In this document: positions 1-64,000 of the stretch, piece after piece
How the letters are laid out: each line of letters opens with the position of its first letter
Numbering within the stretch: the stretch's first letter is position 1
Assembly: GCF_001632365.1 (NCBI RefSeq)
Contig: NW_024468568.1
Location: forward strand, 91,777 to 155,776
Source of the DNA: Laetiporus sulphureus 93-53
Taxonomy: Eukaryota; Basidiomycota; Agaricomycetes; Polyporales; Laetiporaceae
Reading direction: 5' to 3'
DNA length: 64,000 nt
The notes under the pieces: model-generated
The model's input: the letters and a program-made list of their open reading frames with translations, nothing else
Database searches by the model: none
What the model was told of the DNA's origin: nothing
Translations under genes and position numbers: made by a program

Positions 1-22
1 AGCCAGCGGGCGTATGCGATAG

Positions 23-148
23 TCGACGACGAGATATCCCACCGCGAGCTTGCCGGAAGAGCATATATGCAAAATCGACCGAGGGCTGGGGAAGAGGAAG
101 CGCGCTGTTGATTGGAGCGTCCGGATGGACGCTGCCTTTAACGTTTTC
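23..148 (+). CDS. possible exon of an unidentified gene entering from the left
   Basis: An open stretch of 42 codons lies between a possible acceptor (GCGATAG ending at 22) and a strong donor (GTAAGTAA from 149). It would read through KRKRAVDWSVRMDAAFNVF just before the donor. I do not recognise the protein, the rest of the gene lies outside the window, and no following exon could be linked. Another frame is also open from the left edge to a stop near 111, so the frame is not certain. Confidence 0.2.
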
Positions 149-755
149 GTAAGTAACCGTGCTTCGCCACCTCTTTCTCGAATATCGTGCTGATCGTGGC
201 TATGCGTCGCTAACAGCTGTGTAATTCTATCGGAACAGGCTTGGTCGCGGAAGGGCAAATTATTTACGCCATTCATGCACAATGTAAACTATTATCTCAA
301 TGTCAGATCTCCTTTGCCTATCTAAACGACCATTGGCTCGAAGATTTTGTCGGTTGGTTATATTATATTGACAGTGACCTGCCTCCCAAAGTATTGCCAT
401 AAGTGGAAGCGTGTCAAGACGCGTCGCGACGCGTCGGTGGCGCATGTCACGGTCATGCGCTCTGCGTCATCGATCCCACAAATCTCAAGCCACGCCTGGT
501 ATATTGCGACAACTTGCACTAATCTCAGCGTGAGTGACAAGATTACTATGATGAAACGACTGTCTAGTATGTACTGTACAGATGCGAGGTTAATGACCCG
601 AAGTCTGACGGTGATACCGTGTGATGGATCCCCACAAGATACGCATACAGATCAAACCCACATGCGACAAACCTGATACCAAGCACAAGAACGAAAGTTA
701 CAGCAGAGCGAGTTTGACGCTGTCAGCTTCTCTAAAGCATCCTGATAACCCGACA
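149..755. other. no supported gene
   Basis: Only short unrelated open frames are present. This is the 3' side of the PalI/SUR7 gene. No RNA gene or repeat was seen. Confidence 0.4.
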
Positions 756-1557
756 CTACATGTAAGAACTGTACGGTCGTTCTCGTCCGAAGCGTCCACC
801 GAAGCAAGTACCGCATCCTGCATGGAAGGCCACAAACAGCAGCAGAACCGCAGCAACCAAGGACATCCATATCTGTGCAATATAGTCCATTAACAGCGGC
901 CAGCGCCGTAGCATGTACACTCACTGTAGGCCCGAAGCTGGAGGAATGCCCCTGACTGGCAAAGAAGGTCGTCGCGGTGGAGGCAAGGTACACAGAAATG
1001 ACGAACGCGGCGATAGAGAGTGCAGATGCAGCAAAGGAGAGGACACAAAAGAGAGGATGAGGATATCGGTCCCTGCGTGGATTGCACATGAGCGGGGCGA
1101 CAGTCATCATCGAGAAGAGGCTAATGGCGGCAGCTAAGAGACATTAGCATCCAACACTATGGTATGACAGTGATGGTTAAAAGCGACATACCTACGGGAT
1201 ACAAGATGAGTGCTTTTGAAGTTGACTCTGATATTTCTGATCCATATGTGTAGCCCAATCTAGTGGCATACTCTTCGTCAAAGCGTGCGATCGAGCTGCA
1301 CGAGATGTCACATACTGCGGGGCCGTGCAATTCCCAGAGTTCCCGCAGTAACCCCAGACACCAAACCTCACGCCGTCGTCGGCGGAAGTCCTTAGATAGT
1401 AGAAGGAGTGCACCAACGGCGCAGAGACAGACACCAGAACGCTACGATGTGATGTCATTATGTCACCACTTTGTCCGATCAAGATCACGAAGAGTACATA
1501 CAGCAAAATGAACGCGGAGAATGTTCCCAAGAACATGGGGAATGCGCCATTGTACAT
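756..1557 (-). CDS. SUR7/PalI-family four-span membrane protein
   Basis: The four exons are 1557-1316, 1259-1192, 1133-925 and 872-756 and give 211 residues. The product follows the SUR7/PalI plan. TM1 lies at about residues 8-27. The first extracellular loop carries the family signature FGVWGYCGNSGNCTAPQLGY. TM2 is near LILYPVAAAISLF, TM3 near VLSFAASALSIAAFVISVYL, and TM4 starts at FGPTIWMSLVAAVLLLFVAF. The short tail ends in RPYSSYM. Members of this family sit in the plasma membrane; PalI/Rim9 acts in ambient pH sensing, and other members act in eisosomes and wall integrity. The signature loop and the phase-compatible splices (56, 58 and 52 nt introns) support the family call. Which subfamily this is cannot be told. 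The start is the first Met before TM1; a very short extra intron in the first loop cannot be excluded. Confidence 0.8.
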
Positions 1558-2174
1558 GGACGCAACGTTGCGCCTCCTGGCGACTTACGGCTGGCGACAA
1601 TATTTGATGACGAAGACGACACGAGAGGAGAAGATAAGATGCGCCGAACCAGGCTTACAGGGCCTGGCAGCAATCACCAGTTTTTGACTTGCCGACAGAA
1701 CCGGTTATCGAATCAATTAGGCCACCGTGACATGGAACACGCCAGTCAAAGTCCACCGATTCAGCGGAGGCTATGTGCACCGAGTTTGCGGATTGTGGGG
1801 GAGGCGAGAGGTGCTGCTCTCCGTCTGACGCGACAGCACGTATGTATCTGCATCAGGTTTGACCCAGCTTGACCCGTTGGCAACCCGCATCCCGGGAAGG
1901 CGCCTGCCGCAGCATCAGGCACATGGTTTAGATTCCGAGAATGAGATTCCCCCCTGATCACAGGGCAAGATCGTCCATATGGCGCGCGTATCATACACAT
2001 GCGGCGCACAAACAACGCGTAAACAACACGTATACGCGTCGCATATGGTTCGCAACTGCGGGGAAGGTGGTTGCATGAGAAAGAAGCGGACAGTACGGGC
2101 CTGAGATGACAGGATATACATTTCCAAGGTTGCAGATACACCGGACATTGAGCGTCCCATATCGGTTCACCGTG
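1558..2174. other. intergenic, no supported gene
   Basis: This lies between the start of the PalI/SUR7 gene and the 3' end of the PINIT-like gene, both on the minus strand. The minus-strand open frames here have no recognisable content. It presumably holds the promoter of the PalI/SUR7 gene. Confidence 0.4.
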
Positions 2175-4158
2175 TCACACGCGTTGCGCGCCAGGCAGTC
2201 TCGCAGACGCTCTCGCAATATACGCAGACCATTCCTGGGTGCGCACACCAAGCTCTGCGTACAACCTTCGCTCCGCAAGGTCTGGAATAGATGCATGGAC
2301 GACAAAGACACGCTCTGACGTATCGCGTAGTTGTATCAGCCGGATCATGTTCGTACCGGGACGCAGGTCCGCTGTAATGTCCAAATGCCCCATGTTCTGC
2401 CCCTGCGTTCGATGAACACGATAGCGAATAATTGATGCCAAGGAACGCACCAAGTCCGCAGGGAGATACGTTCTGGCTGTACGCCCATCCGCAGGGTTAA
2501 CCTCGATCACGAGCGTCCCCGGTGCCGGCCAACTGGTATCGATGTTCCACAACATTGCAACCACCTCCGCCGGAGATGCTGCGGGATCTAGTCTCTGATT
2601 GGCCTCTTGAACTGCCATCGTGGGCAAACAGAGCAGATGCACGGAAACGTGCGTCGCATTCTCGCTGCCGGGGTCGCTTTAAATATAACTTTGTTTGCTT
2701 CTTGGAGTGGAGTACGCACTTGTATGTGGACCGCCGACGCGTCCAGCGCCGTACTGCAGCAGCCACAGGCTCTTGCAACTCAAAGGTGAAATCAGTTATT
2801 TGAGGAATTCTGCTACCAACTTGTACTGCCCAGAGCCCTGGAACCTGGTTCACGGGTGACGCATCTCCTATATGCATGTCATGGTGGGTGTCCCTCTGTA
2901 GGGGACCCTCTGACTGGTCCTCTGTCTTCGACACAAAAAGAGGAACGTCGATAGAATGCGTCAATTGACCAATAGAAGCTGATGAATTCGGTTGCTCTAT
3001 CGAATGATCTAAGCTTGACCGTTCTTGCTGTATTATATCGACGTCCATTGGGGGATCTGCAGTCGGGGAAGCGGGGGACGGTTGTCGTTGCTCTATCATA
3101 TGATCTAAGCTTGACCGTTCTTGCTGTATTATATCGACGTCCATTGGGGTATCTGCAGTCGGGGAAGCGGAGGACGGTTGTCGAGGCATACTATTGCAAG
3201 AGGGCTCTTGGTACGCGTCCGTGTGTGGATAGACCGCAGAGCTCTTGTCCATGGGGAACGCTGCACCATTGGAAGGCGCATTGGAAGCAGGAACAGGGTT
3301 GTCTTCGTGCTGAATTGCGGACGGATCATGCATATGCACGCCGGAGGCAGTCTCGGTCAATTCCGGATGCCGTTCTTCTGTCCTCGCAGTGGACACAATT
3401 TCGGTGTCGGTGCCGGGATGGGAACCGGATTGGTTTCCTTGTGCAGGTTTCGTACATGCAAGAACGTCCGTCTGTTCCTCCTGCGCGATGCCCGCGCTCT
3501 GCGCAAATCCTCCCTCATTCAAGCCTCGCCTCTGCATTTCAGAGACAACCTTCCTCGCTTGCTCGAGCATCTCCTTGCACCAGTCGTCCGTGAACAACGC
3601 GCGTGCGTTATGCGCAAGCACGGCGCTGTCCGTGTCCGGATGCCGTTGTAACGCGTTTCTGATGACCTGAGGGAGCATGAGCCGTCGGCATTCTTCAATC
3701 ATGATGGCCTCGTCGCACGGAGTATTGCTGAGGCCCGAATGCACAGCCGGCGAGTCCGCACGCTCAGGTTGAGCGGAGCTCTCGCTGGGCGTACGGTCTT
3801 TGGTGACAAACGGATCCAAGACGCTAGCCAGGAAGTTGTCCACCGTCTTTGGAGAAACAGGTGTGGGTTGGGTGTGGACAGAGGTCTCGGTGAATGGTGT
3901 GGCCTGTGTCACTGAGTTTGCATGGGTATTTGGATGGTAAACCTGCTCATCCTCGCATTCAGGATCTGAAGTCGAGGCGAGATCTTGCGTAGATATTCGT
4001 TGAATCAAGGGCGGCGAACTGCGCTGGCTCGATGCATTGAAAGACTGTTCGGCAGTGGAGTCCAGTCGGTTGAGCAGATACGGAGACGAAGAGTTGCTTA
4101 GGCGATCCAGGAGAGAGCCAGGGCGCGGAACAGGTGATGGTTGAGAGGTATCTTGCAT
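2175..4158 (-). CDS. Low-complexity protein with C-terminal PINIT-like domain
   Basis: Exons 4158-2720 and 2676-2175 are joined over a 43 nt intron and give 646 residues. The first 430 or so residues are rich in Ser, Pro, Thr, Glu and Gln and look disordered. They contain a perfect-period 96 bp (32 aa) tandem duplication with core PMDVDIIQQERSSLDH. The last 190 residues are folded-looking: FTFELQEPVAAAVRRW, then VSVHLLCLP, WPAPGTLVIEVN, LPADLV and LDITADLRPGTNMIRL followed by RVFVVHASI. The order and spacing resemble the PINIT domain of Siz/PIAS SUMO ligases. No SP-RING zinc-binding residues follow, so SUMO-ligase activity is not implied. The resemblance is by eye only, and the protein may simply be a fungal orphan family. 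The start is the first ATG of the long frame. Confidence 0.6.
2991..3182. repeat. 96 bp tandem duplication inside the PINIT-like gene
   Basis: Two consecutive 96 bp copies begin at 2991 and 3087 and differ at only a few bases. They encode two copies of a 32-residue unit with core DVDIIQQERSSLDH. The period is a multiple of three, so the frame is preserved. Confidence 0.9.
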
Positions 4159-4341
4159 GATGTCCTACTGGCGCGCCATCTCCGAAAGCAGGGGTCAATT
4201 AATCATCTCGTAAGGAGTATCCTCGGTGGACGGCAGAGCTGTTGTTTTCGTCGCACAAATGAGTCGAAGTTCATTGAACCTTCAATATACGGTGATTTTT
4301 TATAATGTGGGTTTAGGATGCATTGATTTAAAATTCAACTA

Positions 4342-4442
4342 TGCCCCATGGCTGAGTTGGTTACAGCGTCCGACTGTTACGGTCCAACTTTGGTTGCTTA
4401 CATACTATCGGAAGGTCGAGAGTTCGAGCCTCTCTGGGGCAG
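4342..4442 (+). tRNA. tRNA-Asn(GTT) with 27 nt intron
   Basis: The acceptor stem TGCCCCA (4342-4348) pairs with TGGGGCA (4435-4441), and the discriminator base is G4442. The D stem is GCTG/CAGC. The anticodon stem TCCGA pairs with TCGGA across an intron at 4380-4406. The anticodon GTT is at 4376-4378 with A at position 37. The T arm is GAGAG-TTCGAGC-CTCTC at 4418-4434. The intron sits one base 3' of the anticodon, the usual place for nuclear pre-tRNA introns. A run of T at 4443-4447 is the expected RNA polymerase III terminator. Confidence 0.92.
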
Positions 4443-4447
4443 TTTTT
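4443..4447 (+). terminator. RNA polymerase III terminator of tRNA-Asn
   Basis: Five T residues directly follow the tRNA discriminator base. Confidence 0.75.
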
Positions 4448-4679
4448 GTTGCACGTTCCCAACCTTACTTGTATAAATCTTGGAGTTGTACATCGGGTTG
4501 GGCAGTAGCAGCAACATTTTGCTGCAAGCATATGGCGGAGACGTTCCTCATTTGGCCAGACACCTTCAGAATCTAATAAAGCCAAACAAAGCGGTGGCAT
4601 TAGCGTTCTTCGCTTAGAAGTAGCAGTGCTTTAGATTCTAACTAAATAGTCCCTCACTCCTTACTTTCCGCCATCGTCA

Positions 4680-5968
4680 ATGATTTCAAACACGACAGAA
4701 ACCCAAGTTTCCGCGCCGAAGAAGCAGAAGAAACTGAAGCCTGCGCGCAAGCAGGTGAAACCTGGTGAAGTGGAGAAGAAGGAGGCGCCTCAAACCGGGA
4801 AAGAGTACAGTGCGTACATTCAACCTCTGCTCCTTCACCATGGCTTATAACCTCTGCAGACATCTGGTACAACAAGTGGGCTGGTGGGGACCGCGAGGAT
4901 AGCTATTCAAAGTATGTTTTGTTACAGATTCGCTCAGTGACGGCTTTCCCTGACGCCTGCGTTCGTTCAGCAAGGTCAAGTCGCAGACGCGTTGCAACAT
5001 CAAGCGGGACTCGGGGCTCACACGTGCGAATACGACGGGCGTGAAGTACTGCTGCCTCTTCTTCGCGCGGGGATGCTGTCCGTATGGCTGGGAATGCGAA
5101 TATTTACATATGCTCCCGGATCCATCGACCGCGCTGCCGGACACGTCGAAGGACTGCTTTGCGCGCGACAAGTTCGCCGACTATCGAGATGATATGGGTG
5201 GTGTTGGTAGCTTTCAGAGGCAGAACCGTACGCTGTACATTGGGCGGATCAAGGAGACGGGCACGGGCGTGGAGACGGAGGAGGTTGTGAGGAGGCATTT
5301 CAAGGAGTGGGGAGAGATTGAAAAAAGTGCGTCCCTTAACCTTGGCCCCCTTCCTTCGGTACACTAACAATCGTGTGTGCCGACTTCCTATCACAGTCCG
5401 AGTGCTGCAGTATCGCAGCGTCGCATTCGTGACCTACGTGTCCGAGTTTAACGCGCAATTTGCCAAGGAGGCAATGGCGTGTCAATCCCTCGATAACGAT
5501 GAGATCCTGAACGTTCGTTGGGCGACAGAGGACCCCAATCCAGTGTCCAAGGTGGAGGAGAAGCGTCGCTTGGAGGAAATTGGCCGTGAAGCCATTCAAG
5601 CTCGCATGGACCCGCGAATTGTCGACGCCGTACGGGCACTCCGAGCGCTTGAGGATGGGGATATATTAGATGAAGGCGTCGAGGAGGTACAAGAAGAAGG
5701 GGACGGAGAACCTCAGGCGAAGAAGCGAAGGCTCGATATTGAAGGCGCACCGGATACTCAGCTGGAACGAGAGCAAGGTCACGAAGAGGAAGAACAGTCA
5801 CCACAGCCCACGGGTCTCCTCAGCGCGGACACTTTGGAGAGTCTGAAGTATTTCGCCGAGATCCAGAAGCGGAATGGGCTGGGTGGAAAAGTCGTACGGG
5901 CTGTTCCTGCACCAAAGCCACCATCGGATGGGTTGGGACTGGCGGACTACGGTAGTGATGAGGATTAA
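4680..5968 (+). CDS. CWC2: pre-mRNA splicing factor CWC2 (RBM22-like)
   Basis: Exons are 4680-4809, 4860-4911, 4971-5326 and 5397-5968, giving 369 residues. After a Lys-rich N-terminus comes the Torus region (IWYNKWAGGDRED). The CCCH zinc finger is CLFFARGCCPYGWECEYLH with spacing C-x7-C-x5-C-x3-H. An RRM follows, with RNP2-like TLYIGRI and RNP1-like YRSVAFVTYV. The C-terminus is acidic and charged, with a basic patch AKKRR. CWC2 joins the Prp19-associated NTC complex and contacts U6 snRNA and the intron in the active spliceosome. Torus, zinc finger and RRM in this order are diagnostic. The start is the first ATG in the exon; all introns are GT-AG. It is convergent with TMA46. Confidence 0.93.
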
Positions 5969-6091
5969 GCTGGGGGAAGAGCTGCTCCTTAACCGTTGTA
6001 ATCTCATAGGTCTACGCAGGGTGCTTCCGGCATGTAGATCAAGTCCATAGTAATGACGGCAACGTATAATCTAGGTATACACAGAGCGAAG

Positions 6092-7529
6092 TCATGTCTG
6101 GCTGCTACCACTTTCGGACCCGCCTGATGACACGCCATTCTCCTGTAGACTGAGTTGTTTAATCTCCTCCTCTGCTGCTAAGTCCTCTTCCCGCTGCTTC
6201 ATGTAGTTGGACAAATCCCAGTCCTCTTCGTCCGCTTCCTCGTCCTCGAACCATTCCGGATTGTAGGCGAACTAAGACACACAGTGTGAGCATCATGTAC
6301 GTGACTCATTAGTGTAAGGTGACTGACCAAGTCCCTTCCGCTCATTCCGCTGTTCTTGCCTGCGGCGTGCTGAGCATCCTTCGTCTTTCGTACGGCTTCT
6401 TCCTCGGCCTGCTTCTTGTCCATCCTGGTCCGCTTCCACTTGGCAAATGTCTCTGGAGTGACGGGCGTCAGACTAGATCCCAATTTGTGTCGCTGGGAGG
6501 CGATAATTGCATGTCAGCTGTCGCGATCATGCACGATAAAGAAAGCAAGACGAGCCTCGACTTCCAAAAACTCCTCTAGGCTGATCGTATTGGCTTTCTC
6601 AGCCTCCTCCGCAGCCTTCTTCTGGGACTTGAGCATAAATCCTGGCGGTAGTGCATGCCTATATTGACATGACTCGCCGTTTGGACACTCCCAAAACCAT
6701 CCAAACCTATCCGTTTGCTATGTAAGCGATCGCATGATATGATTGGAGAACACGCCTACTTTTCCGTCTCGATAGCCTGTATGAAGTGCTTGCACACAAT
6801 CTGCCGGCATCGTCAGTCACTACGTCAGGAGTGGCATTTACACTCGACACACATCGGTTGTTGTTTTTGGATTTCCATTCTTTGATGATACCACTTTACG
6901 CAGCTTCTCCTCATCCCACTGATCCATGGTATCTGTGAGACAGAGATGCCTTAGGCAAGGAGACAATAGGTCAGGAACATGAAGATGACATACCTTTCAG
7001 CTTCTCCTCCCGACTATCCTCGTACAAGTTCTTCTTCTCAACCTTCCGCCCAACGTTCATGTCATGGCTAAACTTGCACTTGTTTCCCTTCTCGCAATTC
7101 CCAGCCTTAAAGAATACGCAGAGTATAGTTTTGGGGTCGACGCCAAACGGAACCTTCTGTGTCTGTACGGGTTTGAACAGCGCAGCCTCCTCCTTCTTGC
7201 GCTTCTCTTCGTCTGCCTTGGCCTTCTCCCGAAGCGCCTTCTCCTTCTCCTTCTCCAGCTGTGCGCGCGACTTGCCCGCTTGTGCCTGCTGCTTCTCGAT
7301 GGCAGCAATCTCCCTCTGGACCTTCGCTGATTTGTTTTTCTATACAACGGATGTCATGATGCGAGCACAACAGAGTGGAAAGATTTGCTGACGTTTTTCA
7401 TTCCGAAGGTCTATAATTTCCTCGTCAAAGACATCTGTCAGCTCCTTGCTAGCTGCTACTTAGCATCTGAGATACCTTGTCCTCCTTGGCCTTCGAGCTC
7501 GAGCCTCCGGTCTGCTTCTTGGGCGGCAT
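6092..7529 (-). CDS. TMA46: CCCH zinc-finger protein TMA46 / ZC3H15 (DRG-family partner)
   Basis: The product starts [18 protein letters not shown] and continues [14 protein letters not shown], the family N-terminal signature. A long charged coiled coil ([20 protein letters not shown]) comes next. Two CCCH fingers follow: [19 protein letters not shown], then a second ending [11 protein letters not shown] and [11 protein letters not shown]. The DFRP region around [12 protein letters not shown] is near the C-terminus, which ends [12 protein letters not shown]46/DFRP1 binds and stabilises the translational GTPase Rbg1/DRG1 on ribosomes. TFGMKN is carried by an 18 nt microexon at 7410-7393. Seven or more introns are needed; the boundaries further 3' were set by homology and are approximate. 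The start codon is at 7529-7527. Confidence 0.88.
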
Positions 7530-8181
7530 CTTGTATGTAGTGAGCAGAAGTCAACGAATGTATGAATGTTGGCGAAGGCGACAATAGATGGCCCCAGTCG
7601 AGGACGATGAGACGAGTCGATCACTCAGCTGGTCGCTTGCATTCATATCACTCGTGTGACAAAATATGACGCTTTTACTGTCACACTTCAATTGAGGGAG
7701 GACAATGCTATAGGAAACGCGCTGACGCGCATGAAATCTGAGAGGTTAAAACTTCAGAAGATCAATAAATGAATTGACCCATTTTCCCGGAGGGGGGAGG
7801 TCTTGCTCGCGATCAATGGCAGTCACTTCAAAATGATGAAATGGATTAGCCGGTTCTCGACAGCGGAAAGTATACATCTTATTTTATTCATTTTCTATTA
7901 TGTAGGGCACACGAGCGGGTGCTAGCTAGCAAGTAGCACAGGATAGCCTGGGATAATAGCTCTTGTACTCGTACAAAATACGCTATGCATCTACAGCGAG
8001 TGTCTTAGTTGTTGAATGTTTCCCTTCTTCGGAGCCGTGGCAATTAGTGTCACGGTCACATGACTATCCGAAGGGTTTGGCGCCTACAGTTGAACTCTCA
8101 GGGCCACGGACGTCGGACCAGCGCAGTCTCTCCATAACTCCATCCAGATACCGCAAGCCACTGCCTAAGGAGAAGTTAATA
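7530..8181. promoter_or_regulatory. divergent intergenic region
   Basis: It separates the starts of TMA46 (-) and the Ser/Pro-rich gene (+), so it should hold both promoters. AT-rich stretches lie near 7760-7910. I could not assign a clear TATA box or a factor site. Confidence 0.4.
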
Positions 8182-10291
8182 ATGGCGCACAACAAGCCAC
8201 GCGGTAGCATCTTACTCTTTGACCCGCTACAATCGCCTGCGACGCCACAAAGAGAACCATCGCCGGATTCGGGCAGTTCGGACAAGGAGAACGACGACTC
8301 GCCAGGGGAGTTTACTATGCTCTTTGATCGCGTGTATACGTGCCATGCTACGCCAACCAAGACGTACAATGGGCCTCTCATTGACCTAGGTGGCATGACT
8401 CCTAGCATATCGACTCCAGCAACGCCAGGCGATCTGCTTGAAGGAGACGTGTCTGACGACCAGGCAAGCGATATGCTATCTGGTCTCTCCATGTTTCAGC
8501 AGGAAAACCCATCTCTGCTCAGGATCCCGCTTGCAGAGATTGAGCTGGAGAAACCGCCCCAGTCGAAACGACGTCAGGCTCGATCGCCATTGACAAAGCG
8601 CGCACATTCGCCCGCGAAAAATCTGTATATGCCAGCGGCCCAGAACACAACTGCTGATCCTCCGGGCACGACGCTCTCGGACATCATCAACTCAATAAAC
8701 TTATCTGCCATGGCAATCTCCACACCGCATCATCAGAGCTCGCTTGTCACACTGGACGTCGTGGCACCTTCGGCTCCCAAATGCGAAGATGAGGGGGCGG
8801 CAGCGGAAGTAAAGAAACAAGAGCAGCAAGTATACAGGCAGGAAGAAGTGGATGTTACCAATCAGGAAACAGAAACTACAGCTGATGATACGATTGCGAT
8901 GCCTCACTCATATTCTGCCACCGACATTGACATCTCCGCCTACTTCGACTCTAACTCGCTAACGGAAATCATCCTTCCTCCACGGACCGATTCGCCCTCG
9001 GATCATCTTTTTGCTTCCACTGCTTCCATGCTAGCTCCTCCCGTACGGAAGGCTCGCAAGGGTCTTCTCGTAAGAGACGACCCTCATCGAGCTTCGATCG
9101 ACCTACAGACGTCATTCAGCATGCACATGCAATCTGGTGAACTGTCATTCGACTTAATGAACGACAAGGTGTCGTTCTTGGGTTCAGAGCGAGGAACGGA
9201 CTCGTTCTGGACCGGCGAAGAAGACTCTGGTGTTCATGCGCAGAAGGAAATTAGTATCGCTAAGGGTAGATCGTCGGAGAAGGCGCGGAGGACGAGTATT
9301 GACTCCGAAGTGAACCTCGCCATTGACTGTACGTGCAATATGATTTGATCATCGTTAACATTTCTCATCCATGCTTAGCATTATTACTGACAGACCAGCC
9401 GGAATCGACCGCGGAATTGTCCGCGATGCGTACGTCGTCCGAATCTAACAACAGCTACAGAACTGATTCCATCTACTATGTATAGTTCACGTTTCTCAAG
9501 CTGAAGATTCGCATGAGGCCATCTCTTCATCGGTATTCAGTCTACCGCCGAAGGCAGCTGCTCCGGGTACGTTATGACCATTTTGATTGATCTTTCGCTT
9601 ACAGGCAGATGCAGATGTGATTCCGACGCCTAAAGTGGCTGCGCGTCTTATCGTCAAGAAAACGCCTCCAGTGCATGCCCGGGGCAACTCATCTGTATCT
9701 GCGGAGTCTTCGCTGGCTAGCTCGTGTTCAAGTGAAGGCATCTCTATTCAAAGTGCAGGAAGCAGCGGCTGCAGTACTCGAGCTACATCCCCAATCAAGA
9801 GCCAGACATTGGCAGGGGGAGTGAAACCCGCAGCAGAAGTGGCCTCGATGAGTCAAAGAACGACTTCCATGACCAGATCAGCAGTTATCGTGCCTTCTGC
9901 CTCCCAAACCACATCGACCGGCCCAACGAAATCTCGCGAATCTCCGACCGGACCTGGCTCGGCTATCGAGCACGATGCGTCAAGAGATGCATCAAGACGT
10001 TTCGCAGCGGCAGGGGTGCAACGTCCCAGCGTGCAGCTGGGCGAAAAAGCCATGCCGAGTCGCAGCATGCAGGCCAGACCTAGGCTCCAGAAGTCCAGCA
10101 CGGCAGTGAGCAAACCGGAGAGAACGCATAGCAACGCGACCAAGGCGAATGGTATCGCTGCTCCGGCGGGAGGGGTGAAGCCTCCTGCAGAACGTGCTAG
10201 AGCGGGTGGTGCGGTAAGCGGGCTGCCGAGGCTTGCATCGCGGTTGCTTGCCCCTGGGAGCACCAGCGGGATTCCGAGGAGTAAATGGTAA
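8182..10291 (+). CDS. Ser/Thr-Pro-rich protein of unknown function
   Basis: Exons 8182-9328, 9379-9429, 9486-9566 and 9609-10291 give 653 residues. The fourth exon uses the acceptor GGCAG ending at 9608, which is the one that keeps the frame. The protein has no recognisable fold. It opens MAHNKPRGSILLFDPLQSPA and contains many SP and TP dipeptides and a KEN motif (SDKENDDSP), features often seen in proteins phosphorylated by CDKs or turned over by the APC. The second half is Ser/Ala-rich and basic. The same frame is open upstream to 7963, but 8182 is the better start because upstream codons look non-coding. The model ends AGSTSGIPRSKW followed by TAA. That stop overlaps a perfect GTAAGT donor at 10288, so one more exon is possible. 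Confidence 0.6.
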
Positions 10292-10896
10292 GTATTGCGT
10301 CCAGGGGCTGCCGGCAGTGTCCCTGCGAGAAGGTACCCGTGAAGCAATTGAAGGAGCCTCACCAGCGAAGCTTCACGCTTTCGGACGTCTTGTTAGGCTA
10401 TCGCGTATCAGATTATTGTAAGCGTGCATGTGTTCTGTTCGTGTTTTTACCTGTCAAATTCAATTATCTTTCCCGGCAATTGTCTTGCTCAGTCTCTCGC
10501 GGTCTGAGCCTGTGCCGTCTGACCTTGAGCGAGAACCCCCATAGACCGAGTCGAACTTAGGAAGCACGCATAAGAGGGGATCGGATGGCATACTCCTTTC
10601 CCTAATACATAGACATAGGAAAAGTCACCGGGTGATTTCTGAGAGCACACGGCCACATCGTCTGCCTCGCGGTTTGCACGTTGGGCAGTTGTTGGTGGAC
10701 GGCATCACAGCGATCTGCCAATCAGGCTGAGACCCCGTCCAGCCCGAACCGGGCGTCTGATGCGAAGGCGCGATCACGTGGGTATATCTTGATGGCGACC
10801 GGCGGCTTACGTAATAATGGTTTAAGTCGCATATACGGGTTCCGCTGGCGATCAGGCAGCAGGCAGGCCACTCCCACTTTCCCCATTTTCACTCTC
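10292..10896. other. intergenic, no supported gene
   Basis: It lies between two genes on the same strand and presumably carries the promoter of the coiled-coil gene. Short open frames show no recognisable content. Confidence 0.4.
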
Positions 10897-13800
10897 ATGA
10901 TTGATGAACCCAACATGGACGTCGTGAGTCACCTTGACCGATGTGAATAGTGCCTTTGACGAGCTCTGTGCAGTCAACGTACGGACGTAGCCGACAATCC
11001 ATCGCTGACTTAGAGCAAGAGCTACACGATATATTCTCTGATCACCCGCAATCACACCTGAATGACGATGGCGAACCAATTATACCGGGAAACGCGCTGG
11101 TTGACGTACTACGGGCGTTTTCGAGAAACCACGATGCCGTCGACCTTATGAAACCGGAGGAGGAGGCCCAACTAACGCAGCTGCTCGAAAGCAACCCTGG
11201 ACTCGCGGTCACTCCTCAAGTTCTTCTCCAATTCATCGCAATGCGGACAACATTCAGTCCTGATGAAAGTCCAGAAGGTTCGCCTCCGCACCCTTCAGAT
11301 GAATTGGAGCAACGCGGCAGGACCGAGGAGCGCGATTATAATGAAAGCCATTCACGGTCCTCCAGCCGAGATTCAACCGGGACGTCGATATTAAGGCCTC
11401 CTTCTCGCGGACCGCCGGTCCCTCCGAAGGACTCCCCATTCGACGCGACGCGTCGGCAGCGCTCTACGCCATTGAATACTACCACTGCTCCTTCCAGCTG
11501 GACGCGACGACGTCCACCGACCTCGAAGCGTACCCCTTCTCAAGATCGTTCGACGAGTGACTCTGACGTAAGTGACCGCGTGCCACGTTATTGCCTTACT
11601 CTTACTTAACGGTAACATCCAGTCAAGCAATCCTCCTAGCGCGTATAGCCGTACATCTGGTCGAAAGCGTGGTCCTTCCAACCCGATCAGTCCAACTTCG
11701 ATCGACGCATCCATGTCTCCGATCGACTCTCCTTCCTATCCTATCTCTATTTCGCGTCCGCAGTCACGCGCCGGGTCGCGACCGCACTCGCGTGCCCAAT
11801 CCCGATCTACGTCGCGAAACCTCTCTCTAACGCAGGACCACTTCGCCTCTTTGGATGCAGAGCTCGACGAACATAACCTAGCTTCTCCGGAATCTAGCAT
11901 CGACTATGGTCCGCAGGTTCGTTCAATCAGCGGACTGATGTCCCCTCCACCTTCGGGCCAGTCTGAGACATCATACGACGATGATAACGATTTCACGGAG
12001 AGGGTCTCAACACTGCCGATGCCTCGAATGGGGGTAGAGAGCGACGAGTCGGAGTCGGAGTTCGACGACGCGTCCATCTTAGGACTGGTGATGAGCCGCT
12101 CTACGACATCGTCGACGGTATCATTGGACTTGCATGAGCGGTTGGACGCGTTGCAACGCGCAAACACCGATCTTGCGCGAAAGCTTTTAGAGGCGGAGAA
12201 GACGCTGCAAGACAGACTCGCAGAACATGAGATCGAGATTGAAGAGATGGAGTCGAGACTTGACGAGGTCAGAGGTGAGCTGAGTGCAACGAAAAGGGAG
12301 GAGAAGGAACTTCGAAACAAGGAGGTCTGTCCGCTCGAAGCGTGTTCCTCAACTGCTTACTAACAGTTCTTCTTTCAGCGCGCGAGCCAATCGCAAATTA
12401 CAATTCTGGAGGGCGAGGTGACCAAGCTTACGAAGAGCTTGGAGAGTGCTCGCGCGTCGTATCAGAGTTTGCAGAAGCAATATCAAGAACAGTGTGGTAT
12501 GTATAACACCCGGCTGTGGCTTTGTTGAGATTCACTGATCATGTTTATTAGCTGAGGCCGAGAGATATCGTGATTCGCTGCGGCTAAAGGACCGAGAGGT
12601 CCGGACACTCAGGGAGACTATAGCTCTTCAAACTGTGGAGAACAACAAAATGTTGCATGACATTGCGACCGCCGAGGATCGCATCAACGTTCTCGAGAAC
12701 AAGCTTGTCAGCGCGAGCCATACAGCTTCACAATTAAGCGATCAGAAGAACGAGAACCTCCTGCTCAAGGAGACCATCGATCGTCTGCGTTTTGACATCG
12801 ACGAGCTGCGCAACAGCACGACAAACAGCAACTTCCTCTCTGGGGCGGGTGGAACGGCTCAGAGCGACTCAGCCAAAACCCTTGGCTCGGAGATGGACAG
12901 AGCTGAGGAGCAGGCGAAGGCGGCTGAGGACGTGAATGAGGAGGCCGAGGTTTCCGCTCAGCTCACGCTTACTGAGGAACAGGAGGACGAGGATGATGAG
13001 GACTTCGTCGAGACCATCATCACGCGTACGAAGCGGGTAAGCAAGCATCATCACACTAGTTGACGATATCATTCTGAACGCGAGTTGCGGGATATACAGA
13101 AGAAACCCAATCGTGTCAACCGGGGTGAGAGCATCAAAGTGGATGAGGTCAAGGAATACTGCGATTCTGCCGCTCAACATGAGATTGCCGAGTTCATAGC
13201 ATCTTGCGGCATCCAGACAGATGCCGAACCATCGGCTCTCACTGCTTCCTTCAGTATCCAGACAGATACGCCGTCGCTATCGTCGCTGTCGATACAGACG
13301 GATCCTGCGCCCGAGGCCGTTCCAGAAGTAAGACCCATGGCAAACGTGGAGATACAGACGGAAGAGATGGAAACGGAGCTTATTCCCTCAACGTCATCTT
13401 CATTCACACTATCTGAGGATGACGACGAGACCCTCGCTTCGTCTTCATCCACCCTCCTGCCACCTACCCCTAAAGCACAACACGAGGAGTTGCATCCCCA
13501 CACACACGACCTCCCCCCGGACTACAATCAGGTTACCGGCCAAGACCGTGATGAGCTCGCCCTCCGCGTTGCGAATGAGACGCTGAAGAAGTGGCACAAG
13601 GGCCTGAAGCTGCCCATAGAGCCTGTGAAAGGTGGCATTTCCGAAGACGCCGCGGAAGACTGGAAGGCGCTCAAGGAGGAGCTAGGCGTCGAATGCGCGG
13701 CTATCGACAAGATGGTCGAAGAGTCCGCAAAACACCGTTCACCGCGTGCCGGCAAAGATGGTGAACACCGCCGACGGCGGAGCCGCTTTTACAACATCTA

Positions 13801-14095
13801 CAACACATACTTCCTTGGCGAGTCGGAGGGTGGGTCCGCCATGTCGACCACTCAGTTCCTCTTCTGCATCGGTGCCTCTGCGGCGGTCGCGTTCATCGTC
13901 GGACAGGCTATGGCCCCACACTATGTTGTGCCTGGTGGGCCCACCTACTATGATCGTGTTGCCTGGTCGAGCTTTAACTCCATCCAGGCCACAGGTGAGG
14001 GCTTCCCTGGAGACGGCTCTACTGCTATTTGGAACGTGCTCGGTCGGCTGCTTGGCTTTGGGGCTACGAGGCAGCTGCGAGCATGGCCGACATAG
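10897..14095 (+). CDS. coiled-coil, C-tail-anchored protein with LC8-like motifs (possible KASH/dynein adaptor)
   Basis: Six exons (10897-10923, 10974-11577, 11633-12324, 12379-12496, 12552-13036 and 13100-14095) give 973 residues. Residues 15-100 form a helical EF-hand-like segment (LEQELHDIFSDH, LVDVLRAFSRNHDAVDL). A Ser/Arg/Pro-rich region follows. Two coiled-coil blocks lie at roughly residues 390-450 and 455-580, with heptads such as LEAEKTLQDRLAEHEIEIEE. A DE-rich linker follows, then four motifs GIQTD, SIQTD, SIQTD and EIQTE within about 50 residues. One membrane span (FLFCIGASAAVAFIVGQAM) is followed by about 58 residues ending in LRAWPT. The [IVT]QT[DE] pattern matches the consensus for dynein light chain LC8. 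The plan recalls animal KASH5, but that is inference. The first exon encodes only MIDEPNMDV and rests on the GTGAGT donor. Confidence 0.72.
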
Positions 14096-14662
14096 TTTAG
14101 CCCTCGCGCCGCGGATGTATGTTTATCGCTATTTATCTTGAACGGATCATCCAGCTCAACCCCCTTGCCGACATCTTGTGCTCTAGTTCCGGGACAGATT
14201 CATTTTTTCCTCCCTCAGACTTTGTGCAATATGAATCGGCTTGCGGATTGGATAACGATCATCTCACGACGTCCTTGCAACGTGTCCTGCATGATATCCT
14301 TCAAGATACCGTAATACCTTGTTGCTTCCATATGATTTGAGTTGTGTATATTACAGATATGTGTAACAAGCATGCCAAAATGCGCCCCGCTCGCCATGGC
14401 AACGTGGCTCGTTCTAATGCTACTGAATGAAATGCTCAAGTGAAGTGATGGCACAGGGGTAATAGGGTGTCAGTATGCATGATGGGGAGAGGGAGAACGC
14501 TGACACTGTGGTACAACCTTAGTAGAAGAAGCGATGTCTAGTAGGGTGAATGGCGGTGGGGGGAGGGTGGGGGAAGGAAAGTGTGAATGCGAACGCCTGT
14601 CCGTTTCTATGAGCTGCTGCAATAAATCATGTCCTCCGCGCATATACACACCGAGAGAGAAA
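14096..14662. other. convergent 3' intergenic region
   Basis: It lies between the stop codons of the coiled-coil gene (+) and the kinase (-). No supported gene. Confidence 0.45.
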
Positions 14663-17600
14663 TCATATACAAATCATGGGCCGCTCTCTATGCGAGCTGT
14701 CGGATGCGACGGCCCCGTTGCCCGTGCCCGTGCCCGTGCCCGTACGCGACGTGGACGGTCGGCGCGTGCGCACTTCGAGGCGCACTTGATCCTCGTCCTC
14801 GCTCTCCTCGTCCTCGTCATCCTCATCCTGGTACATCTGACTTGTGCTAGGTTGGAGCTCCATGTCATCGTAAGAGAGAATAGATGAATCAGAGTCGTGG
14901 TCGTACGAGCTCGAGGTGTCCGAGTCGTGACGTGACAATGCCTGTTCGATGCTAGGCTGCACGATCTTGCACGAATGCGCGAGCGGGCTGCTTGCCCGCG
15001 GCCGGATTTGACTCTGCCGGGCTGCATCCAATGCTGCAGGGTCGGGCGCTGACGCGGGCTCGCCGACGTCGGTCCGCTGAAGAAGTGCGTAGGCAGCCGA
15101 TATAGTAGGCGGCGGTGAATGTCCCAGACTTTGAGAGCTCATGGACGACACCGTGCTGAGCAGGCCACTGGGAATTGACGGGATAGGGCTTTGTGCGACG
15201 CCGCCCGCTCCGAGGAGAAGGGTCTCGTCATCCAGCTCGTCCCCTCGATCCCCCGAATACAAGCTCGTCACGTCCTCCGACGGCCTCCCGTAATCCGCGA
15301 CCTCACCCCAGCTCGCTGCACGCATCGCAAACGTAATCGGCCCGCTCGAGTTGCTCCTCCGCGACGGCACTGCCGCATTGAACGCGTCCTCACTCCGCCG
15401 CGCAAGCCTGCCGCGTCCTCGGATGCTCCTGCTGCGTCGTGGTGTTGATGACCCAGTCTCTGGTGTGGCGGCCTGCTTCCGCCAGCCCCGCATCCAAGGC
15501 CACGACGAGAGCGACAACCGGCTCCTTGGTCGGTCTTCCAGTGTCGAACTGTCCCCGCTCGGTGTCGACGCCTGGCTGCAAGACGCCGGAGATGGCTGCG
15601 GCGAGCCTAGTCGCAACGGCTTCGGAGGTACCTCGAGCGTCATGCCGGGCATCTTGGACGGAAACGACCCGCGCCGCTGTTTGTACATATGTGGCGCATG
15701 CGTCTGGCCAGACGACGATGACCCTAGCTTGTCCCACATCTCGAACGGCTCGAAGCTCGACCCATTCTTCAACAGGTGCGGGCTCACATCGGGCGTCGAC
15801 TTGTTGCGTGACACATCCATCCGGCGCGACTGCCGCTGCTTGCCCTTGTCCCGCTCGAGTGGCTCACGATCCCGTGAGGACGCCTGCCGGTGGGGTGCAC
15901 CGGTCGCGGTGCGGTGCCGGACGAGCGATGGCGCGGAGCGCACACCGACGTTCTTCGTCTCGTCCTCGCGCGGCGTGCTCGAGCTCGACCACGGGCGAAC
16001 GTTCCGCCAGAAGTGCGTGATGCGGTTCGCAACGCCGGACCACCGGAAGCGCACGGAGGACATGGCCGAGCTTGTCTCGTCGGCGGTGACCTCGAGCGAC
16101 GACTGGCTTCCCTTGAGCTCGGTCTCACGCAGCCACTGCTGTGGATTCTGCAGGTCGCGTAAGATCCACGGATGTCTCTGTATGCGCGCATACAGTCAGC
16201 AATTACCGCGTATATCCGCGCATATACCCACACACCTTTACTTCATCGAGCGTGATCCGCTTCCTCGCGTCCTTTTCGAGCAGCCGCTCCAACAGGTTGA
16301 CAACAAGGTATCCCTCCGTCTCTTCACCCTTCTTCTGTGGCTTCTGATGCCGGCCGCCGGTCGGGATCTGGTCGACGCCCATATACGGGTCCACGTCCCA
16401 GTCTTGCCGTCGGATCACCTGGAAAATCTCAAACTCGTTCGCCGCGCTGAACGGCAGGTGCCCGAAAAGCAGTCCATACAGCGTCACGCCGAATGCCCAC
16501 ACGTCGATCGCCTTCGTAATCGCGGGCTTTCGCCGCGGTGCAGAGAGCTGCAGCGTACTTGACGACGAGGAGGCCTCGACTGATGTATCGGTTACAATTT
16601 CGGGTGCGAGAAACATCGGCGTGCCTGCGGTCTTTGACAGATCCGAGTCGTCCATCAGAATAGGATCCTGGTCGTCTGGGTCGATCGACCCTGATCCAGC
16701 CGCGGCGAGTCGCTGTGCATAGGAGAAGTGTGAGACACCAAAATCAGTGATCTTGACAGTTCGTCGGTCGGCGGACCAGAGCAGATTAGCGGGCTTGATA
16801 TCGCGATGAATGATACCTTGGTGATGCACTGCACATCGCGCCAAGCGAAACGAGAGAACGGTAGAAGTGAGCGCTGGTAGTCAGCAACTGCGTTATATGA
16901 CGAGCTCTGAACAGCTCACGGTACTCAAGACCCAAGATGACGTCTCGGCATATTCGTCTTGTCTGCTCCACACGCAGGACAGGCTCATCGTTGGCGGTGC
17001 GCCACTTGATCTCACCGCCCTGCAGGTACTCCATGACTATACATAGGTTGCTCACATGTTAGTTCATATCTAAATATGATTGATAGAAGCCACGCGCTTG
17101 CTCAGCAAGGTAGCAATACGGTTGCACGGGCGTATTGCAGCCGTGCTATCATGGGTGGATACCCCACATCGGTCCCGCATAGCCAGTACCGCCGTCACGA
17201 GGGCAAACATACAGCATGCGAGTGCACGCACCGTGGGCAGGCAGCGTACAGGAGACAGCGACGACGAACTCGAGCGAATGAGACGTACCCATGTAGATCT
17301 TCTCTGACAGATTATCATCGATGACTTCGAGCAATCTGACAACGTGTGGATGGCGACACTTCTTCATTATCGCAATCTCCTTGCGGATCTTGTGTTCAGT
17401 GCTGCCTAGCTGGTCCGTGAGTGGGAGGTGGGGCTGGCTGGGCAGCTTGCGCTTGCGCAGTTGGCTCAACCGGTCCTGCCTGGGATTCTTCCGTTTCACA
17501 ACCTTGATAGCCTGCACACACACGCACGCATGCACACACACACAGCCCACACGGGCACACACAGACGGCCACACGTCAGTCACGCACCCTCAGAATGTGG

Positions 17601-17846
17601 CAAGGCACGCACCACCTCGCGTCCGCCCCTGGACGTGTCGCGAGCGAGCCAGACCTCGCCGTGTTGGCCGCGCCCGATGCGATGGTCAAACTCATACGAA
17701 TTGATGATGCGGCGGTTGTATGGGCTCTTGGAGAGACGGACCTCGTGGGTCATGATGACCGCGCTGGCAAGGTCGAGGACGTCGTGCTCAGCAGCGTCCG
17801 GGGCGTGGTGCTGGCCAGAGCCCGAAGGGCCGTCGTCTGCCACCAT
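14663..17846 (-). CDS. Ser/Thr kinase of the ELM1/SAK1/TOS3 (CaMKK-like) type
   Basis: Five exons (17846-17613, 17511-17289, 17036-16920, 16828-16236 and 16177-14663) give 893 residues. All kinase motifs are present: glycine loop IGRGQHGEVWLARD, catalytic Lys in AIKVVKRK, HRDIKPANLLW, DFGVSHF, a long activation loop ending AGTPMFLAPEI, and DVWAFGVTLYGLLFG. The domain closes at RKRITLDEVKRHPWI. The GVSHF after DFG and the insert between the Lys and the alpha-C helix are typical of upstream activators of Snf1/AMPK. The C-terminal 500 residues are Ser-rich and disordered, with an acidic DEDDEDEESEDEDQ stretch and a Gly-Thr repeat. The frame continues upstream to 17963, so a longer N-terminus is possible. 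The second intron (252 nt) is unusually long. Regulation was not visible. Confidence 0.88.
14721..14744. repeat. CCCGTG hexanucleotide repeat
   Basis: Four near-perfect CCCGTG units lie in the last exon of the kinase. Read on the minus strand they encode alternating Gly-Thr (TGTGTGTG). The length is likely variable between strains. Confidence 0.85.
17513..17572. repeat. CA-rich microsatellite in kinase intron 1
   Basis: Imperfect CA/CACG dinucleotide runs fill most of the first kinase intron, next to its acceptor. Confidence 0.8.
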
Positions 17847-18221
17847 GTGTGTCGGTGACGGGTAGGTGCCAGCTTCGGGAACAAGGACGGGGAGATGAGA
17901 GGAGGAGGAGAAGGGATGCGGGGAGAGGGACGGTAACGGGCACGGTAATAATCTGAGAGGCACTCCACTCCACGGTCGGTGGCAAGTCCAGTCATGGGCG
18001 CTTATCTGACGGCGGCGTAACTGGCATCGCGTAAGCGCCCCCAGATCCCAGACGATCTCGCCCAGTAAAGCTGATCTGACCCAGCAATTCAGACAGGACG
18101 CCCTCAGCTGCGCTCGTTCGTTACGACCCCAAATATTTCATCATTCGCTTCTACTCGTACATCATTTCCCTCGAAACCACCGCCGGCTCTCCTCAGCAGC
18201 AACACCCTCAAACTACGGCAC
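17847..18221. promoter_or_regulatory. upstream region of the kinase gene
   Basis: It lies between the kinase start and the stop of the small zinc protein, both minus strand. The kinase frame stays open to 17963, so part may be coding. No clear promoter element. Confidence 0.4.
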
Positions 18222-19163
18222 TCAACGCGGGCACGTGCAGCGGTCCTCCTCCTTCACGTCTTTCATCACCTGCGGGCGCGAGTCAGCTTCAGAATCGAAC
18301 AGAACACCACATCAGGCGAAGACAACACCGTGTGGGCAAAAAATTAGACGTAGGAGATGGCCACCGTTGTTCTGGAGCGCACAATGTGCCCGGAACAGCG
18401 CGAGTCACATCTCGCGGTACATCTCGCGGTACATCCGCATACTTGATGCAGCCCGCTGCGCAGACAAAGCCCCGCTTCTCAGTCTAGCCGACTCCGCGCC
18501 GCGGGTCGAGATCTCGCGTCCAGTAAGAGGAGAACCATTCACTCACCTGCTCGACGTGCTGGCCACAGCCCTGCAAATACCATGAAACGTAATGGTCAGC
18601 TCGCGTTCCCAGGAGAAGCAACAGAAGAATTGTGGTAAAACGGAATCTGGATCGCGTGCGGCCACATCGGCGGATCATGAATCGCCGAGAAAATAGCCGG
18701 TTATGGCATCGTCGACCGTTGGCTGATGCATAATGGCCGATAATGACGCTCGAACACGCATATGTGGCTCTGAGCGCGCAAAGGCGACTGGTGGCCAGTA
18801 TCGCGGGTAATCCGAGCGCGTATATGCGGCGAACCGAATAGAGCTCCTATATAGGTACCAGGATCCCGAGGCGGATCTCCCGGAGTCTTTGTTCGTGGTA
18901 GTCCCCGAGTCGATTACAGCAAGGGTCGCGGGAAATCTGAGTGCATACACACGGAGAGCCGAAGAGATCTCCTGTGCACAATGCAGGTACCGCCACTGGG
19001 CGGTGGGCCTTCCAGGCCGCCTCTCAAACGCGCCAACCGATCGCACAGAACATGACACCGATGATCAAGGTCAAGAACGTACCTTCCAAGTGGTCTTGCC
19101 GCACTTGTCGCACTTGACGAGGAAGCAGGCGTTAACAGGGACAAATTGCTCGGCAAAAGCCAT
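18222..19163 (-). CDS. 50-residue conserved zinc-binding protein
   Basis: Three small exons (19163-19083, 18570-18547 and 18269-18222) splice in phase to 50 residues. The protein begins MAFAEQFVPVNAC, continues FLVKCDKCGKTTWK, then GCGQHVEQ, and ends VMKDVKEEDRCTCPR. The CxxCGKTTWxGCGxH core and the terminal CTCPR form a small zinc site that recurs in uncharacterised proteins of fungi and plants. Its function is not known to me. The middle exon is only 24 nt (eight codons). The first intron is 512 nt and the second 277 nt, both far longer than the local norm, so the gene is easily missed. The start ATG precedes the conserved block directly. Confidence 0.8.
18800..18985. repeat. degenerate direct repeat within the long intron
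   Basis: A stretch near 18800-18860 (beginning TCGCGGGTAATCCGAGCG) recurs in diverged form near 18918-18985 (beginning TCGCGGGAAATCTGAGTG), about 118 bp downstream. Both copies run on through a CCGAA-like block to a GGTACC/GGTACCG site. They lie in intron 1 of the small zinc gene. Confidence 0.5.
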
Positions 19164-20997
19164 TATTCTGCAAATGCAGCGGTCCAGATCAGGGTTTGTA
19201 AAGATGGATCGAGGACGTTACCGCTGACCTGATGTATGGATGCTATGCACAGTAATGCACGAGCGTTCGTATGTGGTTGTGGATATGGACGCGAGAATCT
19301 AGCACGACAAAGTCGGTCATCGTCCGCTCGTCAGCATACGGGATCTCGGGGAGATCGGCGGTGCTCACACAAAGATCTGTACGAAGCGGAACCCGAGTGC
19401 ACTTAGCCCATCTGCGCCCGCAACCACAAACGAGTCGCACTCACCAGACGTTTGAGAGAGAAACGGCGAAGACGACGCTGACGAGTTTTTGCAGTTATAG
19501 GCTGCCGCCGATGTCACAATTCCGAATTTGTGTAATCTGGCACGTGATGAAAGGCCGCACGGGAGCCAATCACCGCAGCTAATGGTCGCGTGTCCGTGGC
19601 GGTCGGGAATTGCTCGGGCCCCACGTCCTCTCAATATTAATGCTGCGTTCAAATCGCTGTAAATGGGAGGTAAATAGTTTAAGTGTTGACGTTGACTGGC
19701 GGTATAAGTTCATACACGCCGGGCTCGACCTCCAGCAGAGCAGTCCTAGGGCAGCACAGACGTGCAAATGTCCTGTGCATACCGAACGCAAGCCTGACAA
19801 ACCACCGCTCTAGCCGATGCCATTGCAGCCCTCGAATTCCGAATAACCCCACTGCTCGTGACTATCCGCCTCATCCTCAGGCAGAACCCAAGCATGATAG
19901 TGAGATATGCTTCTGACCGTTGCCATTGAAGCGCCTGGCGAGGAAAATCACGAGCCAGTGCAGAGGGCAATATTACGACGGCGAGGGAACGATGCCCGGC
20001 GGTCGAGGTCAGAGGACAGTCCAGAACGCAGAAGATGAAAAACGACATGTTTGACAGACCGCCGGGAAGGAATTTTGTCTGGACACGAGCGATCCATGTC
20101 ATGTTTGACAGCAGACGCTGTGGCGCTCTGCGAAGAGCACTTATAGTCAAGCCTGGCGTTACACGTTTGGGTGCCTTGTGTTCGCACTAGTCCGAATGAA
20201 TTAGTCCGAACAGTGATTATTTTCAATGCGCACCCAACAATCTCCCACGCCAACGTCACCGTGTTGGTCTTGAGAGCTATACCAAGCAGACATCATAAAA
20301 TGACAATGCAGCATCTCTGCATCACTAGCTATGGCCGCCGCTCCAGAACCCTAAGCATTGCGCCCGGAAGAAGAACCAAAGTGGTACGCCAGTGACTCGA
20401 GTCCCAATACATCGGTAGCTTTCGTAAAACTTCTGACACAGATCCACGCGAAGCAAGGACCCCTTCCCCGCAGACAATCGCAGCTCGGGTTCAATACTCA
20501 ATGGCCGCGCAGCCCGTTGAGAAGCATCAGGGGCTTGATGGACAAGTGAAGTCCGCCAGATCGCAGCCCCGTTGAGTCCAGGACATTGTTTCATTTTGAG
20601 TCTTCTGAGTTCGCCAGCTCCGCCGTCCACGAGCGGAAGCGAAGATGAGTTTGGACTGATAGATCTATCGCCGGCAGGCTAGCCAAGGTTCTAAAGAGTG
20701 GCAAAGCGTCCCAGGAGGGCGGTGGTCCTATCATCACCACCTTCTTGCGCATGGGTGGGCACCGCATTTGAGACGGATATGATGAGCATCGCCGCCGAAG
20801 ATGTACTTAGTGGACTCCGACGCGCTAGGCCCGTGCGAATAGACGCGATCAGCGATATATCATTTCATTAGTAGGCACAGCCCATATGCCACCCGCAGAT
20901 ATAGATGCTCAAATTCTACACACCATGAAATAGTACGATCTAGATCATGTCATCTTGCCTTTGCAATTCCCAGGCCCTTTCGCTCGCCAACGCAATG
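19164..20997. other. 1.8 kb without a supported gene
   Basis: Several minus-strand open frames of about 95-135 codons occur but none has recognisable motifs or convincing splice partners. CATGTTTGACAG occurs twice about 55 bp apart near 20044 and 20099. The region contains the promoter of the small zinc protein and the 3' flank of aminotransferase 1. Confidence 0.4.
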
Positions 20998-22871
20998 TCA
21001 TTTTGAGCCCTTCGCCAGCGCCTTCCGCGCATCGAGTACGACCCTTCGCAGGCGGCGCAGCGCTTCGTCGACCTCCTCCGCGGGCAATAGGCTGAACGAC
21101 GCACGCACATATGCCGTGCGACGTCCGCTTGGATAGAATGTCGTACCGGGCAGCGCGAGTACACCCCGCTTCAGCGCGATCGTCCGTATGAGGTCCTCTG
21201 AGTCGTCTTCCACGTCCTGCCCGGCGCCTGGCTCGCTAAGCAGCAACTTGAACCTACCCACACGCATACATATTAAGTGAACTGCAGGCGAAAATGAGAA
21301 GCAGACAACCACACACCAGAAGAACATCCCCGCCTCGGGCGTACACCACTCCGCGAGGCCCGCGAGGTGCCGCTGCATTGCGGCCTCGAACACGTCGCGC
21401 TTCGCACGATAGAACTCCGCCACGCGCGCGGTGTGCGCGGAGAAGCCCGCGTAGCCCCATGAGGAGAGGACCTTGTGCGCGAGAACCTGCGAGAAGGACG
21501 AGGGCTGCAGGTTCACCATCATGCTCTACGCGAATGAATATCATCTGTTGGCAGCGAAGGGGGAGGGCTCGGAGAACAGGGGGACGTACGTGCACTTCCA
21601 TTGCCTTGAGGATGGGCTCGGGCCCGGTGGCGAAGCCGATTCGAATGCCCGAGGAGAGAATCTTCGAAAGGCTGTCGAATCGGAGCACTCTGCCTACTTC
21701 TGGCTCGGACTTCTCGAGAGAGAAGTAGGACGGCGGACGGCTGGCAGCACCGTAGTAAAGGTTGTAATATGGGTCATCTATAGTACGTCAAGCGAATCAA
21801 CATTGTTGATCTGTTTGATTGTATAGAGAAAGGCGGCACCTTCGAGGATTAGGAAATCATGCTCTCGGCTGAGCGCGAGCACCTCTTTGCGGCGCTCGAC
21901 GGTCGCCGTGACGCCAGTCGGATTCGAGCCGTACTACTCCAGATCACACGTTACCTTCCGTGACGCACGGCAGTGCATGGTACCGACTTACGGGTATGGT
22001 GTACAAGACTTTAGGCTTGGGTTTTGATGCGGGCCAGCTCTCCAGCATCGTGCGCAAGGAATGCGAGCAAATGCCCTGGGCATCAGTGTGGACCTCTGCG
22101 AATGTAAGTTTATCTGCACTCTCTAGATACGCTTAGAGTTGTCTCACCAATCATGTCGCATTCGAGCGCATGGAAGATAGGGAGGACGCCTCTGCGAAAC
22201 AGGCATAGGAAGCACGCTGAGAAGTTCAAGAATCGCGACGCACGCGTATACAGGTGTCTCCACGAACATCGCATCGCCGGGGTCCAGCAGCGCGGTCGCA
22301 GCCTTCACGGAACATAACATCCAGAATCAGCCCGACGATACATTAATGTCCCCCACACAAACGCATACCTTGAACAACAAATCCTGCGATCCCGCGCCAA
22401 CGCTCACGCCCCACCCTTCGCCTTTTCCCCGTGCATGCAAGTACTCCTGCAGGCCAAACATCCACTCGCGCAGATCGTGGAAGCCGGAGGTGGGGCCGTA
22501 TTGCATACCTCGGTTCAGCTCCTCCTCGGTCAGCTCCATCTTGACATCGCCTCCCGGCCTGGTCGGGTCCCGCATCGTGAACTGGAGGGATGTGATCGGG
22601 AACGTCTCCGCGTTGGGCTTTCCCGCGAGCAGCGAGATCAGGCCGGGACGGCTCTCCAGCGGGAGCAGCGCGCGGACTACAGGCGGGTCGCATCACGCAC
22701 GAACACTGAAGATGGAGGCGCCGACTTACTGCCATCTTCCCGACGGCTGCGGGCTGCCTTGGAGAGGCGGGCAGCGTAGAACTCGGGCGGAAGCACGTTC
22801 AGCGGCACTTTTGAAAAGGGATCGCTCTTGTGAGTACCGTCGCGGGCAGAAGGGCCGTTAAGGTGTGTCAT
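20998..22871 (-). CDS. PLP-dependent class I/II aminotransferase, ARO8/AADAT-like (copy 1)
   Basis: Nine exons (22871-22730, 22676-22369, 22302-22244, 22191-22148, 22095-21992, 21933-21840, 21777-21590, 21525-21317 and 21253-20998) give 467 residues. The fold-type I motifs are clear: LISLLAGKPNAETFP near the start, SVGAGSQDLLFKA, TPVYAG, the cofactor-contacting YGSNPTGVTAT, LEDDPYYNLYYG, and the lysine that forms the Schiff base in RFDSLSKILSSGIRIGFATG. The C-terminal domain has EAGMFFWFKLLL and ALPGTTFYPSG. The family transaminates aromatic amino acids, kynurenine or alpha-aminoadipate; the substrate cannot be read from sequence. A paralogue with the same organisation lies at 44553-46403. 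Confidence 0.93.
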
Positions 22872-23518
22872 GGTACCGTTTATGGCGACCCTCGCAGTTT
22901 TCTCAAATATTAGCACTTAAGAAAGGCAGGGAGGATACTCTGCTGCGTTGCGCAGATCTCGAGCTCGGGGTTTGGACTTTATAGAGCATGCATGTGCCGC
23001 ACCATATGGCCGGCTAAGTCATCAGTGAGTCATGAGAATTGAGAACGGTTGGCAATTTAGTGCCGATGCCAAGGAGTTTCAACTGAGCAACAATGATTGA
23101 ATAAACCGCGCTATAGTAGTGGAGGTTTCAGAGCGAGCGTTCGACTCTGAACATCATGGACATGGACGACGGTGGTGTTGCTGCGCGCGCTCGTAGCAAT
23201 ACAGGACCTGCCATTCCTGGCCGTCGATCTTATTGACAGGTTCGACGCGCAAATCTGAGAGCTTTACACAGAGCGAGAAGATCAATGCCATACTTAATCG
23301 CTCGCCGGCAGCCTGACAGCCTGGCAGGACCATGCGGTCGACAAAGAGCAGCAGAGCCAGCTGACCAGACAGTGGGCGGCCAAGTGCGATCACGCTCAGC
23401 CACAACTGTATTTGGCGCTATTGACGGCCGCGCGAATACTGGCAAACTCTAATTTTCCGCGTCCACACAACATCGCGCAGGCTTCGGCGCCGTCAAGACC
23501 TCAAGACTATCTGCAACA
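22872..23518. promoter_or_regulatory. divergent region between aminotransferase 1 and RPL4
   Basis: It holds the promoters of both genes. A minus-strand open frame at 23154-23405 was not recognised. The pyrimidine-rich stretch typical of ribosomal-protein promoters is not obvious. Confidence 0.4.
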
Positions 23519-24917
23519 ATGGCCTCTCGCCCCACCGTCAACGTGCGCTCGACGACTGGAGGTTCGTCGGCCATAAGGTCATAGCGTTAGAAGGAGCTGA
23601 TTTGCGTGTCTTTTCGTGGATAGAGGCGTCGAGCTCTCTCCCCCTGCCCGCGGTCCTCACCGCCCCGATTAGGCTCGATGTCGTGCAGCAAGTGCATAGT
23701 GAGTAATATCAGTATTTTTGACAAGCTGGTCTCGATGTCTCGCGCAGAGAGCATCGCGAAGAACAAGAGGCAGGCGTACGCTGTCAGCGAGAAAGCCGGC
23801 CACCAGACCAGCGCCGAGTCCTGGGGTACTGGTCGTGCCGTTGCGCGTATCCCCCGTGTCGGTGGTGGAGGAACCCATCGCTCCGGCCAGGTACGCACCA
23901 GTCAGCAATGCGCGAGAACTCGTAGCTCAAAGTATGCGTTAGGCTGCGTTCGGCAACATGTGCCGCGGCGGTCGCATGTTCGCACCCACCAAGACCTGGC
24001 GCAAGTGGCACGTCAAGGTGAACCAGGGCCAGCGCCGTTTCGCCGTCGTTTCTGCGCTCGCAGCCTCTGCGCTTCCGTCGCTCGTCCTCGCTCGCGGCCA
24101 CCGCATCGAGGAGATCGAGGAAGTGCCCCTTGTCGTGTCCTCTGCGATCGAGTCCTTCGGGAAGACCAAGGAGGCGGTCGCCCTCCTCAAGTCGCTCAAG
24201 GCGTACAGCGACGTCGTCAAGGTGTCCAACTCGCGCAAGCTCCGTGCCGGCAAGGGGAAGATGCGCAACCGCCGCCACCGCCAGCGCCGTGGCCCGCTCG
24301 TCGTGTACAACGAGGACAAGGGTATTGTCAAAGCCTTCAGAAACCTGCCCGGTGTCGAGCTCGTCAACGTAAGGAGACTCAATCTTCTCCAGCTTGCGCC
24401 TGGCGGTCACCTTGGTCGGTTCGTGATCTGGACTGAGGGTGCGTTCGGCCTCCTCGACGAGGTCTTTGGCACCTTCGACAAGCCCTCCATCCACAAGAAG
24501 GACTTCATGTACGTGATCTCCTTCACGATTTCTGTTGGCTCAGTTCTGATCTCGATTTGTGCTACAGCTTGCCCACCGCCAAGATCAGCAACCCCGACGT
24601 CACTCGTTTGATCAACAGTGACGAGATTCAGTCTGTCGTTCGTCCCGCTGGCCCTAAGCACCAAAATCGCCCTTGGACGCAGCACAAGAACCCTCTGGTC
24701 AACAAAGGCGTTCTCTTCCGCCTGAACCCCTATGCAAAGACTCTCCGCAGGCACGAGCTTCGTACGTGTTTGCTACCTGACATTCACTGTGAATCATTGA
24801 TTCTCAGCCTCCTTCACAGTCAAGCAGGAGCGCGTGAAGAAGCAGAAGGCGAAAGCGAAAGCGAAGGCGCCCAAGTCTGCTGGCGAGACCTTCTTGAACA
24901 CACTCCTCGCCGTCTAA
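23519..24917 (+). CDS. RPL4: 60S ribosomal protein L4 (uL4)
   Basis: Six exons (23519-23561, 23624-23698, 23748-23890, 23943-24508, 24568-24761 and 24808-24917) give 376 residues. Conserved uL4 blocks are all present: [47 protein letters not shown], the internal-loop [40 protein letters not shown], and the eukaryotic extension with [13 protein letters not shown] at the end. The extended loop reaches the peptide exit tunnel. The length is normal for a fungal uL4. Short 46-62 nt introns fit the local style. The start was chosen by homology. Confidence 0.97.
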
Positions 24918-25597
24918 GCGAGTGTTTCTCCGACTTTCCGAGCTGGTGCTGTAGGAGGAAACTGGTCGCGGTCATGCCTTGCGGTCTGGCATTTACCTTT
25001 ACGCTTCTTGCTGTTGCTACTTCATGTATTCATCTATGACTTGCATGCTAGAAAATGCTGCTCATGCGAAGCGCCGAAAGGGATTTGAGCTTGTATCCTC
25101 ACGTGACCGTGATGCGTTATCGTTACCATGGGTGCGTCCGAGTCGGGTTTGCGCCGCCGTACCCATTGTTGCGAAAAGGGACGCATCAGATGCACAAGCA
25201 AGCTCGGAAAATCAGCACAAAGGCACAGTGTAAAGGCGGACGGTGAAGTGTGCGCGAACAATTACACGGCAAGAGGATTTCGCTTAGTGTGCTCTGGGCG
25301 ACCGCATGCACCACACGTTGCGAGGCGGTGCCGACCTGCAACGCTGCCATTGTGTGCTGCTCAGATACATTGTGATGGGTATGACAAGGGAGGCACTATC
25401 GACAGTCTAGAGTCCTTGACGGGTATATAACTCGAGGTGTGGTGGAGGGGTCGACGCCGCCCTGCCACTATCGATCAATCCACACTATCTCTCTTTTTCT
25501 TTCACCTGGTTGTGATAATTTTCCTTGGTACGTTCGTCCTTCTAGTTTCACGCCAGCAGACGCTCATATTTTTTGTACGGCAGTTGCTCACGATATA
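24918..25597. promoter_or_regulatory. RPL4 3' flank and MARVEL-gene promoter
   Basis: It contains a clear TATA box, GGGTATATAA at 25421-25430, about 170 bp before the ATG of the membrane protein. Otherwise no supported feature. Confidence 0.5.
25421..25430 (+). promoter_or_regulatory. TATA box of the MARVEL-like gene
   Basis: TATATAA lies in a GC-rich context upstream of the only plus-strand gene start nearby. Confidence 0.5.
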
Positions 25598-26502
25598 ATG
25601 ACCACCGCAAGCCAGGTTGCCACTGCGGCTGTAGCATCCACCACAGTCCTTATTTCTCTTTTGTACGCCATCGGGCTGTACTTCGTATATCGATATGCAC
25701 AGCGGCATCCAAAGGGTCTGAATGGAGCGTCGAGCACGCGTCTGTACCACTATGCGCCAGGTTAGCATGAAGTCTGAGGACCTGGTCTGTATGAAGTCAC
25801 TGACATGTGCCATAGTTGTCTACGTGGTGATCATCTATCTCAGCATTATCGAGGTATGTGACGATGATGACTGTTCGGGACCTCTACTGAGCGCAGAGCC
25901 AGATCGCCATTGGCACTTGGTTGTTGGTAACATACCGCCTCATCGGATACTACGCCGGTGTTGAAGTACACAGCGCCATCTGCCTGAGCATGTCAGTCCT
26001 CCTTGCCATGTCTCAGGACACCAACTAATCTCTCTCTGCTCGTGAATCAGATTTTCCGGCTCTTGGTCAATGACGTTTGCAACGCTTTACGTCGTCTTCG
26101 TTGTCCACCCAACTCTGTCAAAGAGTCTCGTGGCCTCCGTTGGCGTGCAGTTCCTCTGGACGCTCGTCAGCTGGGGCTTCTGGGTCGCCTCCGTTGCGAT
26201 GTTGAATGGCTCACTGTTATTCTCGACGCCGTGGGTCTGCGCGGGCGTCTGGTATTGCAGTCAGCTGCAGGCACTTTTCGGTGAGCGGATATCTTCTTCT
26301 CCATGAAAAGCGCGATCTGACTATTGTGTCGTAACGTAGCGTTTGCTATTATTGAATTGTGAGGCGCTTCAGCTGTGGAACTTGTTTGGTTGGCTGATAT
26401 CATCCTCTTCATAGGGTTGTGTTTTCGCTGTGCATGTGTGCACTGGCGTGGCTTATATGGCAGCGGTCACGAGCAGGCCTCAAGGCCCCTCTCCCGCGGT
26501 GA
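25598..26502 (+). CDS. MARVEL-like multi-span membrane protein
   Basis: Six exons (25598-25760, 25816-25853, 25897-25991, 26051-26280, 26340-26358 and 26415-26502) give 210 residues; the fifth is only 19 nt. Hydrophobic spans occur at VLISLLYAIGLYFVYRY, VVYVVIIYLSII, MTFATLYVVFVV, LVSWGFWVASVAML and LVVFSLCMCALAWLIW. The pairing of WTLVSWGFWVASVAM with a later CSQLQALFAFAIIELV segment is typical of MARVEL-domain proteins of basidiomycetes, which sit in membranes of the secretory pathway or the plasma membrane. An extra hydrophobic segment at the N-terminus may be an additional span. The family call is by pattern only. Confidence 0.62.
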
Positions 26503-26652
26503 AACCATATGTACCAGCATACAAGGATTTTAATTTATATTCACCTAGATGTAGTGTAATTGCTTCTGTATATATGTACATTAATGACAGCGCTCCGATA
26601 ATGAAGATGGACAGGTCCTGCCTGCCGGATAGAATCCCGCTCGTCCCATAAG

Positions 26653-28245
26653 TTATCCGTAGATCACCAGATAGGACGGTCGGACGGCATCGTTGGTGTA
26701 CACCACTAGCTCGTCGTGGTTGAGAATGCCACCTTTCTCCGCAAGTACCTAGACAGATGTTTGAGATGCAACCTCAACAAAGAAAAGGCAGCTGCTCACC
26801 GAATCAAACCCGGCTGGTGGTGCGGTAAGTGAAGGTTTATCCATCGTCAATTTATGTCCCTTCCCCACCACGACCTTGTTGAGGAGCACAGCTTTGTAAG
26901 GTGATGCGGTAATGTTCTGCGAGTAATCGTTTGATCTAGCATCTGCCAATGAGTTTCGGACATCGCTTGCATGCGGATCGGGTACGTACTTGGACGACGT
27001 GGACGATGTATAAATGCCAGCGCCGAATCTTTCAATGTTTTGCCACGTCAGCAAGACGACAGTCCATTGGCGACGTAAGCTAGGCGTACCTTCCCCATCC
27101 TGTTTTCTTGGCGAAAAACTTGAGGTCGAACGACGTTTTAATGATGCAGCACAGAGAGCAAGTCGCAGACGAGCACAATTGCGCATTACTGTTGTCGCCG
27201 AGCGTGCATTCACGTCTCGTCCCATGCCACCGTCGGTTCTCGTTGCCTGCAGGCCGTCCTGCAGCCACGAAATTACCGCGGCTCTCGACCGCCGCCCTAC
27301 GAACTCATGTGATCAGTCTCATTCTGCATATAAGTATGGCGCGCTCCGTACTTGTATTGCTCGTATTTGTCTTGAGACGTCTTCGACTCCACAATCTTGT
27401 AAATATATCTGACGGTGGGGCACGGAGTAGCATGTCTCCACGAAGATTTGAATTGTTCAGCAACTGCCGCCAACTCGTCAATGACTCGTCGGATACAACC
27501 TGATCATCACACCGACCGCTCTTGTAGACGGCATGACCCTCCGGAATCTCGAGGAGCACTATAGCGTGCTTCTGCGCTTCTGCAGCGCACGCTCTTGAGC
27601 AGTAGTGGAAAGTGCCTTGTTTCGGCCTCTGAAAGCACCAAAGGCATGCCGTCTCTCCCAGACTGAACTGAAGTCAGCAATGCAGCGTTGCGCGTACAGC
27701 AGTGGAACACGTGAACGTACTTTTTATGCGCGTTTGTGCAGTACTTTCCCGTGCCATTGGCGGATTTGAATGCTGGTTTATTGCAACCAGGCAGCAGGCA
27801 TAAGCCGTTCGCTGTCAACCACATGAAGTGCGTGCAGGGCAAATCGCTAGCAACCTACTAATGGCATTCTTATTGATGGTATTTCGTTGTGGTGTGGCTG
27901 GCTTGTGTTTGCTGGCGCACGTTCGACTACAAAACTGGTGTTTCCGCGTTCCGTCAGTAAATTGCGGCCGACTCTTGCAGACCTAACATTGAGTGACATG
28001 TCTACTCGTCAACAGTTGATGAGAAGACTAAATTCTTGTACATACAATGCACATTGTTGCGTTAGTGGGCAAGGATTTCCGAGAGGATGCAGTGTTTGCA
28101 CACTGCTTCCCGCAGTAAGGATGCGTGTAACCGGTGCTCTCCACATACTTCGGGCGAGCACGACATTCCTGAGACCACGTCAATCCAATTGAACACTCGT
28201 CGTAAATGCTATTGTACATACCTCGCAAACATTGAAATTAATCAT
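26653..28245 (-). CDS. PARP-like ADP-ribosyltransferase with three zinc modules (PARP A)
   Basis: Nine exons (28245-28222, 28168-28046, 27854-27721, 27662-27517, 27484-27352, 27296-27090, 27028-26990, 26935-26800 and 26748-26653) give 345 residues. Three Cys-rich modules come first: CEECRARPKYVES with PYCGKQC, CLLPGCNKPAF with YCTNAH, and CLWCFQRPKQ with YCSRAC. A linker (SSWRHATPCPTVRYIYKIV) leads to a compact PARP catalytic domain with WHGTRREC, RFGAGIYTSS, KAVLLNKVVVGKG and DELVVYTNDAVRPSYLVIY. The HGT histidine, the tyrosine of GIY and the glutamate of DELVVY form the H-Y-E triad of active PARPs. The target is unknown. The acceptor before exon 3 and the very short intron before exon 5 are the least certain. 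It is divergent from PARP C. Confidence 0.82.
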
Positions 28246-28742
28246 TCCAAGGATGGCATTGACTGGCAGTGTGGAATTTTCATGAGCACGAGGGTGCGTT
28301 GGGTAAGTCGCAGTCAAACGACGGTAGCAAGTCACATAGTACTACATGCGGAACTCATCGCTGCAGAATCAAGTGCTGAGACGTACCATTGGCCATCGTA
28401 CAACAGGAAGGAACTGAAATGCAAGCGATTGCGCGCAAGTAGAGCTCAGCGAGGATGATGGCGGCCGGCACCTAGCTAAGGAGCACTGATGTACATGAGC
28501 CCGTATGAGAAAGGAACTTTAAACTTCAGCGCGCACCTGGCACCTGCAACACGCCTTTCCCGCATTGTTTCATTGTGTTAGTCACTTCTCCGTGAACGAG
28601 GAGAACGCGTGCCAATTCCTCATCCAGGTAGTACATTAAGACGGACGCAACCTTAGTCGCATCCTCAAACTCAACGATGCAGTTCTCTCTCAAGTCTGTG
28701 ATCGGGTGGGGTTCTTCCTCTGATGCACCGGCAGCGGACGGT
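28246..28742. promoter_or_regulatory. shared region between the starts of PARP A and PARP C
   Basis: The two PARP genes start head to head 497 bp apart, so both promoters lie here. A segment near 28536-28610 resembles 34030-34105 (see that entry). No clear TATA box. Confidence 0.45.
28536..28610. repeat. copy 1 of an unexplained ~75 bp island repeat
   Basis: It shares TTTCCCGCATTGTT and flanking bases with 34030-34105. Read on the plus strand the copies translate to related peptides (HLQHAFPALFH and HLRHTFPALLH), so they may be remnants of a coding segment. Confidence 0.45.
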
Positions 28743-29939
28743 ATGTGCGAGGTAAGCGTGGAATCAATTCGTCGCGGCGCGCTCATTCATGTATGTTTGT
28801 CAATTGAAGACATGCCATATCCGGCCGAAGTACGTCGAACATGGACGTCAACATCCGTATTGCAGCAGGACATGCGCGAGGGACGGCCACAACCGCGCTT
28901 CCTCCTGCATGCTGGAAGGGTGCCGGGAAGAAGGGGACCCTGCACAGGGCGGGTTCTGTTCTGAACAACATGCCAGGTGTGTGGCAATCTCCACGAGGCT
29001 GGCGGAAGCTGATAGTACGTACAGAGATGCAGTTCGATCGAAACAACTGAAGGCATGCACTAGCTGCCGTTGGCGCCCCCGGACTGTAGGCATGCTATGC
29101 GCATCATGCAGCGCGAAGACTAGCTCTGGCCCAGCTCTGATAGAATTGAGCTCCGAAGGTAGGACCTTCCGGCGCGGTGCGTCCTGACTGTAGCAGTCTG
29201 TGACGTTCTCGACTTATCAATGCGCTAGTTGCCGATGACTTCCTTCGTGCATGGAAGGGCAACGATCCTCCCTCCGTACGAAAGGTTGTGGAAATACAGC
29301 TGCCTCAGGAGATCCGCACGCGGCACTATCAATACCGGTAAGTTTCAACCTTTTCTACCCCAAAACGTGGACCTAACCCAATCTCAGCAAGGGCTTAGAG
29401 TCCACTTCAGCAATCCGAGAGGTGCCTACTTATCATTCTTCGCAATGCATCTGCGACTTCGGAGTAAAAGACCTCTGCCTCTGCAATTGGGATTCGTGCG
29501 GAATCTGCAAGATCATAAACTCGTCCTTCTCCGAACTCGCCTTCGGTGATACGTACGATAACGGCAGGTCAGTGTGCAGATAACATCCGAACGTTCTCAG
29601 CGCTCATGTTACACGCCGTGAGGAAGCTTGGGGCGGGGGATCTACTCATCCCGCAGTTCTGCGAGCGCAGATCAATTTGCGACATCCTCGACCACTTCTC
29701 CCTACCGTGCAATGCTTGCTTGCACTGCTGTGCTTGGGGATAAGCCACGAGATGCCAAATCGCCCTCGACATCTGTGAATAATCTCGCTGTGAGTCGAGC
29801 CAGTGCAAACTCGATCTATTCTACTGAATCATCGCGCGATTAGGATGTCGACGGGGATCGAGTCTTCGTCAAAAATGCCGACGCAATTGTTCTCAAATAC
29901 GTGATCCTATATTCCAAACGAACCGACCAGCGATCATGA
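28743..29939 (+). CDS. PARP-like protein with zinc modules, active site degraded (PARP C)
   Basis: Seven exons (28743-28751, 28810-28976, 29016-29158, 29229-29337, 29388-29567, 29627-29789 and 29844-29939) give 288 residues. Zinc modules match PARP A: MCETCHIRPKYVEH with PYCSRTC, CMLEGCREEG with FCSEQH, and CTSCRWRPRTVGMLCASC. The linker VADDFLRAWKGNDPPSVRK and the catalytic-domain exons follow in the same order. The HGT motif is replaced by YHSSQC, the Tyr site survives in GRGIYSSRSSA, and the glutamate of the third motif is replaced (DGDRVFVKNADAIV, Arg at that site). Two of three catalytic positions are thus lost, and the protein is probably not an active transferase, though the frame is intact and it may bind ligand or partners. 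Its stop is 39 bp from that of PARP B. Confidence 0.75.
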
Positions 29940-29978
29940 TACGTAATGCACAATATGTACATTTCTGGGAAGCAATGA

Positions 29979-31110
29979 TCAGATACCAAACGGTGCCAAT
30001 CCAAAGGGTGCCAATTGCAATGAGAACAATTGGCGTAAGTAGTCCGATGGAGTTGAACCCACGCCGGGGACGAAGGGAACGGTTCCGTGTCCCAACATCA
30101 TCGGGAGGTCAAAACGCACGTCTCCCATACAAGGTTGGGTGTTGTCGTATACAAAGATGTAGCTGGGCCGTATGGCCTCATTCGTATAGACCACCGTCTC
30201 CTCATAGTTGAGGTCGTTTCCGGGAACCCCAATGACAGAGTTATATCCAACCGGTGGCGCGGTTAGATTGACAGCGTTCCCCTCTAATTCCTTGGGTCGA
30301 CCTGTGATGACGCGACTCAAGAGAAGTGCACGCGTCCGAGCGTTCTTCGAAACGTTTTGCACATAGTCGTCCGCCTCTTTCATGGACACAATAATGATCA
30401 ATAACGAGCAGCAGAAGAGGGACAGAATTGGGTGCGCACTGGAAGAGCATGAAGTAGTGTAGATTCCCGCACCGAACCTGCAAAAATGAATACTGCTGCA
30501 ATTGAAGCTTACGAGTTACGACACACCTGCTGAATGCGTTTTTGAGTCCTGGAAGCGATCATTAGAGCTGCGAACAAACGTAGCGATCATAACCTTACCA
30601 CAACATTTAACGTCAAAAGATTCACGAATGATCTTGCACAGGGAACACTGCGGAAGATTGCAAGGTAGCGTATTATAAGGGGTATCTCCCAATAAGCACG
30701 CTCGAGTTGTACCGTGAAAGAGCAGTTCTTCAATCGCTCTTTCACGAGACTGCGAAGGTAAACATCCCGATTGCGATAAGGCCTCCCTGAAGCCTGATAT
30801 CAAAGAGATGGATGTATCAAGGAGCATATGGTCTCACTTATAATCAAGAAATGGTTGAAGAGCTGATGGTGGATATGTCACCTTGTAGATGGCCAGCACG
30901 CGAGGCCGTCCCTTCGTTTGGTGCTTCCAGCCCCTGTAGAATAGCATCTCGACTGCACAGCAGCTTATCCGCTTGCCATAGAGCAACGATGGCCAGGGAA
31001 AACTCACGCTCCATGTATTCAGTTCCAATAGGTTGCAGCTGAATTAGTCGGACCTGCCCATTGTTTGCCAGAGAAGCACTGAGGAAGATTTCAAAACAAA
31101 ATGCGGCCAT
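29979..31110 (-). CDS. PARP-like ADP-ribosyltransferase, zinc array not recovered (PARP B)
   Basis: Supported exons are 31110-31008, 30952-30838, 30786-30599, 30548-30527, 30477-30440 and 30376-29979, giving 287 residues. The linker (FYRGWKHQTKGRPRVLAIYK) and catalytic domain align exon by exon with PARP A. The active-site positions are kept: FHGTTRACLLGD, RFGAGIYTTS and LNYEETVVYTNEAIRPSYIF. A 50-residue Pro/Gly/Leu-rich tail follows, absent from A and C. The start used is the first in-frame Met. The true 5' end is unclear: upstream there are only broken zinc-module-like pieces (CWLCNTSR near 31180) and an exon-like segment DLQQHLGHE before a donor near 31450 that also occurs at 34.6 kb. The gene may therefore be N-terminally decayed or spliced from further upstream. 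Confidence 0.72.
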
Positions 31111-31690
31111 TGCATGTCTGCCCGCTCCAACATCTAGCCTCTAACATGCTAGGCCTTTATATTCACCGAGAGGTATTGCATAGCCAGCAGTGGCAAGGGA
31201 ACGTTGCCTCACTGGCAACTCGTGGACTAATTGCAGCCAGATTGCACATCATTTCTGAGGGGTTCGGCCACCAGCGCACTGGGAGAAGCGAATCAGGCAT
31301 GGGCGCTTCAGGCTACGGCCGCCATACCTCAGTTTAATCGAACTTAGTAGTACATAGAACCAGCTGGTGCATTCTCCACGTTGGAATCGCACAGTGACCA
31401 CAACGACACGTGTAGGGACGGTCTCCCGTTACCTCGTGTCCAAGGTGCTGCTGCAGGTCACAATTCGCTCGGATCATGGGGCGCACGACTATCTTTTTGA
31501 GCTTGATGAATACGGTTCGTCTCATCCTACTCGAATCATGCGCGACACAAGCCAAGTCGTTGTCTCGAAATCTAACAGCTGCTCGACGGGATATCCTGTC
31601 ACTACTAGGGCCCCACCGCAATACACTGTCGGAGACCAACGCACGGTTCACATACATGGCGTACACTCAGATCGAGTAAACAGTGAAACA
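31111..31690. promoter_or_regulatory. 5' region shared by PARP B (-) and NADAR 1 (+)
   Basis: It contains possible remnants of PARP B zinc-coding exons on the minus strand and the promoter of NADAR 1. The NADAR 1 frame is open upstream to 31367 without a better start. Confidence 0.4.
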
Positions 31691-32557
31691 ATGAAGTATA
31701 CTGATACGCCAACGAGAGTACGCGAACCTGTGCGAATTCTCCGCCGATCTCATTCCCCGCAGGAGCAAGATATGTCTGGCAATCATGAGCACCATGAATC
31801 CTCTTCAAGTCGTTCTGCGCTCCTTATTTCCTCGCGCAAGGATCCGGATTGTACGACATCGGAGAGATCCAGGCCGTCGGCCACAGCTGACTCTCCACAA
31901 CGCCTCACAAGTGTTCGACCTGTCATACACTTCTATAATAAAAACGAGCCCCACTACGGTTTCACGAACTTCTCCCCACATCCCGTAAAGTACGACGAGA
32001 AGCAATACCCGACAAGCGAGCATCTATTCCAGTCCTTCAAGGTGATTACATGCATTCCATCACGATGATCATTCAATGCTAACCCCTGACAGTTTCAAGG
32101 CCGGTGGCCTGGATTAGCAGAGCACATCAGGACATGTTCAGATCTACCGAGTGTTGCATTCTCGGAAGCGCGTCGCTTCCAGCCACAAGTTCGGAGTGAC
32201 TGGATCGACGTGAATATCGCGAAGGTATGTGCCAACCTCTCTAAGTACTTATGAGTTTATCCAATCTAGCACAGATGGAAGAGACGTTGCGGCACAAATT
32301 CACGCAACATTCCGCGCTCAAGGAAGAATTAATCGCAACTGGAGATGCAGAGCTGGTGGAGGTTGGTCGCAAATGCTGTGAGCGTTGACCGTTGGCTTAG
32401 CGTTCTCGCACAGAATTCTGCCGAAGACTCATTCTGGGGAATTGGAGCCGATCGTAAAGGGCGGAATGAACTCGGGAAGGCGCTAGAGAGATTGCGTGCC
32501 CAGTTCCGCGAGGCGCAACCTCGGATTCTCGTTGAGGCTGATCCCATGATGGAGTGA
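31691..32557 (+). CDS. NADAR (YbiA/DUF1768) domain protein, copy 1
   Basis: Four exons (31691-32041, 32093-32224, 32275-32361 and 32414-32557) give 237 residues. After about 75 disordered residues comes a complete NADAR domain: IHFYNKNEPHYGFTNFSPHP, YPTSEHLFQSFKFQGR, PSVAFSEARRFQPQVRSDW, KFTQHSALKEELIATGDAEL and DSFWGIGADRKGRNELGKAL. Bacterial YbiA and the NADAR partner of the toxin DarT1 belong here; NADAR enzymes have been shown to remove ADP-ribose from guanine bases, and YbiA was also reported to act on a riboflavin-pathway intermediate. All conserved blocks, including SEH, the F-W-G-I-G motif and GRNxLG, are present, so activity is plausible. Its neighbour is divergent PARP B. Confidence 0.85.
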
Positions 32558-32684
32558 GGTTCTGGACGGTTCGCACTTTGATAGTCACTGTATTATGTAC
32601 CACAGCCCCAACATGCGGCTCGCGCGCGGTGTTCGAAGGCAATGCTTCCCACAGGCGCGAATGCGTTCCTGGCTGGAACAACAG

Positions 32685-32692
32685 TATTTAAG
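32685..32692 (+). promoter_or_regulatory. TATA-like element before zinc protein 1
   Basis: TATTTAAG lies about 50 bp upstream of the ATG at 32738, in the short gap after NADAR 1. Confidence 0.4.
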
Positions 32693-32737
32693 ATAGCTGT
32701 CTAGTACCACGCATTACACTACCGACTTTGTACCACC

Positions 32738-33774
32738 ATGTCCGCTGCAGTCGCACGTAACGGCCTCTGTGATGTGAGCGCGATCTGAAATGCAAAAGAC
32801 AACGCACGTTGACATGCTCCGATTGTCTAGAATTGCCACCAAAAGCCAAAGTTCGGTGGCCACCCTTTCTGCAGCAAGACCTGCGCAGCACAAGCTAATA
32901 CTAATCTCTGCGTCGTAAGTGTCTCAATCCAACCCTTTTTTTCTGACCAGAAAGCTAACTCGTCGACGCATAGCAATGCCGCCAGAAGCCCAAGTATAAG
33001 AATTACGACTACTGCGGGAAGACATGCGCCGCTCAAGCAAAAGCGAAGGCACACCAGAAGCCCAATGGTGGCAACACGAATACAGCGCCCCGAGCACCGG
33101 CTCACAAGACTGCTGCGCCGACGACAGCGGTTGCTCCTGCGAAGGCGCAGCAATGGCCCAGTTCTCGACCTCCGGGTATGCGTCTATGCGATATCTGCTT
33201 ATTGTGAATGCTAATACATCAGTTACAGCGCAACAATCTCACTTCAAGGCTCAGATTCCCCAGCCATCGTCTGCCCATTTCACTGTGGAGGTTACCTCAA
33301 GTCGCGAACCAAGCGTCACCCCCGGCAACTCGTCAACTCAGACTGGCCGCCAGTTTCATGCATCGTTACAGGGAGCGTACCATCGAGGCTCGTCTACTGC
33401 CAGTGGTGATGCGGGAACGGCTATGGAGCGTTCGGACGACGACGATCTCATGACCTTCTCACCGACCTATCCTCCCGCCCGTGGTACGAAAGCGGTGCCA
33501 AAGCGCACTCAAGTGACGTGTGCTATTCCCGGCTGTGACAAACCCGTATACATCGATGCGTCTGGGATGCAAACGAGTGATTACTGTTCAATGAGACATC
33601 GCGAGTACGTTACTCGGTTCACATCGGTCCCATTCATATTTTGACTTTCTTTGGTTCAGAGAGGCTGTCAAGTCCGGATTCGCCGAGCCTTGTATCATGT
33701 GCGGAAAGTGGCCGCAAACGAAAGGCGATTACTTCTGCAGCAAGACCTGCAGGGATGAATCTCTGAGCAAGTGA
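32738..33774 (+). CDS. protein of four Cys-rich zinc modules, copy 1
   Basis: Five exons (32738-32773, 32831-32914, 32974-33175, 33229-33604 and 33660-33774) give 270 residues. Four modules share the pattern C-x2/4-C-x(10-18)-C-x3-C/H: CDNCHQKPKFGGHPFCSKTC, CVQCRQKPKYKNYDYCGKTC, then CAIPGCDKPVYIDASG with YCSMRH, and CIMCGKWPQTKGDYFCSKTC. A disordered Ala/Pro/Ser-rich linker separates modules two and three. These are the modules that precede the PARP domain in PARP A and C, so this looks like a PARP zinc array without the enzyme. The function is unknown; binding of nucleic acid or protein is possible. It follows NADAR 1 by 180 bp on the same strand, and the pair is repeated at 34.9-37.1 kb. 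Confidence 0.78.
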
Positions 33775-34933
33775 ACGGGGAGAATACGGTGTAGGGTCAC
33801 CTATTCACAGTATCGTTGAACGTTTGAAACCTCGACCTGCCTTTGCTGGTTTGCCTGTGTATAACTTCATACTATCATGCAGTCAGTTGTGTGCGCAAAA
33901 ATCTATGAGCGAACATTTGTCAGTCGGGGACGCGGAGCGTCTGCACTGGACTACACATGGAGCTGTGACGTGGTGAGCGCATCTTGTGAGATCTGCATTT
34001 GCGCTAGGCATCACTTAGCAGTACCTGCTACGTTCACCATGCACTTGCGGCACACTTTTCCCGCATTGTTGCATCGCCTTGACAGTAACTGTGAAAATGC
34101 AGCAGGCGCCTGCCAGTGCCCATCATCCAATTCTTCCCAGCCTCGGCGACGCACTTTTCGAGTCGAAATCAGAGTTAACGTGCAAACGCTTTCGAAGGAC
34201 ATCACCCGGTAGTCACGTATCATGCAAACCTCGCGATAGCCCACGATCGACGGTCGTTTTTCATTACCAGTGAAATGACCGCTGCTGAGGCCAGCAGCAC
34301 ACGAGCTCAGTGTTAATATGCCGTGGCGAACAAATGAGATGGAGTACTGGTCGAAGCATTGAAGCTGAAGCGTTGAAGTTTCATAATTTCAAATTTCAGT
34401 TCAGTAGTGATGAGCGCTTACTGTCGTTTGCTCTTCTCACCGCTGCCGCCACTGTCCGACACCCTTCAAATTCCAAAGTCGAGTCAAGGGCTAGGGCATA
34501 CGAGCATGTATGTTGTCATTAGGCCATCTATGAGAGCTGGTTCAGGGCCTTTGCATGATGGGGAGCACGTATGTGGACAGAAGTGTCCTGTTACCTCATG
34601 GTTTGAGGCATTCTGCTGCAAGCTGTACAGCATGCAATTACAGCTCGATGGGAGCCAAATACATGCAGTATTGCCTTCATGCCTCTCGAGCTGTTCAGAG
34701 AAGAGCTCATCATCATCACTCTCCATTGCGTACCTTCCCCTTGCCCAAATGAGCGATTCGGGCCCCATCTTGTTCCGGAATCTAATAGCTATCTGATCAG
34801 ACCTCCACTTGATTTGTTCGCCGCGGAGTGTATGCGGGACACTGTCGGACACCGCTGCGAGATTAACGTCAGCAGCGTGCCTGCAAACCAATTAAACCGT
34901 GAAGCAGCGAAGCAGCGATTGAAGCTCGCTGAA
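33775..34933. pseudogene. remnants of a PARP-type 5' part upstream of NADAR 2
   Basis: No complete gene was found. On the minus strand near 34600-34650 an exon-like piece (YSLQQNASNHE before GTAACAGG) matches DLQQHLGHE before GTAACGGG upstream of PARP B, at the same place relative to the NADAR gene. No catalytic PARP exons follow. A second repeat copy lies at 34030-34105. The region looks like the decayed counterpart of the PARP B 5' end in the second tandem block. Confidence 0.4.
34030..34105. repeat. copy 2 of the ~75 bp island repeat
   Basis: It matches 28536-28610 around TTTCCCGCATTGTT with roughly two thirds identity over the length, judged by eye. Confidence 0.45.
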
Positions 34934-35954
34934 ATGCCACCGCTGAGGGAACCTCACGGCGTGCGATCGCGCCGCCGAACCCAATCACTGCAAGAACGGC
35001 ATGCACCTAGAATCTACACAGGATACGAGCCCTATCCCACTCGTCCCGACGTGCGCCAAACTCCGAGTCCGGCAGTGTTGAAGAAACCCAAGACTTCACC
35101 TACTTACACGACAACTGATCCGCTGGCACGTGGCCATACAACTGTCGAAGCCTACCATCCATCGCGGCAGCCAAGCGTACCTCAGGTTAACAAAGACTAC
35201 AAGCGCTCTTCTACTAAGTCCTATCCACCCGTTGCTTCGCGCAGGCATCCTAGTCCGACGGTACCCGAAAAACTGTTGGCTACGAACTCACAAGTCATAC
35301 CCCCGCGTAATCCAACGACTCGTGACAGGCGTGAAATACTATTTTACCATAAGGACGAACCGCATTATGGATTTACGAACTTTTCACCGCATTCTGTGAC
35401 GTACGAGGGTAAACGATACCCAACAAGCGAACATTTGTTCCAGTCTTTCAAGGTATTGCGTGTGAATTCATCATAGTGGCCACTGTCATGCTGATGAAGC
35501 ACACGTCGACAGTTTCAAAGACGATGGCCTGGTCTAGCAGAGCATATCAGGACGTGTTCAGACAGACCGAGCGTGGCATTCTCCGAAGCGCGTCGCTTCC
35601 AGCCACAGGTCCGGAGTGATTGGTTGGAGGTGAATATCGGCAAGGTGAGCACTGGTGTCCTTAACTGTTTGAGCACGGCGTTTGATGTGACCGCCTGTGG
35701 CGCAGATGGACGTGACATTATGGCACAAGTTTACACAACATCGCGCCCTAAGGGGTGAACTGCTTGCGACCGGCGATGCAGAGCTGGTAGAGGTTCGTTG
35801 TCTGTAGCGTTAATCTCAACAGTTCGCTTACGATCCTGGACAGGACTCAGATAAGGACTCATTTTGGGGGATAGGTGCAGATGGCAAAGGGAGAAATGAG
35901 CTGGGAAAGGCGCTGGAGAGACTTCGTGCAAAGTTCCGCGGAGCGCACTTGTAA
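34934..35954 (+). CDS. NADAR (YbiA/DUF1768) domain protein, copy 2
   Basis: Four exons (34934-35452, 35513-35644, 35706-35792 and 35844-35954) give 282 residues. Exons two and three have exactly the lengths of copy 1 (132 and 87 nt), and the protein domain is nearly the same: EPHYGFTNFSPHSVTYEGKR, YPTSEHLFQSFKFQRR, PSVAFSEARRFQPQVRSDW, KFTQHRALRGELLATGDAEL and DSFWGIGADGKGRNELGKAL. The N-terminal region is longer (about 130 residues, Pro/Arg-rich) and has diverged freely. The open frame continues upstream to 34679, but homology to copy 1 favours the Met at 34934. Conserved NADAR residues are intact. It arose with its downstream zinc gene by tandem duplication. Confidence 0.85.
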
Positions 35955-36187
35955 TAACTATTTGAGGCTAGTCTCCATGAAGGAACGAGTTGCGGGACAA
36001 CCTCGTGCTCTGATTCGTTATGTAGTAGTAGTTCATCGTGTTCTCTCGAGACGTGTTATAAATGATAATGTCTAATGTCTTTGACGCGGAAGACAAGCCT
36101 GCCTGATTGGAACGTCGATCATTTCTGCTTATAATTGTAATTGGCTGTATGATTTTAATCTAGATATCCCTCTGGTTCTACACCAAC

Positions 36188-37092
36188 ATGTCCGCTGCAG
36201 CAGTTGCTAACATCAGCTTGTGCGATGTAAGATGCGGATTTCTGCGAGCAGAGGATTTACTGACAAAGCGCAATCATCTAGCATTGCCATCAGAAGCCGA
36301 AATACGACGGCCACAAATTCTGTGGAAGAACTTGCGCGACACAAGCTACTCAAGGAAACCTCTGCATCGTGAGAAGCTTGAAACCAGAACTGTTCCGCTG
36401 AGGGGGCTGAGTAGACGATGTCGTGGCCTACAGCAATGCAACAAGAGGCCTAGGTTTGGTAACCATGACTATTGCGGGAAGACATGCGCCGCTCAAGCCC
36501 AAGCAAAGCAGAAGCCAACCGCTGCTAGAGTCAACGTCGCGTTTGGGACACCAATCCAGGGAACTGCGAACTCTGCTGCAAGGGCCCGTGGGCAGGCTTC
36601 GCTAGTCGCTTGTCAGTAGCGTTGTCGCCATTCTGATGATGGGATTCTGCTGAGAACCGCGCTTACAGCCCAGGATCTAAATAGGAGCTTTTCGTCAGAA
36701 GACGACTCCGGAGATGATGCGGAGGATGACCCCGTCATCCCTCCTATGAACGTCTCCGAGGGGCACCAGTCCCCACTTCGTAGTACTACATCGGCTAGTC
36801 CGACTGCGGCTCAGGCACCAGCAATTTGCGCCATCCCGGACTGCAACGAGCCAGTATACGTCGACCCTGCGGGACTCCAGACGAGTGAATACTGTTCGAC
36901 GAAGCATCGCGAGTACGTATTTATTGCTGTAATTCAAGTCGCTGCTATTACTCAGTGTCTGGTCTTCTGCGAATCAGAGAAGCCGTGACGTCTGGGCTGG
37001 CCACCCCTTGTATCATGTGTGGGAAGTTGCCACAGAGAAGAACCGACTACTTTTGCAGTAGAGCCTGCAAGAAGGCATCTATGAGCAAGTGA
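36188..37092 (+). CDS. protein of four Cys-rich zinc modules, copy 2
   Basis: Five exons (36188-36226, 36282-36368, 36434-36611, 36669-36912 and 36978-37092) give 220 residues. Both copies begin MSAA and place introns at the same points. Modules are CDHCHQKPKYDGHKFCGRTC, CIQCNKRPRFGNHDYCGKTC, CAIPDCNEPVYVDPAG with YCSTKH, and CIMCGKLPQRRTDYFCSRAC, ending KKASMSK. All ligand positions are kept, while the linker between modules two and three has changed and is acidic here (SSEDDSGDDAEDDP). Exon 3 ends in the middle of a codon at 36611, and the donor GTCAGTAG is weak but needed to avoid the TAG inside it. The role is unknown; see copy 1. Confidence 0.76.
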
Positions 37093-37490
37093 AGGGGGAT
37101 ATCGTGCAGTAGCATCTATGTTTTGCTTCCATATAGCATTGCAGACTTCATAACTTCATGCTGCCTGTTCTGTTATAAAGGAGCACATACAATATCGATT
37201 ACCCATGGATGAATGTATATGTATAACAGTCTCTGATCGAGTGGAATCGACATATGGCAGGATTGCGCTTATAAGTTATCAGATAGGATGAGAAACATAG
37301 GAGATATGCAATCAAAAGAATCAAGAATAATTAGATGTAAATAGAAGCGAATCGAAGGCAGGAATTCTCGTGCGAAGGTCGTGGGTCAAAACTTCAGAGG
37401 CGGCCGAAAGGAGGAGGTAGCTCAGTCATCATGGGAGCAGGAGCAAGCGGGACCACACCCCAAATAGGTGCATCTGGCCATCAAGCTAGA
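37093..37490. other. AT-rich intergenic region
   Basis: No supported gene. It is the 3' flank of zinc protein 2 and of the convergent C2H2 gene. Confidence 0.4.
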
Positions 37491-38404
37491 AAAAGCAGCT
37501 AATGACATTTCAGCATAAGAAGGCCGTATGAAATAGAACGAGCAACCTTTCAAGGCTGGACGAGACTTCTGCGGCCTTCTCGTCGAGCGACTACGAACAG
37601 ATGCCCCGGGCCTCTGAGCTCGCAGACGTGCAGATCGTCGACGTCTTGAACGCTGGGTAATCCTGTCAATCAAAGAGGTGGCAGTTACGCGTTATGAGCG
37701 ACGGTACATGATCACAGACTGCTGAATCAACTGACTCTTGCACTGCAAGCGAGTCATGCACGTATAGATGCTGGGCCAGTGCGTACAGGCTTGAAGCAAT
37801 ATACTCGCAATCCTGTCGTCCGCAGCGTAGCAGGCCATCCGATGATTCAAGGCCGGCTATGAACATAGGATACGCTTCACGAAGCTAAAGAATATAGCGT
37901 TAGCAGATCGATGAAATGCTCTCGCAGAACACGTACATATCGTTCCTTCACGTAATCACGAAACTCTCTTCCGGGCGTGGCCTGCTGTACCGGCATAGCA
38001 GATAGCATGTTCGCATCTGCGCGCGACCGATCACCGTGAATTGGATAGGCACCGATATCGCGATTATTGGCGTAAGCGGCGGCAGATCGTGCGGTGGCTC
38101 TGTATCTTTCGGCCAAGGCTTGTGCAGGAGTCGTCGTAGCACTATAGTGGCGATGACTCGCAGATGCAGCGCGCGCCATTGCTCGAGGGGATGGTCTATA
38201 GTAGTATGTGCTGGAGCGGTCATCGTCAAATACGTGTGGCCGTTTCCTGGGCATCGGCTGCGGTGGACTGATGATGATTCCGTACCGCTTCCGATGCCGA
38301 GGTGTCCTATACGTATTGTCGTTCCTTGGTCCATGAGGTTCACGAGGGTAAGTATTGTGCCACTCTTGCGCGCGAGGACGTTGCATTGCAGGAGGTGGAG
38401 GCAT
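37491..38404 (-). CDS. C2H2-type zinc protein of unknown function
   Basis: The first exon (38404-37935 or close to it) encodes a basic, Tyr/Arg/Pro-rich disordered stretch starting MPPPPAMQRPRAQEWHN and ending REFRDYVKERY. A second exon begins LREAYPMFIAGLESSDG and contains one C2H2-like site, CGRQDCEYIASSLYALAQHL followed by YVHD. A third, very basic segment (SRRRRSARLRAQRPG) ends SRPALKA with a stop at 37493-37491. Exon two and three boundaries are uncertain; an earlier stop after HLFD at about 37668 is the alternative. A basic tail plus a C2H2 site suggests a nuclear DNA-binding protein, but that is inference. Confidence 0.5.
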
Positions 38405-39254
38405 CTTCAAAGTGAGGAGCTGAGGAGAAGGGAGCTAGAAGGAGGGGGGGAATGAAAGCAGGGGGAGAGCGCATTTTAAGTACCACAGCTGGAAACGGGC
38501 CACAGGGGTTTCTGGAGATGGATCAGGTCACATGCGGCGATTGAGGCCACACCGAGAGTGCTGCAGAGAATCAAGAAGGAAGTCTTCGAGCAACTGCTGC
38601 TTGTGAACGAGTAGCGGCTGCTTGATCGCATCAAAGGACGCCACAAGAGCCAGCCTTTTATGTCAAGTGATGTCATGCAGAGCTCTCGGTCGTGCCAGGC
38701 TCACATACATGTCTGAGATGCCGCACAAGCTGCGACAGGGTAACGGCCGTCTGGGTCAAGAAGGAGTTTTCATTAGGGATACCGTGCGAGACGATGGTGA
38801 CAATGACGGTTGAACGTTGAAAGCACGATAACCGAGCAACCCATGTTGCGCCACAGGGTAAACAGCAACAAACTACTAGCCACATATGCTGCCAGGCGGC
38901 CACACCAAGCGTGAGCATCCATAGTAAAACAATATTCAGCAAGCTAGTTCACCGTACCTTGCATGCCGTATATTTGAGCGTGTAGTCTGAGGCGTTGCGA
39001 TTCCCATGGGTGAGATTTGAGAAATATAACTAAGGGACGTCACGATAGTCTTCCGCAATATGAACGGAAGGTTCACAATGAGGGATGTCGATGAATGGAG
39101 AGTATATTTGACTGGTAATTACATTCCGAGAGAGGTATTGAACGTGGCAACGCCACTCGTTGATATGAAAACTACGAGTTTGCGTCATAAGGTATTCATG
39201 GTGACATGAAGTGCGAGGCGATGGACCGCTCACCGTAGAATCCGTGACTGCGAA
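38405..39254. other. 850 bp without a supported gene
   Basis: Two short hydrophobic minus-strand frames (38476-38676 and 38673-38942) share a LGVA-containing segment but lack splice support. The region contains the promoter of the C2H2 gene. Confidence 0.35.
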
Positions 39255-40247
39255 TTACACATGGTTGCCCATTTTACTTTCAGCTTCCTCACGTCGCTTG
39301 GCTGCAGCTGCCTTCGCTTCACTGAGAGGCTTGCTCCATCTTGCCTCAGGAGGGTCCCAGATACCAAGCTCCTTCTTCATATCTTCTACGTTCTGCTCCC
39401 ACCGCTCTTCCCAATAGACCGAGATCAAGCTTTTCGCACTGCTTCCACACTTGACTGCCCAGGGAACAAACTCCCTAAAAAGCTTCGCGCGCTTGGCGGA
39501 CGACAACCGCAGATGCCCAAAGGCCGCGGCAAGGCCTGTCATAGGTAGTCCCAAGTTGGCAAATTCGAAGAATTTCACCGCAAGCTCAGACTCGATGTTG
39601 ACTGGGAGATTGCAGATACAGTGGTAGAAATCGTGGCATTCCCGGTAACGCTGCAGCACGTAGGCAAGCTCCGGGTCGTCCACGTAGTGTACCTGGACAA
39701 TCGCTTAGCGAAACCCGAACAACACATGGAAACGGAGATATGCACGGGTTCGCGGGTATCCGGTGTGACACCGCAACGATCAAGCCACGTTATGTATGCG
39801 CGGCCAAAGGTGCCATCGGGGAGCAGAGACAATTTGTTCATGTCTACAGTGTGTGAGTTCACTCGTGGTCGTTCCTTCAGGATTCTGCGTCCCTCCGCGT
39901 CATTGAGCATGGTATCTCGTAGACGGGGTAGTACCGGTCCTGACGTGACATCTCCGAGAGCAGCAACCATATCTAAGGACATGTACTTCAGTCACATTTG
40001 AGTGTTTCCATTGCAGACACAACCGACCTCCTCTTCGAGGATTCGCAAGTGCCATGAAAGCCGAGCCGACCATCAGGAAACCAGTTTCGAACCAATTGAG
40101 CGGAATGTGGCCTTCATATGCGGGCTTTGTAGCGGCGGTACGCATGTGCCATGGCTGCAAGGTCACGGGAGTTGATGCAGGTGCAATAGCAGCAAGTCTG
40201 GCTTTGTAGGGGCGGATCCCGCGGAGAGTTTTGGCTAGGATACTCAT
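39255..40247 (-). CDS. COQ4: ubiquinone biosynthesis protein COQ4
   Basis: Three exons cover a complete COQ4. The N-terminus (MSILAKTLRGIRPYKARLAA) looks like a mitochondrial presequence. The family blocks follow: HIPLNWFETGFLMVGSAFMA, DMVAALGDVTSG, GRRILKERPRVNS, LPDGTFGRAYI and VTPDTREPVHYVDDPELAYV. The metal-binding motif HDFYH lies in YRECHDFYHCICNLP, and EFANLGLPMT follows. COQ4 lies on the matrix side of the inner membrane, organises the coenzyme Q complex and has been shown to act in ring decarboxylation and hydroxylation. The usual HDxxHx(11)E pattern is met by HDFYH with a Glu downstream (NIESELAVKFFEF). Introns fall before DMVAAL and before VHYVDD. Confidence 0.94.
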
Positions 40248-41001
40248 CCTACTTGAATGATCGAGTTGAACCGGAAGCAAGTCGGAGTGACAATCGCCTC
40301 AACCCTTCGCGGAGCTTTCCACGTTCGGCGCTTGAATGCCAACGCTCGGAGTATCAATATGATGTGCGCTAGTGTTCTCCTGATCGCTGTAATAAATCTC
40401 CTGTTCATAGTCTGTGGCAATACTGTTGAGTGGCAAGTATATCTGACAGGTGCATAGACAGTGTTCCGAATTTTATAGATAGGCAGCGTGTCAGTGACTG
40501 TTTTTTTTTGTTCGATTATACAGTGGTCGCTGAGGGCTCCCAGTCGTAGGGCCACATAAATCACTGCCTTATACTACCAGTGCCAAACGTTGCTGCTGTT
40601 GCCCATATGCTTACATCGCCCTGATTCTAATTCAACTATGCCCTACACAAACTCTGAGTTGCATGTCACGATTGCTTTCATCCGTTGACTATAATATTGC
40701 AACCACGTAGATATGGCAATTTCTAGGAAATCCTGGTGCGGCAAGGGTGTTAGCCAGCCGGCACCTTCCCGTCTCATGGGCGCAAGGGAGTGAGAGGCTG
40801 GTGGGGCCACAAACGACTGGGGGCCTATGGTACTACAGGTGCGTACTTATATGTCTTTTCCACCCTTCCGTACTCGCCCGCTCCGTTTCCAGGTACCGCC
40901 TGCGACGCGTTTCAGCCGTCGCTTGGCGCTCGTCCTCCCGACGCGTTGAGCGCGTTCTACCGAAAGTGCCGTCGGTCGGCCACTTCCAACACAATTCAAT
41001 T
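40248..41001. other. intergenic, no supported gene
   Basis: A poly-T/A run lies near 40500. A 14 bp match to the start of the tRNA-Asn region (ATTCAACTATGCCC near 40630) is followed by unrelated sequence and does not fold into a tRNA. Confidence 0.4.
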
Positions 41002-41344
41002 ATGTCTAGCACGAGCGTACTAAGAACGATCATCACAGCCGCAGGGTCAAAATGTGCTATAAAGAACAACGGCCAAAACATCAGCAGAGTGCGTGCAGAT
41101 TTTGAAGAGAGGCTATATCATCTGCATCATTTTTTATTGACTCTGACTCTCTTCACAGAGCGGCATCGAATTCGATATCGATAATATCCTAGCGACCCGC
41201 GCGGCGGACCTACAGCAGTGCACGCAGCAATTCACGCAAGTGATGGTACACGTCGAAAGACAGATGCAAGTGATGGCTCTTGTGAGGCTGCGAGAGCCGA
41301 CATGGAGTGAAACGATGCCATTAGTCATCGAGAGAGCCGCGTAG
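41002..41344 (+). CDS. small hypothetical protein, 90 residues
   Basis: Exons 41002-41088 and 41159-41344 join in frame. The first encodes MSSTSVLRTIITAAGSKCAI, and the second contains FDIDNILATRAADLQQCTQQ and a short helical, Gln/Val/Met-rich segment. I do not recognise a family. The intron has a GTGCGT donor and a CACAG acceptor. Additional 5' exons are possible because the upstream sequence is also open in places. It could be an artefact, hence the low score. Confidence 0.35.
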
Positions 41345-41616
41345 ACACGAAGATGGCAGTGATAATTTGAGGTGTACTCGCTCTCGGTCTGGTGTGGCCT
41401 CCCGGCGCTGTGTCATGATTTTATACAATATGTTTCAGTATTCAGCCGAGTCTTCGGAGTACTTTCTGCTGCCGCTGTAATAATAATATGTAACAATACA
41501 GGAGCTCACAGTGGGACAGCAAGAACTGCTCCTACTTCATGTTACAGCATGTTCCTGGTCAGAGGACGTCTCAGTCATCTGGCCCACACATCGAGTTGAA
41601 ATAGTACCTTTGACAC

Positions 41617-42746
<1,130 letters not shown>

Positions 42747-42913
42747 TTAGATTAGATTATCGGCGCCCAGTGACGTCTCTCGACACGCCTTTATTCACCT
42801 GCTCACGTATTTGACATCGGCCAACAGGCTCGAGGCATTTATATTATGATACACCTCTATCCGTTTCTCCCTTTCTCTTCCTCACCTGCACAGCGTGTTG
42901 AGCGACGAACACG

Positions 42914-44264
42914 ATGGACAGCCCCGGCGGGCCAACTACGCCGCTCACCTGGCCGAACGTCGGCCTCGCGTTTTCCTTCATCCTCTTCGACGCCGTCGTA
43001 TCAGTGACGTTTGGACTGGGGGTGGGCAGCAGCCTCGTCACGGCGGCAGTGAGATGCGTACTGCAGCTGAGCTTGCTGGCGCTTATCTTGGACAAAGTGT
43101 TCTCGACGAATAATCCTTGGGCGGTTGCGGGAATTGCTGGTGGGTTTCCAGATGATGGCTGGTTAGTTGCATATACTAACGGATGTTGGACTGTGTGGAA
43201 CAGCTCTATTGAATTTGATGGGTACTATCGAGACTGGTGCGTGCATGACTCGCGTCGTGATTTGTTTGCCGCCACCTGACGTCGTCGATGAATTTGTAGT
43301 AATCAACAAGTCAAAAAAACGATACACACAAATGGTGAGTATCAATACCTTGTGGTGGAATAGTATGTGTACTGACAAGAATGCTACGTAGTTTCCGTCT
43401 GTGCTGCTCGGCATGCTGGGTTCGACGATCCCTGTCTCAATTATCGGTACTCGTTTTGCAATGTCTGTCGATCCGTTCTGGAAGCCAGAGCAGTATAGTA
43501 TGAGATGAGTGCCATGTACATAAAGGATTATACTGATCGTACTTGACAGTTCCGATCGTTGGAATGCTGTGTGGAGCCACAATCTCTGGTATCGTGATCT
43601 CAGTTTCTTACGTGCTGAAAGAGTTATAGTGCGTCTGTTCCATTGCTTTGTCGGATTATGTCTCGCTAAAATATATGTTCAGTGATAACCAAGACAAAGT
43701 CGAGATGTATCTCGCTTTCGGTGCATCACGAATGGAAGCCTGCAAACCTATCGCGAAAGAGGCTCTCCGCCTTGCTCTCACTCCCAATGTGAACCAAATG
43801 AGGTACGTTACAATGATACAACGTAGCCGTATGGTCTTGCCTGACCCTTGTCGTCTTTCAGCGTGATTGGACTCATCTCCATCCCAGGAATGATGACAGG
43901 TGCCATCCTCGGAGGCTCTTCCGTCGAGCAAGCTGCCCGGTTGCAGATGGTCATCATGTTCATGATCTCCTCATCCACCGCGTTGTCCTCTATCGTTACC
44001 ACCGTCCTTGCATTGGGTGTGGTGGTCGACGGGGAGCATCGTGTGCGCTCAGACCGTATTGATTCCCAGCAGCATGCAATTTGGCGAGCCCGAGACGCTG
44101 CCTTTGCCAAGGTGTCGAAAATGGTGAAGGACCTCACACATAGGACATGGAGAAAGGCGCGGCCGATATTTAGGCGAGGAAGTAGCAGTTACCGAAGCAT
44201 CGAGGAGGAGCCCGCCAATGTACTGGATGACCGAGGGGATAGGGAGAGACTGCTACCCAGTTGA
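42914..44264 (+). CDS. FetB/UPF0014-family membrane permease
   Basis: About seven exons cover a protein of the YbbM/FetB and plant ALS3 family. Hydrophobic spans include VGLAFSFILFDAVVSVTFGL and AAVRCVLQLSLLALILDKVF. The family core follows: FPSVLLGMLGSTIPVSIIGT, FIPIVGMLCGATISGIVISV, and the signature EMYLAFGASRMEACKPIAKE continuing ALRLALTPNVNQMSVIGL, ISIPGMMTGAILGGSS and EQAARLQMVIMFMISSSTAL. Bacterial FetB works with the ATPase FetA in iron export, and ALS3 in aluminium tolerance. No ATPase partner is seen next to it, as expected in a eukaryote. The hydrophilic C-terminus ends RERLLPS. Exon junctions were set from GT-AG sites in phase. Confidence 0.88.
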
Positions 44265-44552
44265 CGAAGTGGCCGCTGGCGGTCTGGTTTGAAGGAAAAC
44301 ATTTTTGCTATGGTCGCGTACATTCTGCCGTTCACTGTTCTTACTCCGTTGGAAGTCCCGCTTCTGGACTTCTTTAAAACTGCTGTATATGGTAACCTAG
44401 CTGCCAAATGTTTGATGAGATCGGAGCTGATCGCCGAAATGTCTCAATTGAAACTGAGCAAATAAATGAGCTTTACAAAGTTGATCTACCGTGTCTCTGA
44501 AGGATAGACTGGGACTGTCTGACCGACCAGACCTGTTCTGCACTGGACGACG

Positions 44553-46403
44553 ATGGTCAAGAGTCTCCCACCAGAGTTCTACACTGCCTACCTCTCCGAT
44601 GTTGCAAAGGAACGCAAGCCGAGCCCGAGTGCGTTCGTGATCCAAAAACGCGACTGCAATACCTGCTAACGGAAAGTTGTGGCAGTTCGTGGACTCTATC
44701 CACTCGAGGCCAAGCCAGGCGTGATATCCCTGCTTGCCGGAAAGCCCAATGCGACCACATTCCCGTTGACCTCCATCAAGCTGACATCGCGTTCGCCCAC
44801 GGACCCGTCGCAGGAAACTGAGACGGAAATGAGTGGGAAGGCATTAGCTGAGGGCTTGCAGTATGGCCCGACGGCAGGGCTGCCTTCGCTGGTCGAGTGG
44901 GTGTATGGGCTGCAGGAGAGACAGCATGGCAGGAAGAAGGGCGAGGGATGGAGGGTCAGCATCGGGGCGGGGTCGCAGGATGTCATTTACAAGGTGAGTG
45001 ATGAATTCAGAGGAGCCGATTTTTGAGTTACGAATCGTTCCGTTGGCAGGCCGTGATGGCTATGGTGAACGTGGGGGATCCAGTGTTGGTGGAAAGTCCG
45101 GTCTACGCGTAGGTCTGTGCTTGTAATGTCTCCTGAGCCCCATCTGACCTAAATGCAGTGGAGTGCTTCCAATGTTCCAGGCGTTGCACTGTGACTTGAT
45201 TGGTGAGTGAAATTACGTCTCATTTCGTGTGAGCGTATCAATCTCATCTTCGTTATAACCATCGATGACTACAGAGGTCGAGACCGATGCGCATGGTATT
45301 CGCTCCAGCGCCCTCCGCCAGATACTGGAGAACTGGCCTGCATCGAAGCCCAAGCCAAAGGTACTTTACACGGTACCGGTGCGTGTCATAACAAACTCTC
45401 CAAACCACTTGTTCCTTACAGGCCGCATATTGATCAAGTATGGCTGTAATCCAACTGGAATGACCGCCACTCGGGACCGGCGGCAGGAAGTGTTCGAGCT
45501 CGCTCGGGAACACGATTTTATCATTCTTGAAGGTGAGCCTTTCGCTCTTGGCTTTTACTATCTATGACTTGAACTCGACCACCTTGCGCAGACGACCCTT
45601 ACTACTATCTCTACTACGGCACTGCTCCACGCTATCCATCCTATTTTGCGCTCGAACTCCAACAGCCGAATGCGGAGGTCGGACGCGTACTCCGCTTCGA
45701 CAGTCTCTCCAAGATCCTCTCATCCGGCATCCGGATCGGATTCGCATGTGGCCCAGAGCCTCTGATGACGGCGATTGACATGCATGTGCGTGCTTTGGCT
45801 TTCGGGTCTCACACATTCGTTACGTTATGCAAATGGGCTTTTGACCGATGGACGATCCATGACAGACCGCTGTTGCGAACCTGCAGACGTCTTCACTCAC
45901 ACAGACGATCACGCATGCACTACTCGATACATGGGGCTACGACGGGTTCAAGACGCACACGGAGACTGTGTCCGCATTTTACCGTGAGAAGCGAGACGTG
46001 TTTGAGAGTGCGCTCAAGCGGCACCTCAGCGGGCTTGCGGAGTGGAGCACGCCCGAGGCCGGAATGTTTTTCTGGTGCGCTTTGCTTGTTTTGCTTTACT
46101 CGCTTGCACAAATGACCCTAACTGGCCCCGATCTGTTCTGGCGTTTTAAAAAACAGGTTCAAGCTGCTATTGACAGAAGACGCGGCATCGTCCGACGACG
46201 GCGACTCAGAGAGTATCATCCGGACAAAGGCGTACGAGCGGGGTGTGCTCGCGCTGCCGGGGACGGTCTTTCTTCCCAGTGGAAGGAAGACGGCGTATGT
46301 AAGAGCAGCGTTCAGCTTGTTGACGGAAGAGGACGTGGAGGAGGCGGTGAAACGGCTGAGGGAAACGGTGTTGGAGGCGAAGCAGTCGGCGGGGAGCTCT
46401 TGA
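44553..46403 (+). CDS. PLP-dependent class I/II aminotransferase, ARO8/AADAT-like (copy 2)
   Basis: About nine exons encode a full-length paralogue of the gene at 20998-22871. It starts MVKSLPPEFYTAYLSDVAKE without the longer leader of copy 1. Shared blocks are PGVISLLAGKPNATTFP, VSIGAGSQDVIYKA, YGCNPTGMTATRDRR, LEDDPYYYLYYG, the PLP lysine in RFDSLSKILSSGIRIGFACG, and EAGMFFWFKLLL. The C-terminus ends EAKQSAGSS. The intron positions correspond to those of copy 1, including the split of the Trp codon in FFW. Enzymes of this group act on aromatic amino acids, kynurenine or alpha-aminoadipate; the substrate is not deducible. The start is the first Met in the exon and gives a normal family N-terminus. 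Confidence 0.92.
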
Positions 46404-47338
46404 ACTAGCTCGCGATGAGTATCGCCCGAAGGTGCGTTCGTTACGCATCAGGGTCAGTTGATGATAGCTGACCTCCACAGGATCTCTATGGTTGTCGTAG
46501 TAAAAGCAAACTCGCCAGCGGCTCGGCCGCATGGGAGATCCACTGTGTAGCGTTAGCAGTGAAGTGTTGGCTTGATGCAACCCCCCGGCGATTGCGATGG
46601 GTAATGCCTTCCATTCTGTCCTTTCGCTCGCTTCCACCCGCTGCGCTCATGAGCAGCGGGTCAGCAACATAGAGCGAAGGCAGCCCCGTAGCGTGCTAGG
46701 TGGCAGATAATGAGAATGTTTCGTGGCAGGTTGAAGATTTAACTATCCCTGCCTCTTTCTCGATGCCCCATGAAGTTGTCATCCCTCTTCTACGGTATTT
46801 CAACCAATTGCGGCATCCTCTCTCGATATCTTCATCTAACATGACTCGCGCTACCACCATGCTATTCGCAGTTCTGATGATCCTTTAATAACTCCCGCAG
46901 AGAAGTCTCTGGCGGTGAGTCGTTCCTGGATAACGCTCGATCCGTTGTTCACGATACGTGCTATTATGTGCATAGAATTACCGGAACAATGCTCCAGATG
47001 CCATTCTGAACACGGAAGATTTGCAAGCTCACACGCTGGTAAAAATAGCATTACTTTGCGAATTGTTCAATGTGCGTAGTGCACCTGTTTCTGCATGGCA
47101 GTGAGCAAGGCCAAATGTAGTTCATACTATATGACGTAGTGACATGACAATATTGTTCACATTCAAGTGTTATTGCGGATAGGCGTTACGTACACGAGTG
47201 AGCATCGACATCATACTTCTATCTGTCCATTCAATGAACTCGCCAGACACTCATAAACAACATTGGGCTAATTACGGGTGAAGGGGGTCACTTACTCATG
47301 CATGAAGAATCATCTCATTTCCACTCCATACCACCTCA
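46404..47338. other. 930 bp without a supported gene
   Basis: Convergent 3' flanks of aminotransferase 2 and ALG12. No motif, RNA gene or repeat was found. Confidence 0.4.
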
Positions 47339-49328
47339 TTATATGCTTCGCTGTAGGATCACCAACTTCTCGCTCGTAATCATCTCCAGCGGATGCAGCA
47401 ACACATCCATTATACCCATAACGTTCTGAAGCTTCCCTCTGATAACGTTTTTCAGCTCCGGATTTACCACCCACCAATCGAAACCATCCACTGTATCGAC
47501 AGCCTTCCACGCTGCCGTCGAGAATCCAGTCGGGCGGGACAGCGTGGGTCCAGACTCGGCGATGACGTGCGTAATCTTGCGGTCTGCAGTCAACGCCTGC
47601 GGGGAGAGGTGCTCGGTCTTGTTGTACGTCCAGTGTGGCGTCGTAGGGACGATGTCGATGCCTGGCGGGTAGGGCGGTGCATGGGTCTGCAGGAAAAGCG
47701 AGGCGCCAGTCTGAGCAGCGAGATTGGATATGTAGACGTGAACTGTGGACGGTGAGAGCTTGCGCTTTCTGTATGACACTGACTCACCATGGTCATAGCC
47801 ATCGTACAACTCATTGAACCTTGCGAGCGACTCGCCACCCGGATAATTCGCCATGGATGCCTTGGTAAGCAAATGTGTAGCAAGACAATTGCATGCGACC
47901 AGGCCAATGACCGTCATAAGACATATCCGACCGAAGAGGCTGCTCTTCCTCCGCGATATCCTAAAGAATAACAAGGACTTAATCTTCGAACAGGCACATC
48001 ATACAAAATGGTGATCACGTACATCCAAGCGGCGCCACGCGCAGCTGCGATATTGAAAATGGGCACGACGTATACCACAAAGCGCCATTCCTTGTGATCG
48101 AGTCCGCTGATCAGGAGGAGGAATGCAATTGTAGGGAGTAAATGCGCGCGAATGCGAGAATCTGATAAGAAGCCGATGAGAGACAGCGGAAGGGACGAAA
48201 GCAGGAGCTTTGGAAGATGAGCCGTGAAGTAGCTATGAAAAGGCGAGACCTTTGGACATGTATAGCGAAACACACGGTAAGAACTCTGATGAGTTCCGTT
48301 ATAAAGACATATACGTACACCCCATTCAGAGCTCTTGCCTTCGAGCACATTGAAGTAGATGCCGTAAAATTCTGGCCATAGAGGCCATCGCTGCCAGAAG
48401 TAAGAGTCAACCACCATTGTGAGAGCTAAAGATGGCTTGTCTTAGAGTTAGTCTACTCGAAGACCTCAGGGTATACAGCTGACCAGCAGAACATATTCCA
48501 GAGATGAGTCCGACTTTGAAAAGGCCTGCGAATGTGCTGTAGCGGCAGATGAGAGCCTGCAATACGAGAGTGCCGAGTAGTAACGACAGCTCTGAGCGAA
48601 AGACGGCGGCAGTGAATGTCAACAAGGCAATAGCGCGATGGACAGCGGATTGAGATGGTCGCTTGGAGTTCGGTGCACGATTCATCAACAAATATAGTGC
48701 AACATTGGCTGAGAGGAAGAGTCCATCTAGTATTGCACAAACGCTGAGTGGAAGCATGCGCACCAGGGAAGAGTGCGAACATGTTCGGCAAGGTCCTGCC
48801 CATCCAAAACGGAAGGTGGAATTGCGTGCATGACAGGATCACGAAGAGTGCGCTTGTGGAACTACCGAAGCGATGCGAGACAGCACGTCGTAGCATGCAG
48901 AGGGAAACGGCATTCACGGTAGCGAGGACAAGCCGGACTGCGAGATAGATTCATATGGAGCTTCCGTGAGAGGAATGAGCTTACGAACCAATAATCTGGA
49001 GGTCGAACTTGCTGTATAGGAATCCGAGACCACAGGCGACATTGATCGCCGTAGTGGAGATCCAAGCTAGCAGTACGCTTCCTATGAAAGTGCGAGGGAC
49101 TGCACCAGGGAAGACGAAGTGATCATACTTCAATTGTTAAGGTTTGGCTCCGCGCGCTGAACATAGGATAGGCATGCGCACGTTATGAAGGGCGTTCCAT
49201 CGAATGCCGTACATGAACACATCGTGCGTTGCATGCAAGTTGAAGCTTTCCTCAACTTTTGTGTAGGGCGCGAGGAAGACATGGCACCAGGCAGTGCCCA
49301 CAAGAACCAAGTCCAAAACAGCGCTCAT
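47339..49328 (-). CDS. ALG12: alpha-1,6-mannosyltransferase ALG12 (GT22)
   Basis: At least six exons encode a multi-span GT22 enzyme. The signature of the first luminal loop, APYTKVEESFNLHATHDVFM, contains the acidic residues needed for catalysis. Later blocks are FVFPGAVPRTFIGS, FWMGRTLPNMFAL, FRSELSLLLGT, DSYFWQRWPLWPEFYGIYFN, EWGVSPFHSYFTAHLPKLLL and LDHKEWRFVVYVVPIFNIAA, all characteristic of ALG12. The enzyme adds the eighth mannose to the dolichol-linked N-glycan precursor in the ER lumen. The frame is open upstream to 49436; Met 49328 is preferred because family members start just before VGTAWCHVFLAPYTKVEES. An intron splits YDG-YDH from VHVYISN. Junctions were set by homology. Confidence 0.92.
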
Positions 49329-49570
49329 GGTGGTCACAATGAACTGGTGCCACAGTGGCGAGCGATCTGAGATTGAACGATCAGCGGCGGACGTGCAATC
49401 CTCTCTGCGGAGTTCCAAATAAACAGATCCCATCATGATGTGATGCCTCGGTCACACGCACTGCCAGATACGTCGTCCTCGAGCCGCAGCATTGCTCGTG
49501 TTCAACTGCCCGCTCATCGTCCGACCCAGTGATTAGGCTTCTGTATACCGCTGCTCCCTAAGAGCGAACG

Positions 49571-52500
49571 ATGATACCGCACTGGCCCCGGATAGCTCTG
49601 CCCGTATCTCTACTTCTTCTCTCGCTGCATGTATCGGCATACAGTTCCAAGAACCAGTCTATGAGCCGAAGCCTAGGTTCCTACGGATATGACTTATCAG
49701 TACGCTCTATCACGATATTGTTATCACAACAGAGCTGATCATAAGCGGATGCAGCCGCTCATGGTGACAAATACACGACCAGGTGAGTATCGGGTCTGAG
49801 GTTAGTTGGCTTAGCTCATCCTCCTATAGCGGAGTGCCCGCCATGTTTCAATTGCCAGCTTGATGCCTTCTCTTGCGGGCACTTTGGAGAGTGCTCGACA
49901 TATGACGGACAATGCAAGTGTCCACCAGGATGGGCGGGAATTGACTGTCTGACTCCGCGTAAGCTCTCAGTTTTCTTACTGTGCTAATAGTCTTTCTCAA
50001 TTCAATTGCAGAGTGTGATTCTCTTGCCAACGGAGAGAAGCGTAGACAGAGGGAACCAGGCCAGAAATGTGAATGCGAGGATGGATGGGGTGGAGTGAAC
50101 TGCAATGGTACGTCTACGTCGTTCCGTGTCATGGTGTTCTCGATCTCACGCTGGTCACAGTATGTAAGACTGACGAAGCGTGCATTGGATTCCCGCTTGC
50201 TGGCAAGCCCCTGGAGGACGGCGAAGAGATCAACAATATGACATGTTACAAGGGCGGTGTCACGGTGTTCGAGAATCACCAGATATGCAAAGTGACGAGT
50301 GGGTAATACCGCCTGTCATTCCCATTTTGATGCTGAGATGGGATGTAAGACCGGAAAATCCTGGACATGCTTCCTGATCGTCCTCCGGAAGTGACATTCA
50401 GCTGCAACACAGCGGAAGCTACGTGCCAGTTTCAGTTCTGGACAGCACAAGAGGAGTCTTTTTACTGTTCACTGGATACTTGCAAGTCAAGCATAGATGT
50501 CGGTTTCGATTTCAACACGACCAAATACGAATGCGAGAACATCCAGTGCAAGTGTGTGCCTGGACGGTTCATCTGTGGCGAGAATGGAAGCGTTGGTCAG
50601 TCGGTCCACAACTTCTGTTAGGTATTCACTGATAGACACTGGATAGACATCACGGACTTCTTGAAGGAAGACATCACCGGGCCTGCATCGTTTAGCTGCA
50701 AGAGTAGCAGCGGATGCAAGTTCGAGGAACCCGGCATGAACATGCTGATTGAGACATTCTTCGGCGACGGGTACATCACGCTGGATTGTGACAGTGGCGA
50801 GTGCCTGCATTATTCACAGGTTCCTGGCTATATTGTAAGTCGGTATCCCATTTTGCATTGCTGTTATAACCATGACTTTGTCTCTTGCCAGCCTCCACCA
50901 AAACCCGACAACAGTCGCTTCATCGCGCTGAGCATCGCAGGCCTGGGGCTCCTCGTAATTGCATCTTCCGCAGCGTTCTGGTATGCGGGTAGAGCTCGCT
51001 CCGGAGACTTTGGAGAGATTCGTCTCCCAGAAAACGAGACTGCGAAGCTTATGACGGACCATGTTCCCGCGTCTCTACACTTCTCCGACATCTCGTATGC
51101 CCTTGGGAACCGCACCATCTTGGAGAACATCTCTGGTGTGGCGAAGCCCGGCCAGCTCATGGCCATCATGGGCGCGTCGGGTGCGGGCAAGTCAACATTC
51201 CTCGACATCCTCGCGCGCAAGCGCAAGCGCGGCACAGTCAGCGGGCGCATTCTCGTAAATGGACGCGAGGTTGCCGATGCGGATTTCAAGAAGATGACAG
51301 GGTATGTGGATCAGGAGGATACGCTGATGAGCACGTTGACGGTGTATGAGACTGTGCTGTATTCTGCGCTGTTGCGGTTGCCGCGCGAGATGAGCCTCGA
51401 GGCAAAGAAATTCAGGACGCTGGAGACAATGCATGAGTTAGGAATTCTTGGTATCAAGGACGCTAGGATCGGCGATTCCGGTACGTGAAGGCGAACGTTC
51501 TGGACCGGGAGGTATGCTTACGACTGGCGATGAAGGTCGGCGGTCTATCTCGGGCGGCGAGAAGCGTCGTGTTTCCATCGCTTGTGAACTGGTGACGAGT
51601 CCTTCGATATTGTTCTTGGACGAGCCAACAAGTGGTATGCACGTTTCTTTGCCCGGTTCCAACGCTTGTGTTTTACATCGCCTGTTTAGGTTTGGATGCA
51701 TTCAATGCTTTGAGTGTCATCGACTGTCTGGTGACGTTGGCAAGAGAATACAAGCGCACTGTGGTCTTCACGATTCACCAGCCTCGTAGCAACATTGTTT
51801 CGCTATTTGATCAGCTCATTGTCCTCGCTCAGGGCAAATTAATCTACTCAGGGGAAGCAGACAAGTGCCAGGATTATCTCCAGAAGATTGGACATTCCTG
51901 CCCTCCAGGGTTTAACATTGCCGATTTTCTAAGTACGTGTACACAAACACTTTGAGCGATGATCACTCATCAATCTCCACTGGCGCATATAGTTGATATG
52001 ACGATGCAGGCTGGACTAGAGCCACGGTCACTAGAGAGTCCGCAGGGCGAGCTGACCACTCTGGAGGACGGTGATAACGCCCGTGACGAGGAGCGAGCAT
52101 TTGAGCATGGCACCGCTAGTCATTCGCTGTCAGGTCGATCCCATGACCAGTCTTCCACGGCGGTAGACGAGACAGAGTTGCAGCTGCGCCCCAGCTCGGT
52201 CGCAGGCTCCGCATCCGGATATGTCAAGCGCAAGACGTCGCAGCTGCTGAAAGCCATCACGCCAATTTCATCCCCGGGAGACACACCCTTGGCCCCTCGT
52301 TTGCAAGTGTTGGTGGACGCATTCGCGGAGAGCAGCATCGCTGCTGCGATTAAGGAGGACTTTGAGGAAATGGCGCGAACAGCTGCTGCGGCGCAGGACG
52401 CGGCAAACCAATTGCCAGATGTCGCGCTGGAGACGAACCTCACGAGGGGCCGCAAACGCGCTAGCTGGGGGACACAGTTCCGGATTTTGAGCGGACGCGC

Positions 52501-53739
52501 ATTCAAGAATTTGTATCGCGATCCGGCGCTGTTGGCTGCCCACTATGTCTCGGCGGTTGTTGTTGCATGTACGCGTTATAAATTTCTGACGACGATTATT
52601 GATAGCTCACGACATTACTCCAGTGATTTGTGGATTCTTTTTCCACAATGTCTCGTGAGTGCCATTAGGATTTGCCGCAATGCGCTGTGATCACTCACCA
52701 GAACGAACAGCGACGATATCGCTGGATTCCAGAACCGACTTGGTGATTGAATACTAACCGTTCTCCTTCTCGTTCATGCTGACGAATTGGCGTACAGGCC
52801 TGTTCTTCTTCACGCTCGCCCTCTTTGGTTTCTCCTGCTTGTCCAGCCTTACCTTGTTCGCCAATGAGAGGATATTGTTCATGAGAGAACGGTACGTATG
52901 GTTATCAATTGCATATTGGATCTTCTCAGCTGACCTGTGCGTTGTTCAGTGCGAATGGATACTACTCTCCCCTCACCTACTTCTTATCAAAGGCACGTTC
53001 TATTCGGCCTTGCTTCTTTGTATTTCAAATGCTCAGCCTTCTCGCAGATCCTGTTCGACATCTTGCCTTTACGAGTAGTGCCGCCCCTTGTGTATGGAGG
53101 GATCGTGTACGGCCTCGTTGGCCTCGTGCCCACAGTTCCTGCGTTCTGGAAGTTCATTCTCACGCTCGTGCTTTTCAATCTCACGACGGCGAGCGTCATC
53201 CTCATGCTCTCGATTGCCTTCGCGAGCGTCAGCGTGGCCAGTTTGGCTGGGACGCTGATTATGTTGTTCAAGTGAGTGAGATCCGATTCCGTGCCTGTAA
53301 ACGTGATGCTGACTGTCTCCGCAGTCTGCTATTTGCGGGACTGCTGATCAACCGCCAGACACTCGGTCCACGCTGGGAGTGGTTGGATGTCATCTCGTTC
53401 TTCCATGCAGCATTCGAAGCGCTCGCTGTCAACGAGCTTCGTTATCTCCAGTTGAAGGAGAACAAGGTGCGTCTTGTTGCATTCCTGTGATTAGCACTAT
53501 CTCATTGGCATCAAATTCGCAGTATGGCGTTGATATTGATGTTCCTGCTGCCGCTATATTGTCGACATTCGGGTTGAAAGCCCAGGCGAGTGAACAGTCT
53601 ACTGCAATTGAGTTGCCTTGCTGAAGTCTCTTTGTAGTCATTCTGGTGGCCGAACATCTCGCTGCTCGGAATCTTCTTTGGCGTTTTCACTACCGCGAGT
53701 TACCTCATCCTTCATTTTTACGTGAGGGAGAAGCGGTAA
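49571..53739 (+). CDS. ABCG-type transporter with EGF-like luminal region (ADP1-like)
   Basis: A signal peptide ([20 protein letters not shown]) leads to a Cys-rich N-terminal domain with EGF-like repeats ([44 protein letters not shown]). A membrane span ([20 protein letters not shown]) follows, then one nucleotide-binding domain: Walker A GASGAGKS, signature [15 protein letters not shown], Walker [13 protein letters not shown] and switch histidine in TIHQPRS. A 230-residue Ser-rich linker precedes the six-span permease domain ([38 protein letters not shown]), ending [20 protein letters not shown]. This half-transporter plan equals yeast ADP1. Substrate and membrane are unknown. At least twelve introns are needed. 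Around 51482-51534 the splice that joins DSG to RRSISGG removes a GTACGT...GAAG intron. Confidence 0.9.
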
Positions 53740-54483
53740 CACGCACCCACGGCGACTTGACTCCTACGACGATTGTCATGTCATTTAGCTTTGATTGCCA
53801 GCTCTTGTCGACAGCTTGTATAGTATTCACCTGTACTACTCGTCTGTCTGAGGGTTGTTGTGCATTGCCGGCCCAGTAGCTCCTGGTTGCCGAGCTGAGC
53901 GGAAGAGGGAATACGTACGTGCAGCGTGCGCTTCGCTTGGCAGGAGCATGGAAGTTGGTGGCAGTTACGCGAAGGTGCAGCCGATTGGTGAGCCGGTGCA
54001 TTGAACCAGTCCGCGAAGAAAGATGGTCCTCGATACTTCCAAACCTCTCGGAGCTCGAAGGAACAGGTTCTCGCTGATGATCAGGCCTTGAATAGATCTA
54101 TCGGTGACAACGGCTGTCTTGGATTGCATTTCCTCCGGCTTTCTTTTTCGTGCTCGAGGGTAAGGGACCTATAGGCACCCACAGGATGTGCCGAGCAATG
54201 ATAGCACATGGCGCCTGGCGGTTTCCCTTGTCCCACCGCGTGCCAAAAGTGACTCAGGTTCTGTATCGGACGTCTCGGGCTCAAAGGCGTAATGCCCTTG
54301 TAATTTCTGCAACGTGTCAGCCATTGCTTGGCGAGCTGGTAAAGGCCTGCGATATGCATGAATCAACGGAATGCAGGCTAAAACCGACGCCTGGGCCTGC
54401 TTATCTAGAGGCCATTCTATCTTCCAGCGTCCTCTCCGGCTTATAGTCATTGGCTTGTCCCCCTCAAGATCCTCCGCGTCGAG
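53740..54483. other. 744 bp without a supported gene
   Basis: It lies between ABCG and the P450 on the same strand and presumably holds the P450 promoter. Overlapping short frames on both strands have no recognisable content. Confidence 0.4.
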
Positions 54484-56881
54484 ATGGACCCTGCAACACT
54501 CCTCTTCTTGAGTTCTTTCCTCCTTGGACTTGTCTTTTGCATATTGTGTCTCCTTGACCGGGACCAGGAATGTGGAGTATGTTATTATTTCGATGATCAT
54601 GAAACGAGAGTCACTATCTCAGAAGTGTTCCATAGCCAAAGACAATCCCTACAGTTGGAGGCTCCTCTTTGCCTCTCCTCTCATACGCAGGAGCTTTTCG
54701 TCACGTCTTTTATGCTGCCGACATCCTCCATGAGGGTTATCGGAGGGTAAGTGAATTTCCGAGCGTCCACGATGCCTTCCGTGTGCATGTCTTATTCGCC
54801 ACATGTATGCTTATACTGATGTTTCCTGCTAGTACAAGGGTGGCACGTTCAAATTCGCAGATTTCCGCAGGTGGTACATTATTGTGTGCGAGCCGCACTT
54901 GATAGAGGAGATCATCAAAGCCCCAGACGACCAGCTATCCTTTGATGAAGCTGTGCACGAGGTGATTATCATCTGAATCAGCTCATGCATTCCAGCCAAC
55001 ATAGCTAACCAAGCATCGTAGATCCTTCAGACCGACTACACCTTGGGCTATGCCCTGCACCATAATTTATACCACGTACCGATTGTTCGGTCGCAACTGA
55101 CTCGCAACATCGCAAAATTCTTCCCGCTATTGCATGACGAGCTCGTAGCTTCGTTTCACGATGAAATTCCCTTGAATGGGTCAGGTACGTCCTCGGGGTG
55201 ACGCACGATCTTTGGCTGTCAACGCTGACTGCTTGCCAGGATGGAACAAGGTCCGCGCTATGGATGCCATGGTCCAGGTGATCTGCAGAACAAGCAACAG
55301 AGTGTTCGTTGGTTTGCCTTTGTGTAAGTGCATCTGCTCTCGGAATAGATGCATATTCCAGCCGCCGACGCGCGTCACAGGCAGAAATTTGGACTATTGC
55401 AACCTAAATAAGCAATTTACAGTCGACGTAATGAAGGGGGGAACGATAATCTCTCTATTTCCAGGCTTGCTCAAACCGTGAGTACATATATATGTCTGTC
55501 TCTGAAAAGCTAGTCGCAGCCTTTGGAATTTTTGCTTCGAGAATATCAAGCCCTGTTGCCCTCACAATCGGGCGAACACACGTTGCTATGTCGCATTTTC
55601 CATCTGCCGTCGCTTCTTCTCGATATTGGCATATGTAGTCCAATCATCGCTTCCCACGGTTACCGGTCACGGCTATGCTCGCTAACACATTCGCGCAGGT
55701 TTGCAGCACGGTTCCTGACTGACGTGCCTAATAGCATTAAGCGGGGCGTCAAACATCTAGAGCCCCTCATTAGCGAACGCCTTCGAATGGAACAAGAGCT
55801 GGGTTCGGAATGGACGGATAAGCCTGTGCGTTTCTACCCCTCTGTATCACAAACTCGAATGTCGCTGCGATATGTTCGACAATCGGTGCTTTATACTAAA
55901 TATATATATGCGATGACTTCCAGAATGACATGCTGCAATGGCTCTTGGATGCAGCCGAAGGAGAGGAGCGTACCGTCCGAGCACTAGTGCTGCGGATTTT
56001 GACAATCAATGTTGGAGCAATACACACATCTGCAATGGTAGGCTTGTATATCAGTCGTACAATGTGGTCGCTTTGATTGCTGACGCGCTTATGTTTGATG
56101 CTATAGTGCCTCACACACGCGGTATACTATCTGGCTGCCTATCCACAGTATGTTCAAGCGCTGCGTGAGGAGGTCGAAGCTGTCGTGCAGCAAGAAGGAT
56201 GGACGAAGGCCGCCATGGGAAAAATGCACAAATTGGACAGTTTCTTCAAGGAAGTTCAGCGGCTGAATGGGATTGTTGCCAGTACGTCAATCACTCTTTC
56301 TGCAGACTTCAAATCGAGTATCACCAGAGGCTTCCTTTTGGTTGGTGCCATGCTAGATGGCCGTTCGAGCTGACCTTCTATGAACCTAGGGGGATTGGAT
56401 CGCAAGGCTATGAAGGATTTTAGATTCTCGGATGGAACATTTGTTCCTGCAGGCACATACATCGCGGCTCCAGCTGTGGCCATGCATCACGACGAGGACG
56501 TATATCCCGATGCTCATACGTTCAATCCATGGAGGTTCTCCGACTCCTGCAATGAGCGGGACGACTTTCAGCGGCAACACACCATCACCACAAGCCCTTA
56601 CTTTCTTCTTTTCGGACATGGGAAACATGCATGGTGCGCGAACTGGATCTGCTGCCGTTGAATCGCTGACATGTAGCGGCCTGAACATAATGGTTTCCTA
56701 TGGCCATAGTCCTGGTAGATTCTTTGCGGTCAATGAGCTGAAAGCGATGCTCGCCCATATGGTCGTCTCCTATGATATGAAGATGGATCAGGAAGGGGAA
56801 GTACCTGCGAGTAAATGGATAGCCAACGCGCTCATTCCGCATCCCACTGCTGAGGTTGAATTTCGGAGACGAGTGGACTAG
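54484..56881 (+). CDS. cytochrome P450 monooxygenase
   Basis: About ten exons encode a full-length microsomal P450. The N-terminal anchor is LLFLSSFLLGLVFCILCLL. PTVGGSSLPLLSYAGAFRHV is the proline-rich hinge seen in many agaricomycete P450s. Conserved motifs are the I-helix ILTINVGAIHTSAM (oxygen-binding Thr), the K-helix Glu-x-x-Arg in KEVQR, FNPWRFSDS, and the haem loop FGHGKHACPGRFFAVNEL, whose cysteine follows a splice junction at 56636/56690. The family cannot be assigned with certainty. The introns at about 55478-55698 (220 nt) and 56285-56390 are longer than usual. Regulation and partners are not visible; the upstream ABCG gene may be coincidental. Confidence 0.9.
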
Positions 56882-57601
56882 CTCATGCTTTTTGCATGTT
56901 GTCTGTATTATTTTATCAGGATATCGTTCGTTGCAATGCAATATGTACACTATCATGCGGGCGTACTACGCAGAAGCTAAACTACGATCCAATTAGCTGC
57001 CGTGGGGTGGTTGACATTGACAAGTTTTGGGAAACCTGAGCAGTGGCATCTGAAGGTTACGGTACGAGTCGCGAATGCGGATGCGGAGGCGCTTGTCAAC
57101 GCCGCTCAGAGCTCACTGGCATCTTAGCGCTGAAGCTCTATAGGTAGACCGTCCTCATCAACATTTTCATTCTATACCATTGGCCATGACTAAAGCGTTA
57201 TTTGGCGATGATATCTTTTCTTGGAAACCTTTTAGTCGTCTCTACGGGACATACTAACTGAAAGCCCACTGTGGGCGTGGCGGCCTGGCCACATCTGTGA
57301 AGTCGGTCACGTGATCCACGCCATACTTCTAACACGACGAGTTTTAAAGCGCGGCCTCTGCCAGTCTCCACTCATCCTCCCGCTCCTTTGGAGGTAGCAG
57401 AAAAGTCTCAGAACAGCTCATTTTACAGGCTCCCGGACCTCAAGTATTGGTTTACCTCTCCATTCGTATTCATTCAGACGCAACACATTTCTGGCAGGAC
57501 CACCAATCTCATTTCACAATTCAAGACGTGTATAGCACTTAGATTGATCATAATCTACCAATAGTATGTGATGCGCCCTGCACTTTTGCAAACTCGTTAT
57601 C
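56882..57601. promoter_or_regulatory. P450 3' flank and DnaJ promoter region
   Basis: It contains a CACGTG palindrome near 57308 and AT-rich segments. No convincing heat-shock element with nTTCnnGAAn spacing was found by eye. Confidence 0.4.
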
Positions 57602-59477
57602 ATGCCCATTCTTTGGTCAGTGCCTGTCGAGACAGACCTTTATGAGCTCCTCGGTGTGCATCCCGAGGCTTCTGAAGGTAACGACTCTCAAGATCGCCCT
57701 TTCAGCAATTGACTTATTAGTATCTTGCGCCAAGATGAGATCAAGAAAGCGTATCGCCGAAAGGTGGGCTCATCTGCATTGTCCCGCATTGGGTGGCGAC
57801 GTCTAACCTGCTCAGGCCAGGGAACACCATCCAGTATGCCGGGGAGTCTAATGCAGCTTCTCGATTACTGACATGCATGCACATTGCGGCCTTTAGGATA
57901 AGGTGCGTGAAGGACTGGTTTCCTTGCGTTTACTTCTTAACATCACCATCTAGAATCCCGATGATCCGACAGCGGGACCAAAGTTTCAGGAGATGGCAGC
58001 AGCGTTCGTCTACCCCCACCTCTGTTTGTAATGGCACATCGTCTGAAAGCCCGGAACATGCACAGATACGAGATACTCAGCTCTACTGAAACACGAGAGG
58101 TGTACGATCTATATGGCATGGAAGGCTTGTCGAAGGGCGGCCCAGGCGGTCCAGGTGGTATGAGTACCGACGACATCTTCTCGGACCTGTTCGGCGGGGT
58201 CCGCTTCGACTTTGGGTTTGGACCAGGAGCACGGAAGCCTCGACGCACAAGAGGGGATGATTCCATCATCCAGTATGATGTGACGTTGGAGGACCTCTAT
58301 AACGGCAAGACCGTCAAGATGAACATGGAGAAGGAAGTAGTCTGTGGTGTATGTAAAGGGTATGTGATCGCCCGTACTCCCCAGGCTTATGCTTATGGGC
58401 TATAATGTGCAGATCAGGAGCGCGGGGCTCAGCGAAGCCCAAGCCTTGTGTCAAGTGCGAGGGTAAAGGATGGATTATGGTTCACTCGCAGGTGTGTTGC
58501 GTATTGAGCGTATTTTGTTTCTACTAAGGATTGTACATACAGCTTGGTCCTGGTCGAATAGCTACCTCACAAGCGATGTGTCCCGACTGCGATGGCCGTG
58601 GAGAGAAGCTACGAGAGAAAGACCAGTAAGCAGATGAGCCTCTTGCTGAGCCGCCTCTCAGATCACCACAGGTGTAAGAAGTGCAAGGGTAAGAAGACAG
58701 TCAAGGAAAAGACACGTCAAGAAATATATATAGAACGCGGAATGGCCGATCGCCAGAAAGTCATACTTGCAGGTGCAGGAGATGAGGAGGTCTGTGTATC
58801 TTGTTATTGATGAAGCACGGAGAGCTGATAAATTCTTGTAGCCTGGAGTCACTCCTGGTGATGTGATTTTCGTGTTGAAGACCCGCAAGCACGACTCCTT
58901 CGAGCGATCGGGCAACGATTTGCTTACCACTGTGCATATTACGCTCTCGGAAGCGCTCCTCGGATTCTCGCGAATCCTTGTAACGCATCTGGATGGGCGA
59001 GGAGTCCAGGTCTCGAGCCCATCGGGAAAGATCATCAGACCTGGCACGACCATTGTCCTACGAGGCGAGGGCATGCCTGTCTACAAAAACCCAGATACAA
59101 GGGGAAACCTCTATATTATGCTTGAGATCGACATGCCAGACGAGGAGTGGCTAAGGAGCATAGACAAAGCCGTACGTCTATTCTGTTTCAGCCGCCCTGC
59201 TCTGTATCTCACTCTCCTGTCCTCCCAGGCTCTTGCGCAGCTGCTACCGCCAAAGAAGCCAGATATGGACCCGCGACCGGAAGTCGTGGACGAGGTGCCG
59301 TTCGAAGAGAGCGACATGGCGGACGTGCGTTCTGCGCCTTTCTCCGCTGGGACCTACTTCTTTGACCATCATGGTTTTGGCCAGCAGTTCGGCGAGGGCG
59401 ACGAGGGCGAGTGGGTGGACGAGGACGAGGACGAGTACAACCCATATGGTGCAGAGCCAGAGTGCACACACCAATAG
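57602..59477 (+). CDS. type I DnaJ (Hsp40) co-chaperone, YDJ1/XDJ1-like
   Basis: A J domain (YELLGVHPEASEDEIKKAYR) carries HPD in AREHHP-DK-NPDDPTAGPKF. Here the Asp-Lys pair is encoded by a 6 nt exon (57897-57902). A Gly-rich linker (GLSKGGPGGPGGMS) precedes the zinc domain with four CxxCxGxx repeats (CGVCKGSG, CVKCEGKG, CPDCDGRG and CKKCKGKK). Substrate-binding domains follow (HDSFERSGNDLLTTVHITLS, LRGEGMPVYKNPDTRGNLYI). The acidic end reads DEDEDEYNPYGAEPECTHQ. The final CTHQ has the form of a CaaX box (yeast Ydj1 ends CASQ), so farnesylation and ER or cytosolic-membrane association are possible. The start, MPILWSVPVETDLYELLG, is the first ATG of the exon. Type I Hsp40s deliver clients to Hsp70. 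Confidence 0.93.
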
Positions 59478-60000
59478 ACGTGTGGGTCTTGCTGGGGTCA
59501 TCGGATGGGATGCTGGGCTGCAGTTGGTATTTTATATTCATGCTATGATATGCAACACGCAATTTATTATAATATTTGGCCTTCCCCGCTCCGCTATTGA
59601 GCAACTGTTGCGCTGTAAATGGGCACCCGTTCTCGCCGAATAATACCGCGTTTGCAGTGAGGTCGCGCCGCCGCCACCTCCTGCCCTTGACAGCATCTAC
59701 CTCGTCGGTCGAGCTTCGATTCAAACCCGGGCTTCTGATAGTAATCGAATCCTTGCCATGGTACGTTTTAGACTATTTTACGTATTCAAATGTGGCCTTC
59801 GCGCTACTGAGCGATTACGTATGATATATGATTGTCCAGAGCATTGCGGCTGAGGAGCGCCGTTTGACAATACATGGTGTCCAATGGGCATAGAGCATTC
59901 CCCGAAACGAATCTGACTCCGCGATGCTGCGTGCCAGAAGGCGCGAGCAAGCTGTTCGGGGCATTACTGCCTATCAATCACCCAATGTACATCGTACCAC
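59478..60000. other. intergenic, no supported gene
   Basis: 3' flanks of the DnaJ gene and of the minus-strand hypothetical gene. Nothing recognised. Confidence 0.4.
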
Positions 60001-60729
60001 CTAGACCCACGCAGACGCACGCATATATGAAGCACTGATAGTGCGCAGGGAGATACGTCTCCCATCCTTCACCACTTGCGTCCCGACTCTATTAGGAAGC
60101 GCCCGGACCACCGTTGACCAATTCGAGCCGAGTTGACGTTGCGAGCACAGCGACCGTGGCTCAAGTCCTTCGTTTGTCTGATTATCGCATTGTTCTATCT
60201 CAATGTCGAACCTTTGAACGCGTATTGAGCGATAGTCCTCAATTATGCGAGCCGACATTGAACCAAAGTGGAAGCTTTGATTGTCATGGATGTACTGTGG
60301 GAGACGCAAAGCTGAGTACGTGGGCTTCACGATTCTCGGGGCATCGGACTCGCTGACGTAGGGTGCGAACTTCGTACGACAGCCTCTGGACAGTATAATT
60401 AGCTGATATGGCTCCCCACGCGAAGCATCGCCTTCAATGTCGTTATCGAGGACAACGATTGTTGAGAGCAAGGCAATCGGCATGATATCCGAGTCCCAAG
60501 CGGGCATGCCACAACAGAGCAAGATCCTCCGCCAGGTAGGCTGAAGAACCGGTGTAGAGCGGGGCCCGAAAGACTTTTCGACCGTCGACCCACCGCAGGA
60601 CTCTGGCAAGATTCCGCAGAACAGATCAGCGAGGTAGTCCCTGGTAGAAGCCGGAACCATTCTTGCGTCTGAGAGGTTCGACATGACGCATAGGGTTGCG
60701 CTGACGAAGGCGATATCCAAACAGGACAT
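60001..60729 (-). CDS. hypothetical single-exon ORF, 242 codons
   Basis: An intron-less open frame starts MSCLDIAFVSATLCVMSNLS and ends ISASYMRASAWV. I find no known motif; one hydrophobic stretch (IMPIALLSTIVVLDND) is present and Arg/Ser are frequent. It is longer than chance frames nearby and not antisense to another gene, which supports a real gene. The lack of introns in an intron-rich neighbourhood and ordinary-looking composition speak against it. A plus-strand frame overlaps parts of it without recognisable content. Confidence 0.35.
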   Translation of the reverse strand: MSCLDIAFVSATLCVMSNLSDARMVPASTRDYLADLFCGILPESCGGSTVEKSFGPRSTPVLQPTWRRILLCCGMPAWDSDIMPIALLSTIVVLDNDIEGDASRGEPYQLIILSRGCRTKFAPYVSESDAPRIVKPTYSALRLPQYIHDNQSFHFGSMSARIIEDYRSIRVQRFDIEIEQCDNQTNEGLEPRSLCSQRQLGSNWSTVVRALPNRVGTQVVKDGRRISLRTISASYMRASAWV

Positions 60730-61119
60730 GGCTGGAGAGTGCGTCACGTCGCCAGGTATGAGCTGTTGTTCGGTGTTGTTATCACAGCAATTTGATGTGG
60801 TGTTTTAGCAGAATCACACCACGGTGCGATGTCTTCAGTCTGTGCCGCCGTCGCGTAGGAGGTCCATCATACGAGGAGGACGGGGAGAGAGACTGGACCT
60901 AGCGAGTTGGCTCCGGAGCCGTGAATAATTGAAAGTCACATGACCGGAATTTATGGTAAGAGTGGTCTGACTTTGCGGAGGGCGCCCTCTTAAAAGGGCC
61001 CTTGCGGGTCCGCTAACCGACTTGCTCGTCGTCGCGGTTGTTCTCGCCATCGCCGTCGTCGCGGTTGCTGCCCTCCATATACCCGTCCTCTACCAAGATT
61101 TCTTGGGTGTCCAACGGTC
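60730..61119. promoter_or_regulatory. divergent region upstream of ERG3
   Basis: It contains the ERG3 promoter. A sequence just before the ERG3 ATG (61020-61110) is open and rich in Val/Ala, which may be an upstream leader frame. Confidence 0.4.
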
Positions 61120-62322
61120 ATGGACCTCGTGCTCAACGTTGCCGACGACCTTCTCCTTGACCAAGTCTGGGCGAGCGTATTGCCGGCGTCTGCTTTCGCG
61201 TTACCTCCAACTGCGGCGTTCGTTAAGGCGTCCCTTAACAGCTCGTCACATTTACCTATCATAGCCTCAGATGCCTCCAAGTGGTCCCAGCTAATATCAT
61301 ATATCCCTCACCCTCCCCTCTCCGTTGACTACCTTGCGTCCGACGAGCTCGCCCTCTCCTACGCATCCGCGTGGCCGCGCGACTACATCCCACGCCAGCT
61401 GATCTCCCTCTTCGTCGTCACGCTCATCGGCATCCACATCCTCTACTTCGTGTTCGCATGGCTATCGTACAAGTATATATTCAATCACGAGATGATGAAG
61501 CACCCGAAGTTCTTGAAGGATCAAGTCAAGGCCGAGATTCATCACAGCCTGCAGGCCTTTCCCCTGATGACTCTCTTTACTCTGCCGTGGTTTGAAGCAG
61601 AGGTGATGGGCTATTCGAAGCTGTATGACAACGTGGACGAGTATGGGTGGGGCTATCTCCTGTTCTCAGTATTTTGGTACGTCATTTCTACATCTCGCGA
61701 ATCTCACGTTTTTCTCATCGTTGCTGCAGGTTCCTTGTCTTCACAGACTTCGGAATCTACTGGATTCATCGTTGGGAGCACCACCGGCTCTGGTACAGGT
61801 GGCTACACAAACCGCACCACAAGTGGATCGGTAAGTGCAATTGCCGCACATCCGGTTCGCACTCGTCTCTTACCACCCCTGTTTCCCCTCAGTGCCCACG
61901 CCCTTTGCGTCTCACGCCTTTCACCCGCTCGATGGCTACTTCCAATCCCTCCCATATCACTTCTTCATCTTCATCTTCCCCATGCACCGCGTGCTCTATC
62001 TCGGCCTCTTCGTGTTCGTCAACTTCTGGTCTATTCTCGTGAGTAGCATCCGGCTCTGTACTTCTCTCGCCCTTGCTCATCGTCACTGCAGATTCATGAC
62101 TCCGACATGATCACCGGCCACCCCCTCGAGACCATCATCAACGGGCCTGCGCACCACACACTGCATCACCTCTACTTTACTGTCAACTATGGCCAATACT
62201 TCACTTGGGCAGACCGCATGGGTCACTCGTACCGTCAACCGCTCTCCGAGCTTGATCCGCTGCTCGAAGTCCACGCTGCTGACGCGAAAAAGCAAAAGGA
62301 AGCACTGGGCAAGGATCAGTGA
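61120..62322 (+). CDS. ERG3: C-5 sterol desaturase ERG3
   Basis: Exons 61120-61676, 61730-61830, 61893-62038 and 62092-62322 give 344 residues. Hydrophobic spans include [20 protein letters not shown] and [24 protein letters not shown] segments. The histidine boxes of the di-iron desaturase/hydroxylase superfamily are all there: HHSL in the first box ([12 protein letters not shown]), HRWEHH and HKPHHKW, and [19 protein letters not shown] near the end. ERG3 introduces the C5-C6 double bond in ergosterol synthesis in the ER. The start is chosen at the first in-frame Met ([17 protein letters not shown]). The length is typical for fungal ERG3. Its neighbour RAE1 is convergent. Confidence 0.95.
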
Positions 62323-62598
62323 TTCCCTCTGTCTCATATGTGAGACGATGACGTGTGGAATAAACTATCGCTATTAGTCGCTATCGTTAGAGCGGGATGG
62401 ACTGTTGCTTAGGATCTCATGTAATCGCGTCGACGACGTTAATGGAACAGTGCTGTATTGTGATGACCACTTCATCCCAGCTGTGATCTGCATGGAAAAG
62501 GACTTTGACAATGACGATAGATGATATAAGACAACGAGTAGCAGCATAGCAGTCAGACAGGTAGTGTTCTCTTTCGCGCTTTCTTCGTTCGCCCTCCC

Positions 62599-64000
62599 TC
62601 ATCGCTTCGCCGGCTTGCGTTTCACCTCGTCGTCTTTGCATGCGTGCAGCATGATCTTGTTTGGGTGGCCAGGTGTCATGCCCGAGTGTCCCTTGGACCA
62701 GTCGTATGAGACAGCGTACGCGAAGATCGTGCCATTTCGGTTGAAGCTGGTCGTGGGCACGGGTCCAGGCGCGGGCTCGAAAGCTGCGAGAACAAGAGAT
62801 GAGCCGATGTGCTCTGACAAGGTGAACATGCAAACGCACACTTGAGGCGCGTACGCGCATCCTTGTCCCAGTAGTTAATCGTGCCGTCAGAGCCTGTGAA
62901 TAAGCGTCAACTTCGAGCGCCCACGCCGTCACGAGAGATCTGACGCACCACAAGTGGAGAATGTTCCATGCACGGGGTGGAAAGAGATGTCATTGACGGC
63001 ATACACGAGTGACTGGTCTTTGGCTGCCGCCGATGCGTCTCGCCGATGGCATTTGAAAGAAAAGTTGTTACTTTGAAAAGGTGTCAGGCGAACTATTATC
63101 AGAGACACGAGCAACATGGACGTACGAGACATCTTTCTCGTCGACATATCTGTCATAAATGTACATGTTCGGTCAGAATTGCAAGTAATGCTGTGTGTAT
63201 AGGACATACTGAATTGCAACTCGGCCCTCGACGCTACCAACTGCAAATCCATTCGCTTGGGGGAAACACGAGACGACTCGGGTCTGCCACTTGAGTGGTG
63301 ATACGATGGTCTGCAAGAGCGTGTCATCTACTGGAGCATGATTTTAAGGTTATGCATGCCGACCTTAAACGGGCTGGTGGGATTCGTGAGGTTGAAAATC
63401 TGGATGTGCCGCTCAGCCGTGCCGACAACCATCAGCGGGTACACAACATCCAACGTATAGCACCGCTCTGGCAGCTGCACTGAGGAAATTGGAGTCGGTG
63501 TGCGTACGTCCCAGTACTATACAACGCGGAAGTGCGCGTCAGCCGTCGGTTGTAGGGACCACATCGTGTGCATGTGAGGGTGAAGGCCCACCTTCAATGT
63601 CTTGTCCCAGCTGCCAGTGACGAGGATGCCACCCTGTGGCATTTCAATCCATCGCACGCACTTGATGGGCGCGTCGTGCTGGGCGACCTGTGTAGGCTGG
63701 CCTGTTTGGGTGTCAAACATCCTGGCCGCGTTGTCTGCGCCGCCTGATAGCACTTTCGTTCCATCCTAGGTGATGTGGGATGACATGAGACCGGTTAAAT
63801 CATACTGCGGAGATAGGAATCGGATACCTTGTTCCAGCATACACTCAACACGGGCCCCTGGTGTGGAAATATCGCCTTCCCTTGCGTCTGACCATTCTGG
63901 CTCACTTCGTAAATGCGTACCTACCCCCAACCAAAGCAAGAGACGCGTCGACTATTAGAAGCAGCAAAAGGCATCAGACATCATCACTGACGTTATTATC
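62599..64000 (-). CDS. RAE1: mRNA export WD40 protein RAE1/GLE2 (5' end outside window)
   Basis: The last five or so exons are present. The first in view starts at 63920 (VRIYEVSQNGQTQGKA), and 63921-64000 is intron. WD40 repeats follow: HQGPVLSVCWNK, then LSGGADNAARMFDTQTGQPT, HDAPIKCVRWIE with TGSWDKTLK, QLPERCYTLDVVYPLMVVGT, SPLKWQTRVVSCFPQANGFA, and NDISFHPVHGTFSTCGSDG. The C-terminal block SYDWSKGHSG ends DDEVKRKPAKR. RAE1 binds nucleoporin Nup98 (GLEBS motif) at nuclear pores and works in mRNA export. Identity is secure from VAQHDAPIKCVRW and the C-terminus. The missing start lies beyond 64000. Some short exons (around 63100-63300) were placed by homology only. Confidence 0.9.

What the first reader, a model, noticed from the sequence alone, without database searches (positions are those of the whole stretch)
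26653..37092. ADP-ribose island: PARP-like transferases, NADAR eraser-like proteins and shared zinc modules in one 10.5 kb block
The sequence shows three PARP-like genes, remnants of a fourth, two NADAR genes and two multi-zinc-module proteins, with no unrelated gene between them. The zinc modules of the stand-alone proteins are the same type as those that head PARP A and C. NADAR enzymes are known to remove ADP-ribose from guanine, and bacterial DarT1-NADAR pairs are toxin-antitoxin systems. It is an inference that this is a fungal writer/eraser conflict or defence system; I know of no described fungal version.
Basis: partly seen in the sequence, partly recalled or inferred. Interest (0 to 1): 0.9.

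Follow-up and report, generated by a model that had tools for sequence, protein, structure and literature searches.

The report
Conserved mushroom PARP–NADAR–zinc-finger gene block
Three kinds of gene, an enzyme that should attach ADP-ribose, an enzyme of a family that removes it, and a zinc-finger protein sharing the first enzyme's targeting part, sit together in this bracket fungus and lie on the same contig in most other mushroom-forming fungi that could be compared, which suggests an undescribed reversible ADP-ribosylation system.

Summary
The block is real. In Laetiporus sulphureus 93-53 (identified by a 100% protein match), seven gene models fill 26653–37092: PARP A and B with intact H-Y-E triads, PARP C with a broken one, two NADARs, and two proteins (ZN1/ZN2) with PARP A's four zinc modules in order but no catalytic domain. 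The "fourth PARP remnant" is not supported beyond one 95-base DNA match.

The co-location is not coincidental. A second PARP–NADAR–PARP island lies on another contig of this genome. Among named hits, PARP and NADAR share a contig in 34 of 40 species (about 2 expected), PARP and ZN in 43 of 51, NADAR and ZN in 40 of 51. H-Y-E is kept in 120 of the 120 best PARP homologues; the NADAR Glu and Lys in 118 and 120 of 120.

Best reading: a vertically kept ADP-ribose writer/eraser/adaptor module. The substrate is unknown; guanine in RNA or DNA is the leading guess, since that is what tested NADARs reverse. A toxin–antitoxin or defence role is possible but untested. Main rivals: flavin damage control by NADAR, and passive microsynteny, for which no control could be run.

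The parts
26653..28396 (-). PARP A: four zinc modules (CxxC..CxxxC, CxxC..CxxxC, CxxxxC..CxxxH, CxxC..CxxxC) followed by a PARP catalytic domain with H-Y-E (RWHGT / GAGIYTS / DELVVY)
28677..29939 (+). PARP C: three zinc modules plus a degenerate PARP domain (His and Tyr kept, Arg at the catalytic Glu site); probable pseudoenzyme
   Evidence: 7-exon open model; PF00644 16.3 bits, below cut-off; site table
29979..31110 (-). PARP B: catalytic domain with H-Y-E, zinc array lost or eroded
   Evidence: 6-exon open model; PF00644 45.6 bits; 39% identical to PARP A in the catalytic part
31538..32557 (+). NADAR1, YbiA-type, catalytic Glu and Lys kept (SEHLFQSFK)
   Evidence: 4-exon model from 31691, in-frame alternative start 31538; PF08719 122.4 bits; the annotated P0138 of Laetiporus is its last 210 residues
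32738..33774 (+). ZN1: four zinc modules collinear with PARP A's, long linker between modules 2 and 3, no catalytic domain
   Evidence: 5-exon model; annotated P0241 differs by two residues at one intron junction; hhalign of ZN to PARP N-terminus E 1.9e-32
34832..35954 (+). NADAR2, YbiA-type, catalytic Glu166/Lys173 kept (numbering of the model from 34934)
   Evidence: 4-exon model from 34934, in-frame alternative start 34832; PF08719 122.4 bits
36188..37092 (+). ZN2: paralogue of ZN1; NADAR-ZN is a tandem-duplicated unit
   Evidence: 5-exon model; blastn 65% over 31898-33048 versus 35313-36508, E 5e-118; the annotated P0242 is a different, shorter model that retains the last intron
34035..34129 (.). 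95-nt stretch resembling the sequence upstream of PARP C (28534-28626); the only trace of a claimed fourth PARP
   Evidence: blastn 69%, E 6e-5; no protein-level remnant

Best explanation
The block is a copy, amplified in Laetiporus, of a linked three-gene module of mushroom-forming fungi (Agaricomycetes). The zinc-array PARP uses NAD+ to attach ADP-ribose to a target chosen through its four zinc modules. The linked NADAR removes that ADP-ribose, or a by-product of it. The ZN-only protein carries the same targeting array and competes for, or scaffolds, the same target. Shown here: gene structures, linkage, shared zinc array, conserved catalytic residues, predicted PARP fold. Inferred: that writer and eraser act on the same mark; that the mark sits on guanine in RNA or DNA; the role of ZN. 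I do not infer that it is a toxin-antitoxin system.
For: Contig sharing: PARP-NADAR 34 of 40 species (1.96 expected with a 40 Mb genome), PARP-ZN 43 of 51 (1.74), NADAR-ZN 40 of 51 (2.68), all three on one contig in 23 of 31; with contigs under 500 kb, 18 of 18, 18 of 23 and 17 of 22. Of 12 species with plain serial locus tags for two of the families in one tag series (names), 11 have them 1-18 tags apart on one contig. Second island PARP D-NADAR3-PARP E on contig C67 among other neighbours (named by eye). H/Y/E 120 of 120; NADAR Glu 118, Lys 120 of 120 (these are the best 120 of 425 and of 729 hits, a choice that favours intact proteins). ZN array homologous to the PARP array. dN/dS about 0.12-0.14 for NADAR1/2 and ZN1/2 (dS near saturation). 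PARP fold. Tested NADARs, including a eukaryotic one, hydrolyse guanine-linked ADP-ribose (PMC11543638, passages), also on RNA (PMC11833690, passages), and a YbiA-family NADAR is an antitoxin for a linked H-Y-[E/D/Q] ART (PMC11125620, passages).
Against: No activity data. Six of 40 species do not share a PARP-NADAR contig, eight of 51 not PARP-ZN, eleven of 51 not NADAR-ZN. Among plain serial tags, Leucoagaricus sp. SymC.cos is a counter-example: PARP AN958_03408 and ZN AN958_05737 on different contigs of 46 and 55 kb. One Laetiporus PARP of this family (F, C17) has no NADAR hit in the 20 kb fetched around it (only a weak ZN1 match about 5 kb away, E 5e-4), and one NADAR (C20) has no PARP hit in its 18 kb. 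NADAR also scores above cut-off for the riboflavin-intermediate N-glycosidase family, and far below the cut-off of an anti-phage NADAR model (66.7 against 240 bits). I saw no ZN-only gene in the C67 island. No control gene pairs were tested for synteny.
Confidence: 0.6

Rival explanations
1. Passive microsynteny: the genes stay together only because this chromosome stretch (between RPL4 and COQ4) is rearranged slowly; ZN and PARP are tandem duplicates and NADAR a bystander.
For: RPL4 and COQ4 flank the block. ZN and PARP share ancestry. Flank conservation in other species could not be tested.
Against: A second PARP-NADAR-PARP island lies elsewhere among other neighbours. Linkage is seen in Agaricales, Polyporales, Jaapiales and, for PARP-ZN, Hymenochaetales. 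The NADAR-ZN unit was duplicated and both copies kept.
Confidence: 0.2
2. Housekeeping flavin chemistry: NADAR is a YbiA-like N-glycosidase of reactive riboflavin intermediates and has nothing to do with the PARP's product.
For: TIGR02464 99.7 bits against a cut-off of 73.7 (P0138); closest solved structure by sequence is E. coli YbiA, E 1e-22; [quoted passage not shown]
Against: Does not explain conserved linkage to a PARP, or two islands. YbiA-family NADARs also hydrolyse guanine-ADP-ribose in vitro.
Confidence: 0.2
3. Toxin-antitoxin or defence system: the PARP damages nucleic acid or arrests the cell on infection, and the NADAR protects self. This is a special case of the writer/eraser reading, so its odds overlap with it.
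For: Architecture resembles DarT1-NADAR and YarT-YbiA. Local amplification and decay in Laetiporus: PARP B 39%, PARP C 27% identical to PARP A in the catalytic part, PARP C catalytically broken.
Against: Linkage kept across orders rather than patchy. The PARP fold is tankyrase/PARP-like, and only PF00644 was reported for PARP A-C. No infection link was looked for or seen.
Confidence: 0.22

Closest known systems
DarT1-NADAR (DarTG1) bacterial toxin-antitoxin
   Same: ADP-ribosyltransferase gene linked to a NADAR hydrolase gene
   Different: Here the transferase is a zinc-array PARP, not recognised as DarT; the NADAR is YbiA-type (Glu) not BC4488-type (Asp); eukaryotic multi-intron genes; a third zinc-only gene; linkage kept across several fungal orders
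YarT-YbiA toxin-antitoxin of myxobacteria
   Same: YbiA-family NADAR beside an H-Y-[E/D/Q] transferase
   Different: YarT is described as a small globular bacterial toxin (PMC11125620, passage); no sequence relation to YarT was tested here
Animal PARPs (tankyrase, PARP3; zinc-finger PARPs such as PARP13, recalled)
   Same: PARP catalytic fold with H-Y-E; zinc modules attached to a PARP domain
   Different: The four-module array matches no Pfam family above cut-off; four invariant Cys lie between the triad His and Tyr; the gene is linked to a NADAR
YbiA / TIGR02464 riboflavin-intermediate N-glycosidase
   Same: NADAR domain, family score above cut-off
   Different: Gene neighbourhood is PARP and zinc proteins; a conserved N-terminal segment precedes the domain in the homologues

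Membership tests
PARP/ARTD (PF00644) | Pfam score above cut-off | tested here: met
   PARP A 53.2, PARP B 45.6 bits (cut-off 26.7); PARP C 16.3, not met for C
PARP/ARTD (PF00644) | H-Y-E catalytic triad | tested here: met
   PARP A, PARP B and 120 of 120 best-scoring homologues; PARP C has Arg at the Glu site
PARP/ARTD (PF00644) | PARP catalytic fold | tested here: met
NADAR superfamily (PF08719) | Pfam score and catalytic Glu and Lys | tested here: met
   122.4 bits both; Glu 118, Lys 120 of 120 homologues and in NADAR1-3
NADAR superfamily (PF08719) | Hydrolysis of guanine-linked ADP-ribose | not testable with these tools
   shown in the literature for other members only
DarT1-NADAR toxin-antitoxin | Transferase of the DarT family | tested here: not met
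   Only PF00644 is reported for PARP A-C at E up to 1; that Pfam holds a DarT family is recalled, and HMMER's filters can drop weak matches
DarT1-NADAR toxin-antitoxin | BC4488-type NADAR with catalytic Asp two residues before the conserved Glu | tested here: not met
   Leu at that position in 119 of 120 (the other a gap) and in NADAR1-3; equivalence to D171/E173 of E. coli C7 NADAR inferred from the spacing in the paper
DarT1-NADAR toxin-antitoxin | Toxicity of the transferase rescued by the NADAR | not testable with these tools
   needs expression experiments
YarT-YbiA toxin-antitoxin | YbiA-family NADAR (Glu) linked to an H-Y-[E/D/Q] transferase | tested here: met
YarT-YbiA toxin-antitoxin | Transferase homologous to YarT | not tested
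   no YarT sequence was fetched
Riboflavin-intermediate N-glycosidase (TIGR02464) | NCBIfam score above cut-off | tested here: met
   P0138 99.7 bits, cut-off 73.7
Riboflavin-intermediate N-glycosidase (TIGR02464) | Activity on flavin intermediates | not testable with these tools
   biochemistry needed
NADAR family anti-phage protein (NF053876) | NCBIfam score above cut-off | tested here: not met
   P0138 66.7 bits, cut-off 240
Known zinc-finger families for the four modules | Pfam score above cut-off or structural match | tested here: inconclusive
   ZN1: zf-CGNR, DZR_2, zf-FCS, ZZ all below cut-off; ZN2: none; Foldseek against PDB with the P0265 model: 16 matches, none at E up to 0.001, with MYND and YacG among the weak ones

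The most novel reading that the evidence does not exclude
[quoted passage not shown] As far as my searches go, this would be the first eukaryotic writer-NADAR pair.
Probability: 0.3. Interest if true: 0.9.

Novelty: new variant of a known kind. Interest (0 to 1): 0.77.

Why it matters
The physiological roles of NADARs across eukaryotes are described as unclear (PMC11125620, passages). A PARP genetically tied to a NADAR gives a concrete writer to test, in organisms that include the laboratory mushroom Coprinopsis cinerea, whose PARP (CC1G_11638) and ZN (CC1G_11642) tags are four apart. It would make the question whether eukaryotes use reversible base ADP-ribosylation directly testable, and it points to a protein family (ZN) whose 120 listed members carry no precomputed Pfam domain.

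Tried and rejected
Fourth PARP remnant: tblastn of 360 homologues plus the seven models against the exon-masked window gave weak scattered matches outside the island and, inside it, one match that is the intron retained in the annotated P0242; no PARP remnant. Only a 95-nt DNA similarity remains.

Zinc fold: the P0265 model is poor (pLDDT 65, pTM 0.28) and its PDB search has no significant match. The giant-virus lead (BFVD hit A0A3G5A324, 'NADAR family protein', Harvfovirus, E 1.7e-7 to the PARP A model, TM 0.09) was not followed to its sequence. Viral-contig scans with the ZN and PARP alignments matched 27 and 93 stretches and confirmed no relative. A scan with the NADAR alignment kept 80 of 144 confirmed loci; 5 of 80 had any module-like motif, none convincing. 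A scan of prokaryote contigs with the PARP alignment matched 78 stretches and confirmed none.

PARP E was read only frame by frame. Splice models of PARP A and ZN2 were wrong at introns and corrected.

Contig-sharing counts use rows with an NCBI name only: 91 of 120 listed PARP, 84 of 120 NADAR, 99 of 120 ZN rows; unnamed metagenome rows and two UniRef-only rows were dropped; the lists are the best 120 of 425, 729 and 199 hits. Some species that do not share a contig mix two assemblies: Taiwanofungus (tags AcV5, AcW1), Ephemerocybe (DFP72DRAFT, D9611), Amanita muscaria (JOM56, M378DRAFT); others may have lost a linked member to the cut at 120. Chance values assume 40 Mb genomes. Locus-tag distances: I compared plain serial tags where two families of one species carried the same tag series (12 species: 11 close, Leucoagaricus not) plus Jaapia (JGI-style, 4 apart); other JGI-style tags run from adjacent to far apart, are not reliably positional, and were left out.

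Paper searches for a fungal PARP–NADAR pair; listings only, except passages read from PMC9503650, PMC11543638, PMC4245714, PMC11125620, PMC11833690 and PMC10789625.
Full report
What is there. The window lies on contig C59 of a 38.6 Mb, 124-contig genome. The PARP A model matches at 100% identity 'ADP-ribosylation [Laetiporus sulphureus 93-53]', so the host is this polypore (Polyporales). I built seven gene models by hand with GT-AG introns of 47–70 nt and no stops: PARP A (-), PARP C (+), PARP B (-), NADAR1 (+), ZN1 (+), NADAR2 (+), ZN2 (+). The annotated P0001 adds a 5' exon to PARP A across a 124-nt intron. Pfam finds PARP in A and B above cut-off, in C only below it, NADAR in both NADARs, and nothing above cut-off in the ZN proteins. 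The block lies between a ribosomal protein L4 exon (23943–24608) and a COQ4 exon (39258–39704).

Anatomy. PARP A is four zinc modules plus a PARP domain with the triad H231, Y282, E347. PARP B keeps the triad but not the zinc array. PARP C has three modules and Arg in place of the Glu, so it is probably a pseudoenzyme. ZN1 and ZN2 contain the same four modules in the same order as PARP A; profile comparison of 60 ZN with 56 PARP sequences gives E 1.9e-32 over all four. PARP A, PARP C, ZN1 and ZN2 also share the intron inside the first CxxC (my reading of the models). NADAR1–ZN1 and NADAR2–ZN2 are an old tandem duplication (65% DNA identity) with dN/dS about 0.12–0.14, though dS is near saturation.

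Within the genome. Searches with PARP A, NADAR2 and ZN2 found, outside the window, PARP F on C17, two PARPs (D, E) and NADAR3 on C67, and NADAR4 on C20. On C67 the order is PARP D (+) 40.65–42.55 kb, NADAR3 (-) 43.07–43.75 kb, PARP E (+) about 45.8–47.7 kb. So 5 of the 6 PARPs of this family and 3 of the 4 NADARs found are co-located; these counts are lower bounds by the tool's own statement. PARP F has no NADAR hit in the 20 kb fetched, only a weak ZN1 match (E 5e-4) about 5 kb away; NADAR4 has no PARP hit in its 18 kb. NADAR3 keeps the catalytic Glu and Lys; NADAR4 has Leu at the Glu position. Random placement puts two of three NADAR loci within 10 kb of a PARP locus in 8e-6 of two million trials. 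Another Pfam PARP match exists on C9 (39.2 bits), not analysed further.

Across fungi. Homologue searches returned 425 PARP, 729 NADAR and 199 ZN hits; the best 120 of each are listed with contig length. Using contig length plus species as a fingerprint, and only rows with NCBI names, PARP and NADAR share a contig in 34 of 40 species (1.96 expected for 40 Mb genomes), PARP and ZN in 43 of 51 (1.74), NADAR and ZN in 40 of 51 (2.68), and all three share one contig in 23 of 31. With contigs under 500 kb the figures are 18 of 18, 18 of 23 and 17 of 22. Sharing a contig is not adjacency, so I looked at locus tags. Twelve species carry plain serial tags of one series for two of the families; in 11 the distance is 1–18 on one contig, for example Hypsizygus NADAR 014877 and ZN 014878, Leucocoprinus PARP g10027 and ZN g10029 on a 15.9 kb contig, Amanita phalloides PARP 007645 and NADAR 007648, Coniferiporia PARP 007672 and ZN 007675. 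The exception is Leucoagaricus sp. SymC.cos, with tags 03408 and 05737 on two contigs of 46 and 55 kb. Jaapia's JGI-style tags differ by 4, but such tags are not reliably positional. Orders looked up: Polyporales (Laetiporus), Agaricales (Hypsizygus), Jaapiales (Jaapia), Hymenochaetales (Coniferiporia, PARP–ZN only); others are recalled.

Interpretation. Linkage of an intact PARP to an intact NADAR, repeated in two islands of one genome and kept across several orders, is best explained by a shared pathway: PARP writes, NADAR erases, and the ZN protein shares the targeting array. Which mark is meant is inference. The NADARs tested in the passages I read act on guanine-linked ADP-ribose in DNA or RNA (PMC11543638, PMC11125620, PMC11833690), so guanine is the leading guess; well-studied PARPs mostly modify proteins (recalled), so a protein mark or a small by-product is open. 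My estimates: linkage real 0.97; same pathway 0.6; guanine substrate 0.3; defence or toxin–antitoxin role 0.22, overlapping with the others. Passive microsynteny stays open at 0.2 because no control pairs could be run.

Known or new. ART–NADAR pairs are known in bacteria (DarT1–NADAR; YarT–YbiA). Here the writer is a zinc-array PARP, the host is eukaryotic, and a third family is attached, so I call it a new variant of a known kind. No paper describing it was found (open-access library only, so subscription papers may hold it).

Noticed in passing
window 21001-21787 (-) and 45573-46405 (+): Two aminotransferase-like ORFs of similar sequence (..VGRVLRFDSLSKILSSGIRIGFA..) in opposite orientation on either side of the island; Pfam found nothing in the three pieces submitted, so the name is my reading.
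   Followed up: partly
C67:43067-43746 (-), in L032: NADAR3 of the second island is preceded by an ORF beginning with a hydrophobic, membrane-anchor-like segment; whether it is the same gene is unresolved.
   Followed up: no
C20:248952-249608 (+): NADAR4, without a PARP hit in the 18 kb fetched, has Leu where the catalytic Glu stands, so it may be inactive.
   Followed up: partly
C17:288159-288326 (-): Weak ZN1-like match (29% identity, E 5e-4) about 5 kb from PARP F, possibly a further zinc-array gene.
   Followed up: no
P0121-P0125 (Mycena species): Several Mycena NADAR hits score far above the rest (342-383 bits, proteins of 307-397 residues); P0121 shows two NADAR copies in tandem; the others were not inspected.
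   Followed up: no
NADAR homologues P0121-P0240, N-terminal part: A conserved segment (consensus YRIEERxRTxYVTSDxxPSQWDxxxLN) precedes the NADAR domain in many homologues and looks eroded in both Laetiporus NADARs.
   Followed up: partly
BFVD A0A3G5A324 (Harvfovirus) against the PARP A model: A giant-virus protein named NADAR family matches the fungal PARP model with E 1.7e-7 at TM 0.09, possibly through zinc modules; its sequence was not seen.
   Followed up: no
window 16206-16880 (-) and 47917-48441 (-): Protein kinase and ALG9-like mannosyltransferase fragments.
   Followed up: no
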